Below, one piece after another: positions 1-39,584 of a stretch of DNA of 39,584 bases. The translations under genes were made by a program, and so were the position numbers. A model generated the notes under the pieces. It saw nothing but the letters and a program-made list of their open reading frames with translations. It was not told the DNA's origin and did no database searches. The first letter of the stretch is position 1. The number at the start of each line of letters is the position of its first letter. The DNA comes from Gallionella sp. (GTDB lineage: Bacteria > Pseudomonadota > Gammaproteobacteria > Burkholderiales > Gallionellaceae): the NCBI GenBank assembly GCA_024653675.1, contig JANLIB010000094.1:1-39584 (forward strand). The letters are read 5' to 3'.

Positions 1-14
1 CCCTAAGCCGGACG

Positions 15-144
15 AGCCGGAACCAAAATACGTAGGGTGGATAAAGCGCGCAGCGCGTATCCACCAATCCGCCGAGGCAATCCATTGGTGGAAACGCTAC
101 GCTTTTTCTACCCTACATTAACCTGATTTAGATTTGCTTGGAAA
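15..144. repeat. Left copy of a 130-bp dispersed direct repeat (REP-like)
   Basis: This copy matches 39455-39584 at a constant offset of 39440 with three mismatches (positions 45, 101 and 109). It has internal dyad symmetry: GTAGGGTGGAT near its left side pairs with ATCCACC at 59-65, and the complementary ACCCTAC lies at 110-116. It also contains a GCGCGCAGCGCG core. This resembles the widespread REP-like family that begins GTAGGGTGGAT. No reading frame lies in it. The family assignment is from memory; the repeat itself is read directly. Confidence 0.9.
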
Positions 145-242
145 ACCGCGCCGGCGCTTGATCTACGATATATTCTTGTCACAAATTGCAAAGACTTAAC
201 TGGTTAGAGATTAACCGAATGCCATGAGGGTAGGGGGAAGAA

Positions 243-1085
243 ATGGAACGCATCAAGCAGGCCATCGAAAAAGTCAAAAACCAGCATTCAAGCGGAGCCA
301 GCCCGCTTGCCCAGCCACATCAGGATCATCAGGGCACAACTTTTCCGCCGAGCTCTGCCCATGCTCACGATGAGTTAGAGGACGTCAGCTACAAACACAC
401 GCGTGCGGTCAAGCTGCAGGCGGAGCATCTGGAAAAGAATCGCATTGTCGCATTCAGCAAAAACGACCCAAAGAGCATGATTTTCGATGTCCTGCGCACC
501 CATGTATTGCAAAAGATGGAAGAGAATGGCTGGCGCACCCTTGCCATCACCTCGCCAACCCCGGAGGCTGGAAAGACCGTGGTCGCCATCAATCTGGCCA
601 TGAGCATTGCCCAGCAAACCAACAAGAGCGCCATGCTGGTGGACTTTGACCTGCGTCGCCCAAAGATAGGCGCTTACCTGGGAATCCCTATGGAGAAGTC
701 ACTGAATGACCTGCTGGATGGGAAGGCTGAACTGCCGGACGTGCTCGTCAATCCGGATATGCCGAGACTGGTGGTGCTACCAACCAGGAACCCGGTGAAG
801 AACTCATCGGAAACCCTTTCTTCAAAAAAGATCGCAGATCTGATCAAGGATCTGCGCGAGCGCTACGAATCGCGTATTGTCATCTTTGACCTGCCCCCCA
901 TGCTCGTTACCGATGATGCCATTGCCCTGTTGCCCCAGATCGATTGCGTCCTCATGGTGGTGGCCAACGGGATGTCCACCAAGCGTGAACTCGAGGACAG
1001 CCTAAGCCACCTGCCGGCAGCCAAGCTTATAGGAACAATACTCAACAAGGCAGAAAGTGAGCCGGTGGGGTATTACTACTACTGA
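243..1085 (+). CDS. CpsD/CapB-family tyrosine autokinase (XrtA-associated type)
   Basis: This is the cytoplasmic ATPase half of a bacterial tyrosine kinase (BY-kinase), which with a Wzc/chain-length partner controls polysaccharide polymerisation and export. Visible features are a polar N-terminus of about 70 residues, the RT motif near residue 85, a Walker A of the form SPTPEAGKT at 104-112, Walker A' (MLVDFDLRRP) at 131-140 and Walker B (IVIFDLPP) at 212-219. The C-terminus is the short Tyr cluster GYYYY. At 280 aa it fits stand-alone kinases rather than fused Wzc. AGGGGGAAG lies just before the ATG, supporting the start. No partner gene is in the window; it probably ends an operon entering from the left. 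It resembles the XrtA-associated autokinase family, but that subfamily label is inference. Confidence 0.93.
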   Translation: MERIKQAIEKVKNQHSSGASPLAQPHQDHQGTTFPPSSAHAHDELEDVSYKHTRAVKLQAEHLEKNRIVAFSKNDPKSMIFDVLRTHVLQKMEENGWRTLAITSPTPEAGKTVVAINLAMSIAQQTNKSAMLVDFDLRRPKIGAYLGIPMEKSLNDLLDGKAELPDVLVNPDMPRLVVLPTRNPVKNSSETLSSKKIADLIKDLRERYESRIVIFDLPPMLVTDDAIALLPQIDCVLMVVANGMSTKRELEDSLSHLPAAKLIGTILNKAESEPVGYYYY

Positions 1086-1587
1086 TTGTTTTGCTGAAGC
1101 ATAGGAACGATAAGTCATATTTCAGAAGGCACGGCTCCTTCTCCCGCAGGCGGGACTGCGGAAGGGTCGCTGCGTAGCAGCGGGGAACCCACCGGCGTAC
1201 TCCTTGCGGGTGTAAGGTTGGGATGGGGGTTGGTAAAAATGGAGTGATGTCAGAAATCAAGGTAAACCGAGTGAAAAGCTCCGCAGATCAAGTTTTCCTG
1301 ATACCCCTCGCTCTTGGCAAGAAAGATCTATATAGCCAAAACACTCGGCCAGCTTTTTTGGTGGGATATGCGGGCCGCGCGCGATAAGCTGCTTGCTCCT
1401 TTGCGGCGCAAGCAGCCTGACTGAACCTTGTGTTTATCGCAACGCAACATCGGTATTCCCCTTTGTGCAGACTGCAAAACCACCCGCAAGGTGCTCACCC
1501 CTGCGGCGTTTGTGTGTTCATTTCTCCTACGAAAAGCGTTGTGAATATTTGTTATATTTTTTGCGGCTTGTTTTTGTCCGTTGCTTG
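1086..1587. other. Intergenic stretch without a recognised gene
   Basis: About 500 bases between the kinase and the BrnT module. At 1136-1234 there is a degenerate arm of the palindromic repeat seen intact at 23182 and 26122 (CTTCTCCCGCAGGCGGGA, then GGTTGGGATGGGGG after an interruption). A perfect 9-bp stem (GCTGCTTGC, 1388-1396, with GCAAGCAGC, 1408-1416) has no T-run and is not a convincing terminator. The short reading frames here match nothing I recognise. Confidence 0.6.
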
Positions 1588-1848
1588 CTAAGCGGCTACC
1601 CGCTTACGTGCCATCCGCTTTGAGCGTTCGGTTAGATTTGGCAAGCTCTTGGAAAGCTCGGCAAGGGAAAGCAGTGCGTTATTGACGGCTTCTTCTGTTG
1701 GGAAGAGACGCGCCACCTCCGGTGAGAGGCGTACCAAATTCGTGCCTTTCGCGACGCGAGCAAAATACTTCCCGCGTACCCCCTTGCCTTGAAGGGTTGC
1801 CGGGGAGAAAGTTCTGTCGAGCGGATCAATGTCAGCGGTTTTCTTCAT
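1588..1848 (-). CDS. Small partner protein of the BrnT toxin (putative antitoxin)
   Basis: An 86-aa protein whose ATG overlaps the end of the brnT-like gene by 17 bases, so the two are translationally linked. AAAGGAAAATTT directly precedes the start. The middle reads RGKYFARVAKGTNLVRLSPE, followed by FPTEEAVNNALLSL. I associate this pattern with small proteins commonly found beside BrnT toxins. It is not the classical BrnA (DUF4415) sequence. The C-terminus is basic (RSKRMARKR), compatible with DNA binding. The antitoxin role is inferred from position only. Confidence 0.65.
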   Translation of the reverse strand: MKKTADIDPLDRTFSPATLQGKGVRGKYFARVAKGTNLVRLSPEVARLFPTEEAVNNALLSLAELSKSLPNLTERSKRMARKRVAA

Positions 1849-2110
1849 AAATTTTCCTTTCTTCGCGCGTCACCCGACGCGCACTGATGATGCGGATACC
1901 ACGATCCGACTCCACATGCGAGACCACCAGCATTCTGTGCCGATCCGACATGCCGAAAGTCAAGAAGCGCGCCTCGCCGGATGAATGTTCGCCGTCCGGG
2001 TACGTCACTGCAAACGAGTCCATAAAAACACTTGCGCCCTCGGCAAACGAGACCTTGTGCTTAGCCAAGTTCGATGCCGCCTTCCGATTATCCCAGTCAA
2101 ACTCAAACAC
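1832..2110 (-). CDS. brnT: BrnT-family toxin
   Basis: Ribonuclease-type toxin of a type II toxin-antitoxin system (PF04365), 92 aa, the usual length. The family signature is clear: FEFDWDNRKAASNLAKHKVS at the start, FAEGASVF, then GEARFLTFGMSDRHRMLVV, and IRIISARRVTREERKIYEE at the end. The start is GTG, preceded by GGAG about nine bases upstream. It is the first gene of a two-gene minus-strand unit with the overlapping 86-aa partner. In typical brnTA the toxin also comes first. It lies in an accessory patch between the kinase and the polymerase gene and has no evident link to polysaccharide synthesis. Confidence 0.88.
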   Translation of the reverse strand: MFEFDWDNRKAASNLAKHKVSFAEGASVFMDSFAVTYPDGEHSSGEARFLTFGMSDRHRMLVVSHVESDRGIRIISARRVTREERKIYEENR

Positions 2111-2431
2111 GATGTGAATCTCCGGAAGACCTACTACAGAAAGTGCTGCGGAATCTTTTTTATGTGCGGTTTGTTCTTATCTGCGGACTGTTAAGCCGGT
2201 GCGCCACATAAAAACCTGGCTGGCATTCCCCTACCAGCGGTTCAGTATAGCTTGTTTCACCTGCTTGTAGTTTATCCAGCTTCACTGGTGTCCGGTTAAA
2301 TTGAGTATAGACAGCGTGAAGCCCAGTATTGATGCTGGTTACAGAGCAATATTTTGGTGCCGATTTGAAATCAGTTTTCTCACATTCAGGTTCGAGTAAC
2401 TTCCAGAGATCAATTTCTCTGGAGGTGGGCT
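2111..2431. other. Intergenic stretch leading into an IS remnant
   Basis: No gene recognised. The right-hand part, from about 2288 (GTGTCCGGTTAAA), probably includes the left end and leader of the IS4-type element whose truncated transposase starts at 2432. The matching right end could not be found, so the boundary is a guess. Confidence 0.4.
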
Positions 2432-2710
2432 ATGAACCTGGGCAAGACGTTGTTCGCACAACTCATGGAGTTTGTGCCGTGGACCAGCTTTGCGCGAATC
2501 GTGGCACGCTATGGCGGCGATTCCGGTGTGCGCAACCTGAACTGCACCGAGCAATTTCGCGCCATGGCCTTCGCGCAGCTGACTTACCGCGAGAGTCTGC
2601 GCGACATCGAAATCTGTTTGCTGTCCAACCAGCAGAAGCTGTACGGCATGGGCTTTCGCCAGCCAGTCAAACGCTCGACGCTGGCCGACGCCAACGAGGC
2701 GCGCGCTTGA
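2432..2710 (+). pseudogene. Truncated IS4-family transposase (DUF4372 N-terminal domain only)
   Basis: The 92 residues match the beginning of IS4-type transposases carrying the DUF4372 N-terminal domain: MNLGKTLFAQLMEFVPWTSF, VARYGGDSGVRNL, EQFRAMAFAQLTYRESLRDI and RSTLADANEAR. A full-length protein would be about 370-390 aa with a DDE catalytic domain, all of which is missing; the frame ends in a stop directly after the conserved ADANE motif. A good GGAGGT sits before the ATG. The element is a dead remnant broken on its right side, next to the PIN toxin gene. Confidence 0.85.
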
Positions 2711-2796
2711 GCCTGTCCTGATGAACTGGTCGAATGGCTCGCAATGACGCGGATGGTGGGTGGATTGCCCCAGCAACCGCATCAAAGCTTATTGCA

Positions 2797-3207
2797 TCAA
2801 AGGGCTTCAGCGCAAAACACGGTCGGGGTGACGATCCGGGTACGGCTGAAGTGACCACGCTGTAACAACCCGGCGCGATGATCGCCGGTCACCAGGTAGT
2901 CGGCCTCGCCGACGAGAGCCATCGCCAACAGGAACGCATCGCAAGGATCGACGGCCTCTATGTCAGTGGTCAACTGCTCCAACACCAGCGCGCGTTGCAA
3001 GTTATTCACCATCGCACCAACACGGTGCGGCTGGAGAATCGCTTTGAATTTCTCATAACGGCTGTCTCGGCGCAGCTCATCAAACTGGGTCATAGATGTC
3101 ACGATCTCAAATCGCGCAGTTCGCCAAGCCCGGTAAATGGTATCTGGATGGCCATGGGGCGAGATCAACGCACTGAGCAGGACATTGGTGTCGAGAACGA
3201 CACGCAT
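2797..3207 (-). CDS. PIN-domain toxin (putative TA system toxin, PIN family)
   Basis: A 136-aa PIN-domain ribonuclease of the putative toxin component family (TIGR00305-like). The first acidic residue is in MRVVLDTNVLLSALISP, a conserved Glu in QFDELRRDSRY, and the distal acidic pair in DPCDAFLLAMALVGEADYLV followed by TGD. These are the expected Mg-binding carboxylates. Its ATG overlaps the TGA of the upstream ribbon-helix-helix gene (TGATG arrangement), the typical layout of an antitoxin-toxin operon. The end reads IVTPTVFCAEAL, normal for the family. Confidence 0.9.
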   Translation of the reverse strand: MRVVLDTNVLLSALISPHGHPDTIYRAWRTARFEIVTSMTQFDELRRDSRYEKFKAILQPHRVGAMVNNLQRALVLEQLTTDIEAVDPCDAFLLAMALVGEADYLVTGDHRAGLLQRGHFSRTRIVTPTVFCAEAL

Positions 3208-3446
3208 CAGTGTTCACGGGCCCACAGCACCGCCTCGGCGACGATCGCAGTCAGGTCGGCCTCGCTCACATTGACGTTGGCGGCTTTGGCTTGCTCGGCC
3301 GACAACTCAAGAATGTGCGCCCGCACCGCTTCCTCAATAAAGCGCGACAGGTCACCCTTGCGACCACCCCCTTGGCCGGCAAGGTACATACGCACGGACT
3401 GATCGGTGTTTGGCGACACCGCAATATTCCAGCGAATTGAATTCAT
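3207..3446 (-). CDS. Ribbon-helix-helix-type antitoxin partner of the PIN toxin
   Basis: A small protein (79 aa from the chosen start) directly upstream of, and overlapping, the PIN toxin. The N-terminus MNSIRWNIAVSPNTDQSVRM followed by KGDLSRFIEEAVRAHILE looks like a beta-strand plus two-helix RHH DNA-binding fold, expected to bind its own promoter. A longer frame begins at 3485, but GGAG six bases before the ATG at 3446 favours the shorter start. Function is inferred from fold pattern and partner. Confidence 0.75.
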   Translation of the reverse strand: MNSIRWNIAVSPNTDQSVRMYLAGQGGGRKGDLSRFIEEAVRAHILELSAEQAKAANVNVSEADLTAIVAEAVLWAREH

Positions 3447-3591
3447 GATGATCTCCATGTTTGTGTGTAGGTGTTTATACGCCATTTGTAAGATGAGCGT
3501 AAGGTATGTGAACTTTCGGCATCATGGAGCCATTTCGTTTCCGGCATTAAGGAGCCAGTATGTTTGTCCAGAATTTTATTTGATTGGTGTT

Positions 3592-5085
3592 TCAGTTAAT
3601 GCTGGAATGCTGTTTTCTTATCATCTGCGCGTAGGCCACCCCCAGCCCTGCGACTGACCAGTACATAATCGGAATAAATGTAATGCTGCTTACCGTAGAT
3701 ATGACTATTACAATAGCCAATAGCGTGGCCAGCAATACTCGGCCAAGCAAGTATTCTTCACTGTTTCTGTCAGGAATCAAGCGCATTGCCCGGTATATGC
3801 CCAAGAGTGTCAACGCAAAGAAGCCTACAAACATTCCAAGGCCAACGAGGCCTCTTTCCAGGGCTACTACCAGATAGGTGTTGACAACATCGATGATGCC
3901 CTGACCCTGGCGCATGGACTCCATCTCAGGTGTGTCCAGATAGTTGATGGAACCAAACCATGGGTTGCGCTGGATCACGATCATAGAGTTTGTGATCAGT
4001 TTTTCACGATAGTCAATATTCTCTTTTTCCGTAGATCCGACAAATGGCAATAAATTAACTACAGTCTCACTTCCTGGGAGGAGAGTAATCAAAGGGAAGG
4101 CCAGCAATGCCACAAGCGCCAAGCTCATCAGGCGGCGGGTGCCACTGCGGCCAGTAGCAATGAAAATAATCATCAATGCGACCGCACCTACCCAGGGGCC
4201 ACGCGACAATGGAGCAACAAGGCCGGCAGCCAGCAACACCATGCCAAGCCATCGGATGAGATTTCGTTGAATGAAGCGTTGCAGAAACAAGTAAAAGCCG
4301 ATTCCTACGACCATCAGAAAACCTAATGCAATGGGTTGGCCCGCTGAGGCGATAGCCCTAAGCATTCCTTCACGTAAAAGAAAACTTTGTGCCCCATTTG
4401 CTAGCCCAAGTGTACCAAGCAAAGGTTCGTAAAGCAGCCAGTGCCGGAAGAATTCAAAAACAGCGAACAGCGCAAGTAGCATATCTGCCAGCACAAGACT
4501 CAGCAGGGCATCTCGAAATGCTTGCAGATTCTTCAAAGTGCGGCTAACTACAAAGTAGGGTAATAATATATCGGTAAATATATAGAAGGCTTGGCGTAAG
4601 GCTCCTGTTACGCCAGTTTCACGCAAGTAGAGCATGATGGCGAGCAAAAGATAGGCAGCTAATGCATTGTCAGACCCTGCGCGTCCGAACGGAGGGCTAT
4701 CGCCATGTCGTCGTATGGCAAAAAATGCGGGAAGCAGGACAAACAGCGCTAGTATTCTGGCGTGGGATATTTCGAATAAATTGCTGATAAACCCTATCCC
4801 CGGTATCTGGATAGCTGCCATTGGAAGAACAAACAGGACGAAAAAGAACAGTGAGGATGAGTTTGTTTCATGGCGGTTCGCATGGATTAGAAGCAGTATG
4901 GCGACCAATGCATACGCCCAGAAGTTCGGCGCCAGAAAGGCGACGAGTGTTAAAACGAGCCAAAGATTTCGTCTTCGTGTAAAATTCTGCGCTTCTGTTA
5001 TTGAGCATGCCGAGCGATGCGCAATAGCAAAGACAGTTGTTGCAAGGACAATAATAACGATTAATTCTCGGAGATGTTCGAGCAT
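3592..5085 (-). CDS. O-antigen ligase/polymerase family membrane protein (Wzy-like)
   Basis: A 497-aa polytopic inner-membrane protein with about 10-12 hydrophobic segments and the Wzy_C/O-antigen ligase signature: PLSRGPWVGAVALMIIF in the middle, then a large periplasmic loop ending DVVNTYLVVALERGLVGLGM. Such proteins polymerise lipid-linked repeat units in the periplasm (Wzy) or ligate polymer to an acceptor (WaaL). With a Wzx flippase at the other end of the locus, Wzy is the more likely role. It is divergent from the sulfotransferase with only 40 bases between, so both promoters must share that gap or lie in coding sequence. Wzy versus ligase cannot be settled from sequence alone. Confidence 0.85.
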   Translation of the reverse strand: MLEHLRELIVIIVLATTVFAIAHRSACSITEAQNFTRRRNLWLVLTLVAFLAPNFWAYALVAILLLIHANRHETNSSSLFFFVLFVLPMAAIQIPGIGFISNLFEISHARILALFVLLPAFFAIRRHGDSPPFGRAGSDNALAAYLLLAIMLYLRETGVTGALRQAFYIFTDILLPYFVVSRTLKNLQAFRDALLSLVLADMLLALFAVFEFFRHWLLYEPLLGTLGLANGAQSFLLREGMLRAIASAGQPIALGFLMVVGIGFYLFLQRFIQRNLIRWLGMVLLAAGLVAPLSRGPWVGAVALMIIFIATGRSGTRRLMSLALVALLAFPLITLLPGSETVVNLLPFVGSTEKENIDYREKLITNSMIVIQRNPWFGSINYLDTPEMESMRQGQGIIDVVNTYLVVALERGLVGLGMFVGFFALTLLGIYRAMRLIPDRNSEEYLLGRVLLATLLAIVIVISTVSSITFIPIMYWSVAGLGVAYAQMIRKQHSSIN

Positions 5086-5125
5086 ATCATGCGTAAAGAT
5101 AAGTTCTTTGTTGAGGGCTAAATAA

Positions 5126-6070
5126 ATGACCGATATTATAAATAATCAGCCTGTATTTTTAGTTGCATCAGTTAGAACGGGTAGTACCCTTCTGCGGTTA
5201 ATGTTGGATTCTCACCCGAATATTGTGAATCCAGGTGAATGTGATTTTTTATTTGATCAAGTATCTGATGATGGGACACCACCAGATGTTGACCGCTATC
5301 GGGAATGGCTTAAGTTCGATAGAATTTTTCTGGGCAAGAAACTTGATGTAGATCCAACAATGAATTATGCAGGCCTGATGGATTCTTTTGTAAATCAAAT
5401 GCAACAGCATGATTCTGTTATTGTGATGAATGTTCACCGTCACTTTTTTCGCATACCAAAAATATTTCCCCGTGCAAAATATATTCATTTAATCCGCGAT
5501 GGCCGTGACGTTGCCCGATCTTGCATTGGTATGGGATGGGTTGGCAATGTTTATTATGGCATTGACACATGGCGTGATGCAGAAACCGCATGGGAAAAAT
5601 TAAAGGATACTTTACACCCATCGCAATATATGGAAATAAAGTATGAGGATTTGCTAGAAGATGTTGAACTTGGTTTGGGGCAAATATGCCAGTTTTTAGG
5701 TGTTGCATATTCGGAAAGCATGATGGATTATGCGTCTAAATCTACATATTCCTTGCCAGACAAAAGGCTTAGCTATCAATGGAAAACCAAATACAACAGA
5801 CGTGAATTATCATTAGTAGAAAGCAAAGTTGGGGACATGCTTTTAAGCCGTGGGTATGAATTAAGCGGAGTGTTTGCATACGGGCCGAGTTTGATTGAAA
5901 AAGCAGAACTATATGTTCAAAATAAATGGTTTCGTATTAGGCGCCAAGTATCGGCCTATGGTTTTTCATTGTTTCTTCAGTACTATTTGGCGAGAAAACT
6001 TGGTATTTCCCAATGGGAAAGGGCGCTAAAAGCAAAAATAAACGCTGCAAATGCCAAGATGCTCAAATAA
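5126..6070 (+). CDS. PAPS-dependent sulfotransferase family protein
   Basis: A 314-aa cytoplasmic sulfotransferase (Sulfotransfer_3-like) expected to transfer sulfate from PAPS to a sugar. The 5'-phosphosulfate loop is SVRTGSTLLRLMLDSHPN at residues 15-32 and the 3'-phosphate motif is HLIRDGRDVARS at 121-132. The usual GDKTP-type segment with a catalytic Lys is replaced by MNVHRHF near 101-107, so activity or substrate may differ. Codon use is markedly AT-rich compared with neighbours, suggesting separate acquisition. GAGGG precedes the ATG. The IS1595-type insertion begins two bases after its stop; because the target duplication contains the stop codon, the protein is intact. Confidence 0.85.
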   Translation: MTDIINNQPVFLVASVRTGSTLLRLMLDSHPNIVNPGECDFLFDQVSDDGTPPDVDRYREWLKFDRIFLGKKLDVDPTMNYAGLMDSFVNQMQQHDSVIVMNVHRHFFRIPKIFPRAKYIHLIRDGRDVARSCIGMGWVGNVYYGIDTWRDAETAWEKLKDTLHPSQYMEIKYEDLLEDVELGLGQICQFLGVAYSESMMDYASKSTYSLPDKRLSYQWKTKYNRRELSLVESKVGDMLLSRGYELSGVFAYGPSLIEKAELYVQNKWFRIRRQVSAYGFSLFLQYYLARKLGISQWERALKAKINAANAKMLK

Positions 6071-6072
6071 AC
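6065..6072. repeat. Left target-site duplication of the IS (8 bp)
   Basis: AAATAAAC immediately left of the IS end, identical to 7184-7191. It contains the last Lys codon and the TAA stop of the sulfotransferase. Eight bases is the usual duplication length for the IS1595 family. Confidence 0.93.
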
Positions 6073-7183
6073 CGTGCTTATCGGGTTGTCACACCCACCC
6101 ACTAGGGGTAGTATGTTGAGCCTAATCGTCAATACGGAGCGAACATGATTATCGACGTACTTGAACGAGAAGAGCTCCCGTTCCCCCATTCGCTGCAGGA
6201 GTTTCAGCGCCTGTTCCCAGACGAAGCTGCGTGCGCAAAGTATCTTGAGCGTGCCAGATGGAGAGATGGCTTCGTCTGCCCGCACTGCGCGTCGGCTGAT
6301 GAGCCACGGTACGTTTCTACGCGCCTTAAGGTACTTCGCTGCCGTCATTGTCGCCGCGACACCAGTCTCACTGCGGGCACGGTCATGGAACGCACGCACA
6401 CGCCGCTTTCGGTCTGGTTTTGGGGTGCTTACCTGGTTGCCAGCCAGACGCCCGGCATGTCGGCTGTCCAGTTCCGGCGCCAACTCGGTTTGCCGTGCTA
6501 CGAAACCGCTTTCCAAATTCTTCACAAGCTGCGTGTCGGCATGGTGCGGCCAGATCAAGACAGGATCGGCGGCAAGCCGGAAATCATCGTCGAAGCCGAC
6601 GAAACCTGGATTGGCGGCCACACGCGGGGTAAAGGACGCGGTGTCCACGATATGGTGCTCGTGGCCTGCGCCGTCGAAGTCAGGCAACGCAAGCGTACCG
6701 GTAGCCTCAACAAGCGAAAAACCGGGCGGTACGCCGGGCGCGTCCGACTCGCGGTGGTGCCAGACCGGAGCACAAAGTCGCTGGTCGGCTTCATCGAAAG
6801 CGCCGTGGTGCCGGGTACCTCCGTTATCACCGACGATTGGAGCGGCTACTCGAAGCTGGGCGAGCGCGGCTTCTGCCACACCGCCGTCGCGGAGCGGGGC
6901 GACATGGAAGTCGCGGATACCTTTTTGCCCATCATTCATCTCGTGTTCTCCAATCTCAAAACCTGGCTGCGCGGCACCCATCATGGTGTCAGCCCTCAAC
7001 ATCTGCAGGCGTACCTCAACGAGTTCACCTTCCGTTTCAACCGCCGCTTCTACCCCTTCAACGCCTTCCGCTCCCTGCTCGGCATCGCGGGCGATGTCTC
7101 CGCTCCGACCTATGCGCAGTTCTATGCGAAAAAATCATGAGCTACTACATCTAGTAGGTGGGTGTGACAACCCGATAAGCACG
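6073..7183 (+). mobile_element. Intact IS1595-family insertion sequence
   Basis: The 1111-bp element is bounded by 32-bp inverted repeats at 6073-6104 and 7152-7183 with one mismatch (6100 versus 7156). The outer bases are CGTGCTTATCGGGTTGTCAC at the left, and the complement is present at the right. It carries a single full-length transposase and is flanked by the exact 8-bp duplication AAATAAAC. Near-perfect ends, intact transposase and unmutated duplication point to a recent insertion. It landed between the convergent sulfotransferase and beta-helix lipoprotein genes, whose coding ends would otherwise be only about 22 bases apart. Confidence 0.95.
6145..7140 (+). CDS. IS1595-family transposase
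   Basis: A 331-aa DDE/N-type transposase. An N-terminal zinc ribbon (CPHC ... CRHC, about residues 48-72) binds DNA. The catalytic core shows EADETWIGG for the first Asp and SVITDDWSGY for the second, and the end has LQAYLNEFTFRFNRR, as usual in IS1595 members. Length is normal for the family. Two other long frames overlap it (6161-7189 on the same strand and 5983-7002 on the opposite one) but are GC-driven shadows without family motifs. The gene lies wholly inside the inverted repeats. Confidence 0.95.
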   Translation: MIIDVLEREELPFPHSLQEFQRLFPDEAACAKYLERARWRDGFVCPHCASADEPRYVSTRLKVLRCRHCRRDTSLTAGTVMERTHTPLSVWFWGAYLVASQTPGMSAVQFRRQLGLPCYETAFQILHKLRVGMVRPDQDRIGGKPEIIVEADETWIGGHTRGKGRGVHDMVLVACAVEVRQRKRTGSLNKRKTGRYAGRVRLAVVPDRSTKSLVGFIESAVVPGTSVITDDWSGYSKLGERGFCHTAVAERGDMEVADTFLPIIHLVFSNLKTWLRGTHHGVSPQHLQAYLNEFTFRFNRRFYPFNAFRSLLGIAGDVSAPTYAQFYAKKS

Positions 7184-7191
7184 AAATAAAC
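7184..7191. repeat. Right target-site duplication of the IS (8 bp)
   Basis: AAATAAAC immediately right of the IS end, identical to 6065-6072. It marks the position where the original sulfotransferase downstream sequence resumes. Confidence 0.93.
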
Positions 7192-7212
7192 TTTAAGCTT
7201 CCTCGTCAAGCA

Positions 7213-9939
7213 TCAATACATGCCTAAGGCTTTTTCGACAGCACCTATATCAATCACACCATTCTGCGGCCGGATAGTGCGAAAGAAATCCGACCACACT
7301 GGAACACCTGAACCGCCATCGATGGCATAACTTTCCGGCATGGGTATCCAATCCGTAATGAGTATCGGTGGCGTCGCGGTGAACAGCGGCGAGGTGTTCT
7401 TTACTTGATCATCGTTTGAGTTGTTCGACTCCGTATAGCAAGCAACTCCGCATGCACTGCTGTCGATTAGGACGGAATTACTCGCAGACGGTGCGTAGGC
7501 CAGATTGTTCCGCACTGTAACATTGGTTACTCCGGATTCAATCAGAGCAGCAGCGAAATTCGTGTTAGCATCTTCGCTGTAAGCCGTATTATTGTAAATT
7601 CTAACTTGGTCTGGAGGCGGTGCAGGGCTGTTACTGCCACTGGGGCCTTCTCGCTTTACGTTAACGCAATATCTCCCGTTTGATCCTCCTGTCAAGTCGC
7701 AGATATTGTTCCGCGCGGTAATCTCACTGCCACCAACGACGATCGCGCTTCTGGTTAGCGACAGATTAGCCTGATACCAGTTGCGTTCAACTATCACATT
7801 TCGTACCCGCTCGTCATTAAACTCATTTTGCGGTCCCAGGTGCATCAAATATCCCTGGTTTCCGGCAAGGACTTTGTTATCTGAAATAACATTGAGTTCG
7901 GTATATCCACCCGTTGACCCACCCAAGCCGTGAGGCAGCTCGCTATTAAGATAACCGGATGATTCCGATGCGCATCTTCCATTGCTGCCAGTAGCACTTC
8001 CGGTTGCACACCATATTGGACCGTGCATCTTGATAATCAAGCCCCCTGCTCTGTAGAACGAGTTGTTCGATATAACCAGTTTGTATCCTTGCGGTATCCG
8101 TATTATGTGCGACCCTGTTGCCATATTGTCTGCTGTATTTCCAAGTGAATTTCCCAGAATGGCACTGTTGTTTAGTGTCGCATATATGCTCCAACCGGCA
8201 CCGCTGCCACCCTGGATATGGATCGGCGTAAAGGTTGAGTCGACGATGGCAATCTGTTCATAAATGGAATGCCCACCGGGGGTGGTGGTGTTCGCAATAT
8301 CCAACGTGGTCGATGCGAACGCAAAACCCTCATGCGCGTCATGTACATTCATTCGCAGAATCGTCAGTTGATCGATGCCTCCGCCTGATTGGAAGCCGTA
8401 TGACGCAGACTTGCTCAGGCCATCAAAATCCAAATCCATTACCCGCCAATCTTTGATTCCAGGTGTCGAAGAGCCAGAAAATAGCAAAATGGCTGTGTCG
8501 CCTGTCATCTGTACTATCGGAGGTGCTCCCGTTGTACCAAATGCTCCCACGATTCCAGGCCCAGTTTTGTTAATTCTAGCTGATGATGGCGCGTTGAATG
8601 TGTCACCAGATTTGAAAAGTACTCGTTTACCCGTAAGCGCATAACTACTGATCGCAGTTGCAAAGTTTGACTCCTGCGCCGTGCTGGCGTCAGCAGGACA
8701 ACCGCCCACTCCCGCGGTGGGGAGGGCTGTCGCGCCAACACATATGGTGTTCGTTCCCGCAAACACCGTATCGGGATCCTGAACCACGATCTGGGCGCAA
8801 CTGTTCGACACCGTGTTTGTGCCGTCCGTTGCGGTCAAGGCAACGGTATAGATGCCGGGCGTCTCGAACACATGCGCCGCCACCGGGCCGGTAGCGGAGT
8901 TCTTGCTGCTGACGCCGGGTTGGGCGCCGCTTACCCAGGTGCCTGAACCGGGATCATCGAAATCCCAGCGATATTCAAGATCATGGAACGGCTTTGTCGT
9001 TGCGGTAGCGGTAGTGGCCGTGGCGTCAAAGAATACCGCCAGCGGCGCAACGCCGTTAAAGCGGCTTGGGTCATTGGAAAGGGTAATGGCGCCGGTATCC
9101 CCGGTGGTCGAGCAGCCGGAGATCATGCCGCCCGCCAGTTGCCAGACCCCGGTTGCGTCATTAGCAACGAAGGTTGCAGCAATGGTAAAGCTCGTGTCGG
9201 TTCTGCTGGCAACCGTGTAGGTGCCGTCATAGCTGGTGGTTCCGCTGATGGTGATGGCTGTGCCGACGGTCAGGGTGTTTGCCGAGGTGACGGTGACACT
9301 GCCTACGCCCGCACTGGCAAAACCGGATATGACCGAGGAAACGTTTGAGGGAGCGACGGTGATGGTGACGCTCTGGTTGGCCGACCCGCCCGCGCCTGTG
9401 CACGTTACGGTGTAGGTGGTGGTTGCCGTCAGAGCCCCTGTGTCGAATAATCCTGTTGTGCTGGTTCCGCCAGAGCCGGAAGATGAGGAGCATGAGGTGC
9501 TGTTGGTCGATGTCCAGCTGACTGTGGTGCTGTCGTTATAGGCGATTAAAGTTGATCCAGAGGATACGGATACGACAGGGGCGGAAGCGGAACCAACGGT
9601 GATGGTTATGCTCTGGCTGGTCGATCCATTCGCACCTGTGCACGTTACGGTATAGGTAGTGGTTGTGGTCAGAGCCCCTGTGTCGAATGATCCTGTTGTG
9701 CCGGATCCGCCGGAGCCGGAAGTAGAGGAGCAAGAGGTGCTGTTGGTCGAAGTCCATGTGATTGTGGTACTGCTGCCACTGGCGATTGAAGTCGAAGTTG
9801 CGGTAAGAAGTACGGTTGGGGTGGTAATGGTAGTTGTAGAACCCCCGCCGCCACACGCGGTAAGGACAGATACTGCCAGCAATACCGCAAAAAAGTTTCG
9901 CAGTATTGTTATTGAACCGGCTGCGCTGTTTTTCAACAT
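7213..9939 (-). CDS. Secreted lipoprotein with Ig-like repeats, PKD domain and right-handed beta-helix
   Basis: A 908-aa predicted lipoprotein. The signal peptide ends in a lipobox (VLTAC, Cys29) followed by GGGGS, so it is probably outer-membrane anchored. Residues about 41-116 and 121-196 are two near-identical Ser/Thr-rich Ig-like repeats with an 80-residue period. Residues about 287-388 form a PKD domain (APLAVFFDAT, YRWDFDDPG, HVFETPGIYTVALTATDG). Residues about 390-900 have the Asn-ladder pattern of a parallel beta-helix (VISNNSFYRAGG, VRIYNNTAYS, VTVRNNLAYA) typical of polysaccharide lyases, epimerases and adhesins. AAAGGA precedes the ATG. In a polysaccharide locus it may bind or process the polymer; catalytic residues cannot be assigned. 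Confidence 0.82.
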   Translation of the reverse strand: MLKNSAAGSITILRNFFAVLLAVSVLTACGGGGSTTTITTPTVLLTATSTSIASGSSTTITWTSTNSTSCSSTSGSGGSGTTGSFDTGALTTTTTYTVTCTGANGSTSQSITITVGSASAPVVSVSSGSTLIAYNDSTTVSWTSTNSTSCSSSSGSGGTSTTGLFDTGALTATTTYTVTCTGAGGSANQSVTITVAPSNVSSVISGFASAGVGSVTVTSANTLTVGTAITISGTTSYDGTYTVASRTDTSFTIAATFVANDATGVWQLAGGMISGCSTTGDTGAITLSNDPSRFNGVAPLAVFFDATATTATATTKPFHDLEYRWDFDDPGSGTWVSGAQPGVSSKNSATGPVAAHVFETPGIYTVALTATDGTNTVSNSCAQIVVQDPDTVFAGTNTICVGATALPTAGVGGCPADASTAQESNFATAISSYALTGKRVLFKSGDTFNAPSSARINKTGPGIVGAFGTTGAPPIVQMTGDTAILLFSGSSTPGIKDWRVMDLDFDGLSKSASYGFQSGGGIDQLTILRMNVHDAHEGFAFASTTLDIANTTTPGGHSIYEQIAIVDSTFTPIHIQGGSGAGWSIYATLNNSAILGNSLGNTADNMATGSHIIRIPQGYKLVISNNSFYRAGGLIIKMHGPIWCATGSATGSNGRCASESSGYLNSELPHGLGGSTGGYTELNVISDNKVLAGNQGYLMHLGPQNEFNDERVRNVIVERNWYQANLSLTRSAIVVGGSEITARNNICDLTGGSNGRYCVNVKREGPSGSNSPAPPPDQVRIYNNTAYSEDANTNFAAALIESGVTNVTVRNNLAYAPSASNSVLIDSSACGVACYTESNNSNDDQVKNTSPLFTATPPILITDWIPMPESYAIDGGSGVPVWSDFFRTIRPQNGVIDIGAVEKALGMY
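9356..9530. repeat. Internal coding repeat, copy 2 (Ig-like module)
   Basis: This stretch of the lipoprotein gene is closely similar to 9596-9770 at an exact 240-base offset, equal to 80 codons. Shared blocks include GCCTGTGCACGTTACGGT and GAGGTGCTGTTGGTCGA. It reflects an in-frame module duplication that could expand or contract by recombination or slippage. Confidence 0.85.
9596..9770. repeat. Internal coding repeat, copy 1 (Ig-like module)
   Basis: Partner of 9356-9530 at a 240-base offset. It encodes the first Ig-like module just after the lipobox region. Divergence between copies is modest, suggesting a fairly recent duplication or ongoing conversion. Confidence 0.85.
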
Positions 9940-10401
9940 AATAGTATCCTTTCGATGGGTCTATTGCTGAATTCAAGATTAAGCGTTTCGCTTTGCGCTG
10001 AAGCACCGGCAAGGCCATGTGCCGAAAGGTTTGAGCGCTCTATGATCCATGATTGGCGGGCAATATAGTCCTTTCTGTGCCAGCCATGCAATACCGCTCG
10101 TCCTTTCTGTAATACCGTCTGCCCTGAGATGTACTTCACATATATGTCAAACCTCTACCGTCACCCTGGCATTGCCAGAGGATATATCTTCATGGGACAA
10201 GTTTGGCAAATTCTTGCTATGCATGGAGCTATTCTTCCGGAAAATCGTTTTTCAGGGATGGCTCTTGCTTTAAGAGAAAACGGTGAAGCCATTCGCAGCA
10301 TGGTATACATGGCCTTTCCCGTCGTCTTGGGTGCCGACGATGCAAAACGCTTTCTCATCTGCATAGACAATCGCGTTGCAGTAACCTTTCTTTGGCTTAG
10401 C
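9940..10401. other. Intergenic stretch upstream of the beta-helix lipoprotein
   Basis: About 460 bases between the M55 peptidase and the lipoprotein. It should hold the lipoprotein promoter and leader. A short near-direct repeat is visible (TCCTTTCTGT twice and AATACCG twice within 10065-10120). Overlapping frames on both strands (10129-10536 plus, 10161-10466 minus) run into the M55 gene and match nothing I recognise, so they are not called. Confidence 0.5.
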
Positions 10402-11208
10402 TTATTCCTTCCCAAGTACCGCTGTGAGGCTGTCGCCTCGCAGGGTTTGTGGCGGACGTGGCACAAAACCGAACTTCAACTTGAAGTGCTTGCGGAATTC
10501 GAAAGGGGGTTCCGGGAAAAAGGAAGGGCGCAGTGACGGGTCTGATAGATCGCGTTCCAGAATTTGTTTTGCGCTATCGGTAAGCCGGGTGCAGGCATGC
10601 GCTGGCTCCAGATGACGCGCCGAAGTGAGGCTCAGGCTTTCCTTAACCTGGACCCGGAGGATGCCAGGTACCAGCGATTGCGCCTCGTTACACGCCACGT
10701 TATCGCCCGAAAAGAAGACAGTGGGAATTTTCGCCAGAGCCCATGCGTAGAGCGCCCGCAGGTCGAACTCTCCGATGGGTCGGCCATTCAGTTTGTAGCT
10801 GCGAATGCGTCGGCTGCTGTAAGTATGGGAGAGGGTGCCACCGCTTCCTTCCATTGCATGCTGACCAACGAAGCCCAGCGCATCGACCGGCACCTCTCCC
10901 CTTAGCGACTCGCGCAGCAGACCGGTGAAGTTCCTGGCGTCATCGTGACGATAAAACGTTACGCGCCGATCGAGTCGTTCAGGAAGCAGGCCGCCACAGC
11001 CGTGGCCGTCCCAGACTGAGATGCGCAGCAGTGTTGGACCTGGAATGTCAGGGGGTCCGAGCAGGGCTCTTATGACACTGTTTACCTCATCAGTCGCCAG
11101 TGCTTTTGCAGCTTCGTGACGCGGCCCGCTTTGCGTCTGTTCCCAGGACTCGACCCCGGCCACACCCTCGATGTCGGTGACCAGGAAAATATGCCGCCAG
11201 CCAGCCAT
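10402..11208 (-). CDS. M55 family metallopeptidase (DppA-like D-aminopeptidase fold)
   Basis: A 268-aa protein of the zinc-dependent M55 family, whose founder DppA is a D-aminopeptidase. The metal-ligand pattern is kept: TDIEGVAG (Asp12, Glu14), VWDGHGCGG (His69), GFVGQHAMEG (His117), NGRPIGEFDL (Glu147) and a later FFSGDN. The longest frame begins 40 codons earlier inside the CapK-like gene, but the chosen ATG follows GAGGAAG and lies only 11 bases after the CapK stop, implying one operon. An M55 enzyme is unexpected in a polysaccharide locus. It might process a D-amino-acid or amide substituent or precursor. The substrate is unknown. Confidence 0.82.
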   Translation of the reverse strand: MAGWRHIFLVTDIEGVAGVESWEQTQSGPRHEAAKALATDEVNSVIRALLGPPDIPGPTLLRISVWDGHGCGGLLPERLDRRVTFYRHDDARNFTGLLRESLRGEVPVDALGFVGQHAMEGSGGTLSHTYSSRRIRSYKLNGRPIGEFDLRALYAWALAKIPTVFFSGDNVACNEAQSLVPGILRVQVKESLSLTSARHLEPAHACTRLTDSAKQILERDLSDPSLRPSFFPEPPFEFRKHFKLKFGFVPRPPQTLRGDSLTAVLGKE

Positions 11209-11219
11209 TGCCTGCTTCC

Positions 11220-12584
11220 TCACTCTTTCAGCTCGGACACGATCCAGCGCGTTTTGCCGCTTGCCGCGACCGGCAGCGAGTCGACAATTCGCACCACCAA
11301 CGACATTGTTTCGCCGAGCGAATCGCAAATGGTTTTTTCGACGGAACGCTTGACCTTTTCCGCCGATGCTCCAGGCACGACGATTTCAATGTCAAGACTG
11401 TCGAGTCTCCGCTGGATTACACGAAACTGTGCAACCTCCGGCAGGCGGTCGAAGAGATGGGTGAAGAAAAGGCCGTGAATCATCCGCCCTTGGGGTGTTC
11501 GGATCGAGTCATGCACCCGGCCGCCAAGTTCCTCGATCAGCGGCAAAGTGCGACCGCAAGCGCAGGTCTTCGCGCTGGGTGCGGCGAAATCTCCGATTTT
11601 GTAGCGCAGAAGCGGATGTGTCCACTCGTTCAGATTGGTGATTACCAATTCCGCCTGCTCGCCTGGCATGGCCTGCCTGCCGTTAACGAGAAACTCGATC
11701 AGCAGATTGTCATGGCTGACATGAAGGCCGTGATCGGGGCATTCAAAGGCGATTATGCCAAGTTCGGTGCAACCATATTCCGTTACGGTCGGGCAGCCCA
11801 GGACAGATTCGATGCGGTCGCGCTGTGTCCGGGTCAGTCCTTCTCCGGTATAGATTGCCGCCTCAATGCCGAGTTTTTTACCGTCGAGCCCGAGTCGCTC
11901 CAGTCCGGTACAGAAACGCAAGAGACCTGATGCAATTGTCCGCAGCATGCGTGGGCGGGTGTGCAGAAAGGTCTTGTAACCCTGGGCGATGGCCGCGTCA
12001 TCGAGCATGTAGACATCGACCATGCTGATATTCTTAAGTGACCAAGACACGCGACGCTTGAGTGCGGCGAACCGGCCGCTTGCAGTGCCAGTAAGGTCGG
12101 ACAGGCCGCTCCAGATCATTCCTTCGCGGACACCGAAATCCATGCCCCACCAGCGCCGTCCCCGCGCCAGGGCTGCGAAGGTGTTGGCGCTAATGGAGCG
12201 TCGATCAAGGCGAAAGAAAAATGGCTCCCCCGTGGAGCCGCTGGATGCCCAGACGTCATAAGGGGGACTTTCGCCGGCTGCTTCGAACCTGTCGTAGCCG
12301 GCCCGCAGATCGGTTTTGGAGATGATCGGCAGGGCGTTGATATCGGCAAAGCTGCGCAGGTCGCCTGGTTCAAATCCGCTTTGCTTCATGGCATCGCGAT
12401 AGAACGGGACGCGCGCATGGCAGTACGTCAATAGGTCGCGCAGTTTCGCCAGATTCTGCTGTTCCACCTGCTCTCTGGGTAGCCACTGGCTTTGTTCCAG
12501 CGCCGCCAGCGCGGGTCGGTAATCCCAGCCACGAGACGTCTGTACCAGGTCTACCCAGGTCTTGGCAAAGCGATTACGTATCAT
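11220..12584 (-). CDS. CapK/PaaK-type adenylate-forming enzyme (phenylacetate-CoA ligase-like)
   Basis: A 454-aa member of the ANL superfamily related to phenylacetate-CoA ligase, coenzyme F390 synthetase and CapK. Motifs include the ATP-binding loop WASSGSTGEP at 112-121, EYGCTELG at 269-276, RYKIGD at 327-332 and a C-terminal Lys in ASGKTRW. Such enzymes activate a carboxylate as an adenylate and load it on CoA or a carrier protein. A longer start at 12614 exists, but the ATG at 12584 has AAGGG before it and overlaps the GT4 gene by only 11 bases. An ACP (17991) and a FemAB-like transferase (15658) in the same strand run suggest a loading-and-transfer pathway. Confidence 0.87.
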   Translation of the reverse strand: MIRNRFAKTWVDLVQTSRGWDYRPALAALEQSQWLPREQVEQQNLAKLRDLLTYCHARVPFYRDAMKQSGFEPGDLRSFADINALPIISKTDLRAGYDRFEAAGESPPYDVWASSGSTGEPFFFRLDRRSISANTFAALARGRRWWGMDFGVREGMIWSGLSDLTGTASGRFAALKRRVSWSLKNISMVDVYMLDDAAIAQGYKTFLHTRPRMLRTIASGLLRFCTGLERLGLDGKKLGIEAAIYTGEGLTRTQRDRIESVLGCPTVTEYGCTELGIIAFECPDHGLHVSHDNLLIEFLVNGRQAMPGEQAELVITNLNEWTHPLLRYKIGDFAAPSAKTCACGRTLPLIEELGGRVHDSIRTPQGRMIHGLFFTHLFDRLPEVAQFRVIQRRLDSLDIEIVVPGASAEKVKRSVEKTICDSLGETMSLVVRIVDSLPVAASGKTRWIVSELKE

Positions 12585-13686
12585 GTGAGCCCTTTCCGGC
12601 AGTGAGTTGTGCATAGAGCGTCAGGGTGCGCTCGGCGATGACGCCGGTGTCCCACATCCTGCGTGCGCGAGCTTGTGCCTGCTGTCCGAGGCGTAAACAG
12701 AGAGCAGGGTCACGGAATAGCCGCGCAAGGCGATCGGCAAGTGCATCAACATCGCGTGCTTCAATCACGAATCCGGTCTCGCCGTCCTTGATCATTTCAG
12801 GTATGGCGCCCACTGCTGTTGCAATCACTGGAAGCGCAGCCGCCATCCCTTCTATGATCGAAACGGGCATGTTTTCGGTATGGGAAGGGAGGATAAGAAC
12901 ATCGGCATCGCGAATCGCCTGCTCCTTGGTATCCCCGGAAACGGTGCCGAGGAACTCAATTCTGTCGCGGATGCCGCATTGCAGCGCTTCTTGTTCGAGG
13001 AGAATGCGGGTGCCGGGATCACGGTCATCGCCGCCAAGGGCGAGCACCAGATTGGGAAACTCGGGTGCAAGTTTGGCGACAGCTTTGATTGCATCGAAAT
13101 GGCCCTTGCGCTCGCAGAAGTTGGCAAGGAACAATATTCTTCGACATTGTCGTGGCGGGCGTGACGCCAACCGCTCGTAGGCACTGCAATCGACCGGGTT
13201 CGGAATAACCTCTATTGCTGTGCGAGGCTCGATTGCTGTGACACGACTGCGCCACTCCTCGGAGAGAACGACCAAACGCGTAGCTGAGCGCAAGATGAGG
13301 CGGATTAGCCAGCGTTGCATTCCGCCAGCGCGCTCGAAAACCTGATGAAAGTCTCCACCGTGAATGCGCAAAAGCGCCGGACGCCCAACTAGTCGTGCAC
13401 CGAACATTATCGCCGCATGGCTATACAGGCTGCGATCGCTTACCGCATGGATGTCAGCGAGCACTGCGCCCGAACGTAACATCCGCAACGCGGTCTTGGC
13501 GATGAGCCAGATGCCGTAGGTGAGGCGTTCGGAAAGCTTGCGATCTCGTGGCTGTCGAAAAGTGCTGATCACATCGATATCGTAGCAGTCGCGAACCCGC
13601 GACTCGACGAAGGCGCGAACCGATGAGCTGACTCCACATGCCACTTGGGGTGGCCGCACCGGGCCAAAAACGAGGATTTTTTCCAT
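12574..13686 (-). CDS. Glycosyltransferase family 4 (GT-B fold)
   Basis: A 370-aa cytoplasmic GT4 enzyme adding a sugar from a nucleotide sugar. The N-terminus is MEKILVFGPVRPPQ with ACGVSSS, the linker contains VIPNPVDCSAY, and the C-terminal Rossmann domain has ILFLANFCERKGH, then LPSHTENMPVSIIEGMAA and GFVIEARD, the standard nucleotide-sugar binding region with its EX7E-like Glu. The longest frame starts at a TTG (13794) with an extra, non-homologous 36-residue leader; the ATG at 13686 gives the expected family start, though its ribosome site is weak. It is first in the tight GT4-CapK-M55 cluster. Confidence 0.9.
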   Translation of the reverse strand: MEKILVFGPVRPPQVACGVSSSVRAFVESRVRDCYDIDVISTFRQPRDRKLSERLTYGIWLIAKTALRMLRSGAVLADIHAVSDRSLYSHAAIMFGARLVGRPALLRIHGGDFHQVFERAGGMQRWLIRLILRSATRLVVLSEEWRSRVTAIEPRTAIEVIPNPVDCSAYERLASRPPRQCRRILFLANFCERKGHFDAIKAVAKLAPEFPNLVLALGGDDRDPGTRILLEQEALQCGIRDRIEFLGTVSGDTKEQAIRDADVLILPSHTENMPVSIIEGMAAALPVIATAVGAIPEMIKDGETGFVIEARDVDALADRLARLFRDPALCLRLGQQAQARARRMWDTGVIAERTLTLYAQLTAGKGSHDT

Positions 13687-13900
13687 TGCTTTACGCAGTT
13701 GGGCTGCATTTGTCAGAAGCGAAATTATTCGCGCGTAGCCTGTTGCCAGTACGAATAGTATTGCACCTGCAGAAGTGCCAACCGGTTTCTCCAAGGATCA
13801 TTACTCTCTGAACTAGTTCACAAAGCCCGCTGCTTGGCAAAATAGCTTTCATTATTCTCTTCCATAGGCTGCTTAAGTGTCTATCACCTGTCGTCGATTG

Positions 13901-14473
13901 CTATGGCAGTACTTGATTAGTGCTAGTGGCGGTTTCCTGATCCGCGCCTCGCGCAACAGGCGAAAGAGATCGCGGGATCACCCTGCCTGGCGGGGTAAGG
14001 ATGATAGAATCCGGAGGCACGTCCCGCGTGACGACACAGTTTGCGCCAACCATTGAATGGTCACCGATTGTGACACCTCCCAGTACGCGCGCACCGGGGT
14101 AGATGTCAACATTATTTCCGATCTTCGGTGTACCGGGGATTTGTCCCGTGCCCAGCGTGACATCATGGAAGATCAGGCAATCTTTTCCGATTTCAACATT
14201 GTTTCCTATCATGACGTTGGTGGGGTGGATGAGCTTCAGACCTGCGCCGATGCGAGTGCCGCTACGCCCGGCCCAGAGGTGGACGTTGTGGTGGCGTAAC
14301 GTCAGTTTGAGAATGCGATACAGTATCCACATCGGAATCCGCAGGAATTTGCTGGGTAATGAATCTGCCCACATTCCAAACCGGTAGATCGCCACAATCC
14401 AGAACCCGGGATTTGTATACCATCTGCCATGATCCTCGTATTTGGTGATGTCACGCCGCAAATTCTCAAACAT
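13901..14473 (-). CDS. Serine acetyltransferase-like hexapeptide-repeat acyltransferase
   Basis: A 190-aa left-handed beta-helix acetyltransferase of the CysE/LbH-SAT type found in polysaccharide loci. After an N-terminal helical region (MFENLRRDITKYEDHGRWY), hexapeptide turns begin with GAGLKLIHPTNVMIGNNVEI and run through KIGNNVDIYPGARVLGGVTI, with the catalytic His in FHDVTLG. It uses acetyl-CoA. In this setting the acceptor is probably a sugar hydroxyl or amine rather than serine, but serine cannot be excluded. It lies between the GT4 gene (about 210 bases away) and the SGNH gene (29 bases away). Confidence 0.85.
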   Translation of the reverse strand: MFENLRRDITKYEDHGRWYTNPGFWIVAIYRFGMWADSLPSKFLRIPMWILYRILKLTLRHHNVHLWAGRSGTRIGAGLKLIHPTNVMIGNNVEIGKDCLIFHDVTLGTGQIPGTPKIGNNVDIYPGARVLGGVTIGDHSMVGANCVVTRDVPPDSIILTPPGRVIPRSLSPVARGADQETATSTNQVLP

Positions 14474-14502
14474 TATTTATTGCGCAGTAGTGGATGTTAT
14501 TC

Positions 14503-15336
14503 TTAACGGGTTTGTTTGCCGATCACAGGCTGATCCGGGATGGCGGCGAGAACGGAGACAAGCTCGCGTGCGGCGCGAAGTCTTCCGGTTGTGTTCAGAT
14601 GTCCGCCATCGTCAGTGTAGGAAGGGAACATCGCCGGCGCAACGTTGCCATTCCATTCTGTCGATACTGCTGACCCATCCGGTGCTGTGGACTCGATGCG
14701 TGCAATGTCAAAAATTGGTTCGCGTCCTTTGTATGCTTCGCGCATGAGAGAGTTGTATTCCTCGCGGCGCATGTTTTCGAGGGTTCCGTAGGGCGCGCGG
14801 CCGAGCAGCCGTTTCAGGCTTTGCTTGAATCCGCCCTGCACGGTGGTGAGTGGCGCGGTAACGTGCACAAAGGCCGTGCCGGGGTTTCTTGCCTTGAGAT
14901 CATTGATAGCGGTTTGATAGCGGGAGAAGAGCGCCTTCGCGTCCGTATTTGCGGTGAAGTCAACGTAGCAGAATTTTACCAGCGCAATGTCGAGTCCAGT
15001 GGGCTGTTGCCCCATGGCCTGTTCGAAACTCCTGATTTTGAGAAATGGATCTCCATTCCTGTCGACCAATGCGTGCCCGAATGTTGCCGGTCCTACGCCT
15101 CCGGCATTCTGCGTCTCTGCCATATGAACGGGGATGCCTGCCGTATTTGATAGCTGGCTGACACCGTCGAGAAGGTTTCTGCCAACCGACCGGTGCCCGA
15201 AAAATATTTTACGTTGCGCGATATGCTGCAGGTCTGCACGGAGATTTACGTCAACGTCGGAGGCAAAGGCATCGGCTGAAGCTCCAACGGTGGCAAAGGC
15301 AAGAAGAGTACCCGCAACTGTTTGAAAAGCTGACAT
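14503..15336 (-). CDS. Exported SGNH-hydrolase-like protein
   Basis: A 277-aa protein with a cleavable signal peptide (hydrophobic stretch followed by ADAFAS-D). The nucleophile motif is FFGHRSVGRN (Ser50), a GHxSVG variant of the GDS block, and the C-terminal catalytic pair sits in TDDGGHLNTTG, which has the Asp-x-x-His spacing. It probably acts in the periplasm as an O-acyl hydrolase or transferase on the polymer. AGGAGA five bases before the ATG fixes the start. It is followed after 29 bases by the acetyltransferase-like gene, so an acetyl-adding and acetyl-removing pair is plausible. Confidence 0.78.
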   Translation of the reverse strand: MSAFQTVAGTLLAFATVGASADAFASDVDVNLRADLQHIAQRKIFFGHRSVGRNLLDGVSQLSNTAGIPVHMAETQNAGGVGPATFGHALVDRNGDPFLKIRSFEQAMGQQPTGLDIALVKFCYVDFTANTDAKALFSRYQTAINDLKARNPGTAFVHVTAPLTTVQGGFKQSLKRLLGRAPYGTLENMRREEYNSLMREAYKGREPIFDIARIESTAPDGSAVSTEWNGNVAPAMFPSYTDDGGHLNTTGRLRAARELVSVLAAIPDQPVIGKQTR

Positions 15337-15657
15337 GTAATTCTCCTGAATTCTTAAAGGTAAATATAAAACGGATTAATCAGCAGTCAGCAATAAAGGC
15401 TACAAAATTACTATTGACCTGGCCAGCAAATAGTATAACCGTCATACCGGCGAAGGCCGGTATCCAGTGGCGCGCAAGGCGCGCCGATAATTTGTTTTTG
15501 CTGGATTCCGGATCAAGTCCGGAATGACGAGGTTCATAGTGTTTGTTTGCCGGATCAATAGTAAAACCGCATTGCATTAGGATATGGTGTAGCCATATTT
15601 ACTGACGGCTGTGTATTCACTTGTAACAGGCATTATTCTACACTTAAGTCAGTGTGT
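15337..15657. other. Intergenic stretch holding a MITE-like repeat
   Basis: About 320 bases between the SGNH gene and the FemAB-like gene. The main content is the inverted-repeat element at 15440-15529. The SGNH promoter may lie in the AT-rich part next to 15340-15420, but no clear box was identified. Confidence 0.5.
15440..15529. repeat. MITE-like dispersed repeat with inverted ends (90 bp)
   Basis: The ends CGTCATACCGG and CCGGAATGACG are inverted repeats with one mismatch. Within them lie a second pair (CCGGCGAAGGCCGG and CCGGATCAAGTCCGG) and a GCGCGCAAGGCGCGCC core. This matches the widespread family of non-coding repeats starting CGTCATTCCGGC. It carries no gene. Confidence 0.85.
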
Positions 15658-16779
15658 TTAGTTGGATGGAATAGCTTTCAGAGCGGGCGGTAATTTCTGA
15701 TTTTTGTAAAGATTACGCAAGGATTCGAGAAGTCGCTCGCCAGGCGGCCTGGCACAGTGCAGATAAACCCTGAATAACCCGCAAAAGCTCATTTTACGAT
15801 AACGGATCGCGACCTCCTCGTCGCTCGGTCCGTCCGGGAGTCCGAGGTGAAGTGTCATATTATGGTGCTCAACGGCAAAAAGCGGGGCATCCCATAGAAA
15901 TTGCGCCGCACCTACTCTGGGCAGCCGGATATGGAAGTAGCCATGGATACCCATCATATCGAGTGCGCCTCCCCAGCGTTTTTTCCACTGAAGCAGATCA
16001 TCTTCCGGGCGCCCCAGCGAAGATCCCATGTCGTAATAGTCAAAGCCATTTTCGATCGCCCATTCAAGCGCGAGGTAAAAATTGATGGAGTTGGTTTCAC
16101 TCAGACGTTTGGAGTCGGAAAATATCATCTCTGGATAGCCGAAACGGATCGAACTCCAGTAGCGTATTCCCGCACGGGTGGTCACGCATCCGGTCTGGCA
16201 GGCGACCGCCTCGTTTCCCAGCATTACTAATTCAAGCCGCCCGAATTTCTGCGCCACCCTTCGAACCTCATCCGATCTCATTTGTGAGGCGCCGGGGCCG
16301 TGCCTTGCGCTTGCGTAGGGGCGGAGCATTTCCCGCTCTGCGCGGTTGATGCCGGTAATGTCGAGCACTTGTTGCATTCTATAGCGGCCCCGGCTTTTGC
16401 GCAGCCTGCGGCGCAATTCGCTTTCGAAGCCAGCCATGATCTCTTCGATCGGCTTTCCGAGCGGTACGATGAAGTGCAAAGACCGCGGCACGCGCAATGC
16501 GCCCGGGATCGGCATTTCGCTGACAATTGCGGTACGGTTTGATATATCCAGGCTCATTCTGCCGGTACAGACTTCAACGTCAGCGCCGAGCAGCGCCTTG
16601 GCCCATTCCCGCCGCGTTTTTCGGCCTGCATAGAGGATATCGCAGAGGCTGTTATTGCGGTGCGTGAGCCTGGTGATTTCCCATCGCCAAAGGCATGCGC
16701 GTCCAAGCTGTTCTCTTAATGATGCGGCTGTTTCTCTAAGCGAGAATCGCAGAGATGGTGATATGAGTTCCCGCATCAT
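15658..16779 (-). CDS. FemAB/BioF2-like GNAT acyltransferase
   Basis: A 373-aa protein of the FemAB-like/Acetyltransf_6 type. Diagnostic segments are the helical SELRRRLRKSRGRY near the middle, the strand RYWSSIRFGYPEM, and GFDYYDMGSSLGRPEDDLLQ followed by WKKRWGG, the usual final GNAT-like strand and loop. Relatives transfer acyl or aminoacyl groups, and one group is associated with exosortase-type loci. The longest frame starts at GTG 16818; ATG 16779 is preferred, although neither has a strong ribosome site. It lies downstream of the GT61 and ACP genes on the same strand. The donor (CoA, ACP or tRNA) is unknown. Confidence 0.75.
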   Translation of the reverse strand: MMRELISPSLRFSLRETAASLREQLGRACLWRWEITRLTHRNNSLCDILYAGRKTRREWAKALLGADVEVCTGRMSLDISNRTAIVSEMPIPGALRVPRSLHFIVPLGKPIEEIMAGFESELRRRLRKSRGRYRMQQVLDITGINRAEREMLRPYASARHGPGASQMRSDEVRRVAQKFGRLELVMLGNEAVACQTGCVTTRAGIRYWSSIRFGYPEMIFSDSKRLSETNSINFYLALEWAIENGFDYYDMGSSLGRPEDDLLQWKKRWGGALDMMGIHGYFHIRLPRVGAAQFLWDAPLFAVEHHNMTLHLGLPDGPSDEEVAIRYRKMSFCGLFRVYLHCARPPGERLLESLRNLYKNQKLPPALKAIPSN

Positions 16780-16863
16780 TGTTGCCGTTGTATGGATTTC
16801 ACCGGCTTCGGCAGGCACATGGAAATTGCCCGAAATAAGATGAATAGGTTAGGCATGGGTGAT

Positions 16864-17943
16864 TCATGCCGGAAAAAGATCAAGGGTGCGTTCCACCTCG
16901 GTGGGGTCGATGCTGAAACCACTGCCTTTCGGGGTGCCTACGACGAAGCCGAAATGCTGGTTATCACGGTCTGTCAGAGGCTTTAACGCGCTGACGAACC
17001 GGTTGGGCGGCTGCAAGGTTAATAACGAGCAACAGGATTGCAGTACAGCAATACCATGACAGAGTTGGCTACCCTCTACTCCCGCCACGGTTCGGGCTCC
17101 GGCACAGGCTGCAACTATGGTCGGAACATCAGCTTTCATCGGGTCGAGAATGCGAAAGCCCCGCCGGTCGCGCAGGCGCTCGGCAATCTCCATTTCATTT
17201 TGCAACAGACGCAGTTCTCCCATTTTGCCACGAAGAATAAATACGCCGGGATGAGTATCAGCCCTGATATGGGAAAGCAATCGGTTGCTCAAGGCGCGAA
17301 ACCGCAAATGCCTGTTCCTGTTCTGTCCCAGGTCCTCAAAGATTATGAGTTCCTTAAAAAAAGCGTTATGCAGACGCTCCGGCTTCATGCCCAGCCAGTC
17401 TTCATAACCCAGGGTGTGCAATCCGGCGGGCTGCGCCGTGGTCACGGGAATGCCTTCGGCACATGCCAGCGGATAGGTCAGGCAATCGTCTATCAGCCAT
17501 GAACCAAAGTATCTGTTTCCCCCCGCTGTGCAATATACGGCGCCGCAATCAATCTCTGTTTCCACTCGTACCAGTGGCAACCGGCTGGATCGGGGCGCCA
17601 GCCATGAATGGGCATCATCCTTGTAGAGCGCGCCATCAATTAACCAGACGTCTTTCAGCAGAAAGCCATGCGTAGGCTTGTGAAAGATACTGCCGCCTTC
17701 CATTGCGCGGCGCGGGTGCTCTGAAGTAAAAGCCCAGCCTGTTATACGTTCGATCTGACCGGGCAGGAAAAAGGCTGGGGGGGAAATGGAAGTTTCGCCC
17801 GGAGCGATCTCCCATGTTTTGATTGATGCGCTTTCCAGGGTGCGCGGCGCCTTACGGGTAAGAATCTTTCTAAGAATGTGTTCAATAGCGGCAAACGTCC
17901 ATATTGGACGGACTTTTCTTGCCACGGAATGAATTACAGACAT
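16864..17943 (-). CDS. Glycosyltransferase family 61 protein (DUF563)
   Basis: A 359-aa protein with the GT61 pattern: YFGSWLIDDCLTYPLAC in the middle, VFILRGKMGELRLLQNE, then the C-terminal AACAGARTVAGVEGSQLCHG and LLTLQPPNRF. GT61 enzymes are inverting transferases for xylose, GlcNAc and other sugars. A longer frame opens at TTG 17994, but ATG 17943 has AAAGG five bases upstream and leaves 47 bases after the ACP stop. It probably adds one residue of the repeat unit or a side branch. Confidence 0.8.
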   Translation of the reverse strand: MSVIHSVARKVRPIWTFAAIEHILRKILTRKAPRTLESASIKTWEIAPGETSISPPAFFLPGQIERITGWAFTSEHPRRAMEGGSIFHKPTHGFLLKDVWLIDGALYKDDAHSWLAPRSSRLPLVRVETEIDCGAVYCTAGGNRYFGSWLIDDCLTYPLACAEGIPVTTAQPAGLHTLGYEDWLGMKPERLHNAFFKELIIFEDLGQNRNRHLRFRALSNRLLSHIRADTHPGVFILRGKMGELRLLQNEMEIAERLRDRRGFRILDPMKADVPTIVAACAGARTVAGVEGSQLCHGIAVLQSCCSLLTLQPPNRFVSALKPLTDRDNQHFGFVVGTPKGSGFSIDPTEVERTLDLFPA

Positions 17944-17990
17944 GCGGCCTTTCTGTTGGACGGAGTAAATGCATAAGTCAGACGAACATT

Positions 17991-18233
17991 TCAACCCTTT
18001 TTGCGCGCAATAAAATTTGCAATCCGGTCGATGGAATCGAGGTTGTCGGGCAGCATCTCGCTGTCCTCAACCTTGATGCCGAAGGTATCTTCGATAAAGA
18101 AAATTACTTCGAGCACACCCGTGGAGTCGATGATGCCCCGATCCAGCAGCGACGCTCCGTCTTCAAGCACTGCCGGGTCTGCTACGTAAAAGTTCGATGT
18201 TATGAAAGCGCGAACCTGTTCTTTGGTTTCCAT
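17991..18233 (-). CDS. Acyl carrier protein
   Basis: An 80-aa stand-alone carrier protein. The attachment motif is GIIDSTGVLEVIFFIEDTFG, with Ser37 as the predicted phosphopantetheine site, followed by an acidic helix as in ACPs. AAAGGA lies upstream of the ATG. It precedes the GT61 gene by 47 bases and follows acyltransferase 3. Dedicated ACPs are known in exosortase-type polysaccharide loci alongside acyl ligases. Here the CapK-like enzyme (11220) could load it, and the FemAB-like protein or acyltransferase 3 could accept its cargo. The link is inference from co-location. Confidence 0.92.
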   Translation of the reverse strand: METKEQVRAFITSNFYVADPAVLEDGASLLDRGIIDSTGVLEVIFFIEDTFGIKVEDSEMLPDNLDSIDRIANFIARKKG

Positions 18234-18300
18234 TTAGAGCATTTTCCTTTCAAGCTAATAGACAGCAAACTCTATCAAATGCTTCATGCTGCCAACTGCC

Positions 18301-19206
18301 TTACATTGCATATTTTGAAGCATTGGGTAAGATTCTTTTAAGAAGAATAATTAATAAAAATGACATTAGAAAAACAACAAGAGGTATATTCAATCCAGAA
18401 GCAAGTTTTGTATGAAAAATGATCATATAGCAGAACGGGTGTATTAGATAAATACCTAATGTGCATTCCGATAGCCAGTTAATGTTGATTCCTGCCGGAT
18501 GAAATCGATTAAACAGTAAAACTGCAGCACTTATGCCGATACCCAGTAAGTAAGGTACTCCAATGCCAGGCATGGGCAATATTGATAGATAAGCAGCCAT
18601 TGCCAGAATGAATAGAAGCAGCGCAAACCGGACCGGTTTTAGCATAGCATAGTAATAGGCAAGAAAATTTCCAACTAGGACGCCATTTACCGCATGTGCA
18701 TATTGAGCGATTGGTGTACCGATTTGTAGTGACCACGGTCTCCAAGCAGGAGCCATAATAAAAATTAAGATTGCTGATGCTGCGCACACATATCCGATTA
18801 AACATGGCGTTAAACGATTTTTTAACCAATCAAATACTGATAGGGTTATAAAAATGAAAGGCATGTACCACAAATGAATACTGGGGCCAGCTAAAACTCC
18901 AGAAATAATTCCATTGTCAAGTGGGATTAACGGCTTGTGTCTCGCGAGATTAATTACCCCATAAAATACAAACCACACAAGCCAAGGTATTAACAGCCTT
19001 TTGGCTCTGTTCATCACGTTCCTGGAATCCTTGTTGCTTTGCCCTGAAAGATAAAAGGAAAGAATAACAAATATGATCAGGCCTGAATAAGCTATATCAC
19101 GGCCTACAGTGCTTGAGTGGAACCATATAATACCAAAGGCGCTAATTATCCGTAGAAGCTCAATATCCTGTCGTTTTTCATTATATTTGGCTATGTGCAT
19201 ACGCAA
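18301..19206 (-). CDS. Acyltransferase 3 family membrane protein
   Basis: A 301-aa integral membrane O-acyltransferase (OafA/WecH type) with about 8-10 transmembrane segments. The N-terminus shows DIELLRIISAFGIIWFHSST with the conserved His30, later RAKRLLIPWLVW, and the C-terminal ECTLGIYLIHPFCYMIIF. These proteins move acetyl or other acyl groups across the membrane onto sugars. The gene is notably AT-rich relative to its neighbours, like the sulfotransferase at 5126, suggesting separate acquisition. A second ATG two codons in is possible. Confidence 0.88.
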   Translation of the reverse strand: MRMHIAKYNEKRQDIELLRIISAFGIIWFHSSTVGRDIAYSGLIIFVILSFYLSGQSNKDSRNVMNRAKRLLIPWLVWFVFYGVINLARHKPLIPLDNGIISGVLAGPSIHLWYMPFIFITLSVFDWLKNRLTPCLIGYVCAASAILIFIMAPAWRPWSLQIGTPIAQYAHAVNGVLVGNFLAYYYAMLKPVRFALLLFILAMAAYLSILPMPGIGVPYLLGIGISAAVLLFNRFHPAGININWLSECTLGIYLIHPFCYMIIFHTKLASGLNIPLVVFLMSFLLIILLKRILPNASKYAM

Positions 19207-19308
19207 GTTCTCCCACCAAGTAGATAGTTCAATAGTAGAACTCTTCGCCGCGATGTCTTGTTCGCGCCCTTTATACTGGGTGCATAGCGCGCTTTTGGTT
19301 TCATTAGG

Positions 19309-20340
19309 TTAGCCCAAGCAGGGGTAGAAACCGCTCATTCTGAAGGCAAGCAGGGCAGGCATAAATTTTCCGTCTGAACCATGCACGCGGCTGGCGACCA
19401 TGTCATAGCGACGAAGCTGGAACCGGTCTGCTTCCTGTCCATTATTCCCCCACGTAGTGGTCACCGCCCGGCGATAGCCGGCTTGTTCGACTGCGTGGGC
19501 GGTGCGGGCATCAGAGTTGCCGTTGGGATAGCAAAATGTTTCGATGGGTTGCCCGATGCGGTCTTGCAACACGTGGCGTGACTCTGCAACCTCATAGGTA
19601 AGCGCGCGATTATCACATTCCGGCATTAGACAATGCGTCATGCTATGCGAGCCGATTTCGTGACCATCTGCCGCCAGTTCGGCAATTTCCGCGAAGGACA
19701 TGAGTCGTGCGAAATCGGGTGCCGAGGTTGCGCCTGAAGCTTCAACAAGCGTTTCAACAAGACGCAGTCTCGCTTCCAATCCAATGCCCTTTGAAGCATT
19801 CACCACGTTGCTCAACAGGCTACCCGGACCGCTTGCGGATAATCCGGCTTCTGTCAATATCCTCATCAGCTTCTCTTCTCCACCGCGTGCCTGCTTGAGC
19901 AAAGCGAGAATCGCGAAACCCAGGCGATCATGCCACAGGAGCTCCTGCCGCTCGACAGCTTTCACCGGAACAAAAAAAGATGCCTTGATGTGATGCTTCG
20001 CAAGCACCGTCCGCGCATATCTGTAATTGTCATACTGGGCGTCGTCAAAGGTAATGGCGAGCAACGGTCGCGCCGGATTCTCACCGCTCAGGTAGCGCTC
20101 ATGCTGAGTCACGAGCGTACCGCAATCAAAATTTTCGGTAAAAAAATTCAGAAATGCATCGAGTTCTTCCGGCGTCACGGCTAGCCCAGGATAAGGATAG
20201 GACTGACGGTCAACTTCAGGGAGCACACGGTGAAAGGTCGCAATCGAGAGATGCATGCGGCCGCGCCGCGCAGGCGCTGTAAGTCTTATCAAGAAAAGGA
20301 GCCGGGCGATGCTGTTGCGAAGTATTGTTTTGCTGCTCAT
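19309..20340 (-). CDS. Polysaccharide deacetylase (NodB domain, CE4)
   Basis: A 343-aa CE4-type deacetylase. Catalytic motifs are AITFDDAQYDNY (Asp99 and Asp100), DGHEIGSHSMTHC supplying the His pair, and FCYPNGN. It would remove N- or O-acetyl groups from the polymer or a lipid-linked intermediate. The N-terminus has a modest hydrophobic stretch (IARLLFLIRL), not a classical signal peptide, so its side of the membrane is unclear. It starts a same-strand run with acyltransferase 3 and the ACP. Confidence 0.9.
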   Translation of the reverse strand: MSSKTILRNSIARLLFLIRLTAPARRGRMHLSIATFHRVLPEVDRQSYPYPGLAVTPEELDAFLNFFTENFDCGTLVTQHERYLSGENPARPLLAITFDDAQYDNYRYARTVLAKHHIKASFFVPVKAVERQELLWHDRLGFAILALLKQARGGEEKLMRILTEAGLSASGPGSLLSNVVNASKGIGLEARLRLVETLVEASGATSAPDFARLMSFAEIAELAADGHEIGSHSMTHCLMPECDNRALTYEVAESRHVLQDRIGQPIETFCYPNGNSDARTAHAVEQAGYRRAVTTTWGNNGQEADRFQLRRYDMVASRVHGSDGKFMPALLAFRMSGFYPCLG

Positions 20341-20530
20341 AAATAGAAAACGATGTGGGACAAGATAGCTTAACTACAAAGAGATGGAAATGCAGGAGTT
20401 AACATATTTGATTCAGTTCCCCACATCTCACGGCTTACCGCAAAAGCAGGATCATCAATTGAAACACTGCCATGCCGGAGCCAATGTACTTAAAGCCACA
20501 AATAGCCTTCACTAATGTTTAGATTTAGGA

Positions 20531-22360
20531 TTAATCCAGTTCGAAAGCCGTCTCATAATTCTGCTTGAGCGCCGGATCCTGTTCTTCCTTACGCAGGTAG
20601 CAATTGCCTACCACGAGGACATCCAGTTCGGTGCCCATGAAGCAGCGAAACGCATCTTCCGGTGAGCCCACAATGGGTTCGCCGCGCACGTTGAAGCTGG
20701 TATTAACCAGTAGCGGACAACCTGTCTTGCGCTCAAAGGCTGACAACAGCGCGTGGTAGCGCGGATTAGTATCTTTATGAACGGTTTGAATGCGTGCCGA
20801 GTAATCTACATGCGTAACAGCGGGAATGTCGGAGCGGGGAACGTTTAGCTTGTCTATGCCGAAGAGTTTATTTTCTTCGGCAGTCATTTCGCGGCGCCGA
20901 GATTTCACCACACCTGCCACCAGCAGCATGTACGGACTGTCGCCGTCCAGTTCGAACCAGTCACTGACGCGCTCGCGCAATATCGATGGCGCGAATGGCC
21001 GGAACGACTCGCGGTACTTGACCTTGAGGTTGAGCGTCTTTTGCATGGTTGGTGAGCGCGGATCGCCCAGGATCGAGCGATTGCCCAAGGAACGTGGGCC
21101 GAACTCCATGCGACCCTGGAACCAGCCGAACGCCTTGCCCTGTGCCAGATCTTCCGCACTGTTGTCAATTAAAGTAGCGTCTTCGAGTACAGTAAACTTC
21201 GCGCCGCAACTGTTCAGGCGCGCCTCGATATCGGCCTGGGTAAATGCCGGACCAAGGTAAGCGCCCCGCATGGCATCACCACTTGCTTGCCGCTTCTGGC
21301 CGAGTTGCATGTGATAGCCGGCCAGCGCGGCACCCAGAGCCCCGCCCGCATCACCCGCCGCAGGCTGGATATAAATATGTTCGAAGCTGCCGTCGCGCAA
21401 TATCTTGCCGTTTGCTACGCAGTTGAGCGCAACCCCGCCCGCCATGCACAGATTGCTGATCCCCGTTTCCTTGCGCAGTGACCGCGTGAGCCGCAATACC
21501 ACTTCTTCAGTGACGGCCTGAATTGATGCGGCCAGATCCATGTGCTTTTGTGTTAACAACTGATCAGGTTTGCGTGGCGGGCCGCCGAAAAGATTGTCGA
21601 ATTTCCTGTTGGTCATGGTCAGGCCGGTGCAGTAGTCGAAGTACGACATATCCAGCCTGAACGATCCGTCCGGCTTAACGTCTATCAGGTGTTTGAACAT
21701 CAATTCCGCGTATTTCGGCTCGCCATAGGGGGCGAGTCCCATGACCTTGTATTCGCCGGAGTTAACCTTGAAGCCGGTGTAATAAGTTACGGCTGAGTAC
21801 AACAGGCCAAGTGAATGCGGGAAATGGATTTCCTTGATCACCTCAAGGGTATTGCCTTTTCCGATCGCAACGGAGGTCGTTGCCCATTCCCCGACACCGT
21901 CCATCGTCAGTACGACAGCCTCTTCAAAGGGCGATGGGAAGAAAGCGCTCGCTGCGTGGCTGAGATGATGTTCGCTGAACAACAACTGTTTGTTCCAGTT
22001 TCCGTCTCTATCCAGTTTACGGAACTCCTTCATCAGAAGATCTTTCAGGAAGAGTTTTTCCCGCAACCACAAGGGGATCGCCATCGAAAATGACTTGATA
22101 CCGCGCGGTGCGAATGTCAGGTAGGTCTCAAGCAGCCGCTCAAATTTAAGAAACGGTTTGTCATAGAACACGATGTGATCCACATCGCCAAGCCCGATGC
22201 CGCCTTCAGTCAGGCAATAGCCAACCGCATGCACTGGAAACCGGGAATCATGTTTCTTGCGCGTGAAACGCTCTTCCTGAGCAGCGGCAACGATGCGTCC
22301 GTCCTCGATCAACGCCGCAGCGCTGTCGTGATAAAGCGCAGAAATCCCAAGAACACGCAA
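20531..22360 (-). CDS. Carbamoyltransferase (NodU/TobZ family)
   Basis: A 609-aa O-carbamoyltransferase that uses carbamoyl phosphate and ATP to carbamoylate a sugar hydroxyl. The N-terminal YrdC-Kae1-like domain shows GISALYHDSAAAL (His11) and EEHHLSHAASAFF-type metal ligands (His131, His132, His135) followed by LTMDGVGEW (Asp154). The C-terminal domain includes NTSFNVRGEPIV and SPEDAFRCF. Length is normal. It is the last gene of a compact unit after SxtJ and DUF5989, an arrangement seen with carbamoyltransferases in surface-polysaccharide loci. Confidence 0.95.
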   Translation of the reverse strand: MRVLGISALYHDSAAALIEDGRIVAAAQEERFTRKKHDSRFPVHAVGYCLTEGGIGLGDVDHIVFYDKPFLKFERLLETYLTFAPRGIKSFSMAIPLWLREKLFLKDLLMKEFRKLDRDGNWNKQLLFSEHHLSHAASAFFPSPFEEAVVLTMDGVGEWATTSVAIGKGNTLEVIKEIHFPHSLGLLYSAVTYYTGFKVNSGEYKVMGLAPYGEPKYAELMFKHLIDVKPDGSFRLDMSYFDYCTGLTMTNRKFDNLFGGPPRKPDQLLTQKHMDLAASIQAVTEEVVLRLTRSLRKETGISNLCMAGGVALNCVANGKILRDGSFEHIYIQPAAGDAGGALGAALAGYHMQLGQKRQASGDAMRGAYLGPAFTQADIEARLNSCGAKFTVLEDATLIDNSAEDLAQGKAFGWFQGRMEFGPRSLGNRSILGDPRSPTMQKTLNLKVKYRESFRPFAPSILRERVSDWFELDGDSPYMLLVAGVVKSRRREMTAEENKLFGIDKLNVPRSDIPAVTHVDYSARIQTVHKDTNPRYHALLSAFERKTGCPLLVNTSFNVRGEPIVGSPEDAFRCFMGTELDVLVVGNCYLRKEEQDPALKQNYETAFELD

Positions 22361-22372
22361 TTCCCTCTCCTC

Positions 22373-22522
22373 TCAGAACAACGTGTAAATAAACGGCGCA
22401 ATTGCCGAACCCTGGGCCAGCACAATCAGCACCCCGAGAATAGCCATCATCACAAAAATCGGCCACAGCCAGTATTTTTTTCTGGCGCGCAGGAAGGCCC
22501 AGAGCTCTTTGATCATTTCCAT
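22373..22522 (-). CDS. DUF5989 family small membrane protein
   Basis: A 49-aa single-pass protein found by translating the gap between SxtJ and the carbamoyltransferase. It begins MEMIKELWAFLRARKKYWLW, continues with a hydrophobic span, and ends LAQGSAIAPFIYTLF. The ELWxFLRxRKK start and SAxAPFIYTLF end are the DUF5989 signature. AAGAGG before the ATG supports the start. It begins 9 bases after the SxtJ stop and ends 12 bases before the carbamoyltransferase start, so all three are probably co-translated. Function unknown. Confidence 0.9.
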   Translation of the reverse strand: MEMIKELWAFLRARKKYWLWPIFVMMAILGVLIVLAQGSAIAPFIYTLF

Positions 22523-22531
22523 ATCAGCCTC

Positions 22532-22951
22532 TTAAAATTGATTATTCATGGAACCGGGAGGCGGCCCCGGCGGCTCACGCAGCATCCAGTATGAATCTTC
22601 ATCTGGTTGGAATTTCAGGCGCAAGGGGTCTTTTCCGGTGAGTCGTATCACCATACCGAGCGGAGTTATTACAACATAGAAAAGGATGCCCAATGCAATT
22701 GGGCTGACCACCTTGCCCAGCAGTACGCCAAGCTTCATCCACAGCCGGTTAAGCCCTGCAAGCAACGCCGGTTTCACCAGCGCAACCAGCGCAAACGCTA
22801 TGGCTACGCCAACAGACCACCACCGGATTGCTTCCCCGTGGAACAACGGCCAACCGGCAATTATCAGAAATACAGCCGCAAATACCAAGCCAAATACGCG
22901 GTCGGACGAGCCTTCTATATGCTGTTCTCTGTTAAATTCTTCGTGTGCCAT
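22532..22951 (-). CDS. SxtJ family membrane protein
   Basis: A 139-aa protein with about three membrane segments (FGLVFAAVFLIIAGWPLF, VGVAIAFALVALVKPALL and a third near SPIALGILFYVVITPLGM) and a C-terminal cytoplasmic tail DPLRLKFQPDEDSYW that is characteristic of the SxtJ family. The family name comes from a saxitoxin cluster where it sits beside a carbamoyltransferase. Here it is the first gene of the SxtJ-DUF5989-carbamoyltransferase unit. It may anchor or assist the carbamoyltransferase at the membrane, but no function is established. Confidence 0.88.
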   Translation of the reverse strand: MAHEEFNREQHIEGSSDRVFGLVFAAVFLIIAGWPLFHGEAIRWWSVGVAIAFALVALVKPALLAGLNRLWMKLGVLLGKVVSPIALGILFYVVITPLGMVIRLTGKDPLRLKFQPDEDSYWMLREPPGPPPGSMNNQF

Positions 22952-23082
22952 GGTAATAATCCTTGATCAGGCCTTCAAGAGGCATTTCGCAAAATGTATT
23001 GAATCATAACCTGAATCAGTGAGCTTTTCCATGTTATCACTTTCAGACGATAACCCGATTACTCCAGCATAGAACTAAACAA

Positions 23083-23152
23083 CCACCAGCTAAAGCTGGT
23101 GGGTTTGAATTACGGACTGAAAGTCCGGATACGCGTCGCCTGAACGACGCGT
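23083..23152. repeat. Three consecutive hairpins (IS200/IS605- or REP-like remnant)
   Basis: Hairpin one is CCACCAGCT-AA-AGCTGGTGG (23083-23102), hairpin two CGGACT-GAA-AGTCCG (23113-23127), and hairpin three ACGCGTCG-CCTGAA-CGACGCGT (23131-23152). Such strings of short perfect stems resemble transposon ends or flanks of the IS200/IS605 or REP type. No TnpA, TnpB or RAYT gene is nearby, so this would be an orphan remnant. Confidence 0.65.
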
Positions 23153-23181
23153 CTTAACAACTGGCTCCACTGCACTATCAC

Positions 23182-23295
23182 CCCCTTCTCCCGCAGGCGG
23201 GAGAAGGGTTGGGGATGAGGGTCTATGTGAGGCAACAAATGTGGCTATAGCTCAACGTCCCTCGCCCTAGCCCTCTCCCGCCTGCGGGAGAGGGG
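23182..23295. repeat. Nested palindromic dispersed repeat, copy A
   Basis: Two arms, 23182-23221 and 23259-23295, are inverted copies of each other, and each arm itself contains a palindrome (CTTCTCCCGCAGGCGGGAG and its partner). The same element recurs at 26122-26233, with a degenerate arm at 1136. It is non-coding and MITE-like. Confidence 0.88.
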
Positions 23296-23349
23296 ATTTG
23301 TGTCGCAATTTCCATTCAACAATTGACTTGGAAAGCTGAAGTAACTTCG

Positions 23350-23376
23350 CAGCTAAAGCTGACCGGCTAAAGCCGG
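23350..23376. repeat. Paired short hairpins related to 23083
   Basis: CAGCTAAAGCTG is followed by CCGGCTAAAGCCGG. Both share the GCTAAAGC core with the first hairpin at 23083, so the two sites may be the ends of one decayed element into which the palindromic repeat at 23182 lies nested. Confidence 0.6.
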
Positions 23377-23404
23377 TGGTTTAAACCTTATGATTGATAA
23401 TTAT

Positions 23405-24550
23405 CTATTGACTGGCAGTAACACCGGACGAAAGTATCCTGCGACCCAATTCTTCAGCAATCAGTGTATGGGTAAACTCGGAGATATGATTGTAACCGTG
23501 TGGAACATGCATTTCGGCTACACCATCGAATTTCTGGAGAAATGATTCACTGGCGATGTACTCAATTTGCGCCATATCAAGTTTTGTGCGCAGTGCCGGC
23601 GGCATGGATGAGGTGAAATGATAAAGCGATGGCATCATTGGAATATCGACAACTATGAAACGAATGCCCTTGCCTGTGCAGAATCGCTGCATGCGTTTTA
23701 ACAGCGCCGCAGCCAGATCTATCTGGTAATTAGAATATGTTGCGATGGTTGACACGGCAAACTCGAATCCGCCTGTTCCTGCAGTGCGGGTTCTGCTGTT
23801 CGCATTTGATTCTATGGCGGCTTGTTCGGCAAACTTTAACTTGAAATATTTCCAGGTGCTGTTAAAGAAGAGCGAGTAAAAATAAGAGTTCTCGCTGAGC
23901 CACTGTATGAGAGGGATGCTGTAGATAAAATTCTGGATATGCACACCGGGTATATGCTCGTACCTTTTCTCGATCAAACTACCCTTCCCTTCGAGGCCGA
24001 ACAGTCCTGATTTCAAATTATCCTCGAAGTCATTTGCAAAAAAAGCGAGTACGACGACATCGGGATTGTATTTGAATCCTTCGTTCTCCAGCAAAGCAAG
24101 TTCCTCTGCATTGCTGAAACCCGACGTGCCAGTATTTATTACTTCTGCGGTTCGTTTATGCTGATTTAGCATACGTTCCAGGACGGCTGAAAAAGTAGAA
24201 TCCTGCCGTACTTCATGCCCCTGTGTATGTGAATCACCCAGGCTCAGGACGCGAAGAGTGTTGGCAGGTTTGTTATAAGAAAACTCTTTTGTATTGCGAA
24301 ACCCCTTGCTGTTGGTAACAAATTGCCATGTCCCGTCAACGCTCGTGTGCCAGAATTCGGCATTCGGACGGGTGCCCCTTATGATGTATTGCCCATACTG
24401 GTAATCTGTATGATAACGGGGGAACAATACAGTCTGTTCCTTATACAACAAACGCACCACGATCTCGCCTGCGGCCAAAGCGATACCCAGAGAGAAAATC
24501 ATCAAGGCAACGTTGACCAAGGCGCCTTTTATCCGCATGGTTGAACACAT
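23405..24550 (-). CDS. Membrane-anchored SGNH-hydrolase-like protein (atypical catalytic Asp)
   Basis: A 381-aa protein with an N-terminal membrane anchor (NVALMIFSLGIALAAGEIVV) and a periplasmic SGNH domain: RVLSLGDSHTQGHEV (Ser107), the Gly block in INTGTSGFSN, Asn in LAFFANDFEDN and a C-terminal GYNHISEFTHTLIAEEL. The position three residues before the His, normally the catalytic Asp, is Gly (PHGYNH). This may mean reduced activity or another general base. An alternative ATG lies four codons in. It overlaps the end of the second SGNH gene upstream and is probably co-transcribed with it. A role in O-acetyl transfer or removal is inferred. Confidence 0.8.
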   Translation of the reverse strand: MCSTMRIKGALVNVALMIFSLGIALAAGEIVVRLLYKEQTVLFPRYHTDYQYGQYIIRGTRPNAEFWHTSVDGTWQFVTNSKGFRNTKEFSYNKPANTLRVLSLGDSHTQGHEVRQDSTFSAVLERMLNQHKRTAEVINTGTSGFSNAEELALLENEGFKYNPDVVVLAFFANDFEDNLKSGLFGLEGKGSLIEKRYEHIPGVHIQNFIYSIPLIQWLSENSYFYSLFFNSTWKYFKLKFAEQAAIESNANSRTRTAGTGGFEFAVSTIATYSNYQIDLAAALLKRMQRFCTGKGIRFIVVDIPMMPSLYHFTSSMPPALRTKLDMAQIEYIASESFLQKFDGVAEMHVPHGYNHISEFTHTLIAEELGRRILSSGVTASQ

Positions 24551-25938
24551 CCGGGTTTGTTGGTTGTCAGCGGCGGCTTGAAAATGGCCTTCTGCGTGAG
24601 CAGATCGGCCATCATCTCTGCAGCCATACGCTGGCCGGCGCCATTCCAGTGGTCGTCGTCGTGAAAGTAGAGTGTATTTGCTTCACTCCGGCGGTATGCA
24701 TCATAGAGACTTACAAAGGGAACACCCATGGTGCGCGCCGTATCTTCCAGCGGAGCTGTCTGATTGCGGCCGTCGTAGCCCGGAAACCGCTTGCGATCTA
24801 TCTGCCACGAATCATACTGATCCGTCACATCAACCGGGTGTGGAATAAAAAGAAAAGCAAGAGGGACGCCTTGCCGGCTTGCCACGTCGCGAATCCTGTG
24901 AAGCACCGCTTTCATCAACGCAACCTTGTAAAGCGCCGATTCGCTTCCGGGGGTCAGGCTTACATCGGCGCTGTAGTAATCTGTGTGTGTATTTGTTACA
25001 AAGTCATTGCGATCGACAACGAAACTCCGGTATTCGCGGCCAGCTTCCTCGATCAGGAAATCCAGATTGGAGAATTTTGAGCGGTCCGGCGTCGTGCCAA
25101 TGGAGCCTATGGTATTTCGCCACGCCCGTTTAAGAATGGATTCACGCTGCCCATGCTCAAACGAAGCTCGCACCGCAGGGTCGAGCTTCCAATAGTTTTC
25201 CGCAAGCGCTCCGTCCGCGCCAAGCCGGAACATCTTGTTGCGCATGAGGTCACCGTAGTCGTTTCCCGCAAAAATAGCCACGATGACGAGATCAGGGCGT
25301 AGCCTGGGCAACTCATTCTCCATTTTCAAGCTTATCTGGTCCGGCCCATAAGAGCTTACGCCCGCGTTCACCACTTCGACCTCCTTGCTGAGGCGAGTCG
25401 TAAGCAGTTTGCCAAGCTGTCCCGTAAATGTCTCTTCATCCTGACTGTAAAAAGCATGAATAAATGAATCGCCGTAAACGGCTACCCTTAAGGCTTTGCC
25501 GGCGGGCAGCAACTCGTTGCCGCGAAAACCTTCTGAATTGATGCGGTGTGTTACGGTATTGCCGCCATTCACCGGACTGCGCGTCATCACGCTGCTGCGG
25601 TTTGGGAAGAACCTGAAAATCAGTTTTTCGTCGATCTGATAAATGGGACGAAAACGCGGTCCGAGCGCAAATTCTCCGGCGATTTCCGTAGCGACGAGCA
25701 TGACGAGGCTGGTGATGGCAAGGAGCAGGATACGGCCGGAAATTCTGGTTGGCAGCAGAGTGCAAAACGCGAGTCCGATACCGGCGGCGCCTATCAGCAT
25801 TCTGGCCAGTCCGAAGCCTGTCCCGCCGCCGTAAAGCGGATGGTTGGAGATTGCGTAGGCAAACAGCAGCGCTCCTGAAAGGAGCAAAAGCATCCGGACG
25901 GTTCGCGTGGCGGAAATTGGAGTCAACTTGAAGCTCAT
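24529..25938 (-). CDS. Multi-span membrane SGNH-hydrolase-like protein
   Basis: A 469-aa protein with about three N-terminal membrane segments (MLLLLSGALLFAYAI, LIGAAGIGLAFCTLL, ILLLAITSLVMLVATEIAG) followed by an SGNH domain with a complete set of motifs: AVYGDSFIHAF, VNAGVSSYGPDQ, IFAGNDYGD and FHDDDHWNGAGQ. Such proteins often transfer or remove O-acetyl groups on exported polysaccharides. The reading frame extends to 26121, but the extra 61 codons are non-homologous and abut a dispersed repeat, so ATG 25938 is preferred despite a weak ribosome site. Its stop overlaps the next SGNH gene. Confidence 0.8.
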   Translation of the reverse strand: MSFKLTPISATRTVRMLLLLSGALLFAYAISNHPLYGGGTGFGLARMLIGAAGIGLAFCTLLPTRISGRILLLAITSLVMLVATEIAGEFALGPRFRPIYQIDEKLIFRFFPNRSSVMTRSPVNGGNTVTHRINSEGFRGNELLPAGKALRVAVYGDSFIHAFYSQDEETFTGQLGKLLTTRLSKEVEVVNAGVSSYGPDQISLKMENELPRLRPDLVIVAIFAGNDYGDLMRNKMFRLGADGALAENYWKLDPAVRASFEHGQRESILKRAWRNTIGSIGTTPDRSKFSNLDFLIEEAGREYRSFVVDRNDFVTNTHTDYYSADVSLTPGSESALYKVALMKAVLHRIRDVASRQGVPLAFLFIPHPVDVTDQYDSWQIDRKRFPGYDGRNQTAPLEDTARTMGVPFVSLYDAYRRSEANTLYFHDDDHWNGAGQRMAAEMMADLLTQKAIFKPPLTTNKPGCVQPCG

Positions 25939-26021
25939 GTAGCACAATGAGTGCGAATTCCCAAGTAGGAGGCTGCGAATATACCACGTCGCATCGAGCA
26001 ACCTCAAATCCGGCGGTAGCG

Positions 26022-26049
26022 CCGGGTGCGATTCAAACTGATGTGGAAG
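26022..26049. repeat. Left arm of a perfect 28-bp inverted repeat
   Basis: The arm CCGGGTGCGATTCAAACTGA(...)GAAG is exactly complementary to 26280-26307. The 230-base interval between the arms contains the palindromic repeat at 26122-26233. Confidence 0.92.
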
Positions 26050-26121
26050 AATTAAAGACATTGTGCGGCACTGATTTTCAACAACAGATCGCGATGCTGT
26101 ACAACAGCGACCGGCGTACAC

Positions 26122-26233
26122 TCCCTTCTCCCGCTGGCGGGAGAAGGGCTGGGGATGAGGGGCTATGCGATGCAGAAAGTGTGATGTTGCTCAACACCCC
26201 TCACCCTAACCCTCTCCCGCCAGCGGGAGAGGG
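26122..26233. repeat. Nested palindromic dispersed repeat, copy B
   Basis: Arms at 26122-26162 and 26197-26233 are inverted copies, each with an internal CTCCCGC-GCGGGAG palindrome. It is clearly the same family as 23182-23295, and the similarity continues about 45 bases beyond the right arm (ATTTGCGCGGCGATCTCCAC versus ATTTGTGTCGCAATTTCCAT). Confidence 0.88.
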
Positions 26234-26279
26234 AATTTGCGCGGCGATCTCCACTCAATGTAGTGAGTGATCTGGGGTG

Positions 26280-26307
26280 CTTCCACATCAGTTTGAATCG
26301 CACCCGG
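26280..26307. repeat. Right arm of a perfect 28-bp inverted repeat
   Basis: Exact reverse complement of 26022-26049. Together the arms could form a cruciform or be the ends of a larger non-coding mobile unit. Confidence 0.92.
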
Positions 26308-26466
26308 TAGCGCCAGACCGGCGATAAATACCGCCAACATCGTTGACACCTTTGCGCACGCTACGTAGACTGGAAGCCAGTCTCCGCTCCAGATTAATAA
26401 ACCTCAAATGACAATGGAACGCCACCTGAAGGGTAACGCAGAACATCTCCGCAAGACCAGAATACA

Positions 26467-28116
26467 ATGAGCGAAAACGCAGAGACTGAACGCCAATCAC
26501 GCACAAATATTGCGGATGAACTATGGGATGTCGCCGTAATCGGCACTGGTATGGGAGGCGCGACTGTTGGCCATGAGCTCGCTAAGGCCGGTTACCGTGT
26601 CATCTTCCTGGAAAAGGGTCTTGCAGATTTTGCCGATGCCGGAGATGAAATGCAGCTTGATAATGCAGAACCATCCGCTCGGCTGAAGAATGGCAACTGG
26701 CCAACAAAAATCACCGGCAGCACAGGGGAAGTGCGGTCGCAGTTTTTTGCCCCGCTCGGTTGCGGTACAGGGGGCACCACACTGCTTTATGCCGCAGCCC
26801 TGGAAAGGTTTGAGCCAAACGACTTTGCAACTACATCGGAAACGAACCATTCGATGGATAGATGGCCCATTTCTTTCGATCAACTCCTGCCGTATTACCG
26901 CAAGGCGGAGAAAATGTTCAAGGTTTGCGGAACCAGCGATCCGCTTGGTGCTGACAAGGATTCACATCTGTTGGCGCCTCCCGGCATGTCAGAATGTGAC
27001 AAGCATTTTTTCGAGTCTTTCAAGTCATGCGGCTTGCATCCTTACAGATTGCATGTGGCTTATGGCTACATACCAGGGTGCAAGGAATGCGGGAGCTATA
27101 TTTGCCCACAAAAGTGCAAGGGGGATGCGAGAACCGTTTGCCTGGAACCGGCATTAAAAACAGAACACGCGTTTATTCTGGACAAGTGCGAGATAGAGCG
27201 CCTGGAAGCTGATGAGTCGAAGGTCAGGGAAATAATCGGGTATCGCGAAGGAAAGAAAATCTCTATACGTGCCCGAATAGTTGTGCTGGCCGCAGGCGCG
27301 TATTTCACTCCGGTGCTGTTGCTGAAGTCGGCCAATGAGTTCTGGCCCAATGGCCTGGCCAATTCATCCGGCATGGTCGGGCGGAATCTCATGTTTCATG
27401 TTTCCGATTTTATTGCCATCTGGCCGCGCGGCAAATATTCGATTCAAGGCCCGCGTAAAACTCTTGCGTTCCGGGATTTCTATACTTATCGCGGCAAAAA
27501 GCTTGGATTGGTGCAGTCAACAGGTTTAACAGCGGGCTACGGCAACATCGTGTATTTTCTCAAGGCGGCATTCGATCGCAGCCGCTGGAGATGGCTCAAG
27601 CCGGCACGGCCTCTGCTGAGAATTCCCGCCTATATTGCTTCAGTGATCTTTGGCAGTGCGACGGTTTTTGCAACGATACTGGAAGACAAGCCATACCGTG
27701 AGAATCGAATCGTTCTGGATCAAAACGAACCAAGCGGAATGCGTTTCGAATACACTGTGCATGACGAGCTACGCGAACGCACGGGATTGCTCAGGAAATT
27801 GATCAAGGAATCTCTTGCAGCACACCGTTTATTGATAGTCGGACAGGAAGTGAACCTGAACTATGGCCATCCCAGCGGCACATGCCGATTCGGCACGGAT
27901 CCGGCAATCAGCGTGCTTGACGCGAATAACAAGGCGCACGACCTGAATAATCTTTATGTTGTTGACGCATCCTTCATGCCGTCAAGCGGTGGCGCAAGCC
28001 CCAGCCTGACGATTGCGGCAAATGCCTTGCGTGTTGCCGCGCATATCAACAACATCCTTGCCCGCGAAAGCAATTCTCGTGCGGGCAATACAGGATTCAG
28101 TGACGCCAGAACATGA
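26467..28116 (+). CDS. GMC family FAD-dependent oxidoreductase
   Basis: A 549-aa flavoprotein. The N-terminal FAD-binding motif is VAVIGTGMGGATVGHELAKA (23-42) with LEKG after it, then GCGTGGTTLLYAAAL near 98-112. A four-Cys segment (GCKECGSYICPQKCKG; Cys205, 208, 213 and 217) resembles the Cys-rich stretch of long-chain alcohol oxidase-type GMC proteins. The active-site His is in YGHPSGTCRFG (His468) and the FAD C-terminal motif is LYVVDASFMPSSGGASPSLT. It probably oxidises an alcohol or sugar. It is one of few plus-strand genes, and its 3' end overlaps the convergent SDR gene by 20 bases. Confidence 0.92.
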   Translation: MSENAETERQSRTNIADELWDVAVIGTGMGGATVGHELAKAGYRVIFLEKGLADFADAGDEMQLDNAEPSARLKNGNWPTKITGSTGEVRSQFFAPLGCGTGGTTLLYAAALERFEPNDFATTSETNHSMDRWPISFDQLLPYYRKAEKMFKVCGTSDPLGADKDSHLLAPPGMSECDKHFFESFKSCGLHPYRLHVAYGYIPGCKECGSYICPQKCKGDARTVCLEPALKTEHAFILDKCEIERLEADESKVREIIGYREGKKISIRARIVVLAAGAYFTPVLLLKSANEFWPNGLANSSGMVGRNLMFHVSDFIAIWPRGKYSIQGPRKTLAFRDFYTYRGKKLGLVQSTGLTAGYGNIVYFLKAAFDRSRWRWLKPARPLLRIPAYIASVIFGSATVFATILEDKPYRENRIVLDQNEPSGMRFEYTVHDELRERTGLLRKLIKESLAAHRLLIVGQEVNLNYGHPSGTCRFGTDPAISVLDANNKAHDLNNLYVVDASFMPSSGGASPSLTIAANALRVAAHINNILARESNSRAGNTGFSDART

Positions 28117-28840
28117 GCTTCCTTTTCATCCAGGACGCCAGCGATTTTCTGGGGACATGCTCCTGATCTTTCTCGAAGATTATTGATCTGGTGCGCCCCG
28201 GAGGCAGATTGATGATTTTCAATGCCCAATCGACACAAGCAACCGGGTCGGTGCCGGTGAAATCGCTCATCTGGGTTTTCATGGGACCGGGTATCCACTC
28301 GATGCAAAGAATGTCGGGATAGGCGCCACCCAGATCAGCGCCGATCGCTTTTGTGAGCGCGTGCAGCCCGCCTTTCGATGCGGCATAGGCGGAGCTGTTC
28401 GGAATTGGAGCGAGATCGGCGTAGCTTCCTACGTTAATGATGCGGCCACTGCCTTGCCGCATCATTGATGGAAGCACAGCCCGGCAACAGTTCGCAACCC
28501 CTCCCAGATTGACCGCTATGGTCCGCATCCAGCTTTCCGCATCCTGATCGAGGAAACCGGCTTTTGGGTAAACGGCAGCGTTGTTGATTAATACATCGAT
28601 TCTGCCGAACTTTCCAACAATCTGCTGCACAATGTTTGTGACAGCCGCAGCATCGGATACATCAACCATAATCCGGCTGAAACGGTTGATTACTGCCAGA
28701 GACTCTGTTTCCGCCAATGTAGAATCGCGGCTGCCAAGCCCGATGACAGTGGCGCCGCGTTGAGTAAGACCAATTGACAAGGCGCGTCCGAGGCCTGAAC
28801 CAGCGCCTGTTACCATTATTATTTTGCCGCTGACAGACAT
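28097..28840 (-). CDS. SDR family NAD(P)-dependent oxidoreductase
   Basis: A 247-aa classical short-chain dehydrogenase. The cofactor motif is MVTGAGSGLGRA near residues 9-20, followed by LINNAAVYPKAG, IINVGSYADLAP and the catalytic YAASKGG. The C-terminus is basic (WMKRKLMFWRH). GGGGGG lies a few bases before the ATG. It is convergent with, and overlaps, the GMC oxidoreductase, so the two are not an operon, although their redox chemistry could be successive (alcohol to carbonyl, or ketone to alcohol). The substrate is unknown. Confidence 0.92.
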   Translation of the reverse strand: MSVSGKIIMVTGAGSGLGRALSIGLTQRGATVIGLGSRDSTLAETESLAVINRFSRIMVDVSDAAAVTNIVQQIVGKFGRIDVLINNAAVYPKAGFLDQDAESWMRTIAVNLGGVANCCRAVLPSMMRQGSGRIINVGSYADLAPIPNSSAYAASKGGLHALTKAIGADLGGAYPDILCIEWIPGPMKTQMSDFTGTDPVACVDWALKIINLPPGRTRSIIFEKDQEHVPRKSLASWMKRKLMFWRH

Positions 28841-29048
28841 TTAAAACCCCCCAAAAATTTGTGCTTGCATGGTACGTTCCTTATTTATTGAGCTATCAAT
28901 TGAAAGCCTGACAAAAAGTGGGAAATAGGCGCCAATGTATGCCGAGAGTTCTTGCTGGCAATTCATGAAAGCTGTATCCCATATCTTTGATATTTTATCA
29001 AGCCTATAGGAAGATTCTGTTGTTGATTGGCTAGGCCGGCGAGCGCAT

Positions 29049-29528
29049 CTAAAAACTGTCAATGAATTCGCGTATTGCATCTATCAGTTCATGCGACGCA
29101 TATGGCTCGATAGTCTGGTACCCGTGCAGATTATCTATTCCTTTTAATTGGTTGATTAACTCACTCTCATCCAATGCCACCGCCACAGAATCAAATCGGC
29201 GGAATTGTTCCGAAGTCGCAATCTGGTGGTCGTTGCGTGTCTCGCGCAGGTCTGCGCGTCGCGGCATGATCAGGATAGGCTTGCCCAGTTGCAGAGCAGT
29301 GATGATTGATCCCGTTCCGGCGTGGGCGACAATAACTTTGGCAGCCTCATACCGCAGTTTGAATTCCTCTGTGCTCAGAAACGGTACCCATTGGATATTT
29401 AATGGGCGATAATCGGTCTGGCCAATTTGCGCGAAAACATCATCACGCCCATGCTCTAACGCCCACTGATCAACAGTTTTCACCAGCCGGTCGAAAGGCA
29501 TTTGAGCGCCAACGGTCACGAAGATCAT
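29049..29528 (-). CDS. PssE/Alg13-like glycosyltransferase subunit
   Basis: A 159-aa catalytic subunit related to the C-terminal half of GT28 enzymes. It begins MIFVTVGAQMPFDRLVKTVD and contains VIVAHAGTGSIITALQLGKP, PRRADLRETRNDHQ and a C-terminal helix. It binds the nucleotide sugar, while the Alg14-like partner anchors it to the membrane. A longer frame reaches 29591, but ATG 29528 gives the standard family start and a 4-base ATGA overlap with pssD upstream, indicating coupled translation. Confidence 0.93.
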   Translation of the reverse strand: MIFVTVGAQMPFDRLVKTVDQWALEHGRDDVFAQIGQTDYRPLNIQWVPFLSTEEFKLRYEAAKVIVAHAGTGSIITALQLGKPILIMPRRADLRETRNDHQIATSEQFRRFDSVAVALDESELINQLKGIDNLHGYQTIEPYASHELIDAIREFIDSF

Positions 29529-30013
29529 AATACCGTCCCACGATACAACGGTCCATTCGGTTTGGCCAAATGCGGCCACTGCGTCAACCACAAATCAGCG
29601 TGTTTGCCGATTTTCTGCCCCGACATAGACAGTTCTTCCACGTTGGCGATACTGTCCAGCCAGATTGTTCTGGCACCGTACCACTTGGCGAGCCGCAGAG
29701 AAAAATATCCCGGCAATGCTCCCGTAGATATCACCACATCAGGCCTTTCACGCAACATAATCCACATTAACTTTGCGAGTGTCTGTGCCCAACGCCATTT
29801 GTCCCACCGGGTCACGTCCCGGACGGTGTAGAAGCGTGCAGATCCAGCTCCGCTGCGGTACGTTTTATCTACCGTTGCATACGCTACGTCGTGCCCTACG
29901 AAAGCTGGCGCAATCCTGATCAGTTCAACCCAATGTCCCCCGCCGCTGGAAACGGCCAATATCTTTTTAGAGCGGGTATCCGCTGACTTTCCAGTGTCAG
30001 TCTTACTGGTCAT
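29525..30013 (-). CDS. PssD/Alg14-like glycosyltransferase subunit
   Basis: A 162-aa membrane-associated partner of the PssE-like subunit. After a short polar leader it reads KILAVSSGGGHWVELIRIAP, then DVVISTGALPGYFSLRLAKW and IWLDSIANVEELSMSGQ, the Alg14 family pattern. Together with PssE it forms a two-part glycosyltransferase acting on a lipid-linked acceptor. It follows the GT2 gene by seven bases and overlaps pssE by four, a tight three-gene transferase operon. Confidence 0.93.
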   Translation of the reverse strand: MTSKTDTGKSADTRSKKILAVSSGGGHWVELIRIAPAFVGHDVAYATVDKTYRSGAGSARFYTVRDVTRWDKWRWAQTLAKLMWIMLRERPDVVISTGALPGYFSLRLAKWYGARTIWLDSIANVEELSMSGQKIGKHADLWLTQWPHLAKPNGPLYRGTVL

Positions 30014-30020
30014 TATTCAG

Positions 30021-30980
30021 CTAAGGGCTCAACAAAACATCGGTGCCATCACCACTCTTCTGTTGCTGTGCCTGCCGTATCCGTTGGTGGTACCGGTCTA
30101 CTGTTCTGCGCTTGCCAAAAAGGAGAGAATGCAATTCGAATCGCCGCAGAAACCGGCGAAATTCCCTGTTTTCAAACCTGGGCACCCCAGCAAACATGGC
30201 CTTGAGGTATCCCCAAAGGATTCCCCAGCCTCCAATGATATAGGGCTTCTCAAACATCCGGTACAAAGCTACAGCCGTCACATAATAAAGAGCGGAGCCC
30301 ATGAAGTATTTTCCGAACCCCCAGCGCAAGCGACCCACCCAGATGCTGTGCTGGCTGCTACCCATCTGGCGCAAGTGGATGAACCTGAGTTCCGGTCGAT
30401 CTTCGGACTGTGCAATCCAGCCCTTCATCCGGCACATGTGGCCGTCAATTCCGTCCCAGCTCACTTGCCGGACAAACCCCCCGATCTCCTTAAAGGCGGT
30501 TATCCGGTAAAGCTTGATTTGGCCAACAGCATTTTCATCTCCCAATCGTTCAGAGGTTAGCTGGCCATCCTTTTCGCGCAGATAGGGTTTCCCGGAAAAA
30601 TTTGCCTGGCGTGGGGTGCTTTCCATTTGTTCAATGACATGTTCGAAATAGGCCGGCGGAAGATCGAGATCGAGATCCAGCTTGCAAAGGTACTCGAATT
30701 CGTTCAGGTTAACGGCATCCAGCCCTGCATAAAACGCGTCAATGACACCCGGGCCGACTGCACGCCCCCCCCGATCGCTTCGGGTCACGATTTCAATCCA
30801 GTCATGCCGCCTCGCATATTCCGCCAATATTTGCGGGGTCTCGTCTGTCGAACCATCGTCCACGATGATCCACCTCGCGGGCCGGATCGACTGCGCAATC
30901 ACGGTATCCAGCGTCTGTCGCATGTAATCGGCTTCATCGCGGCAGGGAGAGATCAGCACATAGCTATTAACGGTTTTCAT
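30021..30980 (-). CDS. Glycosyltransferase family 2
   Basis: A 319-aa GT-A fold transferase. The N-terminal nucleotide-sugar motifs are YVLISPCRDEADYMRQTLDT, WIIVDDGSTDETPQILAEYA and the metal-binding KLDLDLDLPPAYF. SWDGIDGHMCRMKGW fits the acceptor-side region. A hydrophobic patch (IIGGWGILWGYLKAMF) near the end suggests membrane association. It is first of the GT2-PssD-PssE unit. Sugar specificity cannot be read. Confidence 0.92.
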   Translation of the reverse strand: MKTVNSYVLISPCRDEADYMRQTLDTVIAQSIRPARWIIVDDGSTDETPQILAEYARRHDWIEIVTRSDRGGRAVGPGVIDAFYAGLDAVNLNEFEYLCKLDLDLDLPPAYFEHVIEQMESTPRQANFSGKPYLREKDGQLTSERLGDENAVGQIKLYRITAFKEIGGFVRQVSWDGIDGHMCRMKGWIAQSEDRPELRFIHLRQMGSSQHSIWVGRLRWGFGKYFMGSALYYVTAVALYRMFEKPYIIGGWGILWGYLKAMFAGVPRFENREFRRFLRRFELHSLLFGKRRTVDRYHQRIRQAQQQKSGDGTDVLLSP

Positions 30981-31185
30981 GATGGAAGCTTACGCATAAA
31001 ATAACGATGAATTAATCTTGGAAAAAGCGGCTAACAACAGATGGACATCGATTGCAATTAGCTCCTGAGTATAAATTTTATCACCCATCAAGCCGAAATC
31101 TATCTTGCACTAAGTTTCACGACAATACGGCTTAGATCCACGATTCAAGGTCGCCGCTTTGCGGCAAATTAGTCGAATGGCTGAC

Positions 31186-32010
31186 TCATTCTGGGTTGGA
31201 TAATGCCCCAAATTCAGCCTTGTCACTCAGCACTTCCTCAACCAAATCCAGATCAATACGTTTAGCCTCGGCAGAATATCCATAAACCAGCGCGGTATTG
31301 CAAAGGATATTGATGCGCCTGGGAACTCCCTGACTGGTCTCAGCTATCCTGGCACATGCTTCGGGAGTGAAGAGGGGTTTTTTCCGTCCGGCAACTGCCA
31401 GCCGGTGCTCGATGTAGTTCTGCACATCAGACGCTTCAAATGGCTTAATGTGGAAATCAGCTTCAACGCGTTGAGAGAACTGTAATAGATCAGGCCGCGT
31501 AAGCATGCCTTTCAGTTGCGGTTGACCTACCAGCATGATCTGAATCAACTGGTTCTTGTCGGCATTGATATTTGAGAGCATGCGCAAGGATTCCAGCGCT
31601 GCTGGGCTGAGATTCTGCGCTTCATCAATAATCAACAGCACTCCTTTTCCTAATCCATACTGCTCAATCAGAAAACGCTGGAATGCGTCATAGAGTGCCA
31701 CCTTGGACATTCCTTCATACGGCAGTCCCAGAGCCAGCATGATCCATTCCAGCAAATCTGCAATTTCGCGGTGCGTGTTGTATACCAGGCCAACCGTGAC
31801 ATCCGTCGCCAGATTGTTGAGCAGATGCCGTACCAGAGTGGTCTTGCCGCAGCCGATCTCGCCGCTGATTACCGTAAACCCTGCCTTGTTCTTGATTCCG
31901 AATTCCATCATCGCGTAAGCATAGGCATGCCGGCGGCCAAAATACAGGTAGTCCGGGTCAGGCTGAATCGAAAAAGGATTTTCCTTTAAGCCATAGAATG
32001 CTTCATACAT
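31186..32010 (-). CDS. ExeA/GspA-like AAA ATPase (PEP-CTERM/XrtA locus type)
   Basis: A 274-aa ATPase beginning MYEAFYGLKENPFSIQPDP, the standard start of ExeA-type proteins. Walker A is GEIGCGKTTL (50-59), Walker B is VLLIIDEAQNLS (124-135), and the sensor region has QIMLVGQPQL and GVPRRINILCN. This close form is a regular member of exosortase-type polysaccharide loci, where it is thought to help export or polymer control. The frame opens further upstream at a TTG (32034), but ATG 32010 is the family start. It lacks the C-terminal peptidoglycan-binding part of longer ExeA proteins. Confidence 0.92.
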   Translation of the reverse strand: MYEAFYGLKENPFSIQPDPDYLYFGRRHAYAYAMMEFGIKNKAGFTVISGEIGCGKTTLVRHLLNNLATDVTVGLVYNTHREIADLLEWIMLALGLPYEGMSKVALYDAFQRFLIEQYGLGKGVLLIIDEAQNLSPAALESLRMLSNINADKNQLIQIMLVGQPQLKGMLTRPDLLQFSQRVEADFHIKPFEASDVQNYIEHRLAVAGRKKPLFTPEACARIAETSQGVPRRINILCNTALVYGYSAEAKRIDLDLVEEVLSDKAEFGALSNPE

Positions 32011-32080
32011 GTTATGTCGATATCCCGTGTGCAAATACTACCATTAACCCAAATAATCCATTAGAAACTTCAACCCACTT

Positions 32081-32167
32081 ACCCCTTAGTAAAAGGGGAA
32101 TTGAGGGGGATTTTATATCCGCACGACATTTGAATCCCCCCTCACCCCCTTTTTTCAAAGGGGGGAA
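32081..32167. repeat. Inverted-repeat dispersed element (MITE-like, about 87 bp)
   Basis: The left arm (32081-32112, containing AAAAGGGGAATTGAGGGGGA) and right arm (32133-32166, containing TCCCCCCTCACCCCC) are imperfect inverted copies. The pattern of CCCCCT(C)A and AAAGGGGG blocks matches a widespread family of non-coding repeats. It sits between the ATPase and DUF535 genes and may interrupt their co-transcription. Confidence 0.75.
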
Positions 32168-32229
32168 TGTTCCGTTGTACCCAGACTTACGTCTAATGAA
32201 CAATCCAGGATTAACATACACGAACCCAG

Positions 32230-33168
32230 TCAGTCTGTGGCATTCATTTTTGGCTGCTGCGCTGCGTGATGGGCAACGCTGGATTTGATGTCCAGCGCCA
32301 GTTTATCCAGCATTCGATATCTGCGCCGATAGGTGGCGCGCTTGCGAGTAGGGACATTGCTCATACTCTTGCGCCTGATTATGGCAGGAATCTCGAAAAA
32401 GCCGTTATCAAGTGCCTTGCCTTCGTGTTCAACCCACACCTTGTTGTAGGAAACCATCACCTTCTCTTTGTGCCCACCACCAAAATACGGGCTGTTGTGC
32501 TGACGAAAGTCGCCGGAAATCGCCCAGATTTTATGGATTCCGAATTCCCCGCACAACAGCTTGAGCGCTGTCATGAGTAAGTCACGCGGCCTCATGCCAT
32601 GAAGCGCATGGGTAATGTCGCGATAAATGCCCCGGGCGGACATAAAATTGGATCCTTGCAGCGCGCCGACAAATACCACAGGTTGATTACCATCCAGGCC
32701 AAGTGTGAACACAATGGAATATACGCGCTGTTCATTGACGAACAGATTGAGAACAATCTCCCCTTCACGCAGAAACCAGGCGGTCTTGTCCAGCACCAGG
32801 CGCAGTCCATCATATTCATCCAGCCGTGCCAGATCAACTTCCTCGAACGTCGCGTGTGCAATGATCGCCTCATGGCCGCCCAGCATGCGGTAATGCTGAT
32901 CTATAGTCGCCAGCCGGCGTTTCATAGTCCAGGTGAAATTTATGTATGGCCAGTAGATTGCTCCGCTTATTAAGAGGAATCGCTTCAATGCCTGCGCAAG
33001 CAGGGGATTATCTGAAATATCAAACCATTTCCGGATGTCCGGAAGGAATATCAATGCATGGCACAGCAGTTTGATCTGGTGTTTGATGCTATTCAATGTC
33101 AATGTGGGATGCATAGCCCGTCCCAAACGATGGACACGACTTAATGTTTCGAAGATCCCAATTCCCAT
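32230..33168 (-). CDS. VirK/YbjX family protein (DUF535)
   Basis: A 312-aa protein matching DUF535: KRRLATIDQHYRMLGGH, FLREGEIVLNLFVNEQRVYS, VFVGALQGSNFMSARGIYRD, MRPRDLLMTALKLLCGEFGI and the end region NSPYFGGGHKEKVMVSYNKV with a basic C-terminus. Relatives include VirK of enterobacterial pathogens and YbjX; the biochemical role is unknown. The basic tail, lack of a signal peptide and position in the locus suggest a cytoplasmic or membrane-face role. It follows the GT2 gene after a 144-base gap. Confidence 0.88.
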   Translation of the reverse strand: MGIGIFETLSRVHRLGRAMHPTLTLNSIKHQIKLLCHALIFLPDIRKWFDISDNPLLAQALKRFLLISGAIYWPYINFTWTMKRRLATIDQHYRMLGGHEAIIAHATFEEVDLARLDEYDGLRLVLDKTAWFLREGEIVLNLFVNEQRVYSIVFTLGLDGNQPVVFVGALQGSNFMSARGIYRDITHALHGMRPRDLLMTALKLLCGEFGIHKIWAISGDFRQHNSPYFGGGHKEKVMVSYNKVWVEHEGKALDNGFFEIPAIIRRKSMSNVPTRKRATYRRRYRMLDKLALDIKSSVAHHAAQQPKMNATD

Positions 33169-33312
33169 TCAGTTACCCTTGTATGATTGCGGCTGCCAGC
33201 AAGATAAAATGCTTGCCGGCTATGTTAGGGTCGGATACTGCTGAAATGCATCTTACTATTCGAAATTAATCCGGAATTATTGTTGGAGCTTTACATTGGC
33301 GATACAAGTTTT

Positions 33313-34308
33313 TCATTTGTACTCGATCAGGCGTGCCGTCTTTCCGGCCAACCTGTTATATAAAAAATTTATCTGCCCCATTGCTTCCGGGAACTTGCCC
33401 AGCACCAGAAACAAAGCGCGCCACCAGTTTTCCCTGACGGATCGTGTGCCGCTCAAGGCGAGACGGAAGACCTGCGCCGGATAGATCAGCAACAACGCCA
33501 GACACCATACCCCCAGGCAGGCAGCCAGGATGATAGCAGCCACTGGAATCCCCAAACCCCATATCCAGACGCGCCGCGACTCCTTCACCCGATGCATCTC
33601 CGGCGGCGCTCCGTGTAGATACGCTCCCTCGGCATAGGCGTACCCGCAGCGCCGTGTGCGCTTCCACCACTGTCCAAAGCGTGTTATTGCGGCATCGTGC
33701 AGCGTCATTTCCTCGCCCAATCTCCATATCTTCCAGCCTGCCGCCCTGAGCCGCACGCAGAGCTCCGGCTCCTCTCCGGCAATCAGATCGTCACGATATT
33801 TCCCGGCGCCTTCAAATGCGTCTGCGCGCATCATCGCATCGCCGCCGCAGGATTTTGCTTCACCCACTGGCGTATCCCATTCGATGTCGCACAACATGTT
33901 ATACACCGAACGATCCGGAAAACGTTCGCGCCGCCGGCCGCAAACTACGGCCACATCAGAATGTTCATCAAGAAACCGTGCCGCCTTCTCCAGCCAGCCG
34001 CTGACAACCTCGCAGTCTCCGTCGGCAAATTGCACGTAAGCCAGTCCCGGCGCTGTTTTGCGCAGGAGCTTGAATCCCTCATTTCTCGCCCTTGCTGCAG
34101 TGAACGGAACTGTCATGTCAAGTTCGACTACCGCGACATTAAGGGTGCAGGCCATGTCCACCGATCCATCGGTTGAACCGGAATCCACATATACTACTCT
34201 TCCCGCCTGCTCTACAACAGACATGAGGCACTTGCGAAGGCGCTCGCCCTCGTTGCGGCCTATAGCCACTATCCCGACCGACGTTACCTGGATCCTGTCA
34301 TCAGTCAT
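33313..34308 (-). CDS. Glycosyltransferase family 2 with C-terminal membrane segments
   Basis: A 331-aa GT2 enzyme: GIVAIGRNEGERLRKCLMS at the start, RVVYVDSGSTDGSVDMA, then FADGDCEVVSGWL carrying the DxD motif and IAGEEPELCVRLRAAGW. After the catalytic domain, IWGLGIPVAAIILAACL and WCLALLLIYPAQVF form two membrane helices. The DSGS rather than DDGS variant is common in this subgroup. It overlaps the upstream sulfotransferase by 8 bases and is translationally coupled to it. Confidence 0.92.
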   Translation of the reverse strand: MTDDRIQVTSVGIVAIGRNEGERLRKCLMSVVEQAGRVVYVDSGSTDGSVDMACTLNVAVVELDMTVPFTAARARNEGFKLLRKTAPGLAYVQFADGDCEVVSGWLEKAARFLDEHSDVAVVCGRRRERFPDRSVYNMLCDIEWDTPVGEAKSCGGDAMMRADAFEGAGKYRDDLIAGEEPELCVRLRAAGWKIWRLGEEMTLHDAAITRFGQWWKRTRRCGYAYAEGAYLHGAPPEMHRVKESRRVWIWGLGIPVAAIILAACLGVWCLALLLIYPAQVFRLALSGTRSVRENWWRALFLVLGKFPEAMGQINFLYNRLAGKTARLIEYK

Positions 34309-35197
34309 CCGGCATTATCCATTCCAATGAGGCAGCCGATGTCACCTGCTTGAAATTCCGGCAGTCAATACCAGTTCCAAGCCATTTTCCCAACTGCGCC
34401 AGGTCATGATCAAACGCTGCTTCCAGTCGAGTGCGTGTTTCTGTTCCCAATTCCGGACGGTTTCGCATGCGTAATCTTGTCTTGACTGCATCACGCAGGG
34501 CTTGCGGTATGAAGTTGCGTCGAAGCCAGGTTGCCGGCCTGGATTTGACCAGCAAATTGTAGAAAGGAAATTTGCGGATACGTTCGCTGGAAACATTGTC
34601 CGGCTTCATATTCTCCACCCAGGCCGGCTGGCACTGATACCCGATAAACTTGCAGATGCGCTCCAGTTCTGCCTGAGGCTCACGGACTAAATGGTCGAAA
34701 AAGACCGGCAGGACGGCATCACGGCCAAAGGCCTCGAAATAGGGTTCGAGTTGCATTGCATAGCGGCCGTAGGCGATCAGTTCCGGGTATTTATTTACTG
34801 CTTCATCGATGCCGCAGTGATAAATCCCCGTGCTCCATTCATGAATGTAATGGGAAACAAGCCGGTCCACCGGATGACGCATCACATAGACAAGCCGCGC
34901 ATCGGGCAAATACTTTCTCATGCGCTCAACAGTATCGGGGTGCGTTGGTAGCTTGGTGTAATGCGTGCTGGCCTCACCCAGGAGGCTGCCTTCGGGCGCA
35001 TCGTCAAACAGGCCGGAATACCATGCCATACCCCTGGCATACTGCTCGGCATCACTGAAAAAGTTGGGTTCCTTCGGTGTGCACATGAATATTCCTTGCT
35101 GCTGAACCAGTTGCTGGTACAGCGACGAAGTCGCCGACTTCATCGCACCGATGATGACGAAATCCGGCAAACGCTGATTGGCAGGCTCGTTGTTCAT
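34301..35197 (-). CDS. PAPS-dependent sulfotransferase
   Basis: A 298-aa sulfotransferase (Sulfotransfer_1-like, heparan/NodH-style). The 5'-PSB loop is FVIIGAMKSATSSLYQQL, with the catalytic Lys in AMKSATS, and the 3'-PB motif is RLVYVMRHPVDRLVSHY. TPKEPNFFSD and SLLGEASTHYTKLP are typical surrounding segments. It would sulfate a sugar residue of the repeat unit. Unlike the gene at 5126 it keeps a canonical Lys motif and has base composition like its neighbours. It overlaps the GT2 genes on both sides (4 and 8 bases), so it is an integral member of that operon. Confidence 0.92.
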   Translation of the reverse strand: MNNEPANQRLPDFVIIGAMKSATSSLYQQLVQQQGIFMCTPKEPNFFSDAEQYARGMAWYSGLFDDAPEGSLLGEASTHYTKLPTHPDTVERMRKYLPDARLVYVMRHPVDRLVSHYIHEWSTGIYHCGIDEAVNKYPELIAYGRYAMQLEPYFEAFGRDAVLPVFFDHLVREPQAELERICKFIGYQCQPAWVENMKPDNVSSERIRKFPFYNLLVKSRPATWLRRNFIPQALRDAVKTRLRMRNRPELGTETRTRLEAAFDHDLAQLGKWLGTGIDCRNFKQVTSAASLEWIMPDD

Positions 35198-36183
35198 GGA
35201 TTGGGCAATGTATAGTGTTTAAGCGGGCTGCGCCAGTTAGTCCAGATATCCAGCCATTGCCCTTCAATGGCTGCCTTGTCCGACCTTCCCAGCAATTGCC
35301 GTGTTCCGGACACTGTTCGCCCCAGCCACCACAGCAGATTTGCGCTTATCAACCCAGGCCAGCCGCAGGTCTGATAGAAGTATCGGGCACGGGATTCATA
35401 AAAATACCTGGGCACGCGTTTCTTCAATCGTGCCTGTTCCTTCACCGGAGAACTTCCGCCGCGCAGATGCACTACATGCGCTTCGGGATTATGCACGATC
35501 TTCCACCCGGCTTTGCGTGCGCGGTAGCAAAACTCCGCATCTTCAAAATACATGAAATACCCGTCATCCATCAGCCCCACCTGCTGAAATACCTCGTCCT
35601 TCACCAGCACGCAGGCAAAACTGGTCCACTGGGGCCGCGCGATTTGCGTCTGTACCGGCATGGCCACGATGTAACGGCTGAGCAACCAGGCAACCAGGCC
35701 GGTTTGGGAAGCGGAGATCATTTCGCTGAAAGGCTTGGGGAACCGGAAACAGCTCTCCTGCCCCGCGCCATCCGGCCATTCAAGGCGCGGGCTGACCAGA
35801 CCGGCCTCGGGATAACGCAATGCAGTATCCAGAATGATATGTATCGCGCCCGGACGTATCAGGGTATCGCTGTTCAACAACAGGTAATAACGGGCATGAC
35901 AGGATTTGATTCCGATATTGTTTCCGCTGGCGAATCCCGAATTGTGTTCCGACTGAACAAAATGCACTTTGCCGGCAACGTCATGCTGTGCCAGCCATGC
36001 CCGAATAATTTCCGGAGAATCATCTGGCGAATTGTTGTCCACCACGACAACCCGCGCGTCTATGCCATCTATATCAGGCAAGAGAGTCGTCAGGCAGTCA
36101 ATAACGTACTTTGGCGTGCGGAAATTCACTATGACAATAGATAACTGTAGTGGCGGCAATGACCGTGCTAATTCCATGTGCAT
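35194..36183 (-). CDS. Glycosyltransferase family 2 (rhamnosyltransferase-like)
   Basis: A 329-aa GT2 enzyme with LSIVIVNFRTPKYVIDCLTT, VVVVDNNSPDDSPEII, EHNSGFASGNNIGIK, the metal site LLLNSDTLIRPGA and YFMYFEDAEFCYRARKAGW. This is the pattern of WbbL-type rhamnosyltransferases, though the sugar cannot be assigned. A second ATG two codons in is possible. It overlaps the sulfotransferase start by ATGA. Confidence 0.92.
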   Translation of the reverse strand: MHMELARSLPPLQLSIVIVNFRTPKYVIDCLTTLLPDIDGIDARVVVVDNNSPDDSPEIIRAWLAQHDVAGKVHFVQSEHNSGFASGNNIGIKSCHARYYLLLNSDTLIRPGAIHIILDTALRYPEAGLVSPRLEWPDGAGQESCFRFPKPFSEMISASQTGLVAWLLSRYIVAMPVQTQIARPQWTSFACVLVKDEVFQQVGLMDDGYFMYFEDAEFCYRARKAGWKIVHNPEAHVVHLRGGSSPVKEQARLKKRVPRYFYESRARYFYQTCGWPGLISANLLWWLGRTVSGTRQLLGRSDKAAIEGQWLDIWTNWRSPLKHYTLPNP

Positions 36184-36267
36184 CCCAATAATTCAACGAT
36201 ACTCACGAATAGAGTAATTTCTGTTGCCGGTTTCTTGCCATGTGTAGTACGGAAATTACTCAAAGAA

Positions 36268-37593
36268 TCATACCTGAGCGAGGCCAGGCCATGCAAACAC
36301 TGCAACCAATACCGAAGCGGCAAGCAATATCAAATCGAGTCTGGCTTGCCACAATCCATTGCGAGACATCACAAACGCATAAAAGGGGTACGCTATCCAA
36401 TTAGCTGCGGCCACACCCATAACTATGCCTGCGCCTCCCCAATAATGGTACCCAATGAACATGGAACCAAACTGGCATGCAATCTGGATTGCGGTCAACA
36501 TTGTCGAAGTGGCGACTTTGCCCATTGCCAGCAGTACGCCTACATAAGACCCCCACACACAACCAACGAGAGTCCCGGCAGCAAGTAATTCAAGCATGGG
36601 GCCAGAACCGTGATAACGCTCATCGTATAACACCTCCATAAGCTGAGAGCCAAAGAAGATGAATAACACGGCCAGGCACCAGCTTGGCAAAATGATTGCC
36701 AAACGCGCCTTGAACAGGGTAGCCATGAGATTTCCCGGGTTGCCGCGATAAACTTCCGAATAGGCAGGAAAAAATACTCTCCATGCCAGTTGCTGGATTG
36801 CCTGCCAGAGCAGAAGGCTCATCGTGCTCGCCAAAGTAAATAAAGCAAGCTGGCGCATGTCAAGCAGGGCGCCGAGCAACAGGCGCGCGCCCTCCGTCGA
36901 GACAAAAGTCAGGGCAGAACTCAATAATATCCAGCGTCCGAACCCTCTCATGTGACTGATCGTATCCCGGTCCCATGCGAATCGATTCTTTATGCCGTGA
37001 AGAACAACATGGCTCGCAAGCATTTTCAGGGAAACAGTAATCATGCTGCCCCAGACCAGCGCCCAAACTGATTGCATAAGCCAGGCAAAATAAATTGTGC
37101 AGAGCAGCCCCAGGGCATAAGTGCCTACCTCAATCTGTGTTACTCGCGCCGTTTCCAGATTGCGTTGTGCTGTGTATAACCTTGTCGAATTGAAACTGAC
37201 AATGATTGTATTCAACCCGATAACAGGAAGCATGACGGAGAGAAGAGGTTCTCCATACAATCTGGCTATCGGTAAGGCCAGGGCGCAAAGCGCCACCCAT
37301 ACCAGAAAACCACGTATGATTTGAATCGTCCATACAGTATTCAAAAAAACCGGGTCATTTCCACGTTCCTTCTGGACGATGGAAGGGCCAACCCCGACAT
37401 CGGTAAGCATGTGAGCGCCAAAAGCAACTGCCTGGATAACCGCCATCATTCCGAAAGCTTCAGGGAATAACAGGCGCGTAAGAATGAGATTTCCTCCCAG
37501 GCGCAGAGCCTGATTTATGCCGTAGCCGACCAGAGTCCATGAGCCGGATTGCAGTACACGCTGCCGGAGGGTGAGTTTGCTTTTTGATGACAT
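36268..37593 (-). CDS. Oligosaccharide flippase (Wzx-like, MOP superfamily)
   Basis: A 441-aa polytopic membrane protein with about 12 segments. The start is typical (VLQSGSWTLVGYGINQALRL followed by LILTRLLFPEAFGMMAVIQA), then DVGVGPSIVQKERGNDP and a C-terminal half of alternating hydrophobic stretches. It is expected to flip lipid-linked repeat units to the periplasmic face for polymerisation by the Wzy-like protein at 3592. It is the most upstream gene of the minus-strand run and divergent from the secreted GH-like gene. Confidence 0.92.
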   Translation of the reverse strand: MSSKSKLTLRQRVLQSGSWTLVGYGINQALRLGGNLILTRLLFPEAFGMMAVIQAVAFGAHMLTDVGVGPSIVQKERGNDPVFLNTVWTIQIIRGFLVWVALCALALPIARLYGEPLLSVMLPVIGLNTIIVSFNSTRLYTAQRNLETARVTQIEVGTYALGLLCTIYFAWLMQSVWALVWGSMITVSLKMLASHVVLHGIKNRFAWDRDTISHMRGFGRWILLSSALTFVSTEGARLLLGALLDMRQLALFTLASTMSLLLWQAIQQLAWRVFFPAYSEVYRGNPGNLMATLFKARLAIILPSWCLAVLFIFFGSQLMEVLYDERYHGSGPMLELLAAGTLVGCVWGSYVGVLLAMGKVATSTMLTAIQIACQFGSMFIGYHYWGGAGIVMGVAAANWIAYPFYAFVMSRNGLWQARLDLILLAASVLVAVFAWPGLAQV

Positions 37594-37854
37594 TGGCTTA
37601 ATGAATATCTGAATGTAGCGAGCGCAGGTTGTTGTTCTTGCTCCTGTTGCGTTTTATTATCGCTTTCGCTTGTCGCTAAGCCTGCTTCATGATGGATGTA
37701 GATGATTCTACACGAAGCGCCAATTTTTGTTCGCCTTGACGTTTGCCGTATTGGAGGGGCACATTTGTTCCATGAAATTTGAGCATGATTTCAGGGGCGC
37801 ATCATTTACGATATAGTCTTACATGACTTATCTGCTTTGAATCCGGAACTGCCC

Positions 37855-39426
37855 ATGATAAAAAACACGATCTTCTCTACTTTTGTTATTGCTGGTTTTG
37901 TGGCTCTCGCCTGCTGTAACGCAAGCGCCGGGGCATCCACCGATGCCAATGTCAACTCTCCTTTAGGGACCAACTTATCGAGTGTTGTTGACTGGTCTAC
38001 TGAATGGGTATTTGTGGATGTATTCAAGATGTCGCGCACATGGACATCTCAGCGGGACGGGTCAGGCTGGGGGCAGGGAGGCGCACTTGATCTGGACCCC
38101 AATGGCTGGGTGAAATCCCTTCGGCCAGGGCAGAGCGCAGATGCCTTGATGCTGTGGAGAGGAAATGAGTCCGGTTCCCCGGGTAAATACCTTGTTCTTT
38201 ATGACGGGGAGGGCACTTTACGGTTTTCGGGCAGCGCGACGGTGGAGAATACTGCTCCGGGGCGAATTGTCCTGAATGTTAATCCGAAAAATCACGATGA
38301 AGGGCTTGTTTTAAAGATCGTTTCCACAAATCCTTCCAATTACATTCGCAATATCCGCGTGATCCGCCCCGGTTTTGAAGCCACATACCAGAACCAGATT
38401 TTTCATCCGCTGTTTCTGGACAGAATCAGGAAGTTCAAGGTATTGCGATTCATGAACTGGCAAAAAATTACCGACTCTCCGCTGATTGACTGGTCTGATC
38501 GAACAACGCCGGATACTTATACTCAGACCGGCAGCAGCGGCGTGGCCTTGGAATACATGATTGATCTGGCTAACATGCTCAACGCTGATCCATGGTTCAA
38601 TATGCCGCATCAAGCTTCGGATGACTTTGTTCGCCGGTTTGCATACATGGTAAAAGAGCGTTTAAACCCGAATCTCAAGGTTTACATTGAGTACTCCAAC
38701 GAAATCTGGAACGGCCAGTTTCAGCAGTCACGCTATGCTGCCCAGCAGGGATTGGCATTGGGACTGAGCAACAAAAGTTCTGAAGCGCAATTACGATTCC
38801 AATCCAGAAGGTCATTGGAAATTTTCAATATATGGGAAAACGTATTTGGATCTACTGATCGCCTGGTTCGCGTGTTGGCAACCCAGGCTGCGAATCCATG
38901 GACTACCACGACTGTTCTGGACTGGAATAATGCCAAACTGAAAACGGATGCCGTTGCCATTGCCCCCTATTTTTGCGGGATTGCCGGCAGGGGCGACGTG
39001 AAGGGCATACTTGCCATGACGGCAGAACAGTTGCTGGATTATTGTTCCAATGAAATTACCACCAGAGTAAAAGAATGGATGAATTCGCAGCATACCGCTA
39101 TTTCTTCCCGTGGGCTTGATATGATTGCTTACGAGGGAGGGCAGCATCTGGCCGGTGTTAGCGCAAATCAGAACAATCAGCAATTGACGGATTTGTTTAT
39201 CAGCGCCAATCGCCACCCGCGCATGAAGGATCTATACGCAACATACTTGAACCAGTGGAAGGCTTCAGGCGGAGAAATGTTTGTCAATTTTATTTCGGTC
39301 AATGCGTTTGGCAAAATCGGCAGCTGGGGATCGTTGGAATACCAGGATCAGGATCCGGCCACTGCCCCAAAATACCGTGCGTTGATGGAGTATATTGCTG
39401 CCGACCCGGTTCACGGGCATCCCTGA
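37855..39426 (+). CDS. Secreted protein resembling a clan GH-A glycoside hydrolase
   Basis: A 523-aa exported protein with a signal peptide (IFSTFVIAGFVALACCNASA-GA). The first part, about 30-180, looks like a beta-rich domain (SSVVDWSTEWVFVDVFKMSR). The rest resembles a TIM barrel: KVLRFMNWQ, then KVYIEYSNEIWNGQF with an Asn-Glu pair (Glu283) where GH-A acid/base residues sit, and LDMIAYEGGQHL (Glu427) where the nucleophile would be. The family is not identified, so a hydrolase role is inference. The frame opens at TTG 37837, but ATG 37855 gives a proper signal peptide. It could cleave or remodel the polymer during export. Confidence 0.75.
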   Translation: MIKNTIFSTFVIAGFVALACCNASAGASTDANVNSPLGTNLSSVVDWSTEWVFVDVFKMSRTWTSQRDGSGWGQGGALDLDPNGWVKSLRPGQSADALMLWRGNESGSPGKYLVLYDGEGTLRFSGSATVENTAPGRIVLNVNPKNHDEGLVLKIVSTNPSNYIRNIRVIRPGFEATYQNQIFHPLFLDRIRKFKVLRFMNWQKITDSPLIDWSDRTTPDTYTQTGSSGVALEYMIDLANMLNADPWFNMPHQASDDFVRRFAYMVKERLNPNLKVYIEYSNEIWNGQFQQSRYAAQQGLALGLSNKSSEAQLRFQSRRSLEIFNIWENVFGSTDRLVRVLATQAANPWTTTTVLDWNNAKLKTDAVAIAPYFCGIAGRGDVKGILAMTAEQLLDYCSNEITTRVKEWMNSQHTAISSRGLDMIAYEGGQHLAGVSANQNNQQLTDLFISANRHPRMKDLYATYLNQWKASGGEMFVNFISVNAFGKIGSWGSLEYQDQDPATAPKYRALMEYIAADPVHGHP

Positions 39427-39454
39427 TTCCGCGTTGTTTGCATTTTGCTGAACA

Positions 39455-39584
39455 AGCCGGAACCAAAATACGTAGGGTGGATAACGCGCGCAGCGCGTAT
39501 CCACCAATCCGCCGAGGCAATCCATTGGTGGAAACGCTACACTTTTTCCACCCTACATTAACCTGATTTAGATTTGCTTGGAAA
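39455..39584. repeat. Right copy of the 130-bp dispersed direct repeat
   Basis: Same orientation as 15-144 and identical except for three bases. The copy is cut by the window end, so its true right limit is unknown. It starts 28 bases after the GH-like gene's stop. Confidence 0.9.

Follow-up and report, generated by a model that had tools for sequence, protein, structure and literature searches.

A rare glycosyltransferase-CapK-M55 peptidase trio alongside a carrier protein gene set in a Gallionella polysaccharide locus

We analyzed a 39,584-nt window of Gallionella sp. DNA (GenBank assembly GCA_024653675.1), which is one whole contig (JANLIB010000094.1). An earlier note on this DNA had joined a CapK/PaaK-like ligase, a stand-alone carrier protein, a FemAB/BioF2-like transferase, and an M55 metallopeptidase into a single hypothetical decoration pathway encoded by a one-strand run. 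The genes from the carrier protein to M55 do all lie on the minus strand, within 8 kb. The run and the adjoining PKD gene comprise the following features:

7213..9939, minus strand: PKD-domain protein, 908 aa, adjoining M55 (PKD domains; tblastn matches to loci L015 and L060)
10402..11208, minus strand: M55 (DppA-like) metallopeptidase, 268 aa (PF04951, 143.7 bits; alignment to 1hi9)
11220..12614, minus strand: CapK/PaaK-type adenylate-forming enzyme, 464 aa (NCBIfam PaaK-type models; solved PaaK relatives)
12574..13686, minus strand: GT4 glycosyltransferase (PF00534, 126 bits)
13901..14473, minus strand: hexapeptide (serine acetyltransferase-like, SAT) transferase (PF00132)
14503..15336, minus strand: SGNH/GDSL-like protein (weak GDSL match, below cut-off)
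15658..16818, minus strand: p386, orphan protein, 371 to 386 aa (family and relatives not found)
16864..17994, minus strand: GT61-family glycosyltransferase (PF04577, 39.7 bits; 68% identity in L060)
17991..18233, minus strand: stand-alone acyl/peptidyl carrier protein (ACP), 80 aa, with a DSTG attachment site (NCBIfam carrier models)

A 321-nt gap (positions 15337 to 15657) parts the ACP-GT61-p386 genes from the SGNH-SAT-GT4-CapK-M55 genes, and the distance from ACP to CapK is 5.4 kb. The GT61 and ACP genes overlap by 4 nt. The GT4 reading frame opens at 13794, with its methionine and the start of homology to L015 at 13686 (the L015 alignment runs from residue 37). CapK has a second ATG at 12584, giving an 11-nt overlap with the end of GT4, and M55, which probably starts at the ATG at 11208, begins 11 nt past the CapK stop codon. 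A promoter and terminator scan gave no more sites than shuffled sequences did. An Rfam scan gave no match at gathering scores. A defense system was also considered and set aside, as PADLOC matched none of five proteins.

The M55 assignment was confirmed, with a PF04951 score far above the Pfam cut-off of 25 bits and an alignment to DppA (1hi9; E value, 5e-15) in which D12, E14, H69, H117, and E147 are all present and H128 is aligned too. We take the first five to be the metal ligand positions of DppA and H128 the position of its active-site histidine. The full ligand set reported earlier thus stands. The second ligand motif is a VWDGHGCG variant, and the protein reaches 74.7 of the 430 bits of the DppA equivalog model (NF058634, NCBIfam) and falls outside that equivalog. 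By motif and tree, it is distant from the other proteobacterial M55 proteins sampled, although support for the WDGHG group is only 93/86 and the branches are long. The tree held 32 proteins, namely, the window's own and those of 31 of 37 loci (the motif filter missed L098, L099, L105, L109, L112, and L118). Loci L016 to L018 were retrieved by a scan that had VWDGHGCG among its peptide patterns, so their sharing of the motif was partly selected for.

The call of a CapK/PaaK-like ligase held as well. CapK matches NCBIfam PaaK-type models (to an E value of 3e-34, below the equivalog cut-offs) and solved phenylacetate-CoA ligases (to 4.5e-24, for 4r1l), which places it among the PaaK/CapK adenylate-forming enzymes; Pfam gave no match at an E value of 0.01. 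Its solved relatives are mostly named CoA ligases or synthetases. Apart from the L015 protein, the other CapK proteins found show at most 33% identity over long alignments and 36 to 42% in short pieces only. CapK/PaaK-like matches occur in 38 of 158 genomes of the family, and in its own genome CapK matches only itself.

The transferase call at 15658 to 16818, by comparison, did not survive, as no profile test placed p386 in the FemAB/BioF2-like (Acetyltransf_6) family. Comparison by hhalign with four Acetyltransf_6-type enzymes from ligase-centered loci gave a probability of 0.3% (E value, 0.2) versus 0.1% for a decoy (E value, 0.71), and hmmsearch was not significant. A FemAB identity based on the string YYDMGSS...KKRWG was rejected for these reasons; a fit to a motif pattern of this sort is not a test, and among the loci compared the pattern matched p386 alone, passing over the Acetyltransf_6 enzymes present in L119 and L121. 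Searches of 398 further genomes from the order and of viral contigs, plasmids, and phages found no p386 relative. NCBIfam and PADLOC gave no match, Pfam gave none at an E value of 0.01 (one chance-level match, 0.11), and solved structures and PHROGs gave chance-level matches only.

The ACP was confirmed as a stand-alone carrier with the DSTG site. It scores 17.1 bits against PP-binding, under the 20.8 of Pfam, and matches NCBIfam carrier models to an E value of 7e-15, below their cut-offs. Among solved structures it is nearest to peptidyl carrier proteins (1.3e-9), with D-alanyl carriers and ordinary ACPs matching too. Counterparts with 86% and 79% identity occur in genomes G797 (the genome of L015, of another genus in the same family) and G036 (of the same genus as the window genome), both of which also encode a TIGR03098-like ligase. 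In G797, the ACP shares a contig with this ligase (below the cut-off of the model), an asparagine synthase, an SGNH protein, and a hexapeptide transferase. One G036 contig carries the ACP, SGNH, exosortase-type hydrolase, GT61, and beta-helix genes, and another carries NadE, asparagine synthase, and the ligase (86% identical to P0001); two parts of NadE lie at the ends of these contigs (C16/C55). The window's hexapeptide transferase is 75% identical to its counterpart in L039, where ACP, SGNH, and the ligase also occur, and its SGNH protein accompanies ACP in both L039 (67%) and L060 (60%). A fuller set was seen in L121 of genome G012, where TIGR03098 to TIGR03101 all exceed their cut-offs and are accompanied by an Acetyltransf_6 enzyme and a tblastn match resembling a carrier protein; a crude search found no carrier-like frame in five of eight ligase-centered stretches. 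Because ACP and ligase share a contig in G797 and both occur in G036, which lacks a match to CapK and M55, the ancestral partner of the ACP was most likely the ligase rather than CapK.

In the G797 locus L015, by contrast, GT4, CapK, and M55 are conserved apart from the ACP set, at 80%, 83%, and 84% identity, respectively, and adjoin beta-helix/PKD genes; a homologue of the PKD protein with a beta-helix region lies beside them. L065 of genome G909 is contained letter for letter in L015. The junctions within the trio are tight in both genomes (CapK-M55 spacing, 11 to 12 nt), and the three genes are under purifying selection (dN/dS of 0.17, 0.18, and 0.11 for GT4, CapK, and M55). In 21 of 34 CapK loci, L015 included, the gene immediately upstream of CapK is a same-strand, GT4-like one; the other 13 showed no GT4-like neighbor. 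M55 is far more restricted, being next to CapK in one of the 34 (L015), not counting the window. Conversely, two of 38 distinct M55 loci, the window's included, have CapK beside M55. The co-occurrence that the earlier note put forward as a check thus gives a mixed answer: it appears in two genera of one family, and none of the remaining CapK and M55 genes examined shows it. Plasmid searches matched 119 records for M55 and 233 for CapK, with identities under 60% throughout; the matches listed (30 M55 and 25 CapK) have two accessions in common, with the genes hundreds of kilobases apart. No CapK-M55 pairing is described in the titles and opening lines of abstracts of the open-license literature, among the matches listed. 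The trio is known from only two genomes, so a single conserved pairing carries the M55-CapK link.

Simple shared ancestry of neighbors could account for this conservation, since the dS of the trio between the two genomes (0.59 to 0.75) is similar to the 0.78 of acetyl-CoA synthetase. Values for ACP, SGNH, and SAT looked higher, at 1.45, 1.38, and 1.23. We also considered whether the trio had been exchanged horizontally as one block and rejected this on the similarity to acetyl-CoA synthetase, a comparison with one housekeeping gene and wide intervals.

We consider the trio real and a single joint pathway for the whole run doubtful. The best overall explanation, which we hold with about even confidence, is that the run represents two modules of one exopolysaccharide locus, one being a familiar type of ACP set and the other an uncommon trio made up of a glycosyltransferase, an acid-activating enzyme, and a peptidase. 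Besides the conservation, packing, and GT4 pairing described above, this reading is supported by the placement of ACP and trio on separate contigs in G797 and by the presence of the ACP in G036, which gave no match to CapK or M55. The G797 separation concerns draft contigs; should the two contigs adjoin, the interval between ACP and GT4 could be as short as about 12.5 kb. The findings in G797 and G036, together with the 321-nt gap, the failed identification of p386, and the CoA ligase or synthetase names of most solved PaaK-type relatives, make it unlikely that the pathway runs as originally proposed, with CapK activating an amino acid or acyl group as its adenylate and charging the ACP, p386 moving the group onto the polymer, and M55 processing it: the genes other than the FemAB-like one are there, but in the relatives they fall into two sets. 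Arguing for that pathway are the one-strand arrangement within 8 kb, the selection maintaining M55, the nearness of the ACP to peptidyl carriers (with the ambiguity given above), and the content of the window's own genome. There, a protein search with P0001 (E value, 1e-60) found no TIGR03098-like ligase, PF00501 detected only two enzymes (one acetyl-CoA-synthetase-like and one 605-aa FadD-like), and no second CapK was matched, which makes CapK a candidate ACP loader in this organism. CapK may thus load the ACP here, and the ACP module need not work as it does in the relatives.

The ligase or another partner could instead be present in the organism and missing from the assembly, leaving a plain exosortase-type set with nothing unusual about it. 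An assembly gap is conceivable with 307 contigs and a window that is one whole contig, and both relatives found with the ACP have the ligase; at an estimated completeness of 99.99%, however, and with neither the protein search nor PF00501 detecting it, we consider this very unlikely. A somewhat more serious contender, possible but still less than probable, is that M55 takes no part in polysaccharide synthesis and is a passenger, an ordinary peptide-turnover enzyme of the cytosol whose gene landed behind CapK in the ancestor of the two genera. The 36 of 38 M55 genes lying away from CapK fit this view, as does a dipeptidase of a Streptomyces exopolysaccharide cluster that is reported to act in peptide metabolism and whose loss caused no significant change in polysaccharide yield (PMC11078827). 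The same study describes a wider polysaccharide molecular-weight range in the mutant, and the retained 11- to 12-nt spacing, the low dN/dS, and the divergence of this M55 type from the other proteobacterial M55 proteins sampled also argue against a passenger.

In the two-module explanation, the ACP, SGNH, and hexapeptide transferase genes, here with GT61, would be a remnant of an acyl set of the exosortase A type, in which activation is normally the task of a TIGR03098-type ligase. The GT4-CapK-M55 trio might make an acyl-decorated sugar. GT4 would add a sugar to a lipid-linked repeat unit, and CapK would adenylate a carboxylate and hand it over, either directly or in thioester form, to that sugar or its nucleotide-sugar precursor. 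M55, presumably a cytosolic di-metal aminopeptidase-type enzyme, may act on an amide or short peptide involved in feeding, trimming, or editing the acyl or aminoacyl group. More speculatively, and rather unlikely in our estimate, the trio could be a compact, carrier-free exopolysaccharide aminoacylation cassette, in which CapK would activate an amino acid, conceivably of the D form, and link it to the sugar handled by GT4, the divergent M55 would free that amino acid from a peptide or remove wrong aminoacyl groups, and CapK might also load the ligase-less ACP. CapK/PaaK-like genes recur in polysaccharide loci, and the portions of the literature consulted state no substrate for them; a tightly packed peptidase gene hints at an amide or peptide. 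The two-module result also implies that an adenylating enzyme near an ACP need not be its loading partner.

Several known systems offer comparisons. The exosortase A (XrtA/PEP-CTERM) acyl set consists of a TIGR03098 ligase, a TIGR03099 decarboxylase, TIGR03100/TIGR03101 hydrolases, a carrier, and Acetyltransf_6 enzymes. Counterparts of the window's ACP, SGNH, and hexapeptide transferase lie in or beside such sets in the relatives. The locus also has a candidate exosortase-associated (XrtA-type) ATPase (TIGR03015, 289.5 bits; cut-off, 324.5) and a candidate exosortase-associated kinase (TIGR03018, 166.5 bits; cut-off, 230.65), both below cut-off. The window has a carrier of the relatives' type, whereas its genome gave no match to the ligase and no exosortase hydrolases occur among the window proteins scanned; conversely, the G797 and G036 sets showed no GT4-CapK-M55. 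Dlt (D-alanylation) systems likewise place an adenylating enzyme and a small carrier protein in one region, but the window's carrier scores 26.9 bits where the DltC model requires 68, its ligase matches PaaK-type models rather than DltA, and neither DltB nor DltD was found among the window proteins scanned. The DppA D-aminopeptidase and the window's M55 are of one family and agree in every metal ligand and in the position of the active-site histidine, but the window's protein has VWDGHGCG where a DSH-type motif is usual; no peptide transporter was found among the window proteins scanned. In a PEP-CTERM/EpsH profiling paper (PMC1569441), one table gives NE2015, a possible CapK protein, as the "15th best hit." The psc1 polysaccharide cluster of Rubrivivax gelatinosus resembles the window in having a glycosyltransferase adjoining a CapK/PaaK-like gene; capK, next to a group-1 glycosyltransferase, was among the transposon hits restoring planktonic growth (PMC3684757). 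Of the CapK loci examined, those of the window and L015 alone have M55 behind CapK.

The window corresponds to contig C30 in a genome of 2.94 Mb (307 contigs, completeness estimate of 99.99%), and its run from 37593 down to 7213 is a polysaccharide locus. The frames taken as genes in this run all lie on the minus strand, except one plus-strand GMC oxidoreductase (26467-28840 region), whose 3' end falls within a minus-strand SDR gene. The run encodes Wzx, several glycosyltransferases, a sulfotransferase, an exosortase-type ATPase, AlgX/SGNH proteins, a carbamoyltransferase, a deacetylase, and an acyltransferase-3, together with an ACP, a GT61, the orphan protein p386, an SGNH, a hexapeptide transferase, a GT4, CapK, an M55 peptidase, and a PKD protein. 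A NodU-like carbamoyltransferase adjoins an SxtJ-family small protein (20531-22951), and two sulfotransferase-family genes in the locus (5126-6070 and 34301-35197) suggest a sulfated polymer. An IS1595-type transposase (6145-7140; 194 bits against a cut-off of 75) is flanked by a PKD/beta-helix gene and a sulfotransferase gene. The genes at issue are as follows.

17991..18233, minus strand: ACP with a DSTG site
15658..16818, minus strand: p386
12574..13686, minus strand: GT4
11220..12614, minus strand: CapK
10402..11208, minus strand: M55

The trio GT4-CapK-M55 is real, conserved, and rather rare. It stands in the same order in locus L015 of a Nitrosomonadales MAG from another genus of the family (G797, also listed as G909), with identities of 80% (GT4), 83% (CapK), and 84% (M55). 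The GT4 gene overlaps the CapK gene in both genomes; M55, with its probable start at 11208, lies 11 nt behind CapK in the window, and the spacing in L015 is 12 nt. By dN/dS point estimates (GT4, 0.17; CapK, 0.18; M55, 0.11), constraint on M55 is at least as strict as on its neighbors. PKD/beta-helix genes adjoin the trio in both genomes, preceding it in L015 and following it in the window; past M55, L015 continues with a cyclase-like gene and then chemotaxis-type genes (named by eye from translations). The PKD/beta-helix-type proteins (window 7213-9939; L015 535-5836; 2-1294 and 2642-4870 in L060, a locus of the same-genus genome G036) are ~36 to 45% alike where they align, are present as several copies next to GT4-CapK-M55 or GT61, and are perhaps polymer-processing or matrix proteins.

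Profile and solved-structure matches bore out the earlier note's calls of M55, CapK, and ACP as real genes. The metal ligands that it had reported for M55 are likewise all present (D12, E14, H69, H117, and E147 align with DppA), and H128 aligns with the active-site position of DppA. M55 is probably cytosolic, since the protein begins almost at the first catalytic strand and a leader is absent by eye. The second ligand motif, VWDGHGCG, is shared by the window, L015, and three further loci (L016 to L018; Lentisphaerota and Chloroflexota), with other strings in the 33 remaining distinct M55 genes. In the M55 tree, the five VWDGHGCG proteins fall on one side of a branch (support, 93/86) and have long branches. 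Because L016 to L018 came from a scan using that same motif, this grouping is a lead to the origin of M55 rather than proof. Visual inspection and tblastn searches with the window genes both showed the neighbors of these three M55 genes to differ from those of the window locus.

With the own genome counted throughout, the window M55 matched 3 of the 61 nearest genomes (E 1e-3), 20/399 genomes of the order (E 1e-5), and 3/369 of the class (E 1e-10); a five-row M55 profile matched 21/398 genomes of the phylum (E 1e-10). A pattern scan of a species-genome collection, reaching close relatives only, gave four loci, L015 among them. The 47 M55 loci examined represent 38 distinct genes (nine were fetched twice), and CapK adjoins M55 in two of these, the window and L015, within inspected flanks of mostly ~1.5 kb (less for some, more for L015 and L016). 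CapK relatives were found in 20/61 nearest genomes (E 1e-3) and in 38/158 genomes of the family (E 1e-20), again counting the own genome. Loci were given for some of the matches listed; in these 34 CapK loci, with the own locus excluded, a GT4-like gene stands immediately upstream of CapK in 21, and M55 lies beside CapK in one. The latter, L065 of G909, is identical in every letter to a part of L015. Outside L065/L015, CapK identity is at most 33% over long alignments, reaching 36 to 42% in short pieces only. The co-occurrence of M55 and CapK on which the earlier note's refutation test turned holds in the window and L015 and is absent from the other loci inspected; the recurring unit is GT4-CapK.

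ACP and GT61 share a 4-nt overlap, p386 comes 45 nt further on, and a 321-nt gap then precedes SGNH. This gap (15337-15657) carries palindromic pieces, including ACCGGCCTTCGCCGGTATGACG at 15440-15461 on the minus strand, with the look of a dispersed palindromic repeat and one copy in the window. In G797, the ACP lies on contig L039, separate from the trio contig; these are draft contigs, and were they adjacent, the minimal ACP-GT4 distance would be ~12.5 kb. L039 holds NadE, asparagine synthase, a TIGR03098-like ligase (482.5 bits against a cut-off of 592), a PrmC-like gene, ACP, SGNH, a hexapeptide transferase, a PEP-CTERM-type response regulator, and an XrtA-type ATPase. One contig of G036 carries ACP, SGNH, GT61 (68%), two beta-helix-type genes, and two hydrolases of exosortase type that score under the model cut-offs, and at its end it encodes NadE up to residue 79; a second contig starts in NadE and continues with asparagine synthase and a ligase that shares 86% identity with the G797 ligase. 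CapK and M55 had no match in G036. Its PrmC-like gene (L061 4360-5128) matched as two pieces in different frames and may be broken or misassembled. A fuller exosortase-A set occurs in G012 (locus L121; TIGR03098 at 800 bits; TIGR03099, TIGR03100, and TIGR03101 over cut-off), together with an Acetyltransf_6 enzyme and a carrier-like match, which is weak. Such matches, all weak, appeared in three of eight ligase-centered stretches examined out of 19 ligase rows (L120, L121, and L124); their absence from the other five in this crude search may reflect either its limit or true absence.

The earlier note had joined CapK, ACP, a FemAB-like transferase, and M55 in a single pathway. The strongest point for this reading is the choice of ACP loader. 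The G797 ligase had no match in the window's own genome at E 1e-60; PF00501 gave two enzymes there, named from size and similarity as acetyl-CoA-synthetase-like (80% to its G797 counterpart) and FadD-like (605 aa; 76.5%); and the CapK search returned CapK itself alone. Barring an assembly gap, CapK is therefore the sole candidate of this type close to the ACP, and the single pathway keeps some probability. Against it, profile tests gave no support for p386 as FemAB. A search of the order (398 other genomes, E 1e-4) yielded no relative of p386, nor did the plasmid, phage, and viral-contig records searched. The single pathway is possible and not favored.

We favor separating the carrier protein from the trio. 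PaaK-type chemistry proceeds through an acyl-adenylate, from which the acyl group passes to a thiol, amine, or hydroxyl. CapK would act in this way; its putative acceptor is the sugar that the coupled GT4 handles, and M55 may act on that acyl group in amide or peptide form. The neighboring carrier-protein module belongs to a known exosortase-type set. A possible CapK protein is tabulated as the "15th best hit" in the profiling paper on PEP-CTERM/EpsH (PMC1569441), and insertions described as restoring planktonic growth to a Rubrivivax aggregating mutant include capK beside a group-1 glycosyltransferase (PMC3684757).
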